Shown here: positions 1 through 64,000 of the stretch, piece by piece
How the letters are laid out: the number at the start of each line of letters is the position of its first letter
How positions within the stretch are numbered: position 1 is the first letter of the stretch
From: a virus
IMG/VR virus record: IMGVR_UViG_3300025085_000014
Location: 1-64,000 of that record
DNA length: 64,000 bases
Strand: one strand, 5' to 3'
Position numbers and translations under genes: made by a program
Notes under the pieces: model-generated
The model's input: the letters and a program-made list of their open reading frames with translations, nothing else
What the model was told of the DNA's origin: nothing
The model's database searches: none

Positions 1-16
1 TAGGTTTGATGATAGC

Positions 17-3000
17 ATGTGCAAATATGAAATAATTGTTAATGCACCCTGTCTTAATTTTAATAGAAACTATTTAATACAAGGAGCAGCTAAAGAAAAT
101 TTTGATTGCACTTGGTCAACTTATTGGGATGATGGTAATAATCCATCTAGAGTTTTAAACATAGACAACGTACCATGGAAACAAATAGTAACTTCAGGAA
201 ATGATCCCTGTGTTATCTATGAGGACACAACAGAATTAGATTGTGAAAAAATTAGATTAGCACCTTTATTAGACACACCTTGCGTTAACCTTTCAAAAGC
301 AGAGAGTGGTGGTCAATTAAGAAATGGAATGTATCAAGCATTCATAGCATACACAGTTAATGAGCAAAAAGTAACAGACTACATAGGTATCTCAAATCTT
401 CAATCATTATTTGATCACCAGGGAACAAGCGGTGGTTTATCTATCAATGTATCAAACCTAGATAAAGAATTTGATTTTTATGAGTTAGTAATACTTTCTA
501 ATAATCAAGAAGCACAAGTAGCAAAAAGAATAGGTTTATACAGTACAGAAACACAATTTGTAGAAGTTGATTATATAGATCCTTCTTTGGTAACTGTACC
601 TTTAGAATTAATTCCTTTACGCAATCCAGCATATGAAAAATCAGATGCTATGTTTGTAGTAAATGATTACCTAATACGTAAAGGTCCTTATGAACAGTTT
701 GATTTTAATTATCAACCTTTAGCAAATAAAATAAAAGCAAAGTGGACAATAGTAGAATATGAATCAGATTATTATCTAAAAGGTGGTAACAAGACTGGTT
801 TAATGCGTGATGAACAATATGCTTTTTTTATTAGATGGATATATAATACAGGTGAAAGATCTTCATCTTATCACATACCGGGTAGAGCACCAAGAACTAA
901 TGGATTTACTCAGTTTCAACAATCTATAAATGAAACAGGAAGTGCAACGGGAAATTTAAATGCATTATCTATTGATGAAAAAAATTGGCAAGTTTACAAT
1001 ACAGCTCAGAAATTACAGACTACTAATGTACCACTTGTTGATGGTGGTGTTTTAATAGCAAATGGAGATATGGGTTATTGGGAGTCAACAGAAAAATATA
1101 ATCCTATTAGACCAGATATTTGGGAGGATTTATGTGGCTTACCTATAAGACATCATAAAATGCCAACGGAAGAAACAGCAGATGAAGTGCGTTTAACAAA
1201 TTCTGATGCAACTAAAATTAGAATACTAGGTGTAGCGTTTGAAGACATTCAAGCTCCAGTCAACAATGATGGTAACCTAATAGAAAATATAGTTGGTTAT
1301 GAAATATTAAGAGGATCAAGAGAGGGTCAAAGATCTATTCTTGCAAAAGGCTTGCTTAGAAATATGAGGGAATATGATATTCCTGAAGGTGGTCAAACAA
1401 CAGGTACAGGTTCTAAAGGTTTGTATCCTAATTATCCATACAATGATTTAAGACCTGATACATATTTTCACAATGGAAATAGTAACTATAGAACTGATGG
1501 TCAACATAATTATACACAATCAAAAGCTGCTTTTGCTCCTTTAACTGGATATAAAAAAGATGTGTTTACTTTTCACGCACCTGATTTAATGTTTAGAAAG
1601 CCTTTTTTAAATGCTTATGAAACAAGAATTTATGGTGAGTTAAGTGGTGAAGCAAATGGTTACTTTGTAAAATCAGAAAATCACCCACAAAATAAATTAA
1701 TAAGAAATGGAGCTGCTTTGATAGCAGGTCTTGTTGGTGTTGGTTATGCTATTTCTGCAGTAAAAGGTCAAGAGACTTATGAGTATACAGGACTATCAAA
1801 TGGGATGTCGGGTGTATTTCCTGATTTAGTAGGTGGTTTTGCTACTTCAATTCCTGGTACTGGTTATTTAACATCAGTAGCTGCTAGTGCAGCCGGTGCG
1901 GGGGTTGCAGTTGCTAAAAATGCTATTGGTAATGCTTTATTAAATGAACTACTTAGTGACCTTACAAGTATTGCGTCTTTATATAGTGGTGGTGGTTTTG
2001 CTAATAAATTAAATTTACAACTCCAAAATGTTGCAAACAATGGATTTGCTTCTATACCTGGGGTTGATTCTGGTCAATACAATACAAAGTATGAAATTAA
2101 AAATCCAACAGGTGCAATACCAACTGTTATAAATGTATTCTTATCTGCTATTATAGCTAGAACAAACATAGCAATAGGTGCACAAGAAATTATAGATTTA
2201 TTTTATAATATGGTAAAAGAGCAAGACTTTGCTTTCAAACACAACTCTCATGGATTTTATTATGAATTTAAAAGGTTATTAGATTCTCAACAATATAGAA
2301 CTAAAACAATAAATGCAAACTATGTAGGAGGTAGTTTTCAAGAGTTTAATGGCTATAAAATAAATAACTTATTTAGACCTTTAACTGTAGCACTTGCTAC
2401 AGAAGATGAAGTAGATATTCCTACAGTAGTTGATAAATCTAGGTATCAAATTGGTGGAGACGCAGACAGTGATACAGGTGATACTTATCTTAGGAGACCA
2501 GGTCAAGAAAGAAAAAGAAATATATCCGCTTTATATGGCGGAATTAAATTTGAATTTGAAAATCAATATGGTCAATTAGATGGTATAAAACAAATTCATA
2601 TGAGAGGTTGTATTGAATTAATAGAACCCGTAAGCACTCAACAAAAATTTAATTCACAGCCTATTTTTTCTGGTGATACCTATGTGGGTAGATTTACTGA
2701 AAAAACGGTAATGCCAATTTTTACAGATTTCTTAAATGGTCAACCTAATGAATTTGCTTATGACTATTTAAAAAGAGTTAATATTCCTTATCCAAGATTT
2801 TGGATGGATACTAGAAAGTTTGATACAGCTGAGTTAGCTAGTGAGATTATATCATTAGGTTTAACCAACTCTGAAAATGCAATGCCTAATGATTTGTTTT
2901 ATTTAGACAGAGGAACAAATAGTACAGCTTCAGGTCTGCAAGCAGTGTTTGGAAACGGATCTGATCCTAACCATGCATTTGCAATGACATACGCTTATAT

Positions 3001-4765
3001 GTATACTCACGTAAATGGAGTTCAAGATTTTTATGTAGAATCAGAGTATAATTTAGCACAAAGAGATTGGGGTGATAATAGTTACGAAAGACACTATGAT
3101 GAATTTAGTTTCACTGATAAAGATGAAATGTTTCATGCTGATCATATTAAAAAAGGCAATCTTTATAAATATGATTTGTCACTAAGTCCGTCTAAATTTG
3201 TAACACAAGTAGTATCATTTGGATCTGTACAGCCAAGAGACTATGATCCGTATGTTGCTGAAAATTGTTATCAGTATTATCCTAAAAGATTGCTATACTC
3301 TTTACAAGCTAAGCTTGAAGCAAAGAAAGATTTTTGGAGAGTTTTCTTACCAAATAATTATAAAGACTTTAAAAGTAAAGTAAATGTAATTAAACCAATA
3401 AGTAAGACAGGAGCCTTAATTCTTTTTCCTTATCAATCACCCAAAATGTTACAAGGTGTTGATACACTACAAACAGATATGGGTACTAAATTAACAGTAG
3501 GAGATGGTGGTTTATTTAATCAACCTTTTCAAAATATTGTTAATAGTGATTTATCTAATGAATATGGTTCATCCGAAAGTGCACGAGGTGTGGTAAATAC
3601 ACCAATGGGAGTGTTCTTTGTATCTCAAGCACAAGGTAAAATATTTCATTATACAGGTAAGTTAGAAAATATAGCCAACAATGGAATGAAGCAGTGGTTT
3701 AATAAATACCTTCCTTCTATTTTAATAAGACAGTTTCCAGCATTGGAACAAAGTCCTTTAAGTGATAACCCTATTAAAGGTGTTGGTTGTCAGACAATAT
3801 ATGATCCTAACTATGACATAGTTTATTTTACTAAAACTGATTATAAACTTAGAGAAAGTTATTTATGTGATGATGGAAGAAGTGGATATGACCCTTTTAG
3901 AACAAAAGGACCACAGGGTGGTTGTGTAGAATTTAATACAATAACTAATTCATTTATATATTTTCCTGAGACTGGTGGAGAGATTGAAATTGAAATTGGA
4001 GATCCTGTATTTTTTCAACAAGCTTCATGGACAGTTTCATATGATCCTAAAACAAGAGCATGGATATCTTTCCATGATTGGCACCCTGAGCTTGTAATAC
4101 CTAGTATAAATCATTTCTTTACTACTAAGACTAGGTTGTCTGATGGCACCGGTGGTATATGGAGACACAATGCTACATGTGCACAGTATGTTAATTACTA
4201 CGGTAAAGATTATCCTTGGGAAGTTGAAATTATAGAAAATACTGGTAACAAGGTTAATACATTACGTAGTGTTGAATACATGCTTGAATCATATGTATAT
4301 GGTGGAGATTTATTAAATGGTTGTGCTGATGATAGATGGCATGATTTAGACTTTAATTTTGATGAAGCAATAATACATAATACAGAACAAGTATCAGGTC
4401 TTTTAAAATTAGACTTGACTCCTAAGAATGATCCTTTTGCTATGGTACAATATCCTGTGATTGGTTTTAATGATATGAGAATATTGTATTCTAAAGAAGA
4501 ACAGAAATATAGATTTAATCAGTTTTGGGATGTGACTATGGATAGAGGTGAATTTAGTACTGTTCAACAGAATATCTTTATCACTCAGGTAAATGGATAC
4601 ATTAGAGACTTAAATAACGCAAATCTTAATTATGCTAAGGAAGAAACTCAACATAAAAGATTTAGACATTATTATAATAAAGTATTATTAAGAAGAAGAA
4701 TTTCAGGTGATAGAAAAATGCTTTTAAAGCTAGCTACTACTAAACTAAATTTATCAATTAGATAA
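17..4765 (+). CDS. crAss-like muzzle / tail stabilization-like virion protein
   Basis: This 1,582-residue protein is probably the tail muzzle ('stabilization') protein that caps the short crAss-like tail. Near the N-terminus it has a Trp/Asp/Asn-rich stretch (WSTYWDDGNNPSR, about residues 33-45). A little after that comes a repeated beta-rich region with the phrase ELVILSNNQEAQVAKRIGLY, which I associate with this family. Two hydrophobic Ala/Gly-rich segments lie near residues 567-590 and 610-655. The rest is Tyr/Asn-rich, as in beta-structured tail proteins. It sits directly before a wall hydrolase, cargo proteins and the RNA polymerase, the order expected in crAss-like genomes. The reading frame is open back to the window edge (codons before the ATG read RFDDS), so the true start could lie outside; a TAG in another frame at 1-3 may end an upstream gene. 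Its stop overlaps the next ATG (TAATG). The family call is inference from recalled motifs and context. Confidence 0.6.
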   Translation: MCKYEIIVNAPCLNFNRNYLIQGAAKENFDCTWSTYWDDGNNPSRVLNIDNVPWKQIVTSGNDPCVIYEDTTELDCEKIRLAPLLDTPCVNLSKAESGGQLRNGMYQAFIAYTVNEQKVTDYIGISNLQSLFDHQGTSGGLSINVSNLDKEFDFYELVILSNNQEAQVAKRIGLYSTETQFVEVDYIDPSLVTVPLELIPLRNPAYEKSDAMFVVNDYLIRKGPYEQFDFNYQPLANKIKAKWTIVEYESDYYLKGGNKTGLMRDEQYAFFIRWIYNTGERSSSYHIPGRAPRTNGFTQFQQSINETGSATGNLNALSIDEKNWQVYNTAQKLQTTNVPLVDGGVLIANGDMGYWESTEKYNPIRPDIWEDLCGLPIRHHKMPTEETADEVRLTNSDATKIRILGVAFEDIQAPVNNDGNLIENIVGYEILRGSREGQRSILAKGLLRNMREYDIPEGGQTTGTGSKGLYPNYPYNDLRPDTYFHNGNSNYRTDGQHNYTQSKAAFAPLTGYKKDVFTFHAPDLMFRKPFLNAYETRIYGELSGEANGYFVKSENHPQNKLIRNGAALIAGLVGVGYAISAVKGQETYEYTGLSNGMSGVFPDLVGGFATSIPGTGYLTSVAASAAGAGVAVAKNAIGNALLNELLSDLTSIASLYSGGGFANKLNLQLQNVANNGFASIPGVDSGQYNTKYEIKNPTGAIPTVINVFLSAIIARTNIAIGAQEIIDLFYNMVKEQDFAFKHNSHGFYYEFKRLLDSQQYRTKTINANYVGGSFQEFNGYKINNLFRPLTVALATEDEVDIPTVVDKSRYQIGGDADSDTGDTYLRRPGQERKRNISALYGGIKFEFENQYGQLDGIKQIHMRGCIELIEPVSTQQKFNSQPIFSGDTYVGRFTEKTVMPIFTDFLNGQPNEFAYDYLKRVNIPYPRFWMDTRKFDTAELASEIISLGLTNSENAMPNDLFYLDRGTNSTASGLQAVFGNGSDPNHAFAMTYAYMYTHVNGVQDFYVESEYNLAQRDWGDNSYERHYDEFSFTDKDEMFHADHIKKGNLYKYDLSLSPSKFVTQVVSFGSVQPRDYDPYVAENCYQYYPKRLLYSLQAKLEAKKDFWRVFLPNNYKDFKSKVNVIKPISKTGALILFPYQSPKMLQGVDTLQTDMGTKLTVGDGGLFNQPFQNIVNSDLSNEYGSSESARGVVNTPMGVFFVSQAQGKIFHYTGKLENIANNGMKQWFNKYLPSILIRQFPALEQSPLSDNPIKGVGCQTIYDPNYDIVYFTKTDYKLRESYLCDDGRSGYDPFRTKGPQGGCVEFNTITNSFIYFPETGGEIEIEIGDPVFFQQASWTVSYDPKTRAWISFHDWHPELVIPSINHFFTTKTRLSDGTGGIWRHNATCAQYVNYYGKDYPWEVEIIENTGNKVNTLRSVEYMLESYVYGGDLLNGCADDRWHDLDFNFDEAIIHNTEQVSGLLKLDLTPKNDPFAMVQYPVIGFNDMRILYSKEEQKYRFNQFWDVTMDRGEFSTVQQNIFITQVNGYIRDLNNANLNYAKEETQHKRFRHYYNKVLLRRRISGDRKMLLKLATTKLNLSIR

Positions 4766-7700
4766 TGGCAAATAAAAAAAGTATAGGGCTACCAGGGGGA
4801 CCAAATGAATACATAACACATGTATCAGAAATGTTTAGTACAGAAGGATATAAAAGAAATAGTCCTGATGTAAACAATCCTTATAACATCATACCATCAA
4901 GTAATATTACTATGGAAGGTGTAGATTTTCCAGTTAGGGGATATGGAAACAATGGTGTTGTTCATGATATGAAACCTGGGGTAAAGAACTATAACTACGG
5001 AGATGCAGATCATGTTATTGAAGTCCCTTTAGCACAAAGAGGAATAGAAATGTTTCAGTCAAAGGGTGAATATAAAGTAGCAAGTGGAGATACATTTTAT
5101 GGTATTGCTAATAAAAATAAAATACCATGGGAAGCATTAAAAGAAGCTAACCCTAATTTAGATTATGAAAATTTAAAGTTAGGTCAACAATTAGTATTAC
5201 CAAATAAAATAGATAGGTCTCCTCCTATACCAAAAGCAGGAGTGTCTAAAAATTCTAATGTATTAGACTATAATGCTTTATCTAATTATTTAGTAGACAC
5301 TAGAGGAGGAACAGTAGATACGTGGGGTCAATTAGCAGATACAATTGCTTATCATGAATCAAGCCCTTGGTCAAGAATGGATCCAAAAGCTAAACAATAT
5401 CAAGGTGGACCTGGTAGAGGTTTATTTCAATTTGAAGGTGAGTCATTTGATACAGCATTAAAAAGATATAAAAATGTTGCAAACGCAAAAGGCTTTACTA
5501 TAAAAGATAGTATTATAAATGCTAAATCAGCTGATCAACTATCTTCAGAAGATCAGTACGCATTATTTTTAGCAAATTTAATTGAGTCAAAAACAAAGCT
5601 TTCAGATTTTGTAGACGGTAATATATCTTCTTTAGACGTATGGTTAACGGGTCATAAAAATGTAGAGGCTGATGGAGACAGAGCTAGTTTCTTAGAAAGT
5701 AAAAAAGCTGCAGAAAAAGAAGGTATTAAGAATGGATATAAAACATTTCAATATGGTAACGGTGAAGAAAGATATGCTGTAGCACAAGATAATACTAGAA
5801 TTGTTAGACCTAGATATAATGTTTCACCTAATTTAGATTTTAAAAAAAATACAGCATTACTAGACTTTTTAGCTGATGATAATCCTAATCAAGTTAATGA
5901 TACTCTTATAAATGAAAGAAGAGTTGCACAAGATAATACAGCTATAAGTAATAACAAATTAAATAAATTAGCATTACTTCCTAACTCAGAGCCAATGTCT
6001 GAGGTTGATTTTGAAAAGTTGATGCAAGAAATATCAGAAGAAGAAAAATTAGTAGATACACCATATAACAGTCCTAATCTTACAGCTGACTTTATTAAAA
6101 AGTCCAATGAATATTCAAGAGGTTGGAAAGATATGAGTGAAGCTAGTGAAAAAGAAATTGAAGATTTACAAGAAGTGTTATTAGAAAAAGGATATAACAT
6201 TGGTAAAACTGGTAAAGATGGTGTATACGGACCTAAAACATATCAGGCTCATGAAGCCATGGTGGATGATTTAAATTTAAATCCTACAGCAATATCTAGA
6301 TATCATAACAAGTATTCTATAGACACTGAAAAAGAAGTAATGGGTATTCAACAAAAACTTGTTGATGAAGGTTATCTTTCCCCTACACTAACTAATAGAA
6401 ATGCAAGTAGCATTGATGGAAAATTTGGTGATCAAACTAAAGAGGCATTGGATGCATATAACACAGCAAATACGCAAGAAGATCCTCAAGCTCAAGTTTT
6501 TAATTTTATACCAAGCAAACTAGATGAGACAAGATGTGCAGCTGGTATGTGTACTATACTTGAAGGAAATGAAGTAATGACAGAGGCGTTGGGTGTTAAA
6601 TATAAAGATGCTTGGGACATATTTGAAAACATGGACAAAAGTGAAAATAGTAATACTGTTTTTAATATATATGATGATACTGCATTTCAAAATGTTAACT
6701 CAGTAGCAGATCTTAAAAGAGTTACTAAAGAAGTAAAAAAGAGAAAACAAACAAAAGCATCAGATTATAAAATAGGTGATATAGTTGGTTTGTATTGGGA
6801 TGGTTCAAGTCATCATCAAGAAACACTAAACTCTAAAACTCATAATACTCATAGCGGTTTTGTTTCAGATGTAGTTGATGGTATTCCAATTATCACACAT
6901 AATGTTAACGGTTCTGTTTTACAACAACCATATAATGAACTAGTTACTGGATGGATAAAAAGACCAAATGAAAATCTTGAGATTAAGTCAAGATATAATG
7001 TTGATGGAATAGAAGATATAGAAGTTAATGATTTAGCAATACAAAATTTAGCATTTAGATATTCTGGTTCTGATGGTAAAAATGTTGAGTATCAAGGAGC
7101 CAGGCTTGAGCAACTTCAAAATATATTTAAAAGAACAAAATATAACTCTTTAAAGATTCCTGAGATATTAAATTCTTCGGTAGATCCTAAATGGCTTGAG
7201 TCAACTGTTATTGGTATAACAGGTGTTGAAACAGGTGTTGGTAGTAGTGTCCCAAGATCAAGAGATGATGTTACTACAGGAACTTTAAAAAATGTTGCTA
7301 GAGGTGTATTTTATGATATTGAAGGGAAAGAAGATAAAGATATTTCATTAGGTATTGGTAAAACCAAACTTGCTTCATTAGACGCTTTTGCAAAAAAGTA
7401 TTTTGATATTAATAGTGTAGAAGACCTTAAAGATGACAATAAAGGTTTAGATGCAATAACATATACGATAACTAAAAACTATGAGCTTTTTAAAGACTAT
7501 GCAAAAGAATATCCTTCATTAGGTTTAACAGAAACTGATATTAGAAATATGTCCATCTTAGCATATAATCAAGGAGCTAACAGATTATTAAAAACAGGGC
7601 GTGTAGATGATAATAGAAGTTCAAGTGAAGAAGTAAAAGCTTTAAGAGATTTATATGATGCTACATTATTAGATATTAATTCAACCAACTATAAATATGT

Positions 7701-8067
7701 TCCTGCCATAGCTGATGCTGCTTTTAAAATGGGTCAAATACTACCAGAAGGAATGCCCGGATCTGTACGTCCTGCTGACTCTTATATTAAAAAGGTAAAT
7801 AGCTACAGATCAGATTTATTTCCTGAATCATTTGCTGCTGTTGAAGAAAATACATCACCTTTTGAAATGTCATCCATGGCACAAGGAGGAGAGTATGGTG
7901 TATACAATAACTATATATATGGTAAATATGATGGTACATCTAGAGAAAAAAGTGCAGCAAAATTATATGACAAACTTAATGTAAAACATTATAAAGAAGC
8001 TAAACAAGAAGGAATGACAGTTCCAAATTATATAATAAGTAAAGTAATCAAACAAACTGATAATTAG
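4765..8067 (+). CDS. multi-domain virion peptidoglycan hydrolase (LysM, lysozyme-like, PG-binding, NlpC/P60-like)
   Basis: An 1,100-residue virion-associated wall-degrading protein. Visible in order: a LysM domain (about 102-146, starting YKVASGDTFYGIA); a lysozyme/transglycosylase-like domain around E198 (YHESSPW) with a GRGLFQFE phrase at 217-224; two peptidoglycan-binding-1-like repeats (about 461-500 and 522-567, each with a GYxx...GxxGxxT core); and an NlpC/P60- or CHAP-like cysteine peptidase candidate with C591 (or C596), H696 and H712. A second goose-lysozyme/transglycosylase-like segment follows, with GITGVETGVGSS near 817-828. The C-terminus carries a QGGEYGVY phrase. It overlaps the muzzle-like gene by one base. 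Its job would be to open the cell wall during genome ejection, or to act as a structural endolysin. LysM and PG-binding calls are firm; the catalytic assignments are motif-based. Confidence 0.75.
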   Translation: MANKKSIGLPGGPNEYITHVSEMFSTEGYKRNSPDVNNPYNIIPSSNITMEGVDFPVRGYGNNGVVHDMKPGVKNYNYGDADHVIEVPLAQRGIEMFQSKGEYKVASGDTFYGIANKNKIPWEALKEANPNLDYENLKLGQQLVLPNKIDRSPPIPKAGVSKNSNVLDYNALSNYLVDTRGGTVDTWGQLADTIAYHESSPWSRMDPKAKQYQGGPGRGLFQFEGESFDTALKRYKNVANAKGFTIKDSIINAKSADQLSSEDQYALFLANLIESKTKLSDFVDGNISSLDVWLTGHKNVEADGDRASFLESKKAAEKEGIKNGYKTFQYGNGEERYAVAQDNTRIVRPRYNVSPNLDFKKNTALLDFLADDNPNQVNDTLINERRVAQDNTAISNNKLNKLALLPNSEPMSEVDFEKLMQEISEEEKLVDTPYNSPNLTADFIKKSNEYSRGWKDMSEASEKEIEDLQEVLLEKGYNIGKTGKDGVYGPKTYQAHEAMVDDLNLNPTAISRYHNKYSIDTEKEVMGIQQKLVDEGYLSPTLTNRNASSIDGKFGDQTKEALDAYNTANTQEDPQAQVFNFIPSKLDETRCAAGMCTILEGNEVMTEALGVKYKDAWDIFENMDKSENSNTVFNIYDDTAFQNVNSVADLKRVTKEVKKRKQTKASDYKIGDIVGLYWDGSSHHQETLNSKTHNTHSGFVSDVVDGIPIITHNVNGSVLQQPYNELVTGWIKRPNENLEIKSRYNVDGIEDIEVNDLAIQNLAFRYSGSDGKNVEYQGARLEQLQNIFKRTKYNSLKIPEILNSSVDPKWLESTVIGITGVETGVGSSVPRSRDDVTTGTLKNVARGVFYDIEGKEDKDISLGIGKTKLASLDAFAKKYFDINSVEDLKDDNKGLDAITYTITKNYELFKDYAKEYPSLGLTETDIRNMSILAYNQGANRLLKTGRVDDNRSSSEEVKALRDLYDATLLDINSTNYKYVPAIADAAFKMGQILPEGMPGSVRPADSYIKKVNSYRSDLFPESFAAVEENTSPFEMSSMAQGGEYGVYNNYIYGKYDGTSREKSAAKLYDKLNVKHYKEAKQEGMTVPNYIISKVIKQTDN

Positions 8068-8083
8068 GCATTCTCCTCAATTA

Positions 8084-8113
8084 TTTGTATATTAATGTTA
8101 TACTATATAGGCA
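8084..8113 (+). promoter_or_regulatory. candidate phage promoter, TTTGTATATTA motif
   Basis: In the 46-base gap before the 8114 gene, the 11-mer TTTGTATATTA (8084-8094) is followed by an AT-rich stretch (TTATACTATATAG) and the ATG. The same 11-mer occurs before 40078 and 40450. The sequence shows the repeat; promoter function is inference. Confidence 0.4.
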
Positions 8114-10387
8114 ATGGATTTAAACAATAAAAGTGTAGACAGCAGAGATCAGCAATCAATTAATGTTGCTATACAACCTATTTATGATGAATTTAAGATG
8201 ATGGCTAATGATGGTCAGACTCCTGAAGAAATTATAATTAAGTTAATGGCTGAAGGTGTAGAGGCTTCTCAAATGAGTCAAGTACTTGAAGCAGTTGGTT
8301 ATTCACCAAGTGCAGTTGTTGATTTATTTCAATCAGCAGAAATTTTAGAGAAACAAAATTTACAACAACAACAACAACAAGAACAGCAGCTTCAACAACC
8401 TCAGCAACAGCAAGATCCTAATGATCAAGCTCCAAGCCAAGAAAGTATTATTGAGATGGCTAAACAAGCTGCACAAAGCACAAGTCAACCTCAAATGCAA
8501 TTTGGTGGTAGTGGTAATAGTGGAAGAGGTCCTCTCTTTGGTTCAGGTCAACCACGTAGACCATTATACTTACCACCTGTAGCAGCAACAGGTAATCTTA
8601 TGGGAGCTGCTATGTTATTAGATGATGCAGCTGGTGATTTATTTGGAACAAAAGACTTAAACGGAGATGGTTTAAGAGATGGTGCTTTTAGTGATATGGG
8701 AGCTAAAAGAGCTAGGTTTAAAAGAAGCCAAGAAGCATTAAATGAATTTACTATAAATAGCAATGGTTCTAACATTGAAGATTATAATTTAAACTTTACA
8801 GATTTAACAAATAATACTTTAAGAACTAATGATCAGTTTAATAGTGATTTACAAAAATACAGCTTATTAGATTTTAATACGGACACTAAAAAATATGAAT
8901 CAATAAATGCAAGCAGTGAAGAAGACTACAAGCTATTAGGTAAAGATCAAAAAAAGAAACTTAATTTTGACAATACATACAATAATGTAGTAGAAAATTT
9001 AAAAACCACGGATCTTACTGATTTAGAAATGATGCTAGCATCTAAAAAATATGATTCTGATCAAGGTCTTAATCTTAACAGATCAAGCTATGATGGTAGT
9101 ACATTGTCTAAAGAACAATTAGAAAATAAGAAAGCAGACTACAAAGATTTAATGTTGGGTAATAAATCTATGAGTAATGATAATCCCTTTATTTATAGTG
9201 GTGTTACAGACGCAGTTCCAGTTGAGGATACCAATACTAGTATTCTAGAAAAGGACAAAAGCATTTTAAGTACTGATTCAAAACTAACGTTTAAGGAATG
9301 GGCTATGAAAGATCCAGTTACAAGAATGACTGGTACTGCAAAGCAAGACTATAACAATTATTTAAATGATACACCAAGTCAACCAGAAGCTCCATCAAAA
9401 TCAGATCTTGAAGAAGCAATGTCTAAGTTAGGAGCCTTTTTTAATAATGGTGTTAATGGAGCTAAGTCTTTTATAAATGACAAAGCAGCACCTTTTATAG
9501 AAGATAAAGCTAAGTCTGTCATGGAAATGTTAGAAAACAAAAAATACGGTGGACTATTACCAAAAGCTCAATATAGTTTACCAGACATGAGCTTTTTAAA
9601 TAATTTAAACATACCATCAGATTCTCCTATGGGGCCAACACCTTTTCAAGAACAACAAGGTCTTTTTGGAAAAAATATTTTAGAATCAGGGGATTTTAGT
9701 AATTACTTTAATCCCATGACTGATTATAAAAGAGATACTCAAATTGTTAAAGACGCTCAATTACAAGCAGGTAAAAAATCAAATACAGATCAAACAACAA
9801 CACCCCCATATGTAGATGAAGCAACTGCTGAAGCAACTTTAGATCTACAAGCTACAACTCCAACTGTAGAAAGAAATAGAAGTATAGGGACAGGTATAAA
9901 AAAGGCTCAGAACTTTATAAAGAACGATCCTACAGTTCAAGCCGTTGGGGCAGGTGCTAATTTCCTTGTTAAGGCAAGTAACCTTGCAAATGAAATATAT
10001 GCAGAAAACAAAGCAAAAAAACGGGATAAAGAGCTACGTGGCTTTGGTGCAGATGACATTTTTGCTACAGTTGAAAATCCACTAAATAAAAGAGGGACAA
10101 CAGATCAATATGGTCTGAATGAAAATGATATGCTTGTAGATGCTTATGCTCAACAACTTACAAGATATGGTGCTGAACTAAAAAAAGGTGGTGAGTTTGA
10201 AGCACATATGATGTTTGATCCTAAAACAGGTAAAGGATATAAAGCCAATGAACCAGCTGATCATGAAAGAATGAAGAAACTAGGTTATCTTCATAAAGAT
10301 GAAATGCAAGGTGGTGGAGAAATAGAAGTTGATAATGATACATTAGCTGCATTAATAGCAGCAGGTGCTGATATAGAAATATTATAA
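8114..10387 (+). CDS. virion cargo-like structural protein with Gln-rich segment
   Basis: A 757-residue protein of unknown enzymatic role, probably a virion or cargo protein by position and composition. Residues about 80-105 are almost pure glutamine, encoded by a CAA/CAG run. The first 75 residues look helical, with a UBA-like hydrophobic pattern (MSQVLEAVGYSPSAVVDLF). Two short motifs recur in neighbours: YGGLLPKAQYSLPD near residues 477-490, which is matched in the next protein, and GGE phrases near the C-terminus (KKGGEFEAHMMFDP, MQGGGEIEVD). The protein ends in an acidic/hydrophobic tail (AAGADIEIL). It starts after a candidate promoter, and its stop is only 2 bases before the next ATG. 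No catalytic motif seen. Confidence 0.6.
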   Translation: MDLNNKSVDSRDQQSINVAIQPIYDEFKMMANDGQTPEEIIIKLMAEGVEASQMSQVLEAVGYSPSAVVDLFQSAEILEKQNLQQQQQQEQQLQQPQQQQDPNDQAPSQESIIEMAKQAAQSTSQPQMQFGGSGNSGRGPLFGSGQPRRPLYLPPVAATGNLMGAAMLLDDAAGDLFGTKDLNGDGLRDGAFSDMGAKRARFKRSQEALNEFTINSNGSNIEDYNLNFTDLTNNTLRTNDQFNSDLQKYSLLDFNTDTKKYESINASSEEDYKLLGKDQKKKLNFDNTYNNVVENLKTTDLTDLEMMLASKKYDSDQGLNLNRSSYDGSTLSKEQLENKKADYKDLMLGNKSMSNDNPFIYSGVTDAVPVEDTNTSILEKDKSILSTDSKLTFKEWAMKDPVTRMTGTAKQDYNNYLNDTPSQPEAPSKSDLEEAMSKLGAFFNNGVNGAKSFINDKAAPFIEDKAKSVMEMLENKKYGGLLPKAQYSLPDMSFLNNLNIPSDSPMGPTPFQEQQGLFGKNILESGDFSNYFNPMTDYKRDTQIVKDAQLQAGKKSNTDQTTTPPYVDEATAEATLDLQATTPTVERNRSIGTGIKKAQNFIKNDPTVQAVGAGANFLVKASNLANEIYAENKAKKRDKELRGFGADDIFATVENPLNKRGTTDQYGLNENDMLVDAYAQQLTRYGAELKKGGEFEAHMMFDPKTGKGYKANEPADHERMKKLGYLHKDEMQGGGEIEVDNDTLAALIAAGADIEIL
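8362..8415 (+). repeat. CAA/CAG trinucleotide tract coding poly-Gln
   Basis: A run of (CAA)n interrupted by GAA, CAG, CTT and CCT codons encodes a Gln-rich linker in the 8114 gene. Such tracts can slip and vary in length; the linker probably joins the helical N-terminus to the rest of the protein. Confidence 0.7.
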
Positions 10388-10389
10388 TT

Positions 10390-12909
10390 ATGGCAAAGAT
10401 TAAAATAAATAGTTTACCCAAAGGTTTTGAACTTAAAGATGGTAAGGTTGTAAAAAAACTACAACGCGGTGGTTTAACTACTGGAGATCAGTTTGATTTT
10501 GGTTTAGTTACTTCTCAAGAAGGATATGGTATGAACTCTAATGGCACCAATAGTGATGGTGTAAGATATTCATTATCTTCTGTTCCTAGAGAAATGGCAA
10601 ATCTTGAAGCTGAAGGTGGTGAAACAGTTCTTACAGATTTAAGTGATGATGGCAAATTTGGTCTTTATAATATAACTGGTCCAAGACATAGTAGTGGCGG
10701 TGTCCCTATGTACTTACCAGAACAGTCATTTATTTTTTCTGATACACAAAAGATGAAGTTCAACAGACAAGAGCTTGCAGAGTTTGGTGTAGAATCTAGA
10801 AAAAAAATGACTCCAGCAGATGTATCAAAAAAGTTTCAATTAAATGAATTCATTGGTGCAATGAGTGATCCTTTTATTGATGACATTAAATTAAAGAGTG
10901 CTGAACTTATGAGAGAAAAAAATCAAATGAGTTTATCTAAGCTAGCCTTTGGACAAGAGTCTAAGAAACAGTTTAGTGATGGTGTTCCTGTTACAGCTCA
11001 TCCTTATCTTATGTCACAAGGAATAGATCCTATAGAATTTACACAAAAGGTAGAAAATATAACAAGAGAGCAAGCAGCACAAAGAATGTTTGATGGTATG
11101 AGCCCAGAACAACAAGCTCAAATGTTAGCTATGCAAGACTTAATCAGCAGAAGTGGTCAAGGGCCAACAGCTAAGTATGGTGCAGAAATGTTACCAAAAG
11201 CTCAAGATAGTCTACCTGATATTGCTGGAGATCCGGAGAGTGATGAGGACTTTGAAACTTTAATAACTTTAAATACACCCGCTGCATTAAATAACGAGAC
11301 AATAGCCAAACTGGTACAGCAAGCAAAAGATGCATATCAAGCAAATGGAAAAACTGGTTTAGATCAAACATTGGCAGGTATAAAGAAACAATTTACTGGA
11401 TCCGGTAGCTCACAAGAGGAAGAAAATCCACCTGCTGCACAGACAACCAAAAAGCCTACAAAATCAACACCTAAGTCTAAAAGAAAAAATACAATTGATC
11501 AAAGTTACTTTGAACTTTTAGATGGAAAAGGTATTCATGTAGATTTTGCAGGGCTTGGTACTACTAGTATGCCAGGTAGACAAAGATTAGATAAAGAGAC
11601 GGGTCTTTATGATAAGGCTTCTGCTAATATGGAAACATGGCAAGCTAAGTGGGGACCTATTTACGGAGAAGATAAAATACAAGAAATAGTAGATTCATTA
11701 AAAGATTATCCTGCAGGTGCAAGAAATCCAAAAGTTGCAGCATTCCAACAGTATGTTAATGATACATATATACCGGAGTTTGTTTCAAGTATAGAGAAGG
11801 AAAGAATAGAAAAGGGTTATAAAGCCATGAGTGAAGATCAGCTTCTTGCAATGAGAACTGACATGACAAAAAACATGGGGTTCCCTGGAGGAGAAGGTTC
11901 AGCTAATGGAGTAGATGGTAAACTTGGAGATTGGACATCATCTAGATTACCAGGAACTTTTGAAATAGATCCTTACGAAAAGGAAGTGGAAGAGAAAAAG
12001 AAAGTAGAAGAGTTAGATGATCCAGAAGAAATACAAGACTTTAGAAAACCTGAAATGGATTTCTATACACAAGACCTTTATAAAGGAGCTGCTATTGGAT
12101 TAAGAAAAAGAGATTACTTTGAACCATTCAGAAAAAAATTAGAAAGATCACGTGTTGATTATGTACTAAATGATCCAACAAGAGAAATAGCAGATGTTAA
12201 TGAAAAGTATAATATAGCTGCTAATGTATTAGGTTCTTTTGGGGGACGTCAAGGGTTAGATGCTAGTTTAGCAAAGCAATCTGGTATGGGAATGAAGAAT
12301 GCAGCAAATGTATTTGCTAGAAATAAAAAATTTAATATTGGTACAATTAATCAAGGTAAAGCAATGAATGCTCAATTAGATGCACGTTTTAATCTTGAGG
12401 ATGCAAAGAGAACAGACTTTGAATATGATGGTACTGTTGTAGCACAACAACAAAGATTAAATGAAAAAAATAAAGACATGAATGACTTTATGAATTGGCA
12501 AGCCGATGCATTAACAAATGCAAACCGTGCTTACAATCTAAATAGTCTTTATGATCAGTTTAATATTGATCCAGTAGCAGGTGGAGCAATAGACTTTACA
12601 GATGGTAGAAAAATAAAAGGTTCTAAAACGCAAAATGCAGAAGCTTTAAGACAACAACGTTTATCAAACATACAAGATCTTTATAATCAGTTTGGTGAAT
12701 CAGGTCTTAAGGGAGACTTATTAAAGTATATGGATAGTGGTGTTGCTACAGAAAGTACTGTTGTACCTGGTGGCAATAGAGCAAATCAAATGGGAATTAC
12801 TCCAGAGATGATAGCTGCAATTAATGCAGCTAATGGTGCCACAGGGAAAAATGGTAAAGAAATAAAGCCTTATGCAACGCCATTTTATACAGGGACTACG
12901 TTAATGTAA
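10390..12909 (+). CDS. virion cargo-like structural protein sharing the LPKAQ motif
   Basis: An 839-residue protein with no catalytic motif that I recognise. It opens with a short basic beta-like segment (KINSLPKGFELKDGKVVKK), then LQRGGLTTGDQ and a Gly/Ser-rich domain (SGGVPMYLPEQSF). Around residues 265-277 it carries YGAEMLPKAQDSLPD, nearly identical to a motif in the preceding protein. The middle has a Lys/Pro/Thr linker (about 345-365). The C-terminal third is helical and rich in Asn, Ala and Gln (for example FGGRQGLDASLAKQSGMG, KNAANVFARNKKFN). It lies in the block between the hydrolase and the RNA polymerase, where crAss-like phages encode proteins packaged for ejection, so a cargo or structural role is inferred. 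Confidence 0.6.
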   Translation: MAKIKINSLPKGFELKDGKVVKKLQRGGLTTGDQFDFGLVTSQEGYGMNSNGTNSDGVRYSLSSVPREMANLEAEGGETVLTDLSDDGKFGLYNITGPRHSSGGVPMYLPEQSFIFSDTQKMKFNRQELAEFGVESRKKMTPADVSKKFQLNEFIGAMSDPFIDDIKLKSAELMREKNQMSLSKLAFGQESKKQFSDGVPVTAHPYLMSQGIDPIEFTQKVENITREQAAQRMFDGMSPEQQAQMLAMQDLISRSGQGPTAKYGAEMLPKAQDSLPDIAGDPESDEDFETLITLNTPAALNNETIAKLVQQAKDAYQANGKTGLDQTLAGIKKQFTGSGSSQEEENPPAAQTTKKPTKSTPKSKRKNTIDQSYFELLDGKGIHVDFAGLGTTSMPGRQRLDKETGLYDKASANMETWQAKWGPIYGEDKIQEIVDSLKDYPAGARNPKVAAFQQYVNDTYIPEFVSSIEKERIEKGYKAMSEDQLLAMRTDMTKNMGFPGGEGSANGVDGKLGDWTSSRLPGTFEIDPYEKEVEEKKKVEELDDPEEIQDFRKPEMDFYTQDLYKGAAIGLRKRDYFEPFRKKLERSRVDYVLNDPTREIADVNEKYNIAANVLGSFGGRQGLDASLAKQSGMGMKNAANVFARNKKFNIGTINQGKAMNAQLDARFNLEDAKRTDFEYDGTVVAQQQRLNEKNKDMNDFMNWQADALTNANRAYNLNSLYDQFNIDPVAGGAIDFTDGRKIKGSKTQNAEALRQQRLSNIQDLYNQFGESGLKGDLLKYMDSGVATESTVVPGGNRANQMGITPEMIAAINAANGATGKNGKEIKPYATPFYTGTTLM

Positions 12910-12945
12910 ACCCTAAAAGTGTAATGAAAAACCTTTTAAAACTTA

Positions 12946-12971
12946 AAAAATTTTAGTAATTTAGACCTATG
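12946..12971 (+). promoter_or_regulatory. shared upstream element ending TTTAGAC before ATG
   Basis: The 59-base gap before 12969 ends in AATTTTAGTAATTTAGACCT-ATG. The gap before 16085 ends in AATTTTAAGAATATTTAGAC-ATG. The shared pattern AATTTTA(N)nATTTAGAC is not seen before the other genes of this block. It may be a promoter tail or a translation-start element. Confidence 0.3.
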
Positions 12972-15900
12972 GCAACTTATATACCAGGAATAGAATCATA
13001 TACACCGGAGTACACAGCTTTTGAACCAGACTTTAAGTTTGCTCAAGCTGTTTTAAGTACAAGACAGGATAGATATGATACCAACTACAAGCAATTAAAT
13101 GATTTATATGGCAGTGTGATTTATGCCGATATGAGTAGAGAAGACACTAAAGCACAGAGAGATCAATTTGCTGATAAGCTTGTGCCCTCTATTAATAAAA
13201 TTGCAGATATGGATTTATCTATAGGTAAAAATGTAGATGCAGCAAAAGGTGTGTTTAATCCATTTATAGAAAACAAACTAATCCAACAAGACATATATAG
13301 AACTGCTAAGTATAAAGGAGAATTAGGCAGGGCTCAAAGTTTATTGGATGCTCCAAATTTAAAAGCTAGTCAACAATATTGGCAGACAGGTATTGATTAT
13401 ATGAATTATCAAATGGATGATTTTATTAATGCAAGCCCAGAGGAAGCTATGAATAAACCAATGCCTAAGTATGTAGCTAATGCCAACCTGTATGATATGG
13501 CATTAGATTATCTTAAGGAATCAGGTATTGAGGCAGAAGATTTTTATTTTACAAAAGACAAGAAGTTTATTATTAAACAAACAAATGGTAGTTTAATATA
13601 TGATGCTTCATATGATAGAGTTAAAAGAGCTTTAGCAACAAATGGTAAAGTACAACAAGCATATGCTGCAGATAGTTACGTACAAGCAAGAAGACATGCA
13701 GAAAGAGGAGTTGAAGCTGGGCAATATTCTACAATCAATGAAGGTAGAGTTGCTTGGGCTGAGAACACAATTTCTGATATTACTTTTAAAGCTAACGAAC
13801 TACAACTTCAGTTTGAAGGAAAGAGTAAAGAATTAGATGAGCTTAGACAAAAGCATGAAAATAGAATAAAAGAAGTAGGAGAAGAAAATCTAACACAAAT
13901 AGAAAAGGACTCTTATTTAGATGTGATGACTGAGAGACAAGAAGTAGAAGAACAAGCTACTGCTAATTCTGAGTTGGTTGAAAAGATGGGACAACTTACT
14001 ACGGATGAAGAAAGTCTTTTAAACAGAGCCTATGGTTCTTTAATGAATTGGAATATTAGTGATGATTTAAGAGCAGCTGCTAAATCTTACTCTATGCAAG
14101 GAGCCAAAAGAGTTCCTATGGTAAATGACTTTCAAAGAGATATAGAAAGACATAAACTTAATATGATTAGAGATGCTCAGAATAATGCGTTTAAAGCAGA
14201 GGAGAATAGATTAAATAGAATAAATGAATTAAAGGCAGCTGGTGCTTATATTGATCCAGCAATAAAAAAAGCATTAGATAATTTTAGTGGTGGCTTATCA
14301 GGTAATGTAGCATTTAATACAGATGCAGATGGTAATCCAAATGCAGATACTGATATTTACGCACAAAAAAATGCAGAGTTAGGAGATGCTCAAGATAAAG
14401 TAAGAAATGATCAAATAGAAACTTTATTATATTTTCATCAAAAAGATCAAGCATCTCTTGGTATGAATGGAAAACCTGAAACAATTAACATACCGGGTCC
14501 AAATGGTGACAAAGCTTATACTATTAATGAAGCAAGAGAAATATTAAGAAAGCCAGAGAATCAAGCTTTTTTAAATTCTAAGTATGAAACCATATCAAAC
14601 AATTTTGCAACAGAAGAAGATAGAAAAAAATATGCACCTGGTATATCTACAAGAGATGCGTTAGTTATAAAAAATCAAATAAATACTACATCTGGTTTAG
14701 CAAGTAGAATAGTAAATGCAGAAAAGGAATTTAATAAAAGAGCTTCTGAGAATTATTCTAAGTTGTTAAATTTTAAAAATACAACAGGTGTACCAGAGAT
14801 TATTGAAGACATTGAGGAGTATGGTGCTCCTAGTATAATAAAGGATAATAAAGTTCTTACTGAAGATGAATATGTAAAGATAGCAGTTGAAAAAGCACGT
14901 GAAAAGAAATTTACAGATAAAACACGTATAGATGAAACCTTTTATAGAATGGAGTATGCAAATTCTAATATCTATTATGGTCCAGGTATGGGAGGTGGTG
15001 CATATGCTACTGGTAAACAGTACTTTGATGAAAAGTGGGCTACAGAATCGGCTAAGGAAGCATACTCAAGACAATACAATGCAATGAATAGAACCTTAAA
15101 TGGATTCTATAATTATGATCAATCAAGAGCAGGAGATAATCCTCAAGATGTAGAACCTGGTTATCAAGCATATGGTATTCATACTTTGATGAGAGGTGGT
15201 TCAGCTAATCTTATGACAGATGAAACTGCTTTTATGTCTAATACATATACTACAGGTTTAGTATCTCCTAAAACACTTGCTAATATGCCGGGAGAACAGA
15301 GAGTTGTTTTAAGTGATTTCATTAGTCAATTAAATGCTGGAGGAGTTCAGTTTTTAGCTGGTGATGTTAAGACTGTTGATCAAGATGATTTAAATGAAAG
15401 AATAGAAGCAACTGGTAGTAAAGCACAAAAAATGGTCAATCAAAGTATGATGGATTTAAGTGCAGGTATAGCGGCTGATGATAAGAAAGGTTTGTTTACT
15501 GTAACATATATTGATGCATATGGTGCTCAAGGTGGTGATCAAAGCCAAGGTGCTTATGTGATTAGATTTGATCAAACAGCCATGAATAAATCTGTAGGGT
15601 TAGTTGGAGATAATGCACCAGGTACAGGTATAATTGGAAAGCAAGAAAAAGAATTATATTCAACTGTAACAGTATTGGTCAACTCAGATCAAGATGTAAG
15701 TGGGTATGGACAAAGTCAATATACATATAATTCAGTTGATACAGATATAGACTTTACAGGTTCTTATTATAGAAACGTACCAGAAGCTGGTTCATTTAAG
15801 ATTTGGAAAGACGGAGATAGTTATGTAACTTCAATAGAAGAACAGATATATGCTCCTGATGATCCTAAAGCTGTAAATGGTTTTGTAACAAATACTTTAG

Positions 15901-16061
15901 GAACAAGAAAAGTTGTTTATCCACAATCATATGGAGATAGATATGGTCAACCTGTTACAAGAGCTGACATACAGCAAGTTGCTGATTTCATGCAAAACGT
16001 TAGACTTATGGAAACATTTGAATCTAATCAAGCACTTATCAATAAGAGAAATAAAAAATAA
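12969..16061 (+). CDS. large helical virion cargo-like protein
   Basis: A 1,030-residue protein, unrecognised by motif. The first 150 residues contain FKFAQAVLSTRQDRYDTNYKQLNDLYGSV, a helical pattern common at the N-terminus of phage internal proteins. Residues about 265-345 are Lys/Glu-rich with coiled-coil heptads (LQFEGKSKELDELRQKHENR). The second half is mixed, Gly/Tyr-rich with a beta-like C-terminal domain (about 830-1,000). No signal peptide or membrane segment was seen. It is flanked by cargo-like proteins and the giant polymerase, so it is probably a virion component loaded in the head or tail. It has its own upstream element rather than an overlap with the previous gene. Confidence 0.6.
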   Translation: MATYIPGIESYTPEYTAFEPDFKFAQAVLSTRQDRYDTNYKQLNDLYGSVIYADMSREDTKAQRDQFADKLVPSINKIADMDLSIGKNVDAAKGVFNPFIENKLIQQDIYRTAKYKGELGRAQSLLDAPNLKASQQYWQTGIDYMNYQMDDFINASPEEAMNKPMPKYVANANLYDMALDYLKESGIEAEDFYFTKDKKFIIKQTNGSLIYDASYDRVKRALATNGKVQQAYAADSYVQARRHAERGVEAGQYSTINEGRVAWAENTISDITFKANELQLQFEGKSKELDELRQKHENRIKEVGEENLTQIEKDSYLDVMTERQEVEEQATANSELVEKMGQLTTDEESLLNRAYGSLMNWNISDDLRAAAKSYSMQGAKRVPMVNDFQRDIERHKLNMIRDAQNNAFKAEENRLNRINELKAAGAYIDPAIKKALDNFSGGLSGNVAFNTDADGNPNADTDIYAQKNAELGDAQDKVRNDQIETLLYFHQKDQASLGMNGKPETINIPGPNGDKAYTINEAREILRKPENQAFLNSKYETISNNFATEEDRKKYAPGISTRDALVIKNQINTTSGLASRIVNAEKEFNKRASENYSKLLNFKNTTGVPEIIEDIEEYGAPSIIKDNKVLTEDEYVKIAVEKAREKKFTDKTRIDETFYRMEYANSNIYYGPGMGGGAYATGKQYFDEKWATESAKEAYSRQYNAMNRTLNGFYNYDQSRAGDNPQDVEPGYQAYGIHTLMRGGSANLMTDETAFMSNTYTTGLVSPKTLANMPGEQRVVLSDFISQLNAGGVQFLAGDVKTVDQDDLNERIEATGSKAQKMVNQSMMDLSAGIAADDKKGLFTVTYIDAYGAQGGDQSQGAYVIRFDQTAMNKSVGLVGDNAPGTGIIGKQEKELYSTVTVLVNSDQDVSGYGQSQYTYNSVDTDIDFTGSYYRNVPEAGSFKIWKDGDSYVTSIEEQIYAPDDPKAVNGFVTNTLGTRKVVYPQSYGDRYGQPVTRADIQQVADFMQNVRLMETFESNQALINKRNKK

Positions 16062-16084
16062 ACCAATTTTAAGAATATTTAGAC
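16062..16084 (+). promoter_or_regulatory. shared upstream element ending TTTAGAC before ATG of the giant gene
   Basis: The 23 bases between the 12969 gene and the giant ORF hold AATTTTAAGAATATTTAGAC immediately before the ATG, matching the element before 12969. It could set expression of the giant ORF independently of the upstream gene. Function is inference. Confidence 0.3.
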
Positions 16085-19000
16085 ATGGAGAACAACTTTG
16101 ATAGCCCATTAAGTGAACCTACATCTAACAATATAGTAGACAACTCTGCCTCAATGGAGCCAGCAGATATATTAGAATTAGGTTATGATCCTGATTACTT
16201 GATGTCAGTTGATGATGAATATCTTGATATGGTAACAACGATTGCTCCTTATATGGGATCACCTGTTACTAATAAAGCTACATCACAAACACAAACAGCA
16301 ATAGATCCTGATGATTGGTTTGCTGCTAACAAAGTTTTTGATAAACCAACACAAAGAGATGTAAAACCAAGAGAAGCATTTAGTATTAGAAATACAAACT
16401 TTGATCACTTTTATGCACATCCTCAATATCATAGATTAGGCTTTAGTCCTACAAGAAATAATGAAGAGTTTTATAATGAAAATTCTGATTGGGTAGATAA
16501 CTTTTCAAGATCTATGGGTCAATTTGGAAAAAACTTTGCTCCAGGTTTTTCTTTCTTTGGTTTATCCGATGCCCTGTTTGACAATAACAACCAAGGTGTT
16601 TTTGATTTATTTGACAGTGATCCAGATACAGAAGCTGCAGTAGACATGGCTGAAGCTATGAGAATAGGTAATGATAGCTCTGAAGGTTTTGGTGGTGCAT
16701 TTAATAGATTTGCTTTAAATAGTGCTTACAGTATAAGTATTATGAGTAGTATTGCAGCTGAAGAGCTAGCAATGTGGGGAGCAACAGCTGCTTTGACTGC
16801 AGCAACTCCAGCTACATTTGGTGTATCTGGTGCGGCAGCGGCTGCTACAGGTACTGCTGCTGCAGCAAGATCTGTTTATAATGCAGGAAGATTTGCAAAG
16901 ATGCTTCGTACAATGAGGCAAATGGGTAATGCTACTTCTGTAGGTAGAATGTTTAATGGTGGTTACCAAATGGTAAAGACTTTAAAAAGTGCAGAAAAAG
17001 CAAGAGATTTTTGGACTGCTTTTGGAACTGGGAAAAATGTTGTTGGTAGAATCTTTCTACCTGAAACAATGCAAGCATTAAGATCTTTTGATAGAACAAA
17101 AGATGTAGCTAATGGCTTGGGTAAGTTTGGTAAAGCTGCTGCAGGTTTTGGTGGTTTTTATAGAGATATGAGAATGATTGATCTAGCATTAGATGAGTCT
17201 AGGTTAGAAGCTGGTTTTGTTTACAATGATTTAGTAAGCAATGGTATGGCTATAGAACAGTTTAAAAATGGTAATACTGATTTATCAGAAAAACAGTTAA
17301 AAGATATACAAGAACAAGCAGCCGCTGGTGCTTTTACAACGCTTAAAGGTAATGCAGGTCTAATCTATTTAACAAACAGAGTTACTTTTGGTGCAATGGT
17401 AACTCCATTTAGCCGTGGGCTTAGGAGAGTTTTAGATAATAATCTTGGTGCTGCTGGTAAAAAAATAATGCAAACTAAAAAGTTTGTAAAGAATGGTAAG
17501 ATACAAGAGAATGTAGTAGGAAGAAAAAAATCACTTTGGACAAAAGAAGGTTGGAGACAGAGATCTGAGGTTTATAACTTTGGTGATTATGTAAGGTTTG
17601 GAGCACAGGGTGCATTAAGATTTTTTGCTGGTAACATATCAGAAGGTGTTCAGGAACTTTATCAAGAAGCAATGCAGGTTGGTGTTGTTGATTATTATTC
17701 TGGTTTGATAAAAGATCCAGCTGCTAATAAAAGATATTTATATAATGCTTCTTTAGATAGTGCAATACAGAGTCAAATGTCTGCACAAGGTTTTGAAGTA
17801 TTTATGTCTGGTTTTGCAACAGGTGGTATATTAGGTGGTGGAAACAAACTTATATATAATGTTGCACCTGATACATTCAACCGTGTTTTTAATAAAGAAG
17901 AATTTGCAAAAAAGAGAGAAGAAAGAGAAAAGCAACTTGATGATCTTGTTAAAACAATTAATGAAGGATTAAATTTACAAGCTAAGAAAGGGCAATCAAT
18001 TTTTGATGTAGAAAGCTTAAACTTTATTAAAGCTAAGCAAGGTGCAGAAGGAATGCAAACTGCTAATTATGAAGGTGATAGATTAGACTTTAAAGATAAT
18101 CAAGATTTTCTTGAATTTAATACTTTAGTTCAAGCTATTAACAATGGCATGGTAGATACATTCCGTGATCAAATAAAAGCAATAGTTAATCTTGATGATA
18201 AAGCTTTAACAGAAGCATATCCACATCTAAAGAAAGAAATAAAGTCCGGTAAAACAAGGAAACAATTTAATGCTTTAGTTGAAAAGTCTTATGACTTAGA
18301 AAAAACATATAAGAAGGAAAGAGATGATAACCCTAATCCATACTCTGTAAATAAATACAAGTATGGAGAAAGAGAATATTTTATAGAGCTGTTCAAGCAG
18401 CAAGCTTGGGAACATGCAACATATTTAAAAATGTTTACTAAACAATCTTTTATGGATTCTCAAAAGAGAATGCAATCCATATTTGATGCATTAACAATAG
18501 AAGATATTATATATGCAGTTGGTAAAGATGGATCATCTAAAGTTTCTAAACTAGCAGCAAGTGATCTTACAGTATTATTAGACCCACAGAGTGTAAGAAG
18601 TGAAATAAAACTACTTGCTAATGAAATTGCAAATCTTGAACAAGGAGAAGATGTTGAGTTATTAAACAAGAAAAAGAAAAAGAAAGAGTTATTAGAAAAC
18701 TACTTTCAAGTTTTTACAGATGCCAATAATCAAACTACTACAAAAGGTTCTGGATTAAAGTATCAAATGGGTACTCAGGTATCTAAAAAAGAAGGAATCC
18801 TAACACAGAAGTTTGATAAAAGAAAAACATCTAAGCTTACAAAATCCTTTACGGAATACATTGAATTTTTAGCAGAAGATAATAATATATTTGCTGATAA
18901 GTCTAAAATTAATGAAGTTGTAAAACAGATAGTAGACTATGGTGAATTACAATATAGAACTAAAATGTATGATAAAGCAGTTGAGGTTTTAAATAACCCA

Positions 19001-22000
19001 ACTGTATTTGATGAGTTAACTGAAAGAACTTACAAGTTTATAAAAGATCAGTATCTTAAAGATAAGGATGTAAATACTCAAAGAATAAAGCTTAAAGATG
19101 CAATGAATCAAGATGATGTATCTCAAGTCATTAATGATTTACATGAATTAGGAATAACACCCGATCCATCAGAAGTTGAAGACTTTATTGCAACTGGTGA
19201 TATAGAAAATTTACAAACCTTTAACACAGAGTATGGTCCGTTAGATCCTATGCAGGATCCAGCAAAATTTATAAATGTAGCAAGGATTAAAAATAATTAT
19301 ATTGAGCTTACTAATCCAACAGCTGAGGATGCTGAAACAGAAGAGATAAAAGATGCTGTAGAGGAAGATGCTGAGGTTAAAGAAAAAGCAGCTACTGTAA
19401 TTAACAGTGATAACAAAGTAAACTCTTTTGCTAAAAATATTTTATTATCAAGATTGGCTGTGGTAAATGGTCAACTAGTAAAATCTGGTAAAAAAAGATT
19501 AACTCTAGAACAGTGGCAAAAAACTGAAGAGGCTCAAGAACTTGCAAGTATCCTACATGATCTTAAAGCATTATGGGTACAATCATTAGATCCAACTCAA
19601 GATAACTTAGGTGTTACTATAAAATCTGGAGAAGGTTTTAAAGAATGGATATTAGAAAATAAAGATGATCCTACAGTAAGAGAGCTTGTTGTTGGTATGG
19701 GAGAGCCGCTTGGTTTAACTTTTGAACTTATTGAAGGCAAAGCAGCTACAACAAAAAATAAGGAGCGTAAGGACATAGTTGATGCAAAAGGAGGTTTAAG
19801 AATTAGAAAAGTTGTTACGGATGTAAAAGGTCAAAAGACAACTGGTTATGTTGTTGAGCTTGCAGACGGTAGCCCTGTTCCAGAAAATTTTTATGAAGCT
19901 GCGGGAATAGATCCTAAAAATATAAGAAGCTCATACTCTACAATACAAGAAGCTAAAAATAAAATATTTAGAAAACTTTTAGATACAATACCAGATACAG
20001 ATACTTTTACTTTTGGTATAGGTGAGAATGTAAAAACATTACGTTACGGAGATGTAGTTACAGATAAAGACGGTAGAAGATTTATTGTTTTAGGTACACC
20101 AGCTAAAGTTAAAGAAGATGGTACTTTATTTATTTTACCTGAAGATCAGATAGATAAATATAGAACAACTAAATCTAGAGAAAAAGCAGCTAAGAGAGTA
20201 AGTGCAGCAGATTTTGTTGAATATAATATTCTAGAAGAAACTTTTTCTGATACATTAGTAGCTAAAGATACTCCAAGGTTAACTATTAAAAACATACTTG
20301 GTATTTATGCATTAGGTATAACAGATAAGCTTTCAACAGAAGATGCAAAAAAAGCATTGAAGGTTATATTACAGCAATTAACTCCTGAAGAATTACAAGA
20401 GATACAATTAACTGTTACTAAAAATAATCCTGGTGATTTTAAAAAGGTATTTAAGGATGAGATAAGTAAAAAAGAAAATAAAAGAATAAGAATAGTAAAA
20501 GAAGACTACTCTTTTAATTTAAACTTTACTAATCCAGAGACACGTAATAAAATAAACAAAGCATTAGAAGAGACAGGTTTCCAAGATGTAACTTTAAATG
20601 ATATGGCTATACAATTACCTTCTGGTAATTATAGATTTTTAGATGAGTCAGGAAATGTTATAGAAAACATATTTAGTAGATCTAATTCAGAACTTAAACA
20701 ATTCTTTCACAATCCAAAGTCAGCATTATATTCTTTAGCTAAACAACAAGTATTAAGAAAACGCATACTTGATAAAGTTAAGCTTGGTGATTCGGTTCTT
20801 TTATCAGATGTTGTAGACGGTACAAAGTTCTTCATGAAGTATTTATATGATACAGAAAACTTTAACGTCAATGTATCTCAATTAACTAACTCTACATATG
20901 ATGGAGAACAAGTTGTAATAGATTATACATATAGAAGAGACCCTCAAACTAAAAAAAGAAATAGAGTTGTAACAATTAGAACAAACTATCCTGTAGGTTC
21001 TGATGAACATAAAGCATTAAGAAATAAAGTACAGAAAGAGTTATCAGAAAAAACTCTTGCTAATGGTACTACCTTAATGGATTATCTAAAAAAGACTAGA
21101 AAAACTGATAGATATCACTCTGTAATAAAACTACCAAACGGTACAATAGCGTTTGCTCCATTAAAAGCAAGAGCATTAACCGAGGAATCTCAATCAGAAA
21201 TTTTAGAAGAAATTGTCAAGCAAGTAGAAAAGACAAAAGAAGAAAATCTAGAAGATGTTGATGGCACCGTAAGAACAAAGTCTGTTTCTTTTAATGATAC
21301 CTTTAATGAAGGTGAGACAATGAATTCATTTTATATTTATTTGAAGTCAGGCTACAATGCAGAATTAAAAGTAAATCAACGTGGTAATATAGAATTTAAA
21401 ATAATAGATACTGTTGCAGATAAAACTATACATAATAGTTTTATTCAGCTAAAAGGAGATACTACGTTTGATGGTATTGTAAAACTATTACAAAAGGGAA
21501 TTAAAAAAGATGGTAAAATTAGTAAGAAAGGGCTTTCAATATCCAAAGCATCCTTTAGACAAAACATACCTGATACAGTAACACCTCAAGCAATACTACT
21601 TCTTACTAATACTAATTTTCAAGAAGAATCTTTTAATACTTCATATGTAGAGTATGAAGTATCACATGAAGATATTGTTAATTATCAAGAAGGTCAAAGA
21701 GCTGCAGATACTATAAAAGCAGAAGAAGATGCACTTGAAGAAAGTAAAAAGAAAGATAGTAAATTAGATCAAGCAATAGATGAAGCAACACCTAATGCAG
21801 CTGGTGTTAATGCAATGTCTCAAGAAGAGTTTGATGAATTAGAAAACGATGATTTTGAAGAAATATCTTTAGATGATTTAAAACTAATTGCAATTAAAGT
21901 TGCAAAAGGAATTTCTCTTAGTAAAAGAGAAGCAGTTGTAAAGAAAGTAAAAGATACTACTATATCAACTTTAGTAGCAACATTAGAGAGAAGAACTAAA

Positions 22001-25000
22001 TCATCAGATAATAATGAATATGAAAAAGCATTAGAAGCAAGAAACGCTGCCAAAGAAGCTTTAGATAATTATACTAATGAGCTACAAAGTAAAGTAGATT
22101 CTGGTGAGATTACTGGTGTTGAGTATATACAATTTACTGCAAATGGAAAGGATGCAGAGTTTAAGAAACTTAAAAAGGCTTTTACGAAGGCAGAAAGAAT
22201 TGTAAATAGTTTTGCAGGTAAAATTATAACTGAAGGATTTACTAATAAAGAAACAGAGTCTATAGAGATGTTTATGGACTGGGCAAAAAATAATTTACCT
22301 GACTTTATTACTATAAAAGATATAAGTGAAATAGCTGATAGACTAAAAGTTAATGGAGTACCTGTTGGTCTGTTTGTAACCAACCTGACAAATTTAGCTG
22401 GTGGTGTTGCAACAGGAGGTACTATATACGTGGGAGAACAAGGGTTTAGATATCATGAAGCATTCCACTCTGTGTTTAGATTATTACTAACTACAGAAGA
22501 ACAAAATAAATACTTAGCAATAGCTAAGAAAGAAGCACGTGCAAAGCTTAGATCAGAAGGTAAAGACTTTACTGTTGAGCTTAGCAAGTTTAGAAGCAAG
22601 GCTGCAAAGTATCAAAAAATGTCAGCTGCTGCTTTAGAAAGAGAATATTATGAAGAGTACATGGCTGATGAGTTTGAAAAGTTTAAGAAAAACCCAAGAA
22701 GCACTAAAACATCTTCAACAATAAAATCATTCTTTAACAGATTACTGGAGTGGATCAAAGGTGTAACGCGTAGGTTTACAAAAAATGAACTTAATGATTT
22801 ATTTGAAAATATAGATGCTGGTAAATATAAAGGTGCTGGTATAATAAACAACAACTTTACTACAGGTTTAAGTTCGGGTGTTGCATTAGAAGCTTACAAA
22901 ATGTTAGCTTATGAAAAAGTAGAACTAGAAAGAGGGTTTGCTGAAAAGTTTGTTGATCCTGATACTGCTACTAAAGTTATTAGAACTATGGGAGCTGCTT
23001 ATTTAAATAAATTAGCAACTACAGATCCAAAAGTCTTAAAAGATATAAAAGGAAAATCAAGACAAGAAGTATTAATAGACACAATAAAAGACTTTAGAGA
23101 TTTATATAATCCTGTTGGGGAACATAATGCTGATAAGTCAGGTGCTCAAATAGATAAGTTGTTTAAACTGTATACTGCATTAGGTGGTATAATAGGTGAA
23201 TCAACAAAAGAAACATTGACTCAACAGATTGAGTATCAACAGAATGCAGTTGAAGCAACAATGCAATATATATCTGTATTTGATACACAAATTTTAAATG
23301 AGCAATATCAGAACGAAGAACTTGAGTATGAGGAAGGTTTAAGAAACACATCTCAATGGGATAAAGATCAATCTATGATTGGTGGATTTAATAGTCTACC
23401 TACTGCATTTAGATCTTTCTTGGGAACAACACAAATTATTGAAGCTGATGAGTTTGGTAATACTAAGTTATTAAATGGTCAACAGATATATACACCTGTT
23501 GATTATATAAGTGCATACAATGGCTTACTTAAGTCTGTAAAGAATACAACTGATGCTTCTAGTATTTTAAGAAACATGGTTGGTTTTTCAATAGGAAATG
23601 TACAAACAGCTGCTGTAGTTGATAAAATATTTAACAAGCTTGGAGGTGCTACCTTTACAAAAGAATTTGTAATGGAGTCAACCAATGAAGAGCTTATAGA
23701 TGCGGTAACAAATAAAATTTTCTTTAATGAAATTAATGTTGCTTTAGAAAACTACAGAGTTGATTACTTATTTTACCACACAAACTTAGGAGCAAAAGGG
23801 AAAAAGATAGCAATATATAATGCTGCCAATAGAGATGATGCATCTAATCAAATAGATGTTTGGAAACAAGCACATAATGAGAAGTATAAAAAAATAAGAG
23901 ATAATCAGTTTGCTTTAAATGAAGCAGTGGATGCATTGCAGGCACTTGGTTTTAATTTAGATACAGACAATATAACAAAAATAAAAGATGCTGTAACTTT
24001 AGCTAAGTTATCACAAAAACTTTCTAATGATATATATGATACAGTAGGTATTAAGTTTTCACCTGCATATATACAATTCTCTATTGCTAGTAATCTTGAA
24101 AACAGAGATTCACAATTAGAGGCTCTTATTCTTAATAACAAAAATGCTGAACCAATTGAAATTGCACAACTTGAAGAAATGGTTGTACAACTAAAATTAA
24201 CTCAAGAAGCGCGTAGAACTTCAGCTTATTTATTTAATAGAAAAGGTGGTATAAAATCACGCTTACAAAAGCTAGCAAAAAACAATGCATTGTTTGATGA
24301 AACAATAGGTCAAAGTGTTTTCTTAAATCCTGAAGGTAACTTTGTTTATGCTCATCAAAAACAAACACTACACCTTAAGATGATCAGTAAGATGAATGAT
24401 GATTCTTTCTTATCTGAGCTAGAAACAGCAAATGAAGGTTATAACTTAGAAAATATTTTATTAGAGAGTGAAGCATTTAGAGCTCTCTCAGAACAAGACA
24501 GATTACAAGTGTTAAGGGTAGCCGGTACAAAATCAAGTTTTATGTCGGGTTCTACAGAAAATGCTTTAAGTGATGAAGGAGGTCTTGGTGCTGATAAACT
24601 TAGTAAAACATATGGTGGATTAAAAGGACCTGAATTTGTAGCTACATTAATAAATACATATTTATCCCAATATCAAACATACAAGCAACAAAATAAAACA
24701 GTTGAGTTTGTAAACCAAGAAGGGGAGGTTGTAGAAACAGCTCTTGCTCCTGTATTAATTAGAGTTATAGAAGCTTCTAACACAGGTGACTTAGTTGCTT
24801 TACCAGTAATTAAAACAGTTGAAGTAAAAGAAGGAAAAGTAGAGTTAACATCTGTGACTACTTCTTTATTTTTAGGAGAAATTAGAAGAGAATTTAAAAG
24901 AATACAAAGAGAGGCTGCAAAAAAAGATGAAGACAAAGCCATACTAGAGGGATACAATTCTAAGAATGGTGCAGTTCAAGATGATTATAGTGGACGTGCA

Positions 25001-28000
25001 TACAAGTTTAATGACACAGCAACTTTATTAGAAAGCCAACAAGATGCAGAAAATAGAGTTGAAGCTAATGATCCTAAATTCAGCGATGATGCGTCACAAA
25101 GAATAATTGATGGCAAGCAAGATCATGTATATGTTAGTCAAGCTCAAGCTCAAGCAATAGGTTTGACTGTTGAAAACTCTAATGCTAGAGTTACTGTAAA
25201 AAGTAAAAAGGGTGAAAGAGAATTTCAATTAATTTCTTTGGGTCAAATCAGTGAAGTTAATACTGGTAATATAGGATCAATTGTTGCTAGTCTTGGTTCA
25301 GCTGTTCTTAATCAACAAGAGTATGAGAGTTTAGATAAGAAAGAACAAGCAAAGTATTTAACAAAGAATAAAGTTAAAGTAGGTGACGTAAGCTTGTGGG
25401 TTGACACTGCAGTAATTGCTGAATTTTTAAGAGGTGGTCAAAAAACTAGTGGAAGAAATAAAAGCAAATATGGTTATAGACTAGTTCCTGTAGAAAACTT
25501 TACGGCAGAAGAATATAGTGGCTTAGAGTTTAACTATAAAGAAGCGTTAGAAACCTTTGCAATAGAAAATACAGATGCAACATTAGAAGAAGCAATTGAA
25601 AGTTTAAGTGAGAACATGTCATTAGATATGTTTAATAAAGTCTTGAATGAAAGACTTATGCAAGAGTTTGATAGGTTTGATCAAACTCTAGATAACTTTC
25701 TTGTGAGAAGTATGATAACTGATGATATAAAGAACGGTATTGAAAATGATGAAGGGAATCGTCAAGGAGATGCTGCTATGGAACAGTTAAATCTTATAAG
25801 AGACAATGAACGTCATAATTTAATGCAGATCTTTTTTAATGATTGGTTAAATACAAAAGCATTAAATCAATTAATACTAGGTGATCAAGCTATATCACTT
25901 AAGGATGCAGTTGATAAAGTTAAAAGAGCTAAGATGCAAAACGCATCTCACATAAGTGCAAGCTCTCCTGTATTTGATGAAAGGTTAGGTGTTAACCATA
26001 CAAATGATAACATATCCCTTATATCATTTACTGATCCAGAGTTTGACCGTACATACGCCAAAGGTAAAGGAGAAAGAGCAGATGCTCAAATGTATATAAC
26101 AACCAAAGCATTAAGACACATGTTATTTGGCTTTGCACAATTGGATGCAAGAAAAGCTGATTTAATTAATAGAATTGAAAAAGGTGAAAGAGTTAATGCA
26201 GAAGAACTGTTTGGTAAAGGAGGTTACATAAAAGAAGGTGCTGTATTTAATTCATTAAAATTAGTATATGGTGACGGTCAGACATTCTTAAAAATGTCAG
26301 CAGTAGTACTTACCCCTGAATTAACAACGAAGGTAGATGGTACACCTAAACCACAATATGAAAAACTACATAATCTTAGACTAAGATTAGAGAAAGTAGA
26401 AGAGCAAGGAAATAATACATTGGGTATTGCTGCACCTTTAAGTGCATCTAAAATGATGAAAAAGAATACTCTATCTTATGAAGAGGCTTTTTCTGAATTT
26501 AATCCTAATGATAATGCTGTTGTAACTACAGATCTTAAGGCTGAGTTTATGGGTCTACAATTAGTTAACCCATCAAACAAAGTTATAATTACAGATCCTA
26601 CTCAGATGAAAAGTCTTATTTCATCAGAGCTTTTAGATTCTGAAGAAGTTTATGTAAAAGCATTTGGTGTAGAAACTAAAATACCTATTGGTAAATTAAG
26701 GGAACAATACCACAGAGCAACAACCAATAGACTTAATCTAAAATATTTTGGTAAAGTAAATCTTATTACAAACTTTACAGTTGAGGCTGGAATGAACGAG
26801 CTTAATCTAAGCAAACAACAAGGTAAACTTACGGTAGACTTAGAAAACTTTTTAAAGTTTGCATCAGAATCATTAAAAGCAAGTCAGGCATCAAGCAATG
26901 TTCTTGAATATTTTAATCCTGAAAACGGTTATGATTTAAATAACCCAATGGTTCAAAAAAGCTTTCAGCAATTATTCTTAAGTTATTTTGCTAAAGATAC
27001 AATGTCTGAAAAATCTCCTGGTTTATCCTTAGCACTTGCATCAGACTTTGGCGTTAACGTTGTTAGAAGAGTATTTTCTGTTGATGAAAATGGTAATCCT
27101 GATAAGCATGAAATAATTAGAGAGAAGTATTATAACTTTTTAGATAACCCACCTGCTATACAAATAAGAGCAGATGAAGACGGTAAACTAATAGGTTTAG
27201 AAGCAGCATTAGAAAACTCTGGTGGTAAAGGCGTTGTTGTGTTAGATCAACTAAGACACAATTTAAAAGAGTATGACAACAAAGGTAACTTTACGGGTCA
27301 AAGATATTCAGAAGGTTTAGCACCTGCACACTTTGCAGAAATAGCAGAAGACTTTGATGGAACTAATATTAAAATGCCTGACGTTGTACAAAAAGCATTT
27401 GCTGTTCGTATTCCATCTCAAGATAAACATTCTGCTTATGCAACTAAATTTGTAGACTTTTTACCTGCATTTTATGGATCAACTGCAATATTCTCAAAAG
27501 AGTTAATTGAAATATCAGGAGCGGATTTTGATATTGATAAAGTATACACACATATAAAAGAATGGTATAAAGATGGAGACAATAATTATGTAGAGTATGG
27601 TGACCTATCAAGATCTAAAACAGATCAGTTTAGAGATTACATACATTACATAAAAGAAGCTGGCATAAAAGGTAAAAGTATTTATGCTGATGCTTTTGAA
27701 AAAGCTAAAATGAACTTCCAAGACTTTATGCTTTACAGTGAAGAAGAGCTAAATGAATTTAAAGAACTTACAGGTTTATCAGAAGATTATTTAAGAGCAC
27801 TTAAAGTATTAAATCTTCCTACAACACAAAAGAAGTTTGATGCACATGTAAAGAAAAAAGGTATGCCTTATGAAGCTGCTTTAAATAATCAGATATTAGA
27901 TTACAAGTTTGCTTTATGGTCTAATGAAGGTAATACCATTTCAACAAAAGATGGTGTTAACCCTATTGCATATGACCCTGCTGTTTTAGATCCTTTAATT

Positions 28001-31000
28001 GAGGTTAGAGATTATATACAAACAGAATTGCCTGAATTGGCTGAGCTTTTTAGAGAAGACGGTTTAGATGTAGATAACTTACTTGGTAAATTTAAAGCAT
28101 TCTCAAACAATAAGGAGGGAGCAGCTTCTATTGGAGCAGCTGTATTACCTAACCTTTATTTAAATGTTTTAGGTGAAGCTAAAATTAAAATGAGAAAGGT
28201 TTCTGTAAAAGGACAGGTTATACGTCAAATATCTTTTAACGGTATTGACTATGATAATTTTGGAGAACAGTATGAAAGAAGAGTAATAAAGAAAAAAATA
28301 AAAGGTAAGGAAGTAGAAGTAGAAGTAAAGGGGGAAAGAACTCAATATATAATTTCTGCTTTAATTACGGCAATGACAGATAATGCTAAAGAACGTTTAG
28401 CAGCAAAGCTGGGTCTAAATAAAGATGCACTTAGTGTAGTAACTACTTTGACTAAACTAGGTGTACCAATTAAGACTTCAATTTTATTAGTAAATAATGC
28501 ATACATAAGAGATGAATATTTTCAAACTACTATTGGTGCAGGAAGAGGTATAAGAAAAAGAATCACTGATATAATGGATTCTTTAGTAAAAACATTTGAA
28601 GGTATAGAATCTGATGTAACTAGAGTTACAGATCAAATACTATATGAACAAGCTGCTAATCCAAAATTATCAGACACACCTATTGCTGACTTAGAATATA
28701 ATCAAGCAGTAGCTTTATATTCTATACTTAAGCAATTTATTACAGCTCATGACTTAAAAGGTTTTGTTGGTAATATGGCTGGTTTGATGAATTTTTCAAA
28801 AGGATTTGGGCGTAATTTTGTTGATTTTGATGATAGACTGAATGACCTAAGAGACATGGGTATTGATTTAAGTGATGCTGAATTTGATGCTGCTATTTAC
28901 AAAGGTGCGCCATTACCAATTGATATTAGAGAAATAGTTAAGAACAAACCTTGGCAATTTAATTTATATAAGGTTGCATCTCACTTTGAAGGAAGAATAC
29001 TACCTAATATATTTTTAAGTAGAACAAAAACATTTAATCAGATATTAAAAACGGTAGCTTTAAATTTATCTGCAAATCCTCAAATATTTGGAGGTGAAGA
29101 TTATCAAAAAGTATCAGATGATTTATTGTCCTACTTAACAATTAAAGCTTACATGCATAAGCTTGAGAAAAGAGGACAGTCTGTAGCATTATCATCATTA
29201 AGTAATGCAATGTTATATCCACAAGCAGGTACATCATTAAACATACATACTTTGGTTGATGAGTTAAGACAAGAGTTTCCAAATAATGAATTTTTAAATG
29301 AATTCTCATTTAATGAAAATGCAAGAGAGTTAGATAATAAAAAAGGAATTCATTCTTTAGAGTCTAACACTTTTGGTAAGAGAAGTGATCTTGATAGACT
29401 TAGAGTGCAGACTGACTTTATGGAATTATTCTCAGAAAGAAGAACTGAAGCTACACATATAATTCATTATATGATGGTTAAAGACGGCTTACAATTTGGA
29501 GCAGGTACCTTATTGGATGCAATTACTCCACAAGTTTTAGATGGCTTTACACAGTCTACAGAAGAAGTCTTTAATATGATGAAAAATTCTAGAAAAGATT
29601 TATTTGAAAATTACTTTGGTGTAAACTTTGATCAATTAATAAATGAGTTTACAATAGGTTATTTACAGTCTTCTCCATCAGCACGTATTTTAGATGAAAA
29701 GAAAAATGTAAAACTTTATAGTCAGCTGTTTGAAGAAACAGAAGCACTTGCTACATCAGTAACTTCAAAAATTGCTGCAAACAATCCTGAAAAAATTTAC
29801 ATCTTTAGTGATAATCAACAAGAGATAGGTGCAAGCGGTTTAAGAGGAATGGATAATACAGTAGGTTTAACTTTAAAATATGATCTAACAACTTTTTATG
29901 ACGCGGATGATTTAAATAACTTTGTAGAAAGGTTTGATGAGCAGATAGAAGAAATCAAAAATGCTAACAAAAAGGTTGTTTTTCCTAAAGTCCTATTAAC
30001 AAAAGAAGAAGTTAAAAATCTAAAAAAATCTTCTAGAGAAATATATAACTATATAGACTCAACACTTAGACAAGAGTTTGGTTATAGTTTAGAGAATGGT
30101 ATCATGAATGATAAGTCAGATCCAAACTCTGCAAGTAAAGCTGCAATTAGGACATTACCAGTTTCTATGGATTTTTCAGGTGGTTCAAAAAAATTAATTG
30201 TAGATATATATAAAGGCATAGTGCGTTTATCTCCATCTGATAAAGTACAGACTGTAAGAAAATTACCAGACTCTCTTTCAAAAAAGAATTTAAATTCTGG
30301 AAAGAAAGGTGCAAAGAAATTTACAAGCAGAGATAAATTAATGAGTAATGAAGGAGTTCTAAAGAAGGCAGGTTTTGTTGTAAAAACTATATCTGTTAAG
30401 TCAGGATCAAATACTAAGGTGGTAGAACTTCCGGTTATTTTAAGAGTTACAAATGGTGATACTAAAAGAGGAAGCAGAACAAAAAAAGTAACTAGATACT
30501 TTAAGCTTGTTCAAGCATATGGTCCTGTAAGACAAGATCAACAACTTGTAAATACTAGTACAGGTATTACAGAAGGTAATGCAGGTATATATGAAGAAAT
30601 GGATATGCAAGGTTCAATCTACCAAAACGCAATAGGTTTTATGTTTGATAGTACATTCTTTACACGTCCTAGTTATAATACAGTTAAAGAGTTTGTTTCA
30701 AGTCTAGATGAAGAAGGTGGTTTTATAGATAATGATATGATAGGCTTCTCAGAAGAAGTACAAGATGTTCTAGCAGAAGCACGAGCTAAAGGCTTTGAAG
30801 TTATTTATAGAGGTAATCAATTGTTTATTGATTTAAATACATTCTCTGAAAGCAATTCAGAAGAGTTAGTTCCAATCAAAGAAGTAACAATGCAGCAACT
30901 AGAAGACCGTGATATAGATATATCTTTTACTGAATCTGTTGAAGAAACTGAAGAAGTTGAAGAAACTGAAGATGTTGATACGAGTAATGCCCCTGTTATA

Positions 31001-31249
31001 AGTATGGGTGCATTTGCTGATAGTTTGTTTGGAGCAGAAGAATCAGAAGAATCAGACGTAAGTGAAGAGTATAAAGAGATTACAGATTTTTGGAATCAAA
31101 ACATAGACTTAAATGCAGAAGCATTGGCTAGGCTAAAAGAGCAAAAAATTGTAACTTTGGAAGACTTCATAGCAAAGAGAAATGATCCGGATATGAACTA
31201 CAATAGTGACGAAGAGTTTTTAGATAATATTAAATCTTGTATAATATAA
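16085..31249 (+). CDS. giant virion RNA polymerase polyprotein (crAss-like, DFDID motif)
   Basis: A 5,054-residue protein from one uninterrupted 15.2-kb frame. The key signature is SGADFDIDK, with DFDID at residues 3814-3818. It is preceded by the phrase RIPSQDKHSAYATKFVDFLPAFYG, so the context matches crAss-like virion RNA polymerases (phi14:2 gp66 type), whose DxDxD loop binds the catalytic Mg ion. An HExxH zincin-like motif (YHEAFHSVF, H2124-E2125-H2128) suggests a metallopeptidase-like domain. The first 600 residues look cargo-like, with hydrophobic Ala-rich stretches near 215-265. Two acidic linkers (about 1,080-1,110 and 4,950-5,000) look like domain boundaries. In phi14:2 the polymerase is far shorter, so this appears to be a fusion of cargo, peptidase-like and polymerase parts. 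It would be packaged and ejected to transcribe early genes. Polymerase call is strong on motif; the other domains are inferred. Confidence 0.78.
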   Translation: MENNFDSPLSEPTSNNIVDNSASMEPADILELGYDPDYLMSVDDEYLDMVTTIAPYMGSPVTNKATSQTQTAIDPDDWFAANKVFDKPTQRDVKPREAFSIRNTNFDHFYAHPQYHRLGFSPTRNNEEFYNENSDWVDNFSRSMGQFGKNFAPGFSFFGLSDALFDNNNQGVFDLFDSDPDTEAAVDMAEAMRIGNDSSEGFGGAFNRFALNSAYSISIMSSIAAEELAMWGATAALTAATPATFGVSGAAAAATGTAAAARSVYNAGRFAKMLRTMRQMGNATSVGRMFNGGYQMVKTLKSAEKARDFWTAFGTGKNVVGRIFLPETMQALRSFDRTKDVANGLGKFGKAAAGFGGFYRDMRMIDLALDESRLEAGFVYNDLVSNGMAIEQFKNGNTDLSEKQLKDIQEQAAAGAFTTLKGNAGLIYLTNRVTFGAMVTPFSRGLRRVLDNNLGAAGKKIMQTKKFVKNGKIQENVVGRKKSLWTKEGWRQRSEVYNFGDYVRFGAQGALRFFAGNISEGVQELYQEAMQVGVVDYYSGLIKDPAANKRYLYNASLDSAIQSQMSAQGFEVFMSGFATGGILGGGNKLIYNVAPDTFNRVFNKEEFAKKREEREKQLDDLVKTINEGLNLQAKKGQSIFDVESLNFIKAKQGAEGMQTANYEGDRLDFKDNQDFLEFNTLVQAINNGMVDTFRDQIKAIVNLDDKALTEAYPHLKKEIKSGKTRKQFNALVEKSYDLEKTYKKERDDNPNPYSVNKYKYGEREYFIELFKQQAWEHATYLKMFTKQSFMDSQKRMQSIFDALTIEDIIYAVGKDGSSKVSKLAASDLTVLLDPQSVRSEIKLLANEIANLEQGEDVELLNKKKKKKELLENYFQVFTDANNQTTTKGSGLKYQMGTQVSKKEGILTQKFDKRKTSKLTKSFTEYIEFLAEDNNIFADKSKINEVVKQIVDYGELQYRTKMYDKAVEVLNNPTVFDELTERTYKFIKDQYLKDKDVNTQRIKLKDAMNQDDVSQVINDLHELGITPDPSEVEDFIATGDIENLQTFNTEYGPLDPMQDPAKFINVARIKNNYIELTNPTAEDAETEEIKDAVEEDAEVKEKAATVINSDNKVNSFAKNILLSRLAVVNGQLVKSGKKRLTLEQWQKTEEAQELASILHDLKALWVQSLDPTQDNLGVTIKSGEGFKEWILENKDDPTVRELVVGMGEPLGLTFELIEGKAATTKNKERKDIVDAKGGLRIRKVVTDVKGQKTTGYVVELADGSPVPENFYEAAGIDPKNIRSSYSTIQEAKNKIFRKLLDTIPDTDTFTFGIGENVKTLRYGDVVTDKDGRRFIVLGTPAKVKEDGTLFILPEDQIDKYRTTKSREKAAKRVSAADFVEYNILEETFSDTLVAKDTPRLTIKNILGIYALGITDKLSTEDAKKALKVILQQLTPEELQEIQLTVTKNNPGDFKKVFKDEISKKENKRIRIVKEDYSFNLNFTNPETRNKINKALEETGFQDVTLNDMAIQLPSGNYRFLDESGNVIENIFSRSNSELKQFFHNPKSALYSLAKQQVLRKRILDKVKLGDSVLLSDVVDGTKFFMKYLYDTENFNVNVSQLTNSTYDGEQVVIDYTYRRDPQTKKRNRVVTIRTNYPVGSDEHKALRNKVQKELSEKTLANGTTLMDYLKKTRKTDRYHSVIKLPNGTIAFAPLKARALTEESQSEILEEIVKQVEKTKEENLEDVDGTVRTKSVSFNDTFNEGETMNSFYIYLKSGYNAELKVNQRGNIEFKIIDTVADKTIHNSFIQLKGDTTFDGIVKLLQKGIKKDGKISKKGLSISKASFRQNIPDTVTPQAILLLTNTNFQEESFNTSYVEYEVSHEDIVNYQEGQRAADTIKAEEDALEESKKKDSKLDQAIDEATPNAAGVNAMSQEEFDELENDDFEEISLDDLKLIAIKVAKGISLSKREAVVKKVKDTTISTLVATLERRTKSSDNNEYEKALEARNAAKEALDNYTNELQSKVDSGEITGVEYIQFTANGKDAEFKKLKKAFTKAERIVNSFAGKIITEGFTNKETESIEMFMDWAKNNLPDFITIKDISEIADRLKVNGVPVGLFVTNLTNLAGGVATGGTIYVGEQGFRYHEAFHSVFRLLLTTEEQNKYLAIAKKEARAKLRSEGKDFTVELSKFRSKAAKYQKMSAAALEREYYEEYMADEFEKFKKNPRSTKTSSTIKSFFNRLLEWIKGVTRRFTKNELNDLFENIDAGKYKGAGIINNNFTTGLSSGVALEAYKMLAYEKVELERGFAEKFVDPDTATKVIRTMGAAYLNKLATTDPKVLKDIKGKSRQEVLIDTIKDFRDLYNPVGEHNADKSGAQIDKLFKLYTALGGIIGESTKETLTQQIEYQQNAVEATMQYISVFDTQILNEQYQNEELEYEEGLRNTSQWDKDQSMIGGFNSLPTAFRSFLGTTQIIEADEFGNTKLLNGQQIYTPVDYISAYNGLLKSVKNTTDASSILRNMVGFSIGNVQTAAVVDKIFNKLGGATFTKEFVMESTNEELIDAVTNKIFFNEINVALENYRVDYLFYHTNLGAKGKKIAIYNAANRDDASNQIDVWKQAHNEKYKKIRDNQFALNEAVDALQALGFNLDTDNITKIKDAVTLAKLSQKLSNDIYDTVGIKFSPAYIQFSIASNLENRDSQLEALILNNKNAEPIEIAQLEEMVVQLKLTQEARRTSAYLFNRKGGIKSRLQKLAKNNALFDETIGQSVFLNPEGNFVYAHQKQTLHLKMISKMNDDSFLSELETANEGYNLENILLESEAFRALSEQDRLQVLRVAGTKSSFMSGSTENALSDEGGLGADKLSKTYGGLKGPEFVATLINTYLSQYQTYKQQNKTVEFVNQEGEVVETALAPVLIRVIEASNTGDLVALPVIKTVEVKEGKVELTSVTTSLFLGEIRREFKRIQREAAKKDEDKAILEGYNSKNGAVQDDYSGRAYKFNDTATLLESQQDAENRVEANDPKFSDDASQRIIDGKQDHVYVSQAQAQAIGLTVENSNARVTVKSKKGEREFQLISLGQISEVNTGNIGSIVASLGSAVLNQQEYESLDKKEQAKYLTKNKVKVGDVSLWVDTAVIAEFLRGGQKTSGRNKSKYGYRLVPVENFTAEEYSGLEFNYKEALETFAIENTDATLEEAIESLSENMSLDMFNKVLNERLMQEFDRFDQTLDNFLVRSMITDDIKNGIENDEGNRQGDAAMEQLNLIRDNERHNLMQIFFNDWLNTKALNQLILGDQAISLKDAVDKVKRAKMQNASHISASSPVFDERLGVNHTNDNISLISFTDPEFDRTYAKGKGERADAQMYITTKALRHMLFGFAQLDARKADLINRIEKGERVNAEELFGKGGYIKEGAVFNSLKLVYGDGQTFLKMSAVVLTPELTTKVDGTPKPQYEKLHNLRLRLEKVEEQGNNTLGIAAPLSASKMMKKNTLSYEEAFSEFNPNDNAVVTTDLKAEFMGLQLVNPSNKVIITDPTQMKSLISSELLDSEEVYVKAFGVETKIPIGKLREQYHRATTNRLNLKYFGKVNLITNFTVEAGMNELNLSKQQGKLTVDLENFLKFASESLKASQASSNVLEYFNPENGYDLNNPMVQKSFQQLFLSYFAKDTMSEKSPGLSLALASDFGVNVVRRVFSVDENGNPDKHEIIREKYYNFLDNPPAIQIRADEDGKLIGLEAALENSGGKGVVVLDQLRHNLKEYDNKGNFTGQRYSEGLAPAHFAEIAEDFDGTNIKMPDVVQKAFAVRIPSQDKHSAYATKFVDFLPAFYGSTAIFSKELIEISGADFDIDKVYTHIKEWYKDGDNNYVEYGDLSRSKTDQFRDYIHYIKEAGIKGKSIYADAFEKAKMNFQDFMLYSEEELNEFKELTGLSEDYLRALKVLNLPTTQKKFDAHVKKKGMPYEAALNNQILDYKFALWSNEGNTISTKDGVNPIAYDPAVLDPLIEVRDYIQTELPELAELFREDGLDVDNLLGKFKAFSNNKEGAASIGAAVLPNLYLNVLGEAKIKMRKVSVKGQVIRQISFNGIDYDNFGEQYERRVIKKKIKGKEVEVEVKGERTQYIISALITAMTDNAKERLAAKLGLNKDALSVVTTLTKLGVPIKTSILLVNNAYIRDEYFQTTIGAGRGIRKRITDIMDSLVKTFEGIESDVTRVTDQILYEQAANPKLSDTPIADLEYNQAVALYSILKQFITAHDLKGFVGNMAGLMNFSKGFGRNFVDFDDRLNDLRDMGIDLSDAEFDAAIYKGAPLPIDIREIVKNKPWQFNLYKVASHFEGRILPNIFLSRTKTFNQILKTVALNLSANPQIFGGEDYQKVSDDLLSYLTIKAYMHKLEKRGQSVALSSLSNAMLYPQAGTSLNIHTLVDELRQEFPNNEFLNEFSFNENARELDNKKGIHSLESNTFGKRSDLDRLRVQTDFMELFSERRTEATHIIHYMMVKDGLQFGAGTLLDAITPQVLDGFTQSTEEVFNMMKNSRKDLFENYFGVNFDQLINEFTIGYLQSSPSARILDEKKNVKLYSQLFEETEALATSVTSKIAANNPEKIYIFSDNQQEIGASGLRGMDNTVGLTLKYDLTTFYDADDLNNFVERFDEQIEEIKNANKKVVFPKVLLTKEEVKNLKKSSREIYNYIDSTLRQEFGYSLENGIMNDKSDPNSASKAAIRTLPVSMDFSGGSKKLIVDIYKGIVRLSPSDKVQTVRKLPDSLSKKNLNSGKKGAKKFTSRDKLMSNEGVLKKAGFVVKTISVKSGSNTKVVELPVILRVTNGDTKRGSRTKKVTRYFKLVQAYGPVRQDQQLVNTSTGITEGNAGIYEEMDMQGSIYQNAIGFMFDSTFFTRPSYNTVKEFVSSLDEEGGFIDNDMIGFSEEVQDVLAEARAKGFEVIYRGNQLFIDLNTFSESNSEELVPIKEVTMQQLEDRDIDISFTESVEETEEVEETEDVDTSNAPVISMGAFADSLFGAEESEESDVSEEYKEITDFWNQNIDLNAEALARLKEQKIVTLEDFIAKRNDPDMNYNSDEEFLDNIKSCII

Positions 31250-31252
31250 GTT

Positions 31253-34200
31253 ATGGCAAAGTGTGCAAATAGAAATACAGCAGAGTATAAAGCTTTAAAG
31301 AAAAGGTTCAAGACTAATATAGATACAGATAATATTATTAATACTTTTCAGAGAATTAATAATACTGAAGATATACCAAGTGTAACAGACGCTTTAAAAA
31401 CTAGAAGTGACAGAAGAGTAATGTTAGCTGCTAAGAAAAAAGATTTTATAAGTGCTCTGGAATCAAATATTACTGGTACTAGAAAAGCAAGTAAATTTAA
31501 AGGTGGTATATATGCTAACAACACTATTAAAGGAACAAGAACTTCTAATAAAGGTATAGCTAAAAGAAATGCAATAGCAATTATTACAATGTTGCAAAAA
31601 AATAATATACCTACTGGTGTTGGTCAACTTGTTGAAGTGCAAGAAACAGACAAGACCTTTAAGTTTGTTATTAATGATAATTTATTTAGACCCCAAGATG
31701 CTTTACCTGCAAGTATGGATAAAATGTCTGGTAATACTAAAGCTATATTAGCTCACCTAGACAGAATATTTCCTGACCTTACAATAAATAATGTTAGCAG
31801 AAAAGAAGCAAAAGAAATATATGATGGCATAGATGCTAAATACAAATCAAAAGCAAAATGGGAAGATGTCAAGTCTTTTTATTTTAAAGGACAAGCTTAT
31901 GTAATTGGTAGTAGAATTACAGGAGATGTTGCAATAGAAGAAGTACTACACCCAGTAATTGATTCTATATATTTAGATAATCCTGCGTTGTTTAATGGTT
32001 TACTAAAAGAAGCTAAGTTAAATTTTGTTGAACTTAATCAACAAATACTTAATGCTTACACTAAAGAAAAAGGATTTACAGAAAGAGAAAGAAACCTTGA
32101 GCTTGTTACTCAGGCACTTGTCAGACACTTTAGACAAGAGTATGAAAACAAACCTACCAAGAGTTTCATGGATAAAATAAAAGAGTTGTTAGAATGGTTT
32201 AAGAATGTAATTAAAGATCTTAATCTATTTGTAACTAATAGAACTCTAAGAGCTGGTAATATTAAAGACACAGCAACTCTATCTGATATTGCAAAGTTAC
32301 TTAACACAAGCGGCATGCAGTTTAAATTTGAGACACGCAGAACAGGTAAGATTAGATACTCTTTAAATGAAGATGCCGAGAAAGCATTTAAAAAAGCAAT
32401 TGAAGAGGCTGTAGAAGGACCACAAAAAGAAGTTGCTAAACGCATGTTTAATGTTGCACGTTCATCTACAAAAACAGAAACTGATTTAAGTGTATCTAAA
32501 AACTCTGAGTTTTATGACTCATCAAACTTTGTTGTAAGAGATGATTCAGATCATACATATCATGACGTAGAGACTGGAGGTGAATATTTATCAGCTACAA
32601 AAGCAATGAAAGGTGCTTTGCTTAATGAAGAAGAAGTGGCTTTAAACTTAGCCATAGGTCAAGACTTTGATACAATACTTAATGGTATTGCAGCAGGTAT
32701 TTCTATAGAAGAGCTTCAAGGAAAAATGGGTGAACTTTCATCAGAGTTGGTAGAAAAAGTATATGTAGATCTACAAACTCACTTAGAGAGTATAAAAGGT
32801 GATGGTGGTATTGTACTCCCTCAAGTTGTACTTTATGATGATCAGCAAATTACCGGAGAGGTATTAGATAAAGATGGAAAACTACAAAAGGTAACATATC
32901 AAGGTTTAGCAGGTACTGCAGATTTACTTGTAATAACACCAGCTGGAGAAATACAAATCATTGATTTAAAAACAAGCATGCATTATCTAAAGACTGATCC
33001 TGCATACTACGATAAACCATTTACATTAGCTTCTGACTCTTTATTAAAACAGAAAACAGATTCAACAAGTCTGAGTACAAGAGCACAACATAATTTACAA
33101 ATTGCGTTGTATAGAAGAATGTTAGAGAACATGGGTTATACTATGTCTACTCGTGGGGCTTTATCTACTTTTCATGTTAAAGTTGGCATCAATAAAGATA
33201 AGCAAGGTAATAAAACTTTTGATGGCACATATGATATAGAAGGTATACAGTATCACAAAGATTCTGAAATGCAAGGTAAGGTGGATGCATTAATTCCTTC
33301 TAAAACTACCAATGAGCAGAAAGCTAGAATTAATGAAGAAAGAAAAAATTCCGGTGAGTACAACCCTGTTCAAGATGAAGACTTTTTAAGTGAAGAAGAA
33401 AAGCAATCTGAAAATAATAATTCTCAGACTGAGATAGATATATATTTACAAGCATTAGAAGATTTTCAATTAGATTTACTCAAAAGAAGAGAGGCTCTAG
33501 AAAAGATAAAAGGTGGTGTAAGCTTAGATAAAAGTAAGCAAGCCACAATAGAATCTATTAATGAAACAATTAGTAATATTGAAATAGCAGCTACCAATGG
33601 TCCAGATGCTATTAAGGCTGAGTATACTAGAGTTATACAACAAGCAATAAAAGATGTAAAAGAATATACTAATTACATACTAGATCCAAATAATGTTAAA
33701 GACCCAACCTATATAAATTACTTACTTAACTTTGACAGATACAGTCAAACGTTTAGATCATTAATTGAGTTAGGTACAATGGAGAATACTCCATTATCAA
33801 AAACACAGGCTAATTTAGTGTTGGCATTACAAGGCCGTTTGCGTAAACTTAAAGGTAATGATACTACCACTGGTTTAATAGATGCCTCTATTTTTAATTT
33901 TGTAAAAGAAACTGTTAGGGCTGTAAGTTCTGCTGAATTTAATGATGCTGATTTAGAACAAGTATTAACACAAGTTAGAGACATTGGTGTTATTGAATAT
34001 CAAACTGGTGATCTAGCAACAAGTAGAGATACTTTATTAGCAACGTTAGATAAAATATATAAAGCTAAAGCTCAAGAGTATTTAGATAAAGCACAAGCAA
34101 AAGAATTAATAATTAGGAATTATGCTAATACACTTGCTAAGCTTGACCCTGGTACTAAACCTCAAGACCTATATAATTATATGGTTGAGTTTAATGAGAA

Positions 34201-36934
34201 AGGTTTACCTACTGGCTTTATAGTTCAACGTTTAGGTCAGCAATACTATGACATGATAAGTGAACTTAGAAAGAAAGCTTATGATGAAGATGGTAATAAA
34301 AAAGTTTATTTAGAAATAGATAATACAGAAGAAGGAACTGCCGCGCAACTAAAATATAATAAAGATCTTTGGTTGGCTAAGCAAGAAGCAGCAAGGTTTT
34401 GGACTGCAGAAAGAGCAGATGATCAAGATAATATCATAGATGGTAATTTTCATAGATACACTGAAGAGTATAAAAAGCTTAGAGCAAAATATGAAAGCCC
34501 AGTTGTAACTGAAAGTGGGGCTGTTATATGGAAAAAGAAAAGAACAGTTAATGAAAAAGCATGGAGAAACTTTAGAAATAATAACGGTAAATACATTGAC
34601 ACATACTTTGCACAGAAATTAGATGGTAGCCCAACTGGAGTTGTTACTCCTGGTCAAATGTGGATACCTAATAATAAATTTAAAGTAGCTAATGATAGTG
34701 CTATTATAAAAGGCAAAAAGGTAAGTATGCTAAACAGCAAGTATGATTCAATCATGAATCCTACACCTGGTGATGCATTGGGTAAAGCAAGAAAAGAATT
34801 TTATAGTTTCTATGTCTCTACCATGAAAGAGTTAGTTGAGAAACTGCCACCAAGTATGTCAGAACAAATGGTGGGTAGGATACCAACAATTAAATCTAAT
34901 ATATCTAATAGACTAAAAGAAGAAGGTAGCTTCTTTACTAAAGCATACGCTAAGTTAAAAAGAAAAGGCAGTGATATATTTAATGAAACAGGTACTTTTA
35001 GAACTGTTGTAACTAATGAAAAAGGTGATGTTGTTAATAGTCTTCCTATATACTTTACAGGAAGCTTAGGAAAACAAAGTGACTTAGATGCAATAAATAA
35101 AAAGATAGAAGATTTATCAGAATTAAGAAAGCAAGGAAAAGTATCTGCTAAATATTTTAATGAAGAACAAGGAAAGCTATTAGCACAATTAAATAGAATT
35201 GAGAATAAAGCAACTGCAGAAACTCTAAGTTTAGATTTAGGTTCAAGCCTTTTGAAATTTAATTCAATGGCAGAAAACTATGAAGTAATGTCAACTATAG
35301 ATGATATAGTCAAAGCATTTATAAAAGTTTCTGAAAAGAGAGAGGTTTTAGCAGAGAAATCCAAAAATGATATGGTTGCTAAAATTGTGGGTAAGACTAA
35401 AGATTATTTTAAACCTGTAGGTAACAAAGAAGATCAGATAGAAAAGAACATTAAGAAGAGAATAAAGAAATGGGCTAGTATGGTCTACTATGATAACGAG
35501 AATGTCACGCAAAATGCATTAGAAAAAATGACTAATGGTTTAATGCAGTACTCTTCTTTTGCTTATGTTGCAACTAACCCGATGGGTAACATTAATAATT
35601 TAATTATTGGTAGATTAAATAATACTTTAGAACTTATTGGTGCAAAGTATTATAAAAGAAAAGCATATTTACAAATGACCGCTGCCTTTAATAAAGAGCA
35701 GGTTATACTAAAACAAATAAAAAGAACAGGTTATATTATTGATGGTAAAAAAGGTATCTATGATCCTAAGAAACCAATGACTAAATGGGAAGGTTGGGTT
35801 GATGCTTTAAGAATGATGGATTCTGATGTAGAGATAAGAGAGACAGGTGCTGTGGAAGAAGGTGAAAGCTATGTTCAAAAGGCAGCAAACTGGTTCTATT
35901 TATTAAATGATTCATTTGAATACAATGTTCAAACAAAGCAAGGTATGGCCATGGTTGCTTCTATGACTGCTGTTGATGAAGGTGGAAATGAAATGAATCT
36001 TTATGATGCTTCTACGTTTAATCATACCACACAGAAAATTGAGGTTGATACAAAGAAGTATAAGATCTTAGATAGAGACGGTAATGAAATAGAATGGAAT
36101 ACAGATTATAGAAGACAGTTTAGAAATAATATAAGAGAAGTAAATAAAAGAGTTCACGGTAGTTATGCAAGAGCAGATAGAATGGTTTTACAAGGCCACT
36201 TTTTAGGAAAGCTTGCAATACAATTTAAGAAGTGGGTTGCACCATTGCTTAAAAATAGAATGAGAAGTGAATATTATGATGAAAATCTAGGATGGACAGA
36301 AGGACGTTATAGATCTTTTGCTAAGTTTATGGCTTACTCTCTAAAGAATCTAAATCAAGTAGGTAACTTAGAAAAAAACTATAGAGAAGAATTATTAAAA
36401 GACTTTAAAAATCAAGCTGCTGAAAGCGTTGATTATGGTCATGTAGATAAAAGAGTAAATGAGAAAATACAAAATGCTTATCAAACTATTGGAGAGATAG
36501 GTGTTGTATTTTTAGTATTTGCTTTAAGTAGTTTATTAGATGATTTGCTACCAGATGAAGACGATGATGGTTACATTGAGAAAAGACTAAAAAACTTAGC
36601 TAAATATAATGTTGATAGAGCAGGAAAAGAACTTGTGGCATTCTGGCCTGGGTTTGGTACACCGCAAGCCTATCAGCTTATAAAGAATCCTATAGCTTCT
36701 GCTAGTGTTTTAGAAAATTTTGCACAAGCTTTATGGGTAACATTTACTTCAGGTATGGGTGCTATATACTATAGCGATGAAGAGTTTGCTAAAGATAAAG
36801 ACTATGTTTATCAAAGAGGTAAAAATAAAGGTAAGCTTAAAGCTGGTAAAGAATGGGCTGATATACTACCATTCTTAAGTTCTATTAAAAGATTTGATAA
36901 TCTAGATCAGAATAGAAAGTTCTACGTAGACTAA
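31253..36934 (+). CDS. large polyvalent virion protein with PD-(D/E)XK nuclease core
   Basis: An 1,893-residue protein, 3 bases after the giant ORF. A motif at 227-234 (AIEEVLHP) resembles a zincin helix but lacks the first His (EExxH), so it is probably inactive. Residues about 440-700 read as a RecB/Cas4-type nuclease: a HTYHDVETGGEYLSAT phrase, then GTAD with D557, then IIDLKTS with D571 and K573, and a later helical QIALYRRMLE segment that fits the QxxxY motif of RecB-like folds. Residues 700-900 and 1,360-1,450 are helical or coiled coil. A hydrophobic segment lies near 1,745-1,765 (IGVVFLVFALSSLLDDLL), close to an acidic DEDDD. The pattern fits a packaged, ejected multi-domain protein; the nuclease might act on host DNA or process phage ends. 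Domain calls are from visible motifs; target is unknown. Confidence 0.65.
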   Translation: MAKCANRNTAEYKALKKRFKTNIDTDNIINTFQRINNTEDIPSVTDALKTRSDRRVMLAAKKKDFISALESNITGTRKASKFKGGIYANNTIKGTRTSNKGIAKRNAIAIITMLQKNNIPTGVGQLVEVQETDKTFKFVINDNLFRPQDALPASMDKMSGNTKAILAHLDRIFPDLTINNVSRKEAKEIYDGIDAKYKSKAKWEDVKSFYFKGQAYVIGSRITGDVAIEEVLHPVIDSIYLDNPALFNGLLKEAKLNFVELNQQILNAYTKEKGFTERERNLELVTQALVRHFRQEYENKPTKSFMDKIKELLEWFKNVIKDLNLFVTNRTLRAGNIKDTATLSDIAKLLNTSGMQFKFETRRTGKIRYSLNEDAEKAFKKAIEEAVEGPQKEVAKRMFNVARSSTKTETDLSVSKNSEFYDSSNFVVRDDSDHTYHDVETGGEYLSATKAMKGALLNEEEVALNLAIGQDFDTILNGIAAGISIEELQGKMGELSSELVEKVYVDLQTHLESIKGDGGIVLPQVVLYDDQQITGEVLDKDGKLQKVTYQGLAGTADLLVITPAGEIQIIDLKTSMHYLKTDPAYYDKPFTLASDSLLKQKTDSTSLSTRAQHNLQIALYRRMLENMGYTMSTRGALSTFHVKVGINKDKQGNKTFDGTYDIEGIQYHKDSEMQGKVDALIPSKTTNEQKARINEERKNSGEYNPVQDEDFLSEEEKQSENNNSQTEIDIYLQALEDFQLDLLKRREALEKIKGGVSLDKSKQATIESINETISNIEIAATNGPDAIKAEYTRVIQQAIKDVKEYTNYILDPNNVKDPTYINYLLNFDRYSQTFRSLIELGTMENTPLSKTQANLVLALQGRLRKLKGNDTTTGLIDASIFNFVKETVRAVSSAEFNDADLEQVLTQVRDIGVIEYQTGDLATSRDTLLATLDKIYKAKAQEYLDKAQAKELIIRNYANTLAKLDPGTKPQDLYNYMVEFNEKGLPTGFIVQRLGQQYYDMISELRKKAYDEDGNKKVYLEIDNTEEGTAAQLKYNKDLWLAKQEAARFWTAERADDQDNIIDGNFHRYTEEYKKLRAKYESPVVTESGAVIWKKKRTVNEKAWRNFRNNNGKYIDTYFAQKLDGSPTGVVTPGQMWIPNNKFKVANDSAIIKGKKVSMLNSKYDSIMNPTPGDALGKARKEFYSFYVSTMKELVEKLPPSMSEQMVGRIPTIKSNISNRLKEEGSFFTKAYAKLKRKGSDIFNETGTFRTVVTNEKGDVVNSLPIYFTGSLGKQSDLDAINKKIEDLSELRKQGKVSAKYFNEEQGKLLAQLNRIENKATAETLSLDLGSSLLKFNSMAENYEVMSTIDDIVKAFIKVSEKREVLAEKSKNDMVAKIVGKTKDYFKPVGNKEDQIEKNIKKRIKKWASMVYYDNENVTQNALEKMTNGLMQYSSFAYVATNPMGNINNLIIGRLNNTLELIGAKYYKRKAYLQMTAAFNKEQVILKQIKRTGYIIDGKKGIYDPKKPMTKWEGWVDALRMMDSDVEIRETGAVEEGESYVQKAANWFYLLNDSFEYNVQTKQGMAMVASMTAVDEGGNEMNLYDASTFNHTTQKIEVDTKKYKILDRDGNEIEWNTDYRRQFRNNIREVNKRVHGSYARADRMVLQGHFLGKLAIQFKKWVAPLLKNRMRSEYYDENLGWTEGRYRSFAKFMAYSLKNLNQVGNLEKNYREELLKDFKNQAAESVDYGHVDKRVNEKIQNAYQTIGEIGVVFLVFALSSLLDDLLPDEDDDGYIEKRLKNLAKYNVDRAGKELVAFWPGFGTPQAYQLIKNPIASASVLENFAQALWVTFTSGMGAIYYSDEEFAKDKDYVYQRGKNKGKLKAGKEWADILPFLSSIKRFDNLDQNRKFYVD

Positions 36935-36948
36935 AAGAGATTAATAAA

Positions 36949-36981
36949 AACCCCCGGTGTAATTGCCGGGGGTTCTTTTTT
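36949..36981. terminator. bidirectional intrinsic terminator
   Basis: A 9-bp GC-rich stem AACCCCCGG (36949-36957) / CCGGGGGTT (36966-36974) with an 8-base loop is followed by CTTTTTT on the + strand. An A-run before it gives a U-tract on the - strand. It lies between the converging 1,893-residue gene and nrdA and would end both transcripts. Confidence 0.92.
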
Positions 36982-37001
36982 ATTCTGCCAGTAATAAAAT
37001 A

Positions 37002-38627
37002 CTAACCCTCACAACTAGAACATTCTAATATATTACGGGCAAAGTCTTGTGCACTGCTTTTACTAAATTGATAGTACAAGGTTTTTACACCTTCTTCCCA
37101 AGCATACATGTAAAGCTTATTAATATCTTTAGCTGATACTGACGGGTCAATCATTAAGTTTAATGACTGTGACTGATCAATGTACTTCTGCCTTTGCGCT
37201 GCTTGTAGTACAATCTCTTTTGGAGATATCTCAACAAATGATTTAAATACTTCTTTAGAAGGAAAATCTAAGTGTTGTACACTACCATCTTTCTTTAAGA
37301 TAGATTTCCAAGTCTTGTCTGTATTTAGACCATGCTTCTCAAGCTCCTTTTCTAAGAAAGGGTTCTTATAAATAGTCTTAGACTTAGCAAGATCCTTAAT
37401 AAAGTAGTTAGACTTGATAGGCTCTATACCCATAGACACAGCACCGTGTATAAATGAACTAGACTTAGTAGGAGCAATGGCCATAAGAGTAGTGTTAGCA
37501 TAACCTTCTCTAAGAGATGTGTATCCATACTCATTATGTAACTCTCTAGAAGCAATCTCACTTCTGTCTTTAAGCGTTCTAAAGATCTCACTGTTTAATC
37601 CTTTAGCTTGCAATGAGTCAAACTCAAGAAGCTTAGACTGAAACAAAGAGTGGTATCCTAAAACACCAAGTCCAATTGCTCTATGCTTCTCAGCAAAGTT
37701 AAACGCTCTCTTCATACCTGGCATAGTCTCAGACTTAATAATGAATTCATCCATTACTGCGTTTAAGAAATATACATATGTTTCAATTGCATCTGTTTCT
37801 TTTATAAGGTCCCAGTGTAATAAGTTAATAGAACCAAGACAACATACAAAAGAGTTATAACTATCTGTAGGCAATTGAATCTCTGAACATAAGTTTGAAG
37901 CTGTGATCTCCATACCAAGTTCTTTGTAAGGAGAATTATTATTAGAGTTATCTTTAAACATAATATAAGGGAATCCAAACTCACTTCTGTTCTGAATGAT
38001 CTTGGCCCATATCTTACGTTTGCTCTTATCTCCTTCCTTCATCTCACTCATCCACTGATCAGTAACCGTAACACCATACTGTAAATTTTGTATAGGGTTA
38101 CCCTCTGTACCAATATCTAAGAACTCTAAGATATCAGCATGCTCAACAGGCAAGTATACTGCACAAGCACCACGTCTTGCTTCAGACTGTTTACATACAT
38201 CTACTACAGTATCATAAATCTTAGCATAGTGCACTGGACCATCAGCAAAACCACCTGTAGATATTTCAGTTCCTCTTGCTCTAATGTTGCCAATAAAAGC
38301 ACTTGTACCTCCCCCATATTTACTCATCATTCCAATTTCACGTCCTGCATTTAAAATACTATCTAAGTTATCATCAACGTTAGATCCGTAACAACTTATG
38401 GGTAAACCTTTTTGTTTACCAAAGTTTATCCATACGGGAGTAGACAAAGAATAAAATCCTTTTGCCATATAATCTTCAAACTTCTCAGCAAAGCCTTTTA
38501 TGTTTAAGTACTTTTCAGCCTTAATTGCTATGTCTTTTATTCTTTGCTCAGGAGATTCTGATATATATCCCCTTGATAAAAATGTACGGCTATCTTCATT
38601 AAGCCAATAGTATTTATTGTATTCCAT
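37002..38627 (-). CDS. nrdA: class I ribonucleoside-diphosphate reductase, alpha subunit
   Basis: Large subunit of ribonucleotide reductase, which makes deoxyribonucleotides for phage DNA synthesis. The catalytic set is complete: C79 (GLPISCYG), N245-C247-E249 (NLCSE), C262/C263 (VCCLGSINL), the radical-transfer pair Y518-Y519 (TLYYQF) and the C-terminal CSSC (C536, C539) that relays electrons from thioredoxin or glutaredoxin. GGGTSAFIGNIRARG near 105-119 matches the substrate-binding region. At 541 residues it is shorter than the usual 700-800 and lacks the N-terminal ATP-cone, so activity is probably not switched off by dATP. It lies downstream of nrdB and a 46-residue ORF on the same strand, and it ends against the bidirectional terminator. 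Confidence 0.95.
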   Translation of the reverse strand: MEYNKYYWLNEDSRTFLSRGYISESPEQRIKDIAIKAEKYLNIKGFAEKFEDYMAKGFYSLSTPVWINFGKQKGLPISCYGSNVDDNLDSILNAGREIGMMSKYGGGTSAFIGNIRARGTEISTGGFADGPVHYAKIYDTVVDVCKQSEARRGACAVYLPVEHADILEFLDIGTEGNPIQNLQYGVTVTDQWMSEMKEGDKSKRKIWAKIIQNRSEFGFPYIMFKDNSNNNSPYKELGMEITASNLCSEIQLPTDSYNSFVCCLGSINLLHWDLIKETDAIETYVYFLNAVMDEFIIKSETMPGMKRAFNFAEKHRAIGLGVLGYHSLFQSKLLEFDSLQAKGLNSEIFRTLKDRSEIASRELHNEYGYTSLREGYANTTLMAIAPTKSSSFIHGAVSMGIEPIKSNYFIKDLAKSKTIYKNPFLEKELEKHGLNTDKTWKSILKKDGSVQHLDFPSKEVFKSFVEISPKEIVLQAAQRQKYIDQSQSLNLMIDPSVSAKDINKLYMYAWEEGVKTLYYQFSKSSAQDFARNILECSSCEG

Positions 38628-38637
38628 GTTGGTTTGT

Positions 38638-38778
38638 TTAAATTGTTCTGTTTCTTCTCTTGTTGTCCCACTGGACTTTTTTAGATTTACCCAACATCAT
38701 AAATTTAGAAACTCTTTGATTAAAGTTTCCTCTTTCTGTATTTAGTTGGGTATTACCTGTTGTTTGTTCTGAATTCAT
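38638..38778 (-). CDS. 46-residue basic protein between nrdB and nrdA
   Basis: A small ORF starting at MNSEQTTGNTQL and ending KRRNRTI. It begins 10 bases after the nrdB stop and ends 10 bases before the nrdA start, so the operon is continuous with this frame filled. It is polar and ends with a basic tail (KSKKVQWDNKRRN). A longer reading from an ATG inside nrdB (38841) is possible but would overlap nrdB by 53 bases. It is too short and its composition too different to be glutaredoxin, which often sits between RNR genes. Function unknown. Confidence 0.6.
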   Translation of the reverse strand: MNSEQTTGNTQLNTERGNFNQRVSKFMMLGKSKKVQWDNKRRNRTI

Positions 38779-38788
38779 TATGTAATTA

Positions 38789-39769
38789 TTAAAATAGATC
38801 ATCTTCTGTGATGCTCTTGCTTTTCTTATTATAGTCAACACTTTTCTTATAAAAGAAGTCTCCTTCTTTGGTACCTGTTATCTCTATGTCAAACCATTCT
38901 ACTGATTTTAATAGTTCTTGATCTACCTCAAATATAGGCTTCATACCTATTTTATCTAAAGAGTTATTAAATCTGTTTTTAATAAAGTGTTGTATTGTAT
39001 TCTGTGGTAAGAAGCTAAGTTCTCCTTTCTCAAAGATCCAATCAAGTATTCCACACTCTGCTCTATATGCTTTTCTACATGCTGAGTCAATCAGATCTTC
39101 AAACTCTTGATCAAACCATTCAGGATTTTCTTTCTTGATAATGTTAATTAACTCTGCTCCAAAGTTACCATGTATTTCCTCTTCTTTACTAGTAGCCTCA
39201 ACAACATTAGATATACCTTTAAGTACATTCTTTTCTTTGTTAAAGCTCATCATAATTAAGAACTGACTAAACAAGCTTACATGCTCTATAAATAAAGAGA
39301 ATAGCAATACAGATTTAGTATACATTTTATTGTCTCTAGAACGTGTACCATCTAGATACTTCTTTAAGTACTTAAGTCTACCTTCTATTGCAGGCACCTC
39401 AACTACTGATTGAAATTCTTTTTCTAATCCTAGTATTCTAAGCAGCCTGGCGTAGGCATCTTTATGTCTTACTTCTGACTCAGCAAAAGTAAAGCCTACA
39501 TCACCTACTTCTGTGATAGGCATTCTCTTGTAAAGGTCTCCCCAAAAGGTTTTAACGTTAACTTCTATTTGTGCAATAGCAAGCATTGTCTTTTTGATTA
39601 CATCTTTTTCTTCTTTAGATATAGTTACCTTAAAGTCTTGTATGTCTTCTGTAAAATTAAATTCTGTATCTATCCAGTAAGAATGTCTGATAGCGTCTTT
39701 GTAAGCTAATAGTTGTGGATACTCATAAGGTAGTATATTCACTCTTGGTTTGAAGATGTCTTTGTTCAT
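38789..39769 (-). CDS. nrdB: class I ribonucleoside-diphosphate reductase, beta subunit
   Basis: Small subunit of ribonucleotide reductase, holding the di-iron centre and tyrosyl radical. In this 326-residue protein the ligands can be placed as E69 (QIEVNV), E99 and H102 (ESEVRH), E162 (FIEHVS), and E197 and H200 (EEEIH). The radical tyrosine is Y106, four residues after H102 as in E. coli Y122, so this is a Tyr-radical enzyme rather than a radical-less or Mn/Fe Phe variant. The C-terminus is acidic (ITEDDLF), as needed to dock on the alpha subunit. It is first in the nrdB-ORF-nrdA operon and has a structured leader. Confidence 0.95.
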   Translation of the reverse strand: MNKDIFKPRVNILPYEYPQLLAYKDAIRHSYWIDTEFNFTEDIQDFKVTISKEEKDVIKKTMLAIAQIEVNVKTFWGDLYKRMPITEVGDVGFTFAESEVRHKDAYARLLRILGLEKEFQSVVEVPAIEGRLKYLKKYLDGTRSRDNKMYTKSVLLFSLFIEHVSLFSQFLIMMSFNKEKNVLKGISNVVEATSKEEEIHGNFGAELINIIKKENPEWFDQEFEDLIDSACRKAYRAECGILDWIFEKGELSFLPQNTIQHFIKNRFNNSLDKIGMKPIFEVDQELLKSVEWFDIEITGTKEGDFFYKKSVDYNKKSKSITEDDLF

Positions 39770-39800
39770 ATATTAATATTTAAATTTAGTTTGAGAAAAA

Positions 39801-39842
39801 AATAGCTATAATGTCAATTGAGTATTTGACACCATAGCTGTT
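39801..39842 (-). terminator. terminator-like hairpin (possible attenuator) in the nrdB leader
   Basis: Arms of 17 bases (39801-39817 and 39826-39842) pair on the - strand transcript with one mismatch and two G-U pairs around an 8-base loop, and are followed by AUUUUUUU. The two G-U pairs become A-C mismatches on the + strand, so the structure is selected for the nrdB direction. No gene lies upstream on that strand, which makes an attenuator or a small-RNA terminator more likely than an end-of-gene terminator. Confidence 0.55.
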
Positions 39843-39997
39843 TCATGTATATTCAATTTACAAAAAATTGAAGAATCTACCAAAGGGTAGTTTTATTTTA
39901 TTTCCATGCTACGTTTTATGGCTAAAAGTTAAATTATTTGGTTTCATATTTAAAATTTAAAGATTAAAGATTTAAAGTTTCAAAATCTCACTTGGAT

Positions 39998-40008
39998 TTT
40001 GTATATTA
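39998..40008 (+). promoter_or_regulatory. TTTGTATATTA motif upstream of the lysis/fibre block
   Basis: Second exact copy of the 11-mer, 69 bases before the 40078 start. It is followed by TATATAG, similar to the copies at 8084 and 40415. Confidence 0.4.
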
Positions 40009-40077
40009 TATATAGATAGTGTACAAAGATACATATTTTGTATCTGCTATCCTTTTTGTTTATAAAATATATTATAC

Positions 40078-40386
40078 ATGGAGCTAACAGAGATAATCAT
40101 AACAATTATCACCGTTGCTGGATCTACCGGGATTTGGCAATTTATATCTCAAAGATATAAAGCCAAGATGGAAGAACAAAAGTTTGACAAGGTAAACAGT
40201 GATGGAATGCAATATAGAGATGATTTAAAAGCAAGAGTGCGGAACATGGAGTCCCTACTTGCAAAGAGTGCAAATGAGAAAGACGACATGAGACAACAGG
40301 TGCTTGCTTTAACAGCAGAGGTACATGCACTGAGAGTTAAGGTTGAATTTTTAGAAAAAGAAAACGAGAGGTTGAAAAACCTATAA
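40078..40386 (+). CDS. small membrane-anchored coiled-coil protein
   Basis: A 102-residue protein with one N-terminal membrane helix (ELTEIIITIITVAGSTGIWQF, split about residues 2-22) followed by a long charged coiled coil (residues 30-102, with LARKSA/LEKENERLK-type heptads). This arrangement is common for phage lysis-cassette proteins (i-spanin-like) and for membrane-anchored tail-assembly proteins. It opens the lysis/fibre block, after the divergent control region, and precedes a holin-like gene by two genes. A lysis-accessory role is inferred from topology only. Confidence 0.6.
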   Translation: MELTEIIITIITVAGSTGIWQFISQRYKAKMEEQKFDKVNSDGMQYRDDLKARVRNMESLLAKSANEKDDMRQQVLALTAEVHALRVKVEFLEKENERLKNL

Positions 40387-40414
40387 CTGTATGATTTTGA
40401 AAAGATTCAAACTT

Positions 40415-40449
40415 TTTGTATATTATACTATAAACTAATTAATAAAATT
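40415..40449 (+). promoter_or_regulatory. TTTGTATATTA motif before the AT-hook gene
   Basis: Third exact copy of the 11-mer (40415-40425), followed by TACTATAAAC. It lies in the 63-base gap between two genes and ends 24 bases before the ATG at 40450. Confidence 0.45.
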
Positions 40450-40716
40450 ATGATCACAAAAATATTAAGTGCAATCTGGAATTTCTCATTAAAAAAAGGA
40501 TGGGACTGGGTATGGTCTAAAACAACTGTAGATGAGAAGGCTATAGCTGTTGTTAAGGAAACTAAACGTAGAGCTAAAAGAGTATCAGAAGAAATTTCTG
40601 ATGTAGGTCAAGAGCTTAAAGAAGCAGCAATACAATCAAAAGATATTGTAAGTGCAGCTGCAGGTAAAAAGCGTAAGGGTAGACCAGCCGGTAGCAAAAA
40701 CAAAACAAAAAAATAA
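40450..40716 (+). CDS. small basic protein with AT-hook-like C-terminus
   Basis: An 88-residue protein. The N-terminus is Trp-rich and amphipathic (IWNFSLKKGWDWVWSK). The middle is a charged helix with a VSEEISDVGQELKEA heptad pattern, and the C-terminal 15 residues are KKRKGRPAGSKNKTKK, an AT-hook-like GRP core flanked by basic residues that would bind the minor groove of AT-rich DNA. Its stop overlaps the start of the holin-like gene (TAATG). It may bind DNA or another polyanion; a packaging or membrane-associated role cannot be told from sequence. Confidence 0.6.
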   Translation: MITKILSAIWNFSLKKGWDWVWSKTTVDEKAIAVVKETKRRAKRVSEEISDVGQELKEAAIQSKDIVSAAAGKKRKGRPAGSKNKTKK

Positions 40717-41177
40717 TGAGTGATAAGCCTAAAAAGAAGTTCAAAGAAACTAAAGTAGGAAAGTTTTTAGCTAAAATTGCTCCTAGTATATTAGGTGTAG
40801 CAGGAGATTTACTTCCTGATGCAGGTGTTTTGGGTATTGTAAAGAATCTTATTGAAAAAGATGAGACAATTGCACCAGAAGACAAAGCAGCTGCTTTAGA
40901 ACAAGTTAGGTCTATGTATGAACTAGAAGTTCAAGATAGAGACTCAGCAAGAAATAGAGAGATAGAAGTTAAAAAAACAGGTAGTAAAGACTTTATGATG
41001 CTTGCTACTGGTTTAGTTGGTCTATTCTCTTTTGTGTTTATTATATATGCAGTGGTGTATGAACCAACTGTATTAGAAAACGATTTATTTGTACATCTTA
41101 TGGGGATGGTAGAAGGTGTTGTTATTAGTAACATCTTTGCTTATTACTATGGGACAAGTGCACAAGACAGAAAATAA
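40716..41177 (+). CDS. holin-like membrane protein
   Basis: A 153-residue protein resembling the 3TM holin superfamily. An amphipathic N-terminus (FLAKIAPSILGVAGDLLPDAGVLGIV, residues about 18-43) precedes a charged helix that contains the family-typical phrase YELEVQDRDSARNREIE (residues 69-85). Two membrane segments follow: FMMLATGLVGLFSFVFIIYAVV (about 91-112) and LFVHLMGMVEGVVISNIFAYYYG (about 125-147). The C-terminus is short and charged. Holins of this type time lysis by permeabilising the inner membrane. No separate soluble endolysin lies next to it; the wall hydrolase is the virion protein at 4765. It overlaps both neighbours by one base. Confidence 0.72.
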   Translation: MSDKPKKKFKETKVGKFLAKIAPSILGVAGDLLPDAGVLGIVKNLIEKDETIAPEDKAAALEQVRSMYELEVQDRDSARNREIEVKKTGSKDFMMLATGLVGLFSFVFIIYAVVYEPTVLENDLFVHLMGMVEGVVISNIFAYYYGTSAQDRK

Positions 41178-41323
41178 TGGGTGATTGGACATTAGAAATT
41201 GCATTTCATTGGCCACATGATAGACTAGCTTTAGGCTGGGAGATAATGAGACCCGATGACAAATATGATTACACTACTATAAAAGTGTTTTTATTAATAA
41301 CAACATTAACATTAGACTATTAA
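41177..41323 (+). CDS. 48-residue protein, unrecognised
   Basis: A short ORF (MGDWTLEIAFHWPHDR...) whose ATG overlaps the stop of the holin-like gene (TAATG) and which ends one base before the next ATG. This perfect packing supports it as a gene. It has an amphipathic start with Trp and His, a central GWEIMRPDDKYDY phrase, and a hydrophobic C-terminal third (IKVFLLITTLTLDY) that could be a beta strand pair or a membrane-contacting segment. I recall similar very small proteins in marine phages but cannot name a family. Confidence 0.65.
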   Translation: MGDWTLEIAFHWPHDRLALGWEIMRPDDKYDYTTIKVFLLITTLTLDY

Positions 41324-41324
41324 A

Positions 41325-41570
41325 ATGGGATACGGAAAAACAAAAAAATACAAAGCAGGTGCTGAGCTAAAAGCAATACCATTTGATAATAAAGGATTAC
41401 CTAAATTATCAAAAGAAGTACGCAACAACATGGGATATATGAAAGCTGGTGGTGAAAAATTACTATCTAAAATGACTTATGGAGGTGGTATAGACATGTC
41501 TAATAAAGTAGTTAAAGCAATGCGATTGGGTAGTGAAGTATATAGTGGTCCAAAAAAAACTAAAAAATAA
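41325..41570 (+). CDS. small lysine-rich protein, unrecognised
   Basis: An 81-residue basic protein (YGKTKKYKAGAELKAIPFDN at the start, SGPKKTKK at the end). Gly and Lys dominate, with GGGID and MRLGSEVYSG phrases. It has no membrane segment or catalytic motif. It starts one base after the 48-residue gene and ends 3 bases before the first fibre gene. It is one of five short Lys-rich proteins in this block, which may be minor virion components. Confidence 0.6.
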   Translation: MGYGKTKKYKAGAELKAIPFDNKGLPKLSKEVRNNMGYMKAGGEKLLSKMTYGGGIDMSNKVVKAMRLGSEVYSGPKKTKK

Positions 41571-41573
41571 AAA

Positions 41574-43445
41574 ATGAATATACTAACTGACATATTAAGT
41601 CTCTTTAAAAGAAAAAAAATAGTTAAGGCTGCTAAACCTGAAGACTTAATTGTTCTTGGAATACATGAGAAACCTGATATGTTAGGTGTAGCATCTCCAG
41701 TTCCCTATAAGTCTGTAAAGCTAATTAAAGTTAAAGATTTAATTACTGGTACTCCTGGTGGAGGGGAAGCATGTACTCATATAAATCTTACAAATAACGG
41801 AAATAAAAAACCACATTTTGTTTTTAAACAACAAACAAGCAATCCTTGTGAAGTTACTTATAGAGCATTAACTACTACAGGTAATAACATTAATATTGAG
41901 ACTAATCTTAATGAATTGGTTTTTTCTACTGAAGGTGAACCTAATACAGCTGAAAATGTAGGAAGCGGAGTTGGTGTTTATAAAGATAAGGTTGGAGAAT
42001 CATTAAGATTTAAATCATTAGTACCAGGTGATGGTATTATTATAGATGATGCAAATGAGGAAATAAAAATTACTTGTACTGGTGGTGGAAGTGAAGGCCC
42101 ACAAGGACCTAAAGGTGATCCTGGTCAAGACGGTGCTGACGGTCAAGACGGTCAAGACGGTGCTAAAGGAGACCAAGGTATCCAAGGAGAACAAGGAGAA
42201 CAAGGACCACAAGGAGATCAGGGTATTCAAGGTGAACAAGGTATACAAGGAGAACCTGGTCAAGATGGTACTGGTAGTAATACTACATATGACTTTGGAT
42301 CTGCAGGTGTTGCAGGAAATATTAATTTTGCACTAACTGGTTCAGATGCAACTAATGACGTAGTGTCAATGCAAGCTGGTCCAAACATTACTTTAACAGA
42401 TAACGGTAGTAATACATTTACTATTGAAGCTGCTGGTGGTGGTGGTAGTGGTCTATGGACTGCTATTGGAAATGACATTTACAATAACAATTCAAATACA
42501 GTAGTAATAGGTGAAACTAACGAAGCAACAGATACAACTGCGGCTTTAGAAGTGCACGGTAGAATATCAATAGTAGATCCAATAAATAGATTTAATACAT
42601 TTATTGGATTTAACTCTGGTGCTAACCAAAACACCATTGAGCCCGGAGTAAATAATACTGCTGTGGGTCATGAGGCACAAAGAGAGCTTACAACTGGAAG
42701 TAATAATACAGCTTTAGGTCGTTATGCACACGCTCTAAATGAAACTGGTAGTGCAAATATAGCCATTGGTCCTAATGCTATGGCTAAAAGCATAAGCTCT
42801 AGTCAAAATGTAGCCATTGGTCTGAGTTCAATGACTAATAATTTAGTAGGTGACGAAAATGTAGCCGTTGGTAATGGAGTTATGCAATATCTAGTTGAAT
42901 CTAGTTTCAATACAGCTGTAGGTACACAAGCATTACACCGTATATTAAGTGAACATAATACAGCTCTAGGTTATGAAGCAGGAGAATGGTTTACAACTGG
43001 TAAAAATAATACAATTATTGGTAGTAATGCAGGATCAAGACTTAATGGACAAAGCGGCTATAATGGTGACAGAAATATACTTATAGGGGAATTTGCTGGT
43101 ACAGAAATCAATATTGGTCAGAGTTGTATTATGATAGGATCTTATACAACTTCAAGTAATAGCGTAGCCGTTGATTCAATTAATCAAATAGTTATAGGAA
43201 ATGATGCAATCTCTAAAGGAGATAATACGGTTGTTTTAGGTAATACTTCTATTGAAGAAACACATCTAAGAGGAGTTGTAGTATTAGAAGGATATACATT
43301 TGCTAATTTACCTACAAGCCCTGTAGTAGGTATGAGAACTTATTTAACTAATTCTGTACCACCTACTTATTATCAGCCTGCTGTTGGTGGTGGAAATTTA
43401 AAGGTACCAGTATTTTATGATGGTAATCAGTGGCTGTGGGCATAA
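41574..43445 (+). CDS. trimeric fibre with collagen-like shaft and YadA-like head repeats
   Basis: A 623-residue receptor-binding or decoration fibre. Residues 1-58 form a short module (MNILTDILSLFKRKK...VKLIKVKDLI) shared with the proteins at 43472 and 44387, probably a docking segment. Residues 175-232 are 19 uninterrupted Gly-X-Y triplets, which fold as a collagen-like triple helix. Residues about 355-560 hold about a dozen repeats of roughly 17 residues with the pattern NTAVGxxA / NxAIGxxA, as in the left-handed parallel beta-roll of YadA-type trimeric adhesin heads. The C-terminus (GGGNLKVPVFYDGNQWLWA) matches a tip phrase common in phage fibres. All these elements are trimeric. Family assignments are by visible repeats. 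Confidence 0.85.
   Translation: MNILTDILSLFKRKKIVKAAKPEDLIVLGIHEKPDMLGVASPVPYKSVKLIKVKDLITGTPGGGEACTHINLTNNGNKKPHFVFKQQTSNPCEVTYRALTTTGNNINIETNLNELVFSTEGEPNTAENVGSGVGVYKDKVGESLRFKSLVPGDGIIIDDANEEIKITCTGGGSEGPQGPKGDPGQDGADGQDGQDGAKGDQGIQGEQGEQGPQGDQGIQGEQGIQGEPGQDGTGSNTTYDFGSAGVAGNINFALTGSDATNDVVSMQAGPNITLTDNGSNTFTIEAAGGGGSGLWTAIGNDIYNNNSNTVVIGETNEATDTTAALEVHGRISIVDPINRFNTFIGFNSGANQNTIEPGVNNTAVGHEAQRELTTGSNNTALGRYAHALNETGSANIAIGPNAMAKSISSSQNVAIGLSSMTNNLVGDENVAVGNGVMQYLVESSFNTAVGTQALHRILSEHNTALGYEAGEWFTTGKNNTIIGSNAGSRLNGQSGYNGDRNILIGEFAGTEINIGQSCIMIGSYTTSSNSVAVDSINQIVIGNDAISKGDNTVVLGNTSIEETHLRGVVVLEGYTFANLPTSPVVGMRTYLTNSVPPTYYQPAVGGGNLKVPVFYDGNQWLWA
42096..42269 (+). repeat. collagen-like Gly-X-Y repeat region
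   Basis: Nineteen consecutive Gly-X-Y codon triplets, mostly GPQ, GDQ, GEQ and GQD, encode the shaft of the fibre. The DNA is locally repetitive (ggtcaagac and aaggagaacaagg units) and richer in G than its surroundings, so it is a candidate for length variation. Confidence 0.9.
42647..43250 (+). repeat. YadA-like head repeats (about 17 residues each)
   Basis: Degenerate tandem units around the core NTAxGxxA (NNTAVGHEA, NNTALGRYA, ANIAIGPNA, QNVAIGLSS, ENVAVGNGV, FNTAVGTQA, HNTALGYEA, NNTIIGSNA and others). The spacing suits a beta-roll, and the DNA-level similarity between units is low, so the repeats are old. Confidence 0.8.
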
Positions 43446-43471
43446 ACAATAAAAAATAAAAAGATTAAGTG

Positions 43472-43696
43472 ATGAATTTATTACAAGACATATTAGGATT
43501 AATATCAAGAAATAAAAAAGTAAAGCCTGTTGACACAGATGTACTACCTATTGGTAGATATAAGACTTCAAAAGAAATACTGAAGCCTAAACCTGAGATG
43601 AAAACAAATTTAGTTTCTTTAAAAGAATTAAAAGAATACATTAATTCTGAAGTAGAAACAAGAATAAAAGCTTTAGAAGATTTAAATCAAATGTAA
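43472..43696 (+). CDS. stand-alone fibre-docking module protein
   Basis: A 74-residue protein from the ATG at 43472 (a GTG sits one codon upstream). It reads MNLLQDILGLISRNKKVKPV, then PIGRYKT...PKPEMKTNLVSLKELKEYI. It matches the N-terminal modules of both fibres: MNxLxDILxLxxRxKxxK, then a Gly-containing segment, then PxxKxxxVxLxxLKxxI. It ends with a helical tail instead of a fibre. It could be an assembly adaptor or an independent subunit filling the same docking site, or the remnant of a lost fibre gene. The similarity is visible by eye; the role is inferred. Confidence 0.65.
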   Translation: MNLLQDILGLISRNKKVKPVDTDVLPIGRYKTSKEILKPKPEMKTNLVSLKELKEYINSEVETRIKALEDLNQM

Positions 43697-43699
43697 GAT

Positions 43700-43912
43700 A
43701 TGGCACTTAAAAGAAAAAAAACAACAACTAAAAAGAAAAGTACAGTCAACTCATCTGGGAATTATACAAAGCCTGGAATGAGAAAAGCTTTGTTTAATAG
43801 AATTAAAGCAGGTAGTAAAGGTGGAGCACCAGGACAATGGTCCGCACGTAAAGCTCAAATGCTTGCTAAGCGTTACAAAGCTAACGGTGGAGGCTATAAG
43901 ACTAAAAAATAA
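43700..43912 (+). CDS. small basic protein of a marine-phage family
   Basis: A 70-residue Lys/Arg-rich protein. After a KKKTTTKKKSTVNSSG leader it has a compact conserved-looking core: YTKPGMRKALFNRIKAG, SKGGAPGQWSARKAQML, AKRYKANGGGYK. I recall this core in marine phages, where it can be joined to a DUF5872-like domain in one protein. Here that second domain is a separate gene at 44126. The Trp plus basic pattern suggests nucleic-acid binding, but function is unknown. Confidence 0.65.
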   Translation: MALKRKKTTTKKKSTVNSSGNYTKPGMRKALFNRIKAGSKGGAPGQWSARKAQMLAKRYKANGGGYKTKK

Positions 43913-44139
43913 TGAAAGATCTTACACTAAATATTGGTAATATAATTTGGATCATAGGTATAATATTTACTATGGGTATTGCATATAGTCAAATAGCACA
44001 ATTATCTGATGATATTGTAGTTATAGAAGCTAGACTAGAAAAAAAGATAAAATTAATAAATGAGTGTGAAGATAAAATAGTTGCATTAGAAAAAGAATTA
44101 ATAGCTATTAATGTAAAATTATGTGATGGCAAAAACTAA
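43912..44139 (+). CDS. small membrane-anchored coiled-coil protein
   Basis: A 75-residue protein whose ATG overlaps the previous stop (TAATG). Residues 8-24 (IGNIIWIIGIIFTMGIA) form one membrane helix. Residues 28-70 form a coiled coil (LSDDIVVIEARLEKKI...VALEKELIAINVKL) with two cysteines. The layout resembles the 40078 product, and it may belong with it as a lysis or tail-membrane component. No lipobox is present, so it is not an outer-membrane spanin. Confidence 0.6.
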   Translation: MKDLTLNIGNIIWIIGIIFTMGIAYSQIAQLSDDIVVIEARLEKKIKLINECEDKIVALEKELIAINVKLCDGKN

Positions 44140-44368
44140 ACAACAAAAAAGTCTGACTAGATGGACAAAGCAAAAGTGGACAACTGCTTCAGGTAAAAAG
44201 AGTTCTGAAACAGGAGAAGTTTATGCACCAAAAAAAACTATTGCTAAATTAAAAAGTACTAAAAAAGGTAAAGCTAAATTAGCAGCAGCAAATAAAAAGA
44301 AAAGAGCAGCTACCAAAAAAGGCAAACAGCATGCTAAGCATGGCCTTCACAAAGGTAAAAAAAGATAA
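44126..44368 (+). CDS. DUF5872-like small basic protein
   Basis: An 80-residue protein from ATG 44126 (a GTG codon precedes it in frame), overlapping the previous gene by 14 bases. The sequence SLTRWTKQKWTTASGKKSS, then ETGEVYAPKKTIAKL, is what I recall as DUF5872. In that family a W-x5-W-T-x-S-G-K core is followed by a Lys/Ala-rich basic tail. The C-terminus here ends AKHGLHKGKKR. Function is not known for the family; a nucleic-acid-binding or virion role is plausible from charge. Confidence 0.65.
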   Translation: MAKTKQQKSLTRWTKQKWTTASGKKSSETGEVYAPKKTIAKLKSTKKGKAKLAAANKKKRAATKKGKQHAKHGLHKGKKR

Positions 44369-44386
44369 AAATAAAAATAGATCATT

Positions 44387-47317
44387 ATGAACTTTATACA
44401 AGAAGTCTTAAATCTTTTAGATAGAAAACAAGACAAAAAAGAACTCGAACTAAAAAGAGACTATTTTGAATTTGGTAGAACAAAACCAAGTAGTGTAGGT
44501 AATCCATTATATTCACCTAAAATGACTCCTCATGCCATTCGGTATGATGATTTAAAGTGTAATATTATATCAGGCTTGGTAAGTGGTACAGGTACAGAAC
44601 ATACTTTACCTGTATTTTCAACAACAGATCCTAATAATTGTGATGTACAAACTATTATAGATTCAGTGTTTAGTCAATCGGCTGATGCAGAATTAGGTAT
44701 AGTAAATGCAAACTTGTTAGTAAGAGGTAATACTGAAATTGAAGGTGATCTATTAGTACGCGGTGTACAAACTATTATTGAATCTACTATAGTAGAAATA
44801 GCAGATAATATTATTGAACTTAATACTCAAGGAGCAGATGTTGATGCTGGCTTTTCAGTTGGAACAGTTAACGGTTTAAAAACATTTGGTTGGGATGCAA
44901 CTAACCTTTTATGGAATACATTTAAGGAAAGTTTAATGACTAAAGACATTATTATCAATGCAAATTTAATAATGGATAATGAGGAAATTAGTCTTATCAC
45001 TAACTCAGTAGAAGGATTGGCGTCAGAACCATTTGATTATGCCATTCCTACAACTTTAGCCGTAATTAAATATGTTGATGAAAATATTGGTGGCTCTGAT
45101 TATCAGATTGTCCCATTTGATTCAGGAACAGATCCTTTTGGGCTTATTGGATTGACAAAAGATGGTGTTCAAGATAGTGTATTTAAAGTTGTAGGAGATG
45201 ATTGGATTTTACCAAGCTCTAATAATACTGAATTAAATATAAAACATGCAGAACAAACAGTTCTTGGAACAAATAAAGAAATAGACTTAAACAATGGTGA
45301 TTCGTTTAATGTCAGAGGTTATGCATTTGATGCAGCTGGACATATTATTCAAACTGATGATGTAACATATACATTAGATCTTACAGGATTAGGTTCTCCA
45401 GTAATGACATCTACTGTTACCGGAACGGGTAAACTTTGGGATGATACTGTTCAAGTAGAAGATGCTCTTCCAGTAAGTGCTGAACCTTTAAGAACATATG
45501 GTATACAATTTAATGAGGCATCACAATTAGTTGTTAATGTGCCATGGGTTGAAGGATCAGGTGGCTCTATTGTAATAGGTAACCCAGGTAACCCTACAGA
45601 AGATCTAACTTCTATAAGTATAGATGGTACTGTTTATGGTATTCCAGGTGTGCCAGCAAATATAGTTGAGACAGTAGACACACAAAATGGTACATACATT
45701 GATATGACACCAACAGGTGCTGTAGATGGAGATGTTGTTGTAACAGCAGAATTATCGGCTGTAGATGGTACAGATACTTCAGGTTTATTCTTAAGTAAAG
45801 ATAATGTATGGTCAGCAATTCCAGGAGGAAACCCAGGAACTGTAACTAGTGTTGGTTTAAGTACAGATATTGCAGCTTTCCAAGTTGCAAACTCTCCTGT
45901 AACAGATAACGGAACAATAGAATTAAATCTAAACGGAGGAACTGAAGGACAATTTTTAAGACAAGACGGAAATTGGGCAACAATCCCAGGAGGTAATGCA
46001 GGAACAGTAACTTTAGTTGAAGCTTCAACTGCAGGTGATGCTTTAGATGTAGCAGTAGCAGATGCAACTACTACACCATCAATATCACTTACATGGGCAG
46101 GAAATGATACTGAATATATAGATGGTGCAGGTAATTTAAAAGACTTCCCTACTGTAGGTAGCATGTCTAGTTGGACAGTTAAAGATGGTACAGCATTAGG
46201 ACCAGTATTAGATCAAGCAGAAGTTCAGTTTGTAGGTGATGATAAAATTACTACAAAATTAACAGATAATTCAGGTAACTATATACTTAGTGTTGATCAT
46301 GATGATACAGAAAGAATAGATCAAACTAACCAGTTATCTCCAGCATTTGGAGATACTTTTAAAGTAGTAGATTCTATTACACAAGATGATCAAGGACACC
46401 CTACAGAAGTAACTTTTTTAGACATTACTTTACCAACTCCAGGACCAAGTGGTGCAACAGAAGCATTTAAAACAATTAAAGTAGATAATGCAATTACTAC
46501 TATACCAGCTCAAGATGATGTAGTAGCTGATTCAGCAACAGATACTGTTGGATATAAAGGAGGCCGTCAGATTAGTATAACAACAAATGCAACTAATGAT
46601 ACAATTCAGTGGGACTATAACCGTACTTTTATTATTGGAGGTGGTCTTTTAGAAGATGCTGATGGAGCACTTGGAATGGAAGAAGTAATCCTTCAAGAAA
46701 CTAATTCAACCAAAAAACTAGCTAATGGAGATTCTTTTGCCGTTGAAGATGTAACTTATAATGATAAAGGACAAGCAACTACAAGAGAGACTACAACATA
46801 TGAATTAGATATTAGTGGTTTAGGCGGTGGTACAACAAACTGTACTTTTGGTGTTGTCTTTTCAGATAAACTTGTTGGAATTTCAGGTGGTACACCAGCC
46901 CTACCTAGGCCAATTGTTCCAGTTTCTGGTACTGCATTTGGTTTTAAAAATACTAGTGGAGAAACAAGACATTATGCTATAACTTATAGTTTAACAATTA
47001 GAGGCCAGGCTGCTGCAAATTTTTATAGATTTGAAACTGGTTTATCTGCAAGTGATACACCTAACAATAGTAAAGTTCAATTAATTAACTTTCCAGTACA
47101 GGTATATGCTAATGCAGAAAGCGATTTTACAGTAACACATACTTATTATGCTGCTAATTTAAATGATCAAGAATCTATTGTTGCTACTATAAACGAAATA
47201 TCAGCAGCTCTACCTTGCCCTAAAGCATTTATTGTAGCTGGTAGCATGACAGTTGTAAGTTCTTCATGTGAAGGAGCAACTGAAGGTACTATAGGTCTAC
47301 CAGGTAGAGAAGATTAA
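44387..47317 (+). CDS. long tail fibre protein with repeated beta modules
   Basis: A 976-residue fibre. Residues 1-58 carry the docking module shared with 41574 and 43472 (MNFIQEVLNLLDRKQ...IRYDDLKCNI). Residues about 115-145 (LLVRGNTEIEGDLLVRGVQT) and the following IADNIIELNT phrase are typical of phage fibre shafts. Three or so repeats of the kind GTVTSVGLS...FQVANSPVTDNGTIEL...GQFLRQDGNWATIPGG (about 480-570) are the modular units seen in many fibre proteins. The C-terminal 160 residues form a separate domain that contains cysteines (for example NCTFGVV, PCPKAFIV), probably the receptor-binding tip. It is the second fibre of this block. The fibre call is firm; receptor unknown. Confidence 0.82.
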   Translation: MNFIQEVLNLLDRKQDKKELELKRDYFEFGRTKPSSVGNPLYSPKMTPHAIRYDDLKCNIISGLVSGTGTEHTLPVFSTTDPNNCDVQTIIDSVFSQSADAELGIVNANLLVRGNTEIEGDLLVRGVQTIIESTIVEIADNIIELNTQGADVDAGFSVGTVNGLKTFGWDATNLLWNTFKESLMTKDIIINANLIMDNEEISLITNSVEGLASEPFDYAIPTTLAVIKYVDENIGGSDYQIVPFDSGTDPFGLIGLTKDGVQDSVFKVVGDDWILPSSNNTELNIKHAEQTVLGTNKEIDLNNGDSFNVRGYAFDAAGHIIQTDDVTYTLDLTGLGSPVMTSTVTGTGKLWDDTVQVEDALPVSAEPLRTYGIQFNEASQLVVNVPWVEGSGGSIVIGNPGNPTEDLTSISIDGTVYGIPGVPANIVETVDTQNGTYIDMTPTGAVDGDVVVTAELSAVDGTDTSGLFLSKDNVWSAIPGGNPGTVTSVGLSTDIAAFQVANSPVTDNGTIELNLNGGTEGQFLRQDGNWATIPGGNAGTVTLVEASTAGDALDVAVADATTTPSISLTWAGNDTEYIDGAGNLKDFPTVGSMSSWTVKDGTALGPVLDQAEVQFVGDDKITTKLTDNSGNYILSVDHDDTERIDQTNQLSPAFGDTFKVVDSITQDDQGHPTEVTFLDITLPTPGPSGATEAFKTIKVDNAITTIPAQDDVVADSATDTVGYKGGRQISITTNATNDTIQWDYNRTFIIGGGLLEDADGALGMEEVILQETNSTKKLANGDSFAVEDVTYNDKGQATTRETTTYELDISGLGGGTTNCTFGVVFSDKLVGISGGTPALPRPIVPVSGTAFGFKNTSGETRHYAITYSLTIRGQAAANFYRFETGLSASDTPNNSKVQLINFPVQVYANAESDFTVTHTYYAANLNDQESIVATINEISAALPCPKAFIVAGSMTVVSSSCEGATEGTIGLPGRED

Positions 47318-47319
47318 TA

Positions 47320-47610
47320 ATGGCAAAGAAAAAAGATAGTAGATTAGCAAGAGCAGGGGTCTCTGGGTTTAATAAACCTAAGAGAACCCCTTCTCATCCT
47401 AAAAAGTCTCATATTGTTGTTGCCAAAGAAGGTGATAAGATTAAGACTATCCGCTTTGGTCAAAAAGGTGCAAAGACTGCAGGTAAACCTAAAGCAGGTG
47501 AATCAGCTAAAATGAAAGCTAAACGCAAAAGCTTTAAGGCTAGACACGGTAAGAACATTAAGAAAGGTAAAATGTCTGCAGCTTACTGGGCAGACAAAGT
47601 TAAGTGGTAA
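47320..47610 (+). CDS. DUF6321-like small basic protein
   Basis: A 96-residue, strongly basic protein. RLARAGVSGFNKPKRTPSHP, KSHIVVAKEGDKIKTIRFGQ, and the C-terminal KSFKARHGKNIKKGKMSAAYWADKVKW make a pattern that I recall as DUF6321, frequent in marine phages. Its Trp-terminated basic end suggests a small folded domain. It starts 2 bases after the fibre stop and ends the + strand block 2 bases before the end of a converging gene. Confidence 0.7.
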   Translation: MAKKKDSRLARAGVSGFNKPKRTPSHPKKSHIVVAKEGDKIKTIRFGQKGAKTAGKPKAGESAKMKAKRKSFKARHGKNIKKGKMSAAYWADKVKW

Positions 47611-47612
47611 TA

Positions 47613-48077
47613 CTACTTACCCCACTTATTACGATTAACAAGCATTGATATAATAGAATAATTAGATAGATCTATCCACGAGTCTTCTAGACTTTCATTT
47701 TTAGGATTACGATCTGACTGTACAAGATTCAGTATTCTTTGTATTTTGTCATTGCTACGAAACCATATACCAAGCAAACTCAACTTACGGTTTTCTTTAA
47801 AATCTGTATCTTTACCAAGAGTAATATTTTGTGGTCCGTAATCTAATTGCTTCATACAAAATAGTGCATACTGGTCCTGCTGTATATCTTTAAACTCTTT
47901 TGTTGTCTCAGGGTATAACTCTTCACAAAGTGCTACGGGATCTACAGTGTCTTCTTCCGCAGATTCTTTTATTCTAGATAAATTTGGTTCTTCATATAAA
48001 TGATCACTGTGAGATTCTACAGTGTCTTCTTGTGTGTCACTAAACGGGTGACCAAACGGTTCTATTTTTTTATTCAT
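47613..48077 (-). CDS. Nmad1 / DUF1599-like nucleotide-modification-associated protein
   Basis: A 154-residue protein from the ATG at 48077 (an ATG at 48110 would add 11 residues and a larger overlap). The first 55 residues are acidic and Ser/Thr-rich. From about residue 65 the phrases QYALFCMKQLDYGPQNI, ENRKLSLLGIWFRSNDKIQR and ESLEDSWIDLSNYSIISMLV match what I recall of DUF1599/Nmad1. The family is linked to modified nucleotides and is related to MazG/dUTPase-type all-alpha hydrolases. The metal-binding ESxED...D pattern is present. With MazG-like 50285 it may clean or shape the dNTP pool. Overlaps the upstream gene by 8 bases. Confidence 0.62.
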   Translation of the reverse strand: MNKKIEPFGHPFSDTQEDTVESHSDHLYEEPNLSRIKESAEEDTVDPVALCEELYPETTKEFKDIQQDQYALFCMKQLDYGPQNITLGKDTDFKENRKLSLLGIWFRSNDKIQRILNLVQSDRNPKNESLEDSWIDLSNYSIISMLVNRNKWGK

Positions 48078-48309
48078 CTTTAATATGTTTATTTTTACTT
48101 TGTCTAACATTGGCTTTTTCTATTAAGTGTAAATGATATGCAAGCTCTGAAGTTTTTTTAAGTTTGCTATAATACTTGTCAATACGCTGATCAAGCTTAC
48201 GTGACTTATGTAAACCGTATACATTGGGTTTTGCCTTGTATTCTAGTTCATCTAGTCTTCCCTTTAGATACTGTACTTCTAATAGTACGTGGAGTTCTTG
48301 CTCTTTCAT
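48070..48309 (-). CDS. small charged coiled-coil protein, unrecognised
   Basis: A 79-residue protein, mostly helical (EQELHVLLEVQYLKGRLDELEYKA) with Lys-rich stretches and a C-terminus KANVRQSKNKHIKDE. It has no membrane segment. It overlaps the upstream micro ORF by 4 bases (ATGA) and the downstream gene by 8, which indicates translational coupling. Function unknown. Confidence 0.6.
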   Translation of the reverse strand: MKEQELHVLLEVQYLKGRLDELEYKAKPNVYGLHKSRKLDQRIDKYYSKLKKTSELAYHLHLIEKANVRQSKNKHIKDE

Positions 48310-48404
48310 ACTACAAGGTTATATAAAAAATTAAATAATAACAAAGAAATACTTAATATTACTGACCAGGCGGCAACAGCCATCCAATTAAATTTATTTT
48401 TCAT
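48306..48404 (-). CDS. 32-residue single-membrane-span micro protein
   Basis: This short ORF reads MKNKFNWMAVAAWSV, then a hydrophobic stretch ILSISLLLFNFLYNLVV. It has basic residues at the N-terminus and one membrane helix. Its TGA overlaps the next gene's ATG (ATGA), strong evidence for coupled translation. It sits directly after the nested hairpin at 48421-48467. Function unknown. Confidence 0.6.
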   Translation of the reverse strand: MKNKFNWMAVAAWSVILSISLLLFNFLYNLVV

Positions 48405-48420
48405 AATTTAAGTTTTAAAT

Positions 48421-48467
48421 GAGAGGGCTGCCGGAAATTACAAAAACCGGCAGCATTGGTTCCTCTC
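48421..48467 (-). other. nested RNA hairpin upstream of the micro membrane gene
   Basis: An 8-bp GC stem GCTGCCGG (48427-48434) / CCGGCAGC (48447-48454) is nested inside a 6-bp stem GAGAGG (48421-48426) / CCTCTC (48462-48467). It is GC-rich in an AT-rich genome. There is no T-run after it on either strand, so it is not a simple intrinsic terminator. It ends 17 bases before the 48404 start, in its 5' leader. Confidence 0.6.
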
Positions 48468-48541
48468 TAATTATCAGAGCTATTTATAGCAAATGCTATT
48501 AATAAGACTCCTAATATGAGATATAGTATTGTATATTGCAT
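48467..48541 (-). CDS. 24-residue hydrophobic micro protein
   Basis: A tiny ORF, MQYTILYLILGVLLIAF followed by AINSSDN. It starts 2 bases after the stop of the DUF932-like gene and is nearly all one membrane helix with a polar C-terminus. The spacing and composition suggest a real gene, but at this length chance cannot be excluded. Function unknown. Confidence 0.4.
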   Translation of the reverse strand: MQYTILYLILGVLLIAFAINSSDN

Positions 48542-48543
48542 AC

Positions 48544-49404
48544 TTATAAAGTAAAAGAATAATCTTCTACTTTTACTTCTATCTCCTCTTCTTTAGCAAC
48601 ATCAAACAAACCAAATTGACCGGGGTCTATAGGTTGTACAGTGTCTTGTTGTTTAATACCCATCTGACCTAATACATCAACAACCATGAAATCATGAAAC
48701 TTTTGTGTATCACTTAACCAAGATCTTGGGTGAGACTTTTTAAGAGCATGCGTTACATGATTATAAAAAGCCCATGCATTATCTGCATCACAATTATAGT
48801 CATAAGAAGGGTCCTTCATCTCTGATTTAACAGTAGTTATCTGAGAAACATCAAGTATCTCTTTATCTACATATAGTCTTCCTAATAACTCTGCTTGCTC
48901 TTTATTGCTTAATACTACTTGTCTTAAAGAATCTCTGTCATCTAATATCTTTTGATAGTATTTTTCAGCATTCTTAATTTGATTTGATATTTGCATTTTA
49001 ACTTCGTAGTCTGCAGAACCTGTATGCTTTCTTGCAAAATTCATCATGTCCCCGGAAACCATTCCGTTATTACAAACCATAACATATCCACCAATAGCAC
49101 ATTGAAATCGGATAGTTTTATTATAGGAGTTTGTCCATCCAAACATCATTCCTAATTCTGTCTCAGATTTAATCTGATCACTCATATGTACAGAAGGCTC
49201 TATGTAATAGATACCTTGTGCAACACTAGCATTAACACTAGCTCTGTAAAGTTCACTCTTTACATTGAAACCACTGGCATTCAACATGTTAAGTGTGTTT
49301 TCTATAATGTCCTTATGTGAAATTACAGTGTATGTATCCCCATGGGACGGCAGTGGAGCATTCTCCAAATAGTGTCTTGTAGACTCTTTAATTAACTTTG
49401 GCAT
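48544..49404 (-). CDS. DUF932 phage/plasmid-like protein
   Basis: A 286-residue protein that fits DUF932 (TIGR03299-type). Features are an N-terminal region with APLPSHGDTYTVISHKDII, a central GWTNSYNKTIRFQCAIGGYVMVCNNGM (about 90-116) with the family-typical CNNGM phrase, and a helical C-terminus with NAWAFYNHVTHALK. Such proteins are common in phages and plasmids; no biochemical role is established to my knowledge. It follows the radical SAM gene after 50 bases that hold a promoter-like sequence. Confidence 0.75.
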   Translation of the reverse strand: MPKLIKESTRHYLENAPLPSHGDTYTVISHKDIIENTLNMLNASGFNVKSELYRASVNASVAQGIYYIEPSVHMSDQIKSETELGMMFGWTNSYNKTIRFQCAIGGYVMVCNNGMVSGDMMNFARKHTGSADYEVKMQISNQIKNAEKYYQKILDDRDSLRQVVLSNKEQAELLGRLYVDKEILDVSQITTVKSEMKDPSYDYNCDADNAWAFYNHVTHALKKSHPRSWLSDTQKFHDFMVVDVLGQMGIKQQDTVQPIDPGQFGLFDVAKEEEIEVKVEDYSFTL

Positions 49405-49422
49405 ATTTAAATTTATAAAGTG

Positions 49423-49454
49423 TAAATATAATAAATATTGCTTTAGAAAACAAA
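49423..49454 (-). promoter_or_regulatory. Bacteroidota-type promoter candidate for the DUF932 gene
   Basis: On the - strand TTTG (49454-49451) is followed 20 bases later by TATATTTA (49430-49423), close to the -33 TTTG / -7 TAnnTTTG consensus with one mismatch (final G to A). It fills the 50-base gap upstream of the 49404 start. Confidence 0.45.
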
Positions 49455-50288
49455 TTAAAAGATATATCTAATTGTATTTAAATCAAAATACTTAGAATAG
49501 GTCTCTTTAAAGTAACCTAATAATCTTGTTTTATGTTCTAAAGGATATCTCATAACTCCTGACTTGTTCTTGACTTCATAAGAACGTCTCATAAGTTCTT
49601 GAGCTTCTGGTGTTGTTTTAGCCATTTGATTTGGATGATTAGTTAATGCAATAACTTCACATTTATTTTCTCCGGCTATGTCCTTAACCTGTTGAAATAG
49701 GTTATCATACTCTTCCACCCAACCAGGATAAAAGACTAGAGGACTATAATTTAAATGTACTTCCCAACCTAAAGCTTTAAGCCTGTTAATGTCATGTATA
49801 CGGCTCAAAATACTTGACATCTTAGGTTCTAAGATATCTGAATACTTCTGAGGCATAAGACTAACGCGCACCCGTGGTGGTTTATTAAAGTGATTTACAT
49901 CTAACTTTAACAATCCTGGATACTTAGTGGCCATTGTACTGTTAAGTTGTGAATGATTATCATAACGTTTTAGATAATCAATCAAAGGTTCTGGCATATG
50001 CTTTTGCATTAATACTAAGTCTGTATTACATGCAACATCTACCATAGTATATATAGGGTCTTGTTGATCTGGGACTTTGATATAATCTTTTTCCCACTCT
50101 ACAACAGATTGAAATATCTGATCAACATTTGTATTAACAAAAACTCTAGTACCGTTGTAACGTGACATATAACAATAAGTGTTTACACAGCCACCAAAAC
50201 ATCCGTAGATTAAATTTGGGGCTATGCAATTTGCACTGTTATTGTTGTCTTTGGTAATTAAAGTTTTTGTCTTTTGTTCCTTAATCAA
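49455..50288 (-). CDS. spore photoproduct lyase-like radical SAM protein
   Basis: A 277-residue protein similar to the SPL (SplB) family of radical SAM enzymes, which repair UV spore photoproduct in DNA. Near the N-terminus it has IAPNLIYGCFGGCVNTYCYM with C30, C34 and C39, then RYNGTRVFVNTN. The cysteines are spaced Cx3Cx4C instead of the usual Cx3Cx2C, which may be a variant iron-sulfur loop. GWEVHLNYSPLVFYPGW near residues 194-210 and IALTNHPNQ near 232-240 fit the TIM-barrel end of SPL proteins. The start is TTG in a TTGA overlap with the upstream MazG-like stop. The next ATG lies after the cysteines, so TTG must be used. The true substrate is unknown. Confidence 0.65.
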   Translation of the reverse strand: MIKEQKTKTLITKDNNNSANCIAPNLIYGCFGGCVNTYCYMSRYNGTRVFVNTNVDQIFQSVVEWEKDYIKVPDQQDPIYTMVDVACNTDLVLMQKHMPEPLIDYLKRYDNHSQLNSTMATKYPGLLKLDVNHFNKPPRVRVSLMPQKYSDILEPKMSSILSRIHDINRLKALGWEVHLNYSPLVFYPGWVEEYDNLFQQVKDIAGENKCEVIALTNHPNQMAKTTPEAQELMRRSYEVKNKSGVMRYPLEHKTRLLGYFKETYSKYFDLNTIRYIF

Positions 50289-50587
50289 TTGTCTTTGACA
50301 AATTGACCGTTAACCATCTTACCTGTACGTTTTGAGATAACGTCATAAGCCGATTTGAGGCAATATTCTAAAGATACATTCTGCATCTTAGCCTGAATAA
50401 TCAAGGTGACCATAATATCACCCATAGCATCAACAATCTCTTCACGGTCATCAGCATTGATAGCCGTGCAGAGCTCAGTTGTTTCTTCTAATGTCTTCAA
50501 CGCTTGGGCCATTGGTGTGGCTTTGTCAAAAATACCTTTTTCTTCTGCCCAGCTTTCTACTGCACATTCTAATTCAAAATAATCCAT
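50285..50587 (-). CDS. MazG-like nucleotide pyrophosphohydrolase
   Basis: A 100-residue all-alpha NTP pyrophosphatase. The Mg-binding motif is visible as LEETTEL (E34, E35, E38) followed by EIVDAMGD (E50, D53, D57), the EExxE-x11-ExxD pattern of MazG/MazG-like enzymes. Phage versions hydrolyse dNTPs or ppGpp-type nucleotides, or remove unwanted dNTPs. It lies between phoH and the radical SAM gene, 3 bases after phoH, in a row of DNA-metabolism genes. Confidence 0.85.
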   Translation of the reverse strand: MDYFELECAVESWAEEKGIFDKATPMAQALKTLEETTELCTAINADDREEIVDAMGDIMVTLIIQAKMQNVSLEYCLKSAYDVISKRTGKMVNGQFVKDN

Positions 50588-50590
50588 ATG

Positions 50591-51253
50591 TTAGTTATTA
50601 ATAAGTAATTCTAATACCTCTGTTAATGATTCATGTCTGTGGTTATCTTCTAATACCACTTTATATACATGCTTTGAGCTCACAATTTTTGCAACTTCAT
50701 TGATAGCAGAGTAATTTTTATCCTTCAAATCTATTTGTTGATTATCACCACAAAATATCATCATAGAATCTTTTCCTAATCTACTTAAAGCCATAGAAAA
50801 CTGAGACCTTGTTAAGTTCTGAAACTCATCTACTATTACAACAGAATTGTCAAACGTTCTTCCTCTAAAATGAGACAAGGAAACTAATTCTATTTGTTCT
50901 TCAGCTTCAAGCTTCTCTAAAAGCTCAGGTTTGTTATAGACCTTACGCATATTAGATTTAATAGGAACTAACCAAGGCTCCATCTTCTCTTTCTCAGACC
51001 CAGGTAAAAAACCATTATCTTCTGTTGCCACCGTTGGCCTTGTGATAATGATTTTATTATACTGTCTTTTAAAAAATTGATCTAATGCAACTTGGACAGC
51101 AAGTAGTGTTTTACCACTACCTGCATTGCCATGTACAAAACTAAAAGGATGTTTGAGCATTTGCTCTTTTGCAACCTTTTGTTCTTCTGATAATGTAATA
51201 CTAAATCTAATTGATCCTTTTGGAGGTCTCTTTGTCATATTTGTTTTTGCCAT
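50591..51253 (-). CDS. phoH: PhoH-like ATPase
   Basis: A 220-residue P-loop ATPase of the PhoH family, frequent in marine phages. Walker A is GNAGSGKT (residues 42-49); Walker B is VVIVDEFQN (about 132-140), with the Gln/Asn after DE typical of PhoH. The FRGRTFDN phrase (about 122-129) and the C-terminal FCGDNQQIDL (about 167-176) also fit. Role in phages is unsettled (RNA or phosphate metabolism suggested for cellular relatives). Its ATG overlaps the DNA polymerase stop by one base. Confidence 0.92.
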   Translation of the reverse strand: MAKTNMTKRPPKGSIRFSITLSEEQKVAKEQMLKHPFSFVHGNAGSGKTLLAVQVALDQFFKRQYNKIIITRPTVATEDNGFLPGSEKEKMEPWLVPIKSNMRKVYNKPELLEKLEAEEQIELVSLSHFRGRTFDNSVVIVDEFQNLTRSQFSMALSRLGKDSMMIFCGDNQQIDLKDKNYSAINEVAKIVSSKHVYKVVLEDNHRHESLTEVLELLINN

Positions 51254-53244
51254 TAAAATAGTGTTAACTGATTACGACTTACATCAAGAATGGTATCAAT
51301 TTCTTTTTCAATAGCATCCAGATAATAAGTCTTATTGATGTCATAACTTTCCCACTTAGGCTCAATCTTCATCTTATTATACACAGTTTGCAACCAACGT
51401 CCAGCTTCAAGTTGTATCTCTCTACCATCTGTTTTGTTGACTTTAGTAATCTTTACGCCAGCTTTAGATATATAGTATCTATTTATCTTTTGTAAGTCAT
51501 GACTAATTAACTCTGAACCTTTAATAGATTTAGCAACTTGTTTCCAATCACCTTTTGATTTACCGCCTATACAATAATCTAAGATATTTTTGTTTTCTGA
51601 CAAATAATCTTGAGGCATTTTATCATGAATAAAGTAATTAAATATTGCTTTAGGTATAATTAATTTGGATTTATTCTTATGCAAAGCTAATCCAAAGAAA
51701 TCAAATCTACCTTTCATCTTTGTTGGTGCAAAATAAAATTTATCTCCTGAAACTTTAAACTTATAATGAGGATTTTTTCTTTTTATATCACGCCAGGTGG
51801 TTATATCTACTTGCTTATAATTGTTAAGGCCAATATAGTTATTACAACCGGCTATAACAAGCTTTTGATATTCATCATGTTCTAGCTGTAAATTAGTAAG
51901 CAACTCCCATTCTTTGCAAATACCTAAATAGTCATCAATATACTTTCTTGGTATTCTTGTTTCTAAACCATCAGTGTTATGTATAATTGCTACAGCTTCA
52001 GGAATTCTTTCCATTATCATTTCATATAACATCATCAAGCTTAACTGGCCGTTGATTGTTATTCTCATAGTTAACTCTGGATCATAAAAGAAACTGTTCT
52101 TATCATTACTAAGACCAAAAGTACTGTTCAAGATAATCTTATAAACATAATTCATAGGATTACTTTTAGGTATCTTCTTACGTTCTTCAAAGAACCATTC
52201 ATACTGATCACAAAATTCACTTGCTGGAAAATGTCCAGGTGCCCAACCATTTCTAATAACTAAATTAGGATAGAAGGATGTAACATCTGAAGACATAATA
52301 ACTGTATCTTCATCTGATTCATAAACACCATTCTTATTTGCACCATGTACACCGCCTACACCAAAGTCTGTTTTAACATTCTTATAAGTAACTGAATACT
52401 TAAATGCACCTTTAAGATTATCAGGGTCTAACTCTACAGCTTTAAATCTATTTAGAAGCTGGTTAAACTCTGGAGATGCAAAAGAGATGTATGGTAATAT
52501 TATGTCTTCAAATTTTATAACACTACGGTAAGTCCTCATTTGTTTAAGGTCTCGTTTTTGAATGTTAAGTTTCTCTGACATATAGTAACCAAACAGCTCT
52601 TTACTTATACGAGGCTCAGAAGCACTATACAGGTTTATATTATAAGTGTTAGTTAACTCTTTTCTTAGTTTAATTAAATCTGTGGATCTATTAAATATTT
52701 CTTTTGTAGATCTAACATCATTTATATTATACTCAAGTACTGTGTTTATTTCCTCTATAGTCTTAATCTCTGATTCATGATGGATTGGCATATCTAAAAT
52801 ATTATCCCAGTCCATGCTGTATTGTATCCACTTTAAACTAGAACGCTTGGCAGGATTATCCCAGTGATGCATTTTAAATAAATCTATTTGACCTATCTTC
52901 ATCTTCCACTGCGGGTAATCCATAAACTCTTTCTTATTGGATTTGTCTATACAATACTGTGCATATTTGTAAAGAATATTAGCAATTTGACATGCTGGTA
53001 ATTCTTTCCATAAGTAATGGTTGTCTATTATATATTGAGTAATCTGACCATCAAAGGCTAAACCGTTGTATGATATATGCCACTCTTTATTCTTAAAGTT
53101 TTGTTCAAGAAAATCTATAAACTCATCAAAATCATTTCTTAGATCATGAACAACAAAGACTTTTGTCTCATTAGTCTTATAGTGTTCAAATACCCCGGTG
53201 AAACAATTAGATAAAGTTTCATAGTCCATTACCCAATGCTTCAT
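51253..53244 (-). CDS. family B DNA polymerase
   Basis: A 663-residue replicative polymerase. The 3'-5' exonuclease has Exo I (MDYETL, D7/E9), Exo II (ISYNGLAFD, about 58-66) and Exo III (YNINDVRST, about 173-181). The polymerase motifs are A (SSDVTSFYPNL, about 316-326), B (YKIILNSTFGLSND, about 366-379) and C (IIHNTDGLE, about 419-427), where the usual DTD is HNTD-G. At 663 residues it is much shorter than cellular PolB and closer to small phage or protein-primed enzymes. A primase at 62141 suggests RNA priming instead. Its ATG overlaps the stop of the tiny HTH gene (ATGA). Members of the crAss-like group use either PolA or PolB. Confidence 0.93.
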   Translation of the reverse strand: MKHWVMDYETLSNCFTGVFEHYKTNETKVFVVHDLRNDFDEFIDFLEQNFKNKEWHISYNGLAFDGQITQYIIDNHYLWKELPACQIANILYKYAQYCIDKSNKKEFMDYPQWKMKIGQIDLFKMHHWDNPAKRSSLKWIQYSMDWDNILDMPIHHESEIKTIEEINTVLEYNINDVRSTKEIFNRSTDLIKLRKELTNTYNINLYSASEPRISKELFGYYMSEKLNIQKRDLKQMRTYRSVIKFEDIILPYISFASPEFNQLLNRFKAVELDPDNLKGAFKYSVTYKNVKTDFGVGGVHGANKNGVYESDEDTVIMSSDVTSFYPNLVIRNGWAPGHFPASEFCDQYEWFFEERKKIPKSNPMNYVYKIILNSTFGLSNDKNSFFYDPELTMRITINGQLSLMMLYEMIMERIPEAVAIIHNTDGLETRIPRKYIDDYLGICKEWELLTNLQLEHDEYQKLVIAGCNNYIGLNNYKQVDITTWRDIKRKNPHYKFKVSGDKFYFAPTKMKGRFDFFGLALHKNKSKLIIPKAIFNYFIHDKMPQDYLSENKNILDYCIGGKSKGDWKQVAKSIKGSELISHDLQKINRYYISKAGVKITKVNKTDGREIQLEAGRWLQTVYNKMKIEPKWESYDINKTYYLDAIEKEIDTILDVSRNQLTLF

Positions 53245-53387
53245 TCTTTTTTCTTTTTAAGTTTATCTTTAAATGTGTGTAAAGTTCTATCAGTAATACC
53301 TAAAGCTTTAGCTGCACTTCTTACTGTTTTATGTTTCTTGAGAGCTAGAGTCATTATTCTCTCTCTCATTTGTATTAATGTTTCCAT
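53241..53387 (-). CDS. 48-residue helix-turn-helix protein (Fis/NtrC-type)
   Basis: A short ORF starting METLIQMRERIM with the core VRSAAKALGITDRTLHTFKD, a clear Fis-type helix-turn-helix (AAKALGITxRTL), and a KKKKE tail. Its TGA overlaps the polymerase ATG (ATGA). From the first ATG it overlaps the end of the 53329 gene by 59 bases in another frame. Internal ATGs at 53369 and 53354 would shorten the overlap and still keep the whole HTH. It may be a small phage regulator acting in this operon. Confidence 0.68.
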   Translation of the reverse strand: METLIQMRERIMTLALKKHKTVRSAAKALGITDRTLHTFKDKLKKKKE

Positions 53388-53661
53388 CTTTATAGTTTTT
53401 AAGTGCAACTACTTTAGCTTCTAATATTAAATCCATAATACTATCATAGATACTTTCTACTGCTTCAGGAGATCCTTCCCGCTCTAACTTTTTATTTATC
53501 TCTCTCTCATATAAGTCAACTGTTTTGATCACATGTTTGATCTTTTGTTTGACTTGTTGCGTATGTATATACTGTAACCCGTGTGCAAGTTCACCCATAC
53601 ACTTGGTCATAGCAAATAGGATGTTGACATCCATTATTTCTTCTTCTGTTAATTTAGCCAT
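53329..53661 (-). CDS. small helical protein, unrecognised
   Basis: A 110-residue protein, almost all helical (MDVNILFAMTKCMGELAHGLQYIHTQQVKQ, then a Lys/Glu-rich middle). The C-terminus is polar (NERENNDSSSQET), and this is the part that overlaps the HTH gene. It has no membrane segment or catalytic motif. It begins the run that leads through the HTH gene into the DNA polymerase. Function unknown. Confidence 0.65.
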   Translation of the reverse strand: MAKLTEEEIMDVNILFAMTKCMGELAHGLQYIHTQQVKQKIKHVIKTVDLYEREINKKLEREGSPEAVESIYDSIMDLILEAKVVALKNYKDGNINTNERENNDSSSQET

Positions 53662-53678
53662 ATAAATAGATTAGAGCC

Positions 53679-53703
53679 AAAAAAAGCCCAAATCAATGAG
53701 CTT
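53679..53703 (-). terminator. weak intrinsic terminator
   Basis: A 6-bp stem AAGCCC / GAGCTT (53684-53689 and 53698-53703, with a G-U pair on the - strand) is followed on the - strand by seven U. It lies in the 73-base gap after the 53735 gene, and would separate the upstream genes from the polymerase group. Confidence 0.45.
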
Positions 53704-53734
53704 CTTTTTTTAAGAATAGTAGTAATTGGAGGAA

Positions 53735-54157
53735 CTACTGTCCTGGTAATATAATATTAGAGGTCTTGGTCTCATTTAAATCTACTTCTAAGAATTCTGT
53801 GTATTTAAATGATGATGCATTTACCGCAAATAATTCTACAAAAGTTTTTATATCTTCTTTGTCATTGATATAATACTCTTGAAATGTATTTATATTAACT
53901 CTATGTTCTTTAACAGTCTTACCTGTTTGTTGATTTGGAACTTTAAGTCTAATAGGTTGACCGTCATCATTAAGACGTGGTAACATATGAAAAGAGTCCT
54001 TCTTTTCTTTACCAATAACAGCTAAGATACCTGAGCTGGGGTCAAACATTGCTTCTACGTATGGTGAGTCTACGCTCACTGGAATCAAACTAAAAGATCT
54101 TGCATTTCTAAATACAGAATTTACAAGCATCATATTATTTCCTAAACTATTTGCCAT
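53735..54157 (-). CDS. hypothetical protein, beta-rich
   Basis: A 140-residue protein, probably a small beta domain (ARSFSLIPVSVDSPYVEAMF, GILAVIGKEKKDSFHMLPR). The middle is basic with Gln/Asn/Thr (NQQTGKTVKEHRVN), and the C-terminus is acidic then Ile/Leu/Pro. It has no known motif. Its place in the replication block suggests a DNA-metabolism accessory, which is only an inference. Followed by a weak terminator. Confidence 0.6.
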   Translation of the reverse strand: MANSLGNNMMLVNSVFRNARSFSLIPVSVDSPYVEAMFDPSSGILAVIGKEKKDSFHMLPRLNDDGQPIRLKVPNQQTGKTVKEHRVNINTFQEYYINDKEDIKTFVELFAVNASSFKYTEFLEVDLNETKTSNIILPGQ

Positions 54158-54176
54158 TTGATTTTGTTATTTGATT

Positions 54177-54758
54177 TTAGTATTTGTCCAAAGATATAGA
54201 ATTATTTTTAAATAACTCTATTTCCTGTGGCACATTTTCATTTATTGTTTCTTTTTCTAAGTCTGGTTTTGAACATAATTCATAAACATTTTCTATCAGT
54301 TCTAACTCCACGCCTAATGCCTCAGCATATATTTCATGAAATTCATCTGGTTTAAGAAAACTTTTTACATAATCTGCTATATTACCCACACCTCCAAAGA
54401 AATCTTTGATAGTTCTTTTAGTATCTATACTAAATTTAGAGTATTTACCTTCTACAAAAGAATCAAAATCATGTTTGTATCTATTCATATTAAATACATA
54501 AACATGTTTATTATCACCTAAATTAAAATAAGCTTCTATTAATGGATGATTTGTTAAAAATCTTTCTTGAAAATTTAAAAACTCAATACTCATTTCAGCG
54601 TTATACAGACACATAAATTTTCTATCATTTATATGATACAGTTTGTCCCAGCAAACATAAGTTTGTTCCGGGACAAAATCTATACCTTTTTTTAGATTAA
54701 GTAAAGGATATAAAAATACTTTACTCTTTTGAAAATATTGTGTGTAAACACCTGCCAT
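54177..54758 (-). CDS. hypothetical protein, unrecognised
   Basis: A 193-residue protein rich in aromatic residues (YTQYFQKSKVFLYPLLNLKK, QTYVCWDKLYHINDRKFMCLY), with mixed alpha/beta prediction and an acidic C-terminus (ETINENVPQEIELF). Its start lies one base after the stop of the RecE/Cas4-like nuclease gene, so the two are probably translated together. No catalytic motif was seen. Confidence 0.6.
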   Translation of the reverse strand: MAGVYTQYFQKSKVFLYPLLNLKKGIDFVPEQTYVCWDKLYHINDRKFMCLYNAEMSIEFLNFQERFLTNHPLIEAYFNLGDNKHVYVFNMNRYKHDFDSFVEGKYSKFSIDTKRTIKDFFGGVGNIADYVKSFLKPDEFHEIYAEALGVELELIENVYELCSKPDLEKETINENVPQEIELFKNNSISLDKY

Positions 54759-54759
54759 A

Positions 54760-55743
54760 CTATAATGTAACCTTTTTTACTAAGAATTCATAAGGCAAGC
54801 TATATTCTCTTTCTTGATAATGGAAGTCTGCCATAGACAATGCTTCCTGTAAACCTTGTGTCCAATAAGACAATGTCTCTGGACTAACGTCAAAGACGTA
54901 CACTTGCTGATAACTATCTATAACAACAAATTTATAAATAATTTTGTAATCTTTTTGGTCATCAGACAAGTTTTCCCAAACTAGTTTACAATAAATAGCA
55001 GCTTGTAACCAATATTTATAGAACTCTACAGTTTCTTTAAAATCAGAAATTGATTTGCTTGTTGTTTTAAGGTCACAAACAGTTACAAGCTTTTCATTAT
55101 CATCTATTTTATAGAAGTCTACTATTCCTTTTAAACCATATGTTTTATCTTTAAGTTTACAAGACAAGTATTCTTCTGCATAAGTATGTATAGGATCTAA
55201 ATCAAAATCTGTTTGTGTATTACTAAACAGCTCCATTACGTCTTTGTTAGCTTTAATAACTTCTGCCTTTGCTGTGCAATCAAACAATGTATCTTGATTT
55301 ATAACATCTACATTACTGTTAGATAAGAACTCCCAGTAGGGCTCATAGTCAGACACTTTAATCTTTTTAACTCTAGCCTCATCTAACTTCAAAGACTGAT
55401 AAAGATTAAATTCTTTCAATGTAGAAAGTATAATATCATCTTCTATGTCCTCAATTGTATCTGAGTCTGTATAAAGAGTTAAATTTTTAAGTACTTTTCT
55501 AATATTGTCAGACGGTGCTTTACCCGGTACAATACTAAACTTCTCTTTTAAGTTCTCTGGTTCAAACACTAAGCAATGAACAAGCTTACCTTCAACTAAG
55601 TACTTGTCAGTTTTAATTTCTTTGTCTTTTAATATATAGTCCTTGTAAAACAGGGACGGTGAAAATAATAATCTATTAAGTGAAGAATAACTAAATGAAA
55701 AATCTTTTCCATAAAATTCATCTTCTTTTATTTTATCTATCAT
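54760..55743 (-). CDS. PD-(D/E)XK nuclease, RecE/Cas4-like
   Basis: A 327-residue nuclease of the RecB/RecE (exonuclease VIII) type. An N-terminal phrase YSSLNRLLFSPSLFYKDYI is followed by LVEGKLVHCLVFEPE (about 49-63), as in RecE-like exonucleases. The catalytic core is GLKGIVDF (D209), VCDLKTT (D224, K226) and LQAAIYCK with the QxxxY motif at 247-251. This is a double-strand DNA exonuclease fold that in phages pairs with an annealing protein for recombination or end-processing. The neighbouring SSB-like and RusA-like genes fit that use. ATGA overlap with the upstream 64-residue gene. Confidence 0.82.
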   Translation of the reverse strand: MIDKIKEDEFYGKDFSFSYSSLNRLLFSPSLFYKDYILKDKEIKTDKYLVEGKLVHCLVFEPENLKEKFSIVPGKAPSDNIRKVLKNLTLYTDSDTIEDIEDDIILSTLKEFNLYQSLKLDEARVKKIKVSDYEPYWEFLSNSNVDVINQDTLFDCTAKAEVIKANKDVMELFSNTQTDFDLDPIHTYAEEYLSCKLKDKTYGLKGIVDFYKIDDNEKLVTVCDLKTTSKSISDFKETVEFYKYWLQAAIYCKLVWENLSDDQKDYKIIYKFVVIDSYQQVYVFDVSPETLSYWTQGLQEALSMADFHYQEREYSLPYEFLVKKVTL

Positions 55744-55934
55744 AAGTTTTTTATAAAATTAGCTCTTGCTAATACCTGATCTCCAGGTTTAATAGGATGT
55801 GTATATAAACAATAATTTATATCCACCCATCCTTCATTAGTCTCAAGCATGTTATTATGTCTTTTTATTACTGTAGCCGCTACTCTAACTACGTTCTCAT
55901 TCCATTTTAAATAATCCGGCTTTGTATCATCCAT
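55740..55934 (-). CDS. small protein, unrecognised
   Basis: A 64-residue protein (KPDYLKWNENVVRVAATVIKR, then NEGWVDINYCLYTHPIKPGDQVLARANFIKNL). The alternating hydrophobic pattern and Gly/Pro turns suggest a small beta barrel, perhaps OB- or SH3-like. Its TGA overlaps the nuclease start (ATGA). Function unknown. Confidence 0.6.
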   Translation of the reverse strand: MDDTKPDYLKWNENVVRVAATVIKRHNNMLETNEGWVDINYCLYTHPIKPGDQVLARANFIKNL

Positions 55935-55998
55935 GTTTTAGTTTTAGAGTAAGGAGGGGACTCAATATGAGCCCCCACAATTATGGCAATAATTACCC

Positions 55999-57117
55999 TT
56001 ACAATTTTATTAATTCTTCTTCAATCTCTGACATGAAAAAATCATTATTTTTCTTTAGATTATCTATGTATTTAGGATTGATTTTAATTGCATCTAAATT
56101 TATTTTAAATACACTATCATCAGATAAAGCCATAGACTTTTTAAGAACATTATGAAATGCATAACGTGCAACTTCAGTAAAAGCAAACTCAGTAAATTTA
56201 TCTTTACTAATTAATGTTTTTAGATACTGTTCATAATATCCACCATAAGAAGCATTATTTCTAGGGACAAACGCCTCAAGAGATTTTCTCATTGTTTTTA
56301 CATTAACATTGTTCCAGTTCCTGGTGTCCTTCAGATAATCATAATAAAAGTAAAACAACATAGATACATAATCATATGACTTTGTTAAGTTACAGTTAGC
56401 AAGTAATTCTAGTGCTAAAGACCTATTTTCTTTATCATCTGACTTAATCATAGACCGAGTACTAATATACTCCTTTTTATCAATTACATGTAAGTCTTCA
56501 TATGTAAAGTCTGTAACTAAAGTATCCAATATAAGATTATTATAAGTAGAAATATTTGTAAACTGTTCCTCAAACTCAGGCTTAATATAATAATAATTGC
56601 TAATAAGTTCATTAAAGCTACCATCATTAGTCAAATTAGGCAAAGATGATTTATAATAATGTTGAAACTTTAGCTCTACATAATCATCATCCTTTACTGT
56701 ATTTAATGCATTGATTATACTATCAAAACACTCTGTTGTAAAATGTTGCTTATGAGAAGCCATCTCCGTAATAACATTCTTTACCTCATATAGACTATAC
56801 CAAGAGTAATCACTCATGCTTTTTTGATATTTGTGAGATACAATTAAGTAATCTGCTTTATCAATGTTCCTGGTAAGCTTGACATCAAACTTATCTTTTA
56901 ATAGATCCATTTTTTGTCTAGGTAAATCCAACTTTGGAAACCTATATAATACTTTATCTTGCAGATCTTGTGACTTTATAGTTTGATAAGTCACACCATT
57001 TATTTCTGGTTTATCTGGATGATAACTTGATAGAAATATTACTGGATCATTTATTTGAACTGAATCATATAAACTACCACCATCACTTTTAATTTTTAGT
57101 CTTAATATCTTCTTCAT
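55999..57117 (-). CDS. paralogue A of a tandem pair, unknown function
   Basis: A 372-residue protein. Near residues 57-97 it has RFPKLDLPRQKMDLLKDKF, VKLTRNIDKADYLIVSH, which parallels the next gene's AFLLPRSPVSIDRVRAACK, IVLTNDYESADLLLTHG. The shared pattern is LPR...LxxxxV/I-xLTxxxxxADxLLxxH, probably a Rossmann-like half. The rest is helical with many Tyr/Asp/Asn (EVKNVITEMASHKQHFTTEC). It overlaps paralogue B by 29 bases. No known catalytic motif was seen. Confidence 0.65.
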   Translation of the reverse strand: MKKILRLKIKSDGGSLYDSVQINDPVIFLSSYHPDKPEINGVTYQTIKSQDLQDKVLYRFPKLDLPRQKMDLLKDKFDVKLTRNIDKADYLIVSHKYQKSMSDYSWYSLYEVKNVITEMASHKQHFTTECFDSIINALNTVKDDDYVELKFQHYYKSSLPNLTNDGSFNELISNYYYIKPEFEEQFTNISTYNNLILDTLVTDFTYEDLHVIDKKEYISTRSMIKSDDKENRSLALELLANCNLTKSYDYVSMLFYFYYDYLKDTRNWNNVNVKTMRKSLEAFVPRNNASYGGYYEQYLKTLISKDKFTEFAFTEVARYAFHNVLKKSMALSDDSVFKINLDAIKINPKYIDNLKKNNDFFMSEIEEELIKL

Positions 57118-58165
57118 TTAATTTTATTTTTAAATATTTTCTGTATTCTGGTTTTACTTCAACTTTAAATACATATAAATCTCTGTTATGTATACTTATC
57201 TCTTTTCTTACTAGAGGTTCTAAATGTCTAAAAGAAACTGCATCAAGTTTTTCTTCTTCCTCTAGCCAAAGTATCATGTCTTGTGCACTCTTGCGTGCAA
57301 AAAGATCATAGTTAGACTTGTCAATCCAATATTGTATATCTTTATTTCTATTAAAGTGATACATTTTATATTCAGTCTGTCTAGCAAGTTCCCATAGTAA
57401 GTGATAATTTTTTGTATAATCTATAGTAGGTAACATCATACCCGCAATAGCCAAATCATCTCCTGTTGTATTCATTTGATTCACTAAATCTTTTAATACA
57501 TCTTCAGTTAACTCCTGCTTATTAGCGGACTCACATACAACAGTATCTACATCAATAACGCTAAGGGTTCCTATTTCAATCTTATAAGCAAGATTTACAG
57601 CTAAACCAGTAATAAGCCATTGGTCATATATACTTTCTAAAATACTTAGATTGTTTCTATTAACAGTATCTCTTATCTTATCATGATATATAACAGGATT
57701 TCCTGTTGTTTTAGAATACTGATGAGTAACGTTTGAACTAAAGTATGCTGTATTATCATCATTAAAAGATTCATAATTCCAAAGCTTTGCAAGCATTAAT
57801 GTTGACTTTATTGTTTCACCATGTTCACATCTTTCTGAAATATCTCCATGAGTCAGCAGCAAATCAGCTGATTCATAGTCATTAGTTAATACAATACCGT
57901 GTTCTTTACACGCAGCTCTTACTCTATCAATAGATACAGGTGATCTTGGTAACAGAAAAGCTTTTTTGCAAGCTTTAAAAGTTGTAGAATCTACCGTATC
58001 TGTAGTTATTATGTTTCCTATTTTCTCATATGTTGTTTGATCTTCTGTTAGCAGAACTGTATTTACTTCGGTGTTTGAAGCAACTCCATAACTAGGAGCT
58101 GCTTCAAGACCAAAGTGTTGAACTGCATCAGTGTCAAAATCTTGATATACTGATTTATTTGCCAT
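57089..58165 (-). CDS. paralogue B of a tandem pair, unknown function
   Basis: A 358-residue protein sharing an N-terminal motif with paralogue A (FLLPRSPVSIDRVRAACKE, HGIVLTNDYESADLLLTHGD, about residues 69-108). Other phrases are helical (LNWDLARQTEYKMYHFNR-like, YDLFARKSAQDMILWLEEE). It starts one base before the MoxR-like gene's stop region and may work with that AAA protein and the VWA protein. The paralogy is visible; the function is not. Confidence 0.65.
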   Translation of the reverse strand: MANKSVYQDFDTDAVQHFGLEAAPSYGVASNTEVNTVLLTEDQTTYEKIGNIITTDTVDSTTFKACKKAFLLPRSPVSIDRVRAACKEHGIVLTNDYESADLLLTHGDISERCEHGETIKSTLMLAKLWNYESFNDDNTAYFSSNVTHQYSKTTGNPVIYHDKIRDTVNRNNLSILESIYDQWLITGLAVNLAYKIEIGTLSVIDVDTVVCESANKQELTEDVLKDLVNQMNTTGDDLAIAGMMLPTIDYTKNYHLLWELARQTEYKMYHFNRNKDIQYWIDKSNYDLFARKSAQDMILWLEEEEKLDAVSFRHLEPLVRKEISIHNRDLYVFKVEVKPEYRKYLKIKLNEEDIKTKN

Positions 58166-58166
58166 T

Positions 58167-59432
58167 TTACTTCATTGTCATTTTGATGATATCTGGATTC
58201 ATCATCATTTTATTAAACTTCTGTTTGTTACCGTTAAATATGGTACGTACAATTAAATACTTTAAATCATTTGTAAAGTAATCTTTTGTACATAAAGAGA
58301 TAAGACGGTCACTAATCTTTTTAGTAACAGTATTCTCTTTAGAGTATACAACTGCAAAGTTTCCTAAACGTGTTGCTAATGTAGATGCAATATCTGCACG
58401 GTATGTGTCATCTTGACCAACACAACCTCTAAGCTCACCCAATATATATTGCTCATTATCATGAGTCAACAAATCTGTAGGTGTAACCAGCTTATCCAGT
58501 TTGTTATTAATAAAGGTTGTAAACATAGAAGCAAATGTATCTCCTACACTACCTTCACCAATCATCTGAACCATACTTAAGTTATCTTCAAAACTATCAA
58601 AACTTGATATTGCATTAAAGAATGTAGTAATGGACCTTGCATTAGTTTCTTGTGTAACTAATTCTGGATGAAGTAACAAAAAGTTAATACATCTAGTGTC
58701 AATACCTGCTTCTTCTGCCCAACGAGCCCAAACATTAACATCAAACTTAAGATTAGCTGTAATATATCTAGTCTTCTGTGCACTATCTACACTGTTAACC
58801 ATATAGTCTCCGTTATCTGGATTTGCTGTTAAAATAATATGCCAATCTTTTGGTAAAGACCAAGAGATATAAGTCTGACGGTCTACTAATTCCATAACTG
58901 CTTGTATAAAACGTACATCTGCACGATTCCAGTCATCTAACAGTAGTATACCACCATCTTTAGCATCTGCAATCCATTCTGGAGCACAGTATGACATTCT
59001 ATTTTTGCCTGTCATCTTGTAACCATTCTTTAGATAGTCAGCAACTGCTAATTCATCAACCCAAGAACCTACCTTTTTTGTAATAGTAGTATTCATAGAG
59101 GCTAAGTCTTTAGATGCTGCACTTCTTTGAGCAGCTGTATAAGATAAATCATCTACTTTCTTAATGGTCTTTTCTTTGTACATCTGAAACTGACGTACAG
59201 GAAATCCAACTAAGTCACCCAGCTCTTCTATCTGAGCTAAATTAAGCTTAACAAACTTTAATTTGTTTTCTGTAGCTAAATCTACAATAGTAGACGTCTT
59301 ACCAATACCTGATTCACCCACTATCTCTGTTGCTACAGGAAGTTTTCCTTGCTGTTGTAAGAATCTGTTGTTGTTTATGATGTGGTTTACAAAATCTTTT
59401 GCCTCATCAATATTTAAATTTACTTGTGCCAT
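58167..59432 (-). CDS. MoxR-like AAA+ ATPase
   Basis: A 421-residue AAA+ protein (AAA_5/MoxR type). Walker A is GESGIGKT (39-46) and Walker B is GILLLDDWNRAD (about 161-172). Sensor-1 asparagine is N204 (ILTANPDNGDY). Such ATPases act as chaperone-like partners of VWA-domain proteins, and the next upstream gene encodes exactly that partner. A role in assembling or activating metal-dependent complexes is known for cellular MoxR-VWA pairs, but the phage substrate is unknown. Confidence 0.85.
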   Translation of the reverse strand: MAQVNLNIDEAKDFVNHIINNNRFLQQQGKLPVATEIVGESGIGKTSTIVDLATENKLKFVKLNLAQIEELGDLVGFPVRQFQMYKEKTIKKVDDLSYTAAQRSAASKDLASMNTTITKKVGSWVDELAVADYLKNGYKMTGKNRMSYCAPEWIADAKDGGILLLDDWNRADVRFIQAVMELVDRQTYISWSLPKDWHIILTANPDNGDYMVNSVDSAQKTRYITANLKFDVNVWARWAEEAGIDTRCINFLLLHPELVTQETNARSITTFFNAISSFDSFEDNLSMVQMIGEGSVGDTFASMFTTFINNKLDKLVTPTDLLTHDNEQYILGELRGCVGQDDTYRADIASTLATRLGNFAVVYSKENTVTKKISDRLISLCTKDYFTNDLKYLIVRTIFNGNKQKFNKMMMNPDIIKMTMK

Positions 59433-59441
59433 AATTGCTTT

Positions 59442-60602
59442 TTAGTTTAATTTTATTACTTTTCCTGGTAACTCATCATTCATTCCTGAAACGCTGCTTA
59501 ACACCCATAAAGTGTTTTTAGGACAGTCATCCGGGGAATATGCTTCACCATCTGTTAAATATACTAGGGCCGTATACCGCCCATGCTCATTGTAATGATC
59601 TATTACAGGTTGGAAGCTTGTACCTCCTCTACCTTTTATGCCAAGATCTTTTTTAGGATTGAAATCTTCAACCGAACGTAATACTGTATCACATTGTGCT
59701 ATTGTTATTTTATGTCCGGTTTTATGCATATGCACAAGCTCATTCATAAACTCCTCTAACTCACTTGTTGATACAGAACCAGATGTGTCTATACCTACAA
59801 GTATGTGATTTTTAAATTTAATTTTAAGACCTGGATTTGCTGAATAACGTTTATTGTATTTACGTCTAAGCTTCTTAGTGTAAATAACAGTAGAGTTACC
59901 AACAAACCTTCTTAAATAACCTTTCCAATCAAATTTAGCAGGTTCTACATAACGAAGTCTAGAAACAAGTTCAGATAACTCACCTGGTATAGTACCACAT
60001 CTTTTTTCTGTCTGTTCTGCTACTTCTTTAATTTGATGTTCTATTTGTTTTTCTATTAGCTTTTTATCTGCTTCAGATAAATCATCAAACTCATCCCATG
60101 TAGTATGGTCATATGGACTATCACCGTTCATATTATTAAGAAGATTATTAAGAGAAGGACATTGACCTTCATCTTGGGCTTCTTGTAGGAGTTCATAGTA
60201 TTTATCTGTACCAGCTTTTACAGGTAGCTTTAAATCAGCAAATGTTTCTAAAGTTAATCCACCTTCTGGTAGATATTCTGAATCTATGTACTGATTAATT
60301 TCTAAGTCTGCCGCTATATTAAATAACTTTTTGTCATTATATCTATCTCTAATTATTAAATGACCAAAACTTATGTGTAATAATTCATGTTTTAACAATC
60401 CTATTCTATGTTCTAAACTTAAATTAGAAAAGAAATCAGGATTTATTGATAACTGTGCACCAATGCCTTGTTTACTAACACCTGCTGTAGGTATATCTTT
60501 TCTAAAAGTTTTATTTAACCCAACTAAAAAGAGCCCATAAAAGGGCTCTTGTAGTATGAGTGTTTTACTTGCTTTTGCAAGTGAATCTGCTATTTTTACC
60601 AT
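59442..60602 (-). CDS. VWA-domain protein with N-terminal metallopeptidase-like domain (DUF2201-like)
   Basis: A 386-residue protein. The N-terminal domain has a zincin motif KHELLHISFGHL (H72-E73-H76) with a third candidate ligand E101 (NIAADLEIN). The C-terminal domain is a von Willebrand A fold with a MIDAS motif IDTSGSVS (D272, S274, S276). This arrangement is a known MoxR partner architecture. A terminator-like hairpin lies inside its 5' coding end (60526-60550). The gene starts in an overlap with the 60596 stop. Substrate unknown. Confidence 0.8.
   Translation of the reverse strand: MVKIADSLAKASKTLILQEPFYGLFLVGLNKTFRKDIPTAGVSKQGIGAQLSINPDFFSNLSLEHRIGLLKHELLHISFGHLIIRDRYNDKKLFNIAADLEINQYIDSEYLPEGGLTLETFADLKLPVKAGTDKYYELLQEAQDEGQCPSLNNLLNNMNGDSPYDHTTWDEFDDLSEADKKLIEKQIEHQIKEVAEQTEKRCGTIPGELSELVSRLRYVEPAKFDWKGYLRRFVGNSTVIYTKKLRRKYNKRYSANPGLKIKFKNHILVGIDTSGSVSTSELEEFMNELVHMHKTGHKITIAQCDTVLRSVEDFNPKKDLGIKGRGGTSFQPVIDHYNEHGRYTALVYLTDGEAYSPDDCPKNTLWVLSSVSGMNDELPGKVIKLN
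60526..60550 (-). terminator. terminator-like hairpin inside the 5' end of the VWA gene
   Basis: On the - strand AAGAGCCC (60550-60543) pairs with GGGCTCTT (60536-60529) across a 6-base loop, 8 bp in all, followed by UUU (five U from the stem end, + strand A-run 60526-60530). It lies about 50 bases after the ATG and codes for QEPFYGLF. It could attenuate transcription into the VWA/MoxR genes; chance in coding sequence is possible. Confidence 0.4.
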
Positions 60603-61027
60603 GTTATATTTAATTTAATGTCATCTATCCAAGGAAATTTAACTACTTCACGGATTGTTGATATCCATTCATTATCAAACTGTGATTTAAAAATCTTCTT
60701 TGCTTCTAAATCATTTGTATAGTGAGATGAAATTGTATTATATAACTTATCCCAACTAAGATCTACTGCTTGAATAGGACTTCCCCATCTTCTTTCTAGT
60801 GTAACTTTATATTCACTAAATAATTCTAATTCAAGTATGTCTTTATTTATTTCTAAGATTTTCTCTCTTGTTTCCTTTGGTGCCATCTTAGCTAGCAACA
60901 ATACATAAATAGGATCTAGATTAAGATTATCTATATTTGATAAACCTATGCTTACATCTTCTTTTACAGATGAATTTAATAATTGCTTTATTCCTATAAA
61001 ATCTGATATTTTAAATTCCATTACCAT
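60596..61027 (-). CDS. hypothetical helical protein
   Basis: A 143-residue protein (EFKISDFIGIKQLLNSSVKE...). Residues 40-75 (LDPIYVLLLAKMAPKETREKILEINKDILE) look HEAT-like or helical. RRWGSPIQAVDLSWDKL and the C-terminal FPWIDDIKLNITW give Trp-containing motifs. An internal ATG at 61021 is an alternative start. It overlaps the VWA gene by 7 bases. No family recognised. Confidence 0.6.
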   Translation of the reverse strand: MVMEFKISDFIGIKQLLNSSVKEDVSIGLSNIDNLNLDPIYVLLLAKMAPKETREKILEINKDILELELFSEYKVTLERRWGSPIQAVDLSWDKLYNTISSHYTNDLEAKKIFKSQFDNEWISTIREVVKFPWIDDIKLNITW

Positions 61028-61029
61028 AA

Positions 61030-61377
61030 TTAATCATTTATTTTTAAAGTCTTAGACATCCAATGTGGTTTGTTCTTTCTATTCATATGAACTATCCACT
61101 CTTTTGCAGAAGGTATGTAATTATTACAGTCTTCTTTGACATGTTGCTCACCAACATATCTTGTATATACAGTTTTACCATCTGAATTTGTAAAACTTTC
61201 TCCAAATATTTTTTCTGATTCAAAAATTCCTTCAGAGTGGTGACGATAAAGTCTATGAATACTATGACCCATCCATTTTTTGGTTTCATCAAACCAGTTA
61301 TGTATGTCCATGTAATCTTCAACTTTACCACCCCATTTTCTGACAGAACTTTTGCAGTGTAATAAAGGATGTGCCAT
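61030..61377 (-). CDS. DUF6915-like protein
   Basis: A 115-residue protein beginning MAHPLLHCKSSVRKWGGKVED, with IHNWFDETKKW, HRLYRHHSEGIFESEKIFGE, and YVGEQHVKEDCNNYIPSAKEWI. These His-rich phrases match what I recall of DUF6915, a family in phages and bacteria of unknown function. The clustered His/Glu/Asp residues could bind metal. It overlaps the upstream gene's stop by one base (ATGG/TAA arrangement). Confidence 0.75.
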   Translation of the reverse strand: MAHPLLHCKSSVRKWGGKVEDYMDIHNWFDETKKWMGHSIHRLYRHHSEGIFESEKIFGESFTNSDGKTVYTRYVGEQHVKEDCNNYIPSAKEWIVHMNRKNKPHWMSKTLKIND

Positions 61378-61760
61378 TATATGAATAAGTATTCATCTGA
61401 CCAATCATAGTCTTCTGTAGTACGTTGGCTATAAGTTAAATCATAAGTTTTTTTATAAACATCTATTTCTAAATGTCCAAAACCACCTTCATTATTAACC
61501 CAATCTCCAACCGCATCAACTTTCTCATTAATTATTTGCCAAGCTATATCTTTAAATAATTCTACTGAGCCTTCATCTATTTTTGTTTCTATCATAGAAC
61601 TGATGTCTTCACCCTTTCTTTGAAACAAGACGTCATCTACGTCACCACTATCTCCAGAGCCTGAAAACTCTATATATATACTATCAACTCCTAGATCTTT
61701 TACTTTTGTTACTAGAAGAACCTGCGTCAGCTGTTTTTTTATTTTTTGATCTCTTTCCAT
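61377..61760 (-). CDS. DUF6878-like protein
   Basis: A 127-residue protein. KDLGVDSIYIEFSGSGDSGDVDDV (split over about residues 21-44) carries the GSGDSGD core that I recall in DUF6878. The C-terminal GGFGHLEIDVYKKTYDLTYSQR fits too. The Asp-rich loop suggests cation binding. The ATG lies inside the RusA-like gene, with a 77-base overlap in another frame, and no later start would keep the GSGDSGD core's upstream strand. Confidence 0.7.
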   Translation of the reverse strand: MERDQKIKKQLTQVLLVTKVKDLGVDSIYIEFSGSGDSGDVDDVLFQRKGEDISSMIETKIDEGSVELFKDIAWQIINEKVDAVGDWVNNEGGFGHLEIDVYKKTYDLTYSQRTTEDYDWSDEYLFI

Positions 61761-62139
61761 CTTTAAAATTATTCTCTTTTAATATTTCTATATAAACACC
61801 AGGATTGTCTTTGTCATACACATAATCATAAAACATAGGATTTATGTTATCTGCATTGTCATCTTCAATCCATTCATGTTTGGTCATATCATCTTGTACA
61901 GTTTGTGCAGGATTGATATAATCAAACTTATGACGGGAACCCCTAATAAATGTAAAACCAATTTTGACAGGAAGTTTATACTTCTTAAGTTCTTTTTGGA
62001 ACTCAGGAGCATATTTCTGATAATACTCTTTTGTATTCTTACGGTAGTTTACAACAGTTTTACTTGCTATAAAATACTTACCTGTCCATCTGCGCCCATT
62101 TTTTGAGCTTGGTACATTACCGGGTATAAACCACTTCAT
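61684..62139 (-). CDS. RusA-like Holliday junction resolvase
   Basis: A 151-residue resolvase. It starts MKWFIPGNVPSSKNGRRW, as in RusA (GxPPSKN...). The catalytic acids lie in RHKFDYINPAQTVQDDMTKH, EWIEDDNADN, matching RusA's D...DN...D arrangement. The 25 C-terminal residues are Lys/Ser-rich and overlap the DUF6878-like gene's start by 77 bases; they may be a linker. RusA cuts four-way junctions during recombination or packaging of branched DNA. It sits next to the primase. Confidence 0.85.
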   Translation of the reverse strand: MKWFIPGNVPSSKNGRRWTGKYFIASKTVVNYRKNTKEYYQKYAPEFQKELKKYKLPVKIGFTFIRGSRHKFDYINPAQTVQDDMTKHEWIEDDNADNINPMFYDYVYDKDNPGVYIEILKENNFKDGKRSKNKKTADAGSSSNKSKRSRS

Positions 62140-62140
62140 A

Positions 62141-63118
62141 TTATTTATTTAAGGTTAACCTCAATAGAGGCTTCAGTTCCTTATGTACAGTTTCAAAGCC
62201 GTGTTTTTGCATAGCATCTGATATATCTTTGCAAATAGATAATGCACATCCTTGAATATTATATGTTTTTGCATATGCTTCAATGGCTTTTTTACCTGCG
62301 TCATCATTGTCAAATAAAGTAATTACTTTTTTGTATTTTTTCTTTAAATTTTCAATGATGTAAGGTTTGATTAATGTATTCTCACTATTAGGAGCTATGA
62401 CTTCTATATTGTAACCCATACCTTTTAGACACATTGCATCTTTTAAAGATGAACATATAACTAAATATGGATTATTGTATGTTAGCTGGTCATAACCTTG
62501 AACATGATTGTTAATATTATAAAACTTATGTTTATCACTTCTTGGTTGATATAATTTAATTACATCACCATCAGCAGTAAAGTAACCATATGTCATGGGC
62601 TTCTTAAACTTAGCTTTATCTATTTTACCATCCTGATCTCTTAACATTGTGAAATACTCTATAGGTCTAACGTTATAAGTTTTCAGCATTGTAGCACCAA
62701 TCCTAAATGAAAGCCAATACTTTGCATCATTATCAGTAAAATCTCTTGTCTGAATATGATCCATAGTCCACTTTGCACTTGGATTTAAAGTGATTAATTC
62801 TACTTCTCCGTTCTTGACATACTCATTGTAGTCTTGAATCATTTTACCAACAGCTTGGTTATAGTTAAAATTAAACATCTTCATTATAAGATCTATTTTA
62901 CCACCGGATACACCAGTAGAAAAATCTTTAAATTTATATTGCTTAATCTTTCTATCTACGTAGACAACAAAACTAGGTGTTCTCTCTGTTGGATTAAATA
63001 TAGACTTAATCTTTACATCCTGGCCTGTAAGTTTTTCAGATATATTTAAATAATACTGAAATACCCAATAGCTTGGTATGCTTTCTATACTTATAATAAG
63101 ATTTTTAGTGCTGAACAT
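62141..63118 (-). CDS. DnaG-type primase (toprim domain, no zinc finger)
   Basis: A 325-residue primase-like protein. The N-terminal region (IFNPTERTPSFVVYVDR, KQYKFKDFSTGVSGGKIDLIM) reads as a CHC2-like domain without the zinc-binding cysteines. The toprim core is YLVICSSLKDAMCLKG (about 224-239), where the usual EGxxDA is SSLKDA, and LFDNDDAGKKAIEAY (about 270-284), which has the DxD loop. Similar variants occur in Bacteroidota-phage primases as I recall. It is followed at once by the RusA-like gene and preceded by the SSB terminator. It would prime replication for the family B polymerase. Confidence 0.82.
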   Translation of the reverse strand: MFSTKNLIISIESIPSYWVFQYYLNISEKLTGQDVKIKSIFNPTERTPSFVVYVDRKIKQYKFKDFSTGVSGGKIDLIMKMFNFNYNQAVGKMIQDYNEYVKNGEVELITLNPSAKWTMDHIQTRDFTDNDAKYWLSFRIGATMLKTYNVRPIEYFTMLRDQDGKIDKAKFKKPMTYGYFTADGDVIKLYQPRSDKHKFYNINNHVQGYDQLTYNNPYLVICSSLKDAMCLKGMGYNIEVIAPNSENTLIKPYIIENLKKKYKKVITLFDNDDAGKKAIEAYAKTYNIQGCALSICKDISDAMQKHGFETVHKELKPLLRLTLNK

Positions 63119-63123
63119 ATAAT

Positions 63124-63148
63124 AAAAAGGGAGACCCGAAGGCCTCCC
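63124..63148 (-). terminator. intrinsic terminator with UUCG tetraloop
   Basis: On the - strand GGGAGGCC (63148-63141), loop UUCG, and GGUCUCCC (63136-63129) form an 8-bp stem with one G-U pair. It is followed by five U (A-run 63124-63128 on +). It ends the SSB-like transcript, 10 bases after its stop. Confidence 0.9.
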
Positions 63149-63157
63149 ATATATTTA

Positions 63158-63844
63158 TTAAAGGTCAAAATCATCACCACCGACAGTAGATGTTGATGGT
63201 TCAAATGTGTTATTTGAATTTCCAGTAGAAGCTGCTGTTCTATTTTTAACTGGGATGATATGCTCATCTCTGTTAAATGTAGTCAACTTACTGTTCTCAA
63301 CATTTACATCTTCAAATGGTACTCCTGATTGATTACGTTTTGGTAAGAAGAACTGGAGGTTAATATAACCTTCTTTGTTTTCCCACTCACGTCCTGCAAT
63401 ACAGAAGTTATAGTAAGTGTCACCACTTAGTATATTATTAGCTGATGTTACAAACTCTTCAATAGTGTTTGCTTCAATAGCATCTAACTCACTACGTTTA
63501 TTTTGCTGCTCTGCCATGAATATCAATGATTTCATGATTTCTGCATCTCTACTAATTTCTCTACCGCTTGGTAAAGTTGCATCAGCAAAAGCATAACGTT
63601 GAAAAGATACTCTACCTACTTGACCTGCATAACGTGGGCCATTAGGATTATTAACATCATGTAAAAAACCATCAAAGTCTCCTTTAATTGCTTCTGATTC
63701 TACATTAATCTGTAGATCATATGCATTACTATCATAAGGAGGTGTGTGTAATTTAATTGAATTAATTTTTAGTAATTGATTACCTGCATCAATAACTGGT
63801 TTAGTTTTTCCGCTTCCGGCTGACATGTCTTTTGTACTTAACAT
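63158..63844 (-). CDS. single-stranded DNA-binding-like protein
   Basis: A 228-residue protein. The main body is beta-rich with aromatic residues spaced as in an OB fold (INSIKLHTPPYDSNAYDLQI, YAGQVGRVSFQRYAFAD, YYNFCIAGREWENKEGYINL). The last 35 residues are a Ser/Thr/Asn linker ending in the acidic tail VGGDDFDL, the tail typical of SSB proteins that recruit partners. It stands first in this operon, with a strong terminator downstream that would allow high expression. The SSB call is by tail, size and context. Confidence 0.72.
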   Translation of the reverse strand: MLSTKDMSAGSGKTKPVIDAGNQLLKINSIKLHTPPYDSNAYDLQINVESEAIKGDFDGFLHDVNNPNGPRYAGQVGRVSFQRYAFADATLPSGREISRDAEIMKSLIFMAEQQNKRSELDAIEANTIEEFVTSANNILSGDTYYNFCIAGREWENKEGYINLQFFLPKRNQSGVPFEDVNVENSKLTTFNRDEHIIPVKNRTAASTGNSNNTFEPSTSTVGGDDFDL

Positions 63845-63875
63845 TTTTGTTGATTTTAAAATTTAACTTTGATTA

Positions 63876-64000
63876 TTATTCATTCTCGTATGCATTGATA
63901 GCATCTCTGACATATTGTAGATCATTAGGAATATATTCACTACTAAACATGTCCATTGGTGATTTACAGGTATTTTCTCCATTGTTTTGTGTTTCAAAAC
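63876..64000 (-). CDS. partial C-terminus of an upstream gene
   Basis: The last 41 codons (including stop) of a - strand gene continue past the window edge. Readable: FETQNNGENTCKSPMDMF, SSEYIPNDLQYVRDAINAYENE, stop TAA at 63876-63878. It has one Cys and is acidic at the end. It lies 31 bases upstream of the SSB-like ATG. Too little is present to name. Confidence 0.65.
   Translation of the reverse strand, partial: FETQNNGENTCKSPMDMFSSEYIPNDLQYVRDAINAYENE

Follow-up and report, generated by a model that had tools for sequence, protein, structure and literature searches.

Terminal cysteines suggest end-to-end linkage of the virion RNA polymerase proteins of crAss-like phages

Most crAss-like phages analyzed here carry a cysteine at those ends of their virion RNA polymerase (RNAP) proteins that face a separately encoded neighbor, and none where the two neighbors are fused into one gene. 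This suggests that the polymerase proteins are linked end to end, either because their genes are fused or, probably, through a disulfide bond. Giant crAss-like RNA polymerases are already known; the terminal-cysteine pattern is new here. It is described starting from a giant ORF in a 64,000-nucleotide stretch of viral DNA (IMG/VR record IMGVR_UViG_3300025085_000014, positions 1 to 64,000; hereafter, the window).

Results

A giant RNA polymerase fused to a gp47-like protein

The frame of the giant ORF is open from its ATG to the terminal stop over 15.2 kb, as the initial annotation had stated, and the HEAFH and DFDID motifs (the latter within SGADFDIDK) lie exactly where that annotation had placed them (Table 1). 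When 47 non-redundant relatives were aligned, H2124, E2125, F2127, H2128, D3814, F3815, D3816, and D3818 proved identical in all 47, and the same holds for E2190, E2191, and A2194, which follow HExxH downstream, whereas A2126 is identical in 46; judging from these sequences, the motifs are not due to chance. Within a family sample of 68 loci, both motifs are kept in all 50 loci with an ORF of at least 3,800 aa whose right end lies inside the locus (L002 is the window's own virus; L032, which would qualify and shows both motifs, was excluded by hand). The HExxH-to-DFDID spacing is 1,351-1,952 residues in the 61 loci with both motifs in one ORF. An assembly error joining separate genes, which the initial annotation had named as the case against itself, was looked for and is ruled out by the 50 loci. 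The frame is broken inside the locus in 4 of the 68 (L020, L025, L044, and L060), and an intact relative of L025, 96-97% identical, exists.

Table 1 Features of the window (residue numbers refer to the giant ORF unless stated otherwise)
Feature	Coordinates	Strand	Remarks
Muzzle-like virion structural protein	2..4765	+	Frame open at window start, possibly cut
Three upstream ORFs (757, 839, and 1,030 aa)	8114..16061	+	Crassvirus cargo-protein position
Giant ORF	16085..31249	+	5,054 aa, about 570 kDa; fusion of a gp47-like cargo part with a gp50/gp66-like virion RNA polymerase
gp47-like part, residues 1 to about 2253	16085..22843	+	hhalign against crAss001 gp47
HEAFH, residues 2124-2128, putative zinc-peptidase motif	22454..22468	+	H, E, F, and H in 47/47
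E2190-E2191 of EEYMADEF, candidate third zinc ligand	22652..22657	+	Identical in 47/47
Junction zone, residues about 2254-2424	22844..23356	+	Cysteine-free gap separating the last gp47 from the first gp50 match
Two-barrel RNA polymerase core, residues about 3256-4315	25850..29029	+	AlphaFold2 model
DFDID, residues 3814-3818, catalytic DxDxD loop	27524..27538	+	Aligned with phi14:2 gp66 DFDID 1361-1365
Cys5052, TGT codon	31238..31240	+	Only cysteine of the giant, third residue from end
Downstream ORF, 1,893 aa	31253..36934	+	Homolog of crAss001 gp49/phi14:2 g065, RNA polymerase-associated virion protein
Cys4 (MAKC) of downstream ORF, TGT codon	31262..31264	+	Only cysteine of the downstream protein

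Profile comparison with hhalign matched slices of the giant to crAss001 gp47 first and then to gp50, in that order, with residues 2425-4588 matching gp50 in three blocks. Residues 124-992 align with gp47 82-925 and residues 2064-2253 with gp47 2103-2295 (probability 98.6 and 98.8), all other pairings of these two slices scoring at most 2.5, except phi14:2 g067 at 28.5. By the same method, the gp47-like slices had no match to crAss002 gp32, the middle slice (1000-2000) had no match, and the N-terminal gp50 slice and the C-terminal slice had none to phi14:2 g066. An AlphaFold2 model of slice 3200-4399 (pLDDT 84.3, pTM 0.84) aligns with phi14:2 gp66 (PDB 6vr4_A; E 7.5e-27; Z 21.1, rmsd 3.7, 877 residues), which bears out the double-psi barrel fold expected around residues 3,300-3,900, at the level of the whole slice rather than barrel by barrel; the polymerase-core model also resembles QDE-1 (Z 15.6). 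With a cut-off of E 1, a profile search of the PDB with the giant returned 6vr4 alone (4.8e-32), and a search of phages with slice 3301-4233 found crass RNAPs. As a single sequence, the giant had no phmmer match at E 1 among 28 reference proteins, and its last 1,254 residues had no tblastn match in phages at 1e-5; the 47-row profile matched 5 of the 28, each of them related to gp47 or to gp50/gp66, while crAss002 gp33 escaped it and was recovered by BLASTP and hhalign. When the giant was scanned against PHROG and Pfam, the only hit above a curated cut-off was DUF7831 at 4559-4657. The matches to gp47, then gp50, and to gp66 therefore identify the giant as a crAss-like virion RNA polymerase of the two-barrel type, joined in one chain with the neighboring zincin-like cargo protein. 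Identity and fusion, taken jointly, are almost certain, and the initial reading of a crAss-like virion RNA polymerase joined to cargo-like and peptidase-like parts was right. By analogy with crAss001, the protein would be located in the virion and ejected.

The HExxH motif and the downstream glutamate conform, at the sequence level, to a gluzincin-like pattern, in which E2190-E2191 would be a candidate for the third zinc ligand, by comparison with known gluzincins. The model of the HExxH region is of low confidence (pLDDT 72.1, pTM 0.52) and had no PDB match at E 0.001; Foldseek and VIA-align returned weak, mostly short helical matches to it. A search with slice 1801-2400 gave weak matches (E 2 or worse), all covering the HExxH region wholly or partly or lying just before it, and there is a weak profile match to a PRO-PRO endopeptidase (E 0.19). 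The domain is probably a zinc peptidase active during or after entry.

The surrounding genes follow the crassvirus block order of muzzle, cargo, RNAP, and RNAP-associated proteins, the cargo ORFs being recognized by position only. The muzzle-like protein matches PHROG 37948 (E 1.9e-52) and, weakly by BLASTP, cr128_1 gp48 (0.004) and crAss001 gp44 (0.022), whereas the three ORFs in the cargo position have no sequence match to gp45/gp46; they contain no cysteine, hence none terminal. The downstream ORF matches cr128_1 gp52 (2.8e-19) and crAss001 gp49 (2.4e-18) by phmmer and phi14:2 g065 by BLASTP (9e-12). A search for the crassvirus MCP with crAss001 gp32 as single query, run without a positive control, matched 0 of 4 records, which carry no completeness estimates.

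The initial annotation had placed the fusion product among the largest phage proteins. The fusion is not exceptional: GenBank holds four Suoliviridae versions of 4,460-4,551 aa with HEAxH and DFDxD in one ORF (cr56_1 gp39, cr10_1 gp32, cr4_1 gp26, and cr55_1 gp070; the cr56_1 and cr4_1 frames contain many internal stops under table 11, i.e., are recoded), and a review puts crAss-like RNA polymerase genes at up to ~6,000 aa (PMC10136315). A virion RNAP of related fold (Z 9.0) also resides within the giant virion protein gp96 of P23-45; there, in a different phage type, it is N-terminal and its fusion partner is a tape measure protein of 5,002 residues (PMC10770324). A tape-measure fusion of this type does not apply to the giant, the RNAP core of which lies at residues 3256-4315 of 5054.

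Cysteines at gene breaks

Cysteines were surveyed in 158 non-duplicate RNAP ORFs from 184 records, none of them chosen by name from the zeta or epsilon crass groups. The first 10 and last 15 residues were counted as ends; these windows, and the length limits for the fused set, were chosen after inspecting the ORF listing. All 132 genes with the RNAP part as their last segment have a cysteine in the last 15 residues, and 122 of 124 ORFs that come next have one in the first 10. Where the RNAP is fused to the gp49-like part, an end cysteine occurs in 2 of 18 cases, both odd ORFs (L166 and L177). Likewise, breaks between gp47 and RNAP have an N-terminal cysteine on the RNAP (30/34) and a C-terminal one on the upstream ORF (24/26), against 2 N-terminal cysteines among 70 gp47/RNAP fusions. 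The outer end of gp49-like ORFs has a cysteine in 1 of 115, and ORFs just upstream of fused giants have no C-terminal cysteine (0/52) and none at all in 24,853 aa (16 loci lack such an ORF; L089 and L175 were left out). Other complete ORFs have a cysteine in the first 10 residues in 14 of 157 cases and in the last 15 in 25 of 157, with 7.83 cysteines per 1,000 aa overall versus 0.71 in RNAP and 0.78 in gp49-like ORFs. Cysteine pairs also occur at breaks upstream of HExxH (L093, L096, and L153) and inside the RNAP (L166 and L177), and ORFs long enough for all three parts (L105, L115, and L181) have no terminal cysteine. The end cysteine is encoded by TGT (120) or TGC (12) and lies 0 to 13 residues from the stop. 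Along the order gp47-gp50-gp49, most of these phages have one cysteine per neighbor-facing end and few or none elsewhere. We have little doubt that this rule is functional.

The phi14:2 gp66 is, like the giant, a single-chain two-barrel RNAP with a DFDID loop and the same gene order; it has cysteines at residues 3 and 2179 of 2180, and its neighbors g067 and g065 end in a cysteine and start with MSC, respectively. Unlike in the window, where the gene is fused to an HExxH-bearing gp47-like part, gp66 is separate from g067, and g067 lacks HExxH. In crAss001, gp47 and gp50 are homologous to the halves of the giant and gp49 to the next ORF (virion cargo; PMC10172136); one cysteine ends gp47 and one starts gp49, but each part has a gene of its own, with two of the three on the opposite strand, and gp50 has a third, internal cysteine. 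All four Suoliviridae giants have a terminal cysteine 3-10 residues from the end, followed in cr56_1, cr4_1, and cr55_1 by a large gene in the gp49 position starting with a cysteine, although they differ from the giant of the window in having a few internal cysteines. The giant RNAP fusions of Intestiviridae/Crevaviridae (crAss002 gp33, cr11_1 gp66, and cr127_1 gp49), which, judged by length, join gp50 to gp49 rather than gp47 to gp50, have cysteines at both ends of the remaining break; for crAss002 gp33, this is also indicated by the match of its C-terminus to the gp49-like ORF.

It should be noted that the scarcity of cysteines is not universal: RNAP ORFs of Intestiviridae-like loci L098-L101, L104, and L107 have 12-24, L134 has 12, and L089 and L175 have 17; of the 82 complete ORFs ending after the RNAP part, 37 contain exactly one cysteine. 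At the gp47/RNAP border, the rule holds with few exceptions; in L169 and L135, the only cysteine of the upstream partner lies 31 and 23 residues from the end, respectively. Breaks in seven loci are without end cysteines (L020, L025, L044, L060, L157, L173, and L178), of which all but L060 and L157 look like frame breaks. Independent changes between fusion and break are few on the tree: the cysteine follows in 4 of 4 at the gp50/gp49 junction (p 0.125), and in 5-6 of 10 pairs as first labelled at the gp47/gp50 junction, or 6 of 6 (p 0.031) once six loci were removed or reset by hand. Single terminal cysteines are found in virion proteins of other phages, with N4 gp54 starting MSC and T7 gp14 starting MC. 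The N4 virion RNA polymerase gp50, a giant of 3,500 aa that is also carried in the virion and belongs to the single-subunit T7-like RNAP type, has no cysteine, and neither do N4 gp51 and gp52 or T7 gp15 and gp16.

Discussion

We propose, with a probability of roughly 60% for the mechanism as a whole, that the polymerase proteins are ejected as a single chain in which they follow one another end to end, held together by a peptide bond or, presumably, a disulfide. The end cysteines would link neighbors tail to head, most simply through a disulfide that arises in the mature virion, and the gp47-, gp50-, and gp49-like parts would consequently travel together; gene fusion would put a peptide bond in place of the disulfide. 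Because virions assemble in the reducing cytoplasm, the disulfide would have to form late. The chain would be packed near the portal and pass the tail N-terminus first and partly unfolded, the small number of other cysteines leaving no wrong disulfides to block threading. A disulfide-linked chain would separate in the reducing cytoplasm, and the polymerase would then refold and transcribe early genes. For crAss001, PMC10172136 describes disulfides in the tail assembly of the virion and suggests that gp45 leaves with its N-terminus ahead and that the cargo is partly unfolded. Chances are about even that the rule is general, i.e., that every site where the chain is split between genes, whether a usual or a new one, has a cysteine at both ends and is rejoined by a disulfide acting as a redox switch, with the cysteines vanishing upon fusion. 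If so, the link would stay intact outside the cell, the pieces threading in fixed order and ratio, and would open in the host cytoplasm, freeing the subunits.

The counts reveal paired ends, not the bond, and the cysteines might meet tail to head while binding a metal (zinc or iron-sulfur), docking to a shared partner such as the portal, or aiding holoenzyme assembly after entry. A junction offers just two cysteines, although a metal site might be completed if a virion holds several copies, for which PMC10172136 gives six of each RNAP protein in crAss001 as an example. However, inspection of the sequence listings by eye revealed no conserved histidine or second cysteine near the ends, and the loss of the pair on fusion fits a covalent link between neighbors most simply; we hold these alternatives to be rather unlikely. 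Chance, relics of common descent, or a by-product of a DNA signal at gene starts or ends are strongly disfavored: although the sequences are all related, many gene borders are homologous, and independent changes are few, the 132/132 count stands against 25/157 in other ORFs, the distance to the stop varies, and the cysteines are missing at fusions yet present at breaks elsewhere. A start or stop signal creating the codon by chance is rejected by the use of both TGT and TGC.

The initial annotation had instead envisaged that the peptidase-like part might cut the polyprotein or another cargo during assembly or ejection, and had read two acidic linkers as likely domain or cleavage boundaries. The invariance of HExxH and EExxA, the weak endopeptidase match, and the lower conservation of stretch 2301-2400 relative to its flanks would suit such cleavage, and one acidic stretch does exist (30-residue windows starting at 4933-4941, 13-14 of 30 residues acidic), but no other stretch reaches 13. 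In crAss001, the HExxH domain has an equivalent position close to the end of gp47, which is encoded by a gene of its own; its proximity to the junction in the giant is therefore no indication of self-processing. The domain similarly ends cr128_1 gp51, whereas phi14:2 g067 lacks the HExxH motif. The predicted slice, on a low-confidence model, had no zincin fold match, and unfused phages have end cysteines at the break. Nothing in this analysis points to cleavage, which we consider improbable, and the terminal cysteines, absent from that annotation, point to linking rather than cutting.

Among the matches listed in a title and abstract search of the open-access literature, which did not cover the phi14:2 structure paper, no paper described the terminal-cysteine pattern. 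The near-strict rule spans records of four crassvirus families and many environmental relatives. For annotators, it could separate true gene breaks from frame errors and help to correct start codons, for example, that of crAss002 gp33. It also makes a prediction open to testing in cultured laboratory phages. For the biology of these phages, the rule explains how the same proteins can be encoded as one, two, or three genes and suggests a physical answer to the question of how a virion packs several huge proteins, keeps them in order, and moves them through its narrow tail.

A giant fused virion RNA polymerase

The uninterrupted frame at 16085-31249 proposed in the initial annotation was confirmed: it is open, encodes 5,054 residues (hereafter, the giant), and carries DFDID, the catalytic DxDxD loop of the RNA polymerase (RNAP), at residues 3814-3818 and HEAFH, a putative zinc-peptidase (HExxH) motif, at 2124-2128. 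Slices of an alignment of 47 rows were run in hhalign against virion proteins of crassviruses, among them crAss001 gp47 and gp50 and their phi14:2 counterparts g067 and g066 (see table). These matches, together with those of the next ORF to crAss001 gp49 and its phi14:2 counterpart g065, show that the window encodes gp47 and gp50 fused, followed by gp49. Slice 1000-2000 matched none of the crassvirus virion proteins compared, the N-terminal slice matched g067 weakly (probability 28.5), and all remaining pairings were at or below 6.2. Among the latter, a match might have been expected between g066 and slices 2330-3200 (0.7) and 4400-5054 (0.2), and between crAss002 gp32 and the gp47-like slices (at most 0.9).

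Features of the window and of related loci, with their matches
Location	Feature or match	Support
Giant 124-992	crAss001 gp47 82-925	hhalign probability 98.6
Giant 2064-2253	crAss001 gp47 2103-2295	hhalign probability 98.8
Giant 2425-2975	crAss001 gp50 288-799	hhalign probability 81.2
Giant 3237-4354	crAss001 gp50 956-2042	hhalign probability 99.7
Giant, nearly the same stretch as 3237-4354	phi14:2 g066 851-1835	hhalign probability 99.6
Giant, around the catalytic loop	crAss002 gp33	hhalign probability 97.9
Giant 4406-4588	crAss001 gp50 2090-2250	hhalign probability 64.9
Giant 4559-4657 (window 29759-30055)	Pfam DUF7831, above its cut-off	E 5.1e-7
Window 31253-36934	Next ORF; crAss001 gp49 and phi14:2 g065	
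Window 4765-8067	LysM, peptidoglycan-binding, lysozyme-like protein	
Window 49455-50288 (-)	Spore photoproduct lyase-like protein	E 2.4e-16
L073 12089-24826	crAss002 gp33	
L166 9331-9816; L177 9249-9749	ORF of 162-167 aa between RNAP parts	

The structure of residues 3200-4399 was predicted from the same alignment (pLDDT 84.3, pTM 0.84). The only PDB sequence matched by the profile at E up to 1 was 6vr4, the phi14:2 polymerase gp66 (E 4.8e-32). Foldseek matched the model to 6vr4_A at 7.5e-27 and to nothing else below 0.001, and VIA-align superimposed it on 6vr4_A with Z 21.1 and rmsd 3.7, followed by QDE-1 entries (Z about 15) and P23-45 gp96 (Z 9.0). The two-barrel RNAP fold anticipated around residues 3,300-3,900 is thus borne out in the predicted model by the 6vr4_A match over 877 residues, the barrels being judged from the whole fold rather than singly outlined. 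The DUF7831 match, perhaps an accessory domain, falls in a C-terminal region where conservation is low and about half of the aligned relatives have gaps.

When residues 3301-4233 of the giant were used to scan viral contigs, 68 loci were recovered (L-numbers denote the loci compared). Both HE[AG]FH and DFD[IV]D were present in one ORF in all 50 loci with an ORF of at least 3,800 aa and its right end inside the locus; this count includes L002, 100% identical and taken as the same virus as the window (itself part of a virus record of 69,135 bases), and excludes by hand L032, which has an open left end. Fusion therefore characterizes a large group and is not the product of an assembly error. ORF lengths among the 50 reach 5,404 aa (left end open in some), and the frame is broken inside the locus in 4 of the 68 (L020, L025, L044, L060). 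The giant is a fresh example of an already known type, RNAP genes of up to ~6,000 aa being mentioned in a passage of a review (PMC10136315).

Whereas gp47 and gp50 are fused in the window, phi14:2 has three separate genes, as does crAss001, with two of them on the opposite strand. ORFs of crAss002, cr11_1, and cr127_1 (4,133-4,388 aa) are by length sufficient for a gp50-gp49 fusion, and the C-terminus of the crAss002 ORF matches the gp49-like ORF; four Suoliviridae genomes share the arrangement of the window. Elsewhere in the window, the lysozyme-like protein is encoded between the muzzle and cargo genes, a position comparable to that of a putative endolysin in Crevaviridae cr127_1, and the lyase-like protein resembles a DNA repair enzyme that we did not expect in a phage.

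The HExxH domain

Residues H2124, E2125, H2128, E2190, E2191, A2194, and F2197 are invariant in 47 of 47 aligned relatives, and judged by residues alone the domain is likely a zinc peptidase; the predicted model of 1990-2600 is poor (pLDDT 72.1, pTM 0.52), and a structural search with it matched no zincin. The GenBank label of the cr11_1 protein in the gp47 position reads 'putative RNAP associated protein fused to zincin protease'; this protein has an HENLH stretch, a possible counterpart of the domain of the giant. The suggestion that the domain processes the polyprotein found no support: it lies at the end of gp47 irrespective of fusion, as in crAss001 (HEAFH 2157 of 2341), and phi14:2 g067 is devoid of HExxH, so that nothing marks the domain as a processing enzyme. 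Proteins in the gp49 position have their own HExxH motif in phi14:2 (g065, L071), cr56_1 (gp38, L076), cr4_1 (gp27, L078), and cr55_1 (gp71, L079); hence, the polymerase may be accompanied by another domain of the peptidase-like kind.

Cysteines mark the ends of broken genes

The sole cysteine of the giant is residue 5052 and that of the next protein is residue 4; at 7.83 cysteines per 1,000, as in other ORFs of these loci, the giant should contain about 40 (P(<=1) about 3e-16). The phi14:2 proteins show the full pattern, with single cysteines in g067 (last residue, 1797 of 1797) and g065 (residue 3) and two in g066 (3 and 2179 of 2180). Those of crAss001 are at 2339 of 2341 in gp47, at 5, 1334, and 2404 of 2412 in gp50, and at 5 in gp49; crAss002 has gp32 residue 2019 of 2020 and gp33 residue 35 plus six internal. 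None occurs at the outer ends of the proposed chain in these phages. In crAss002 gp33, MSCTPSNP begins at residue 33, putting Cys35 at position 3; the 96% identical L080 also starts with MSC, as does cr11_1 gp66 as annotated. Translation of crAss002 gp33 probably begins 32 codons downstream of its annotated start. The near-strict rule is cysteines at both facing ends where genes break and none where they are fused.

For a survey, extra RNAP loci were gathered with queries from Steigviridae, Intestiviridae/Crevaviridae, and Suoliviridae (80 of at least 460 relatives taken in for the last). From 184 records (the window, L003-L080, L083-L187), 22 without an RNAP ORF of 1,000 aa under table 11 and 4 duplicates were dropped, leaving 158; cr56_1 and cr4_1, among the 22, still obey the rule. 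Fused or broken status was assigned from how far the ORF extends to each side of DFDxD, independently of cysteines; both these length limits and the terminal windows of 10 and 15 residues were chosen with the cysteine listing already known, so the test was not blind. Outside the tallies are 46 ORFs with an open left end, 5 with an open right end, 8 'N fragments', and 3 'C fragments'.

Every gene ending after the RNAP part has a cysteine in its last 15 residues (132/132; TGT 120, TGC 12; 0 to 13 residues from the stop), and the next ORF, where present, has one in its first 10 (122/124; exceptions L068, Cys at 11 by start choice, and L184, ORF 383 bases off). RNAPs fused to the gp49-like part have a C-terminal cysteine in 2 of 18 cases (L166 and L177, whose ORFs begin about 280 residues ahead of DFDxD), and the far end of the gp49-like ORF in 1 of 115 (L144). 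Where gp47 and RNAP are broken, the RNAP ORF starts with a cysteine in 30 of 34 cases (exceptions: L073 and L074, start choice; L020 and L060, overlapping frames) and the upstream ORF, present in 26, ends with one in 24 (not in L060 and L169); where they are fused, an N-terminal cysteine occurs in 2 of 70 (L089, L175). As controls, other ORFs have cysteines at the start in 14/157 and at the end in 25/157, and ORFs directly upstream of fused giants have no end cysteine (0/52) and none at all in 24,853 aa.

Breaks at other positions also carry cysteines. Those of L093 and L096 (KEKC and EKKC ends, MACEYW starts) and L153 (DNPC end, MSKFC start) lie upstream of HExxH and therefore, by position, inside the gp47-like part. 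L166 and L177 split the RNAP gene before the catalytic motif (NKKCD and FKKC ends, then MACQYF or MACEYF starts); the small ORF in between is possibly a mobile element. ORFs that by length fuse all three cargo proteins (L105, 5,824 aa; L115, 5,547; L181, 5,472) have no terminal cysteine, and L181 is cysteine-free throughout. Upstream ORFs, present for 7 of the 8 'N fragments', end with a cysteine in L096, L166, and L177 and without one in L025, L044, L135, and L178; the upstream partners in L169 and L135 each have a single cysteine, 31 and 23 residues before the end, respectively. End cysteines are missing at the breaks of seven loci: for L025 and L178, intact relatives exist that are 96-99% identical; in L020, L044, and L173, the alignment continues past the break in another frame; and L060 and L157 are possible exceptions.

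A FastTree phylogeny (157 rows, 465 columns) placed four changes at the gp50/gp49 junction, with cysteines following suit in each of 4 independent pairs (p 0.125). At the gp47/gp50 junction as first labelled, they followed in 5-6 of 10 pairs, with no cysteine difference in the rest; after six loci were omitted or reset, they followed in 6 of 6 (p 0.031).

A proposed covalent chain of cargo proteins

Passages of the crAss001 virion study (PMC10172136) describe gp45, gp46, and the RNAP proteins gp47, gp49, and gp50 in the virion, disulfides holding the tail assembly together, gp45 expected to exit N-terminus first, and cargo expected to be partly unfolded in transit; the word cysteine is absent from its main text. 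The simplest account of these data and the cysteine rule is that the RNAP proteins would form a covalent chain, joined by peptide bond or, as we infer, by disulfide. Such a chain would fix order and ratio during ejection, and its disulfide-linked joints would come apart in the host. The data establish identity, order, fold, and the cysteine rule; the bond itself, when it forms, and what it does are inferences.

The scarcity of cysteines elsewhere in these proteins agrees with their absence from N4 vRNAP, gp51, and gp52 (L082) and T7 gp15 and gp16 (L081), and may be general to ejected cargo proteins. Counterevidence comes from the Intestiviridae-like RNAPs, with 12-24 cysteines, and from the lone terminal cysteines of N4 gp54 (MSC) and T7 gp14 (MC), which make clear that a cysteine at one end does not by itself imply a chain. 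The rule was not found in the open-access literature searched, the phi14:2 paper lying outside that scope. If the bond is confirmed, the covalent chain would reach well beyond the known giant RNAP type.
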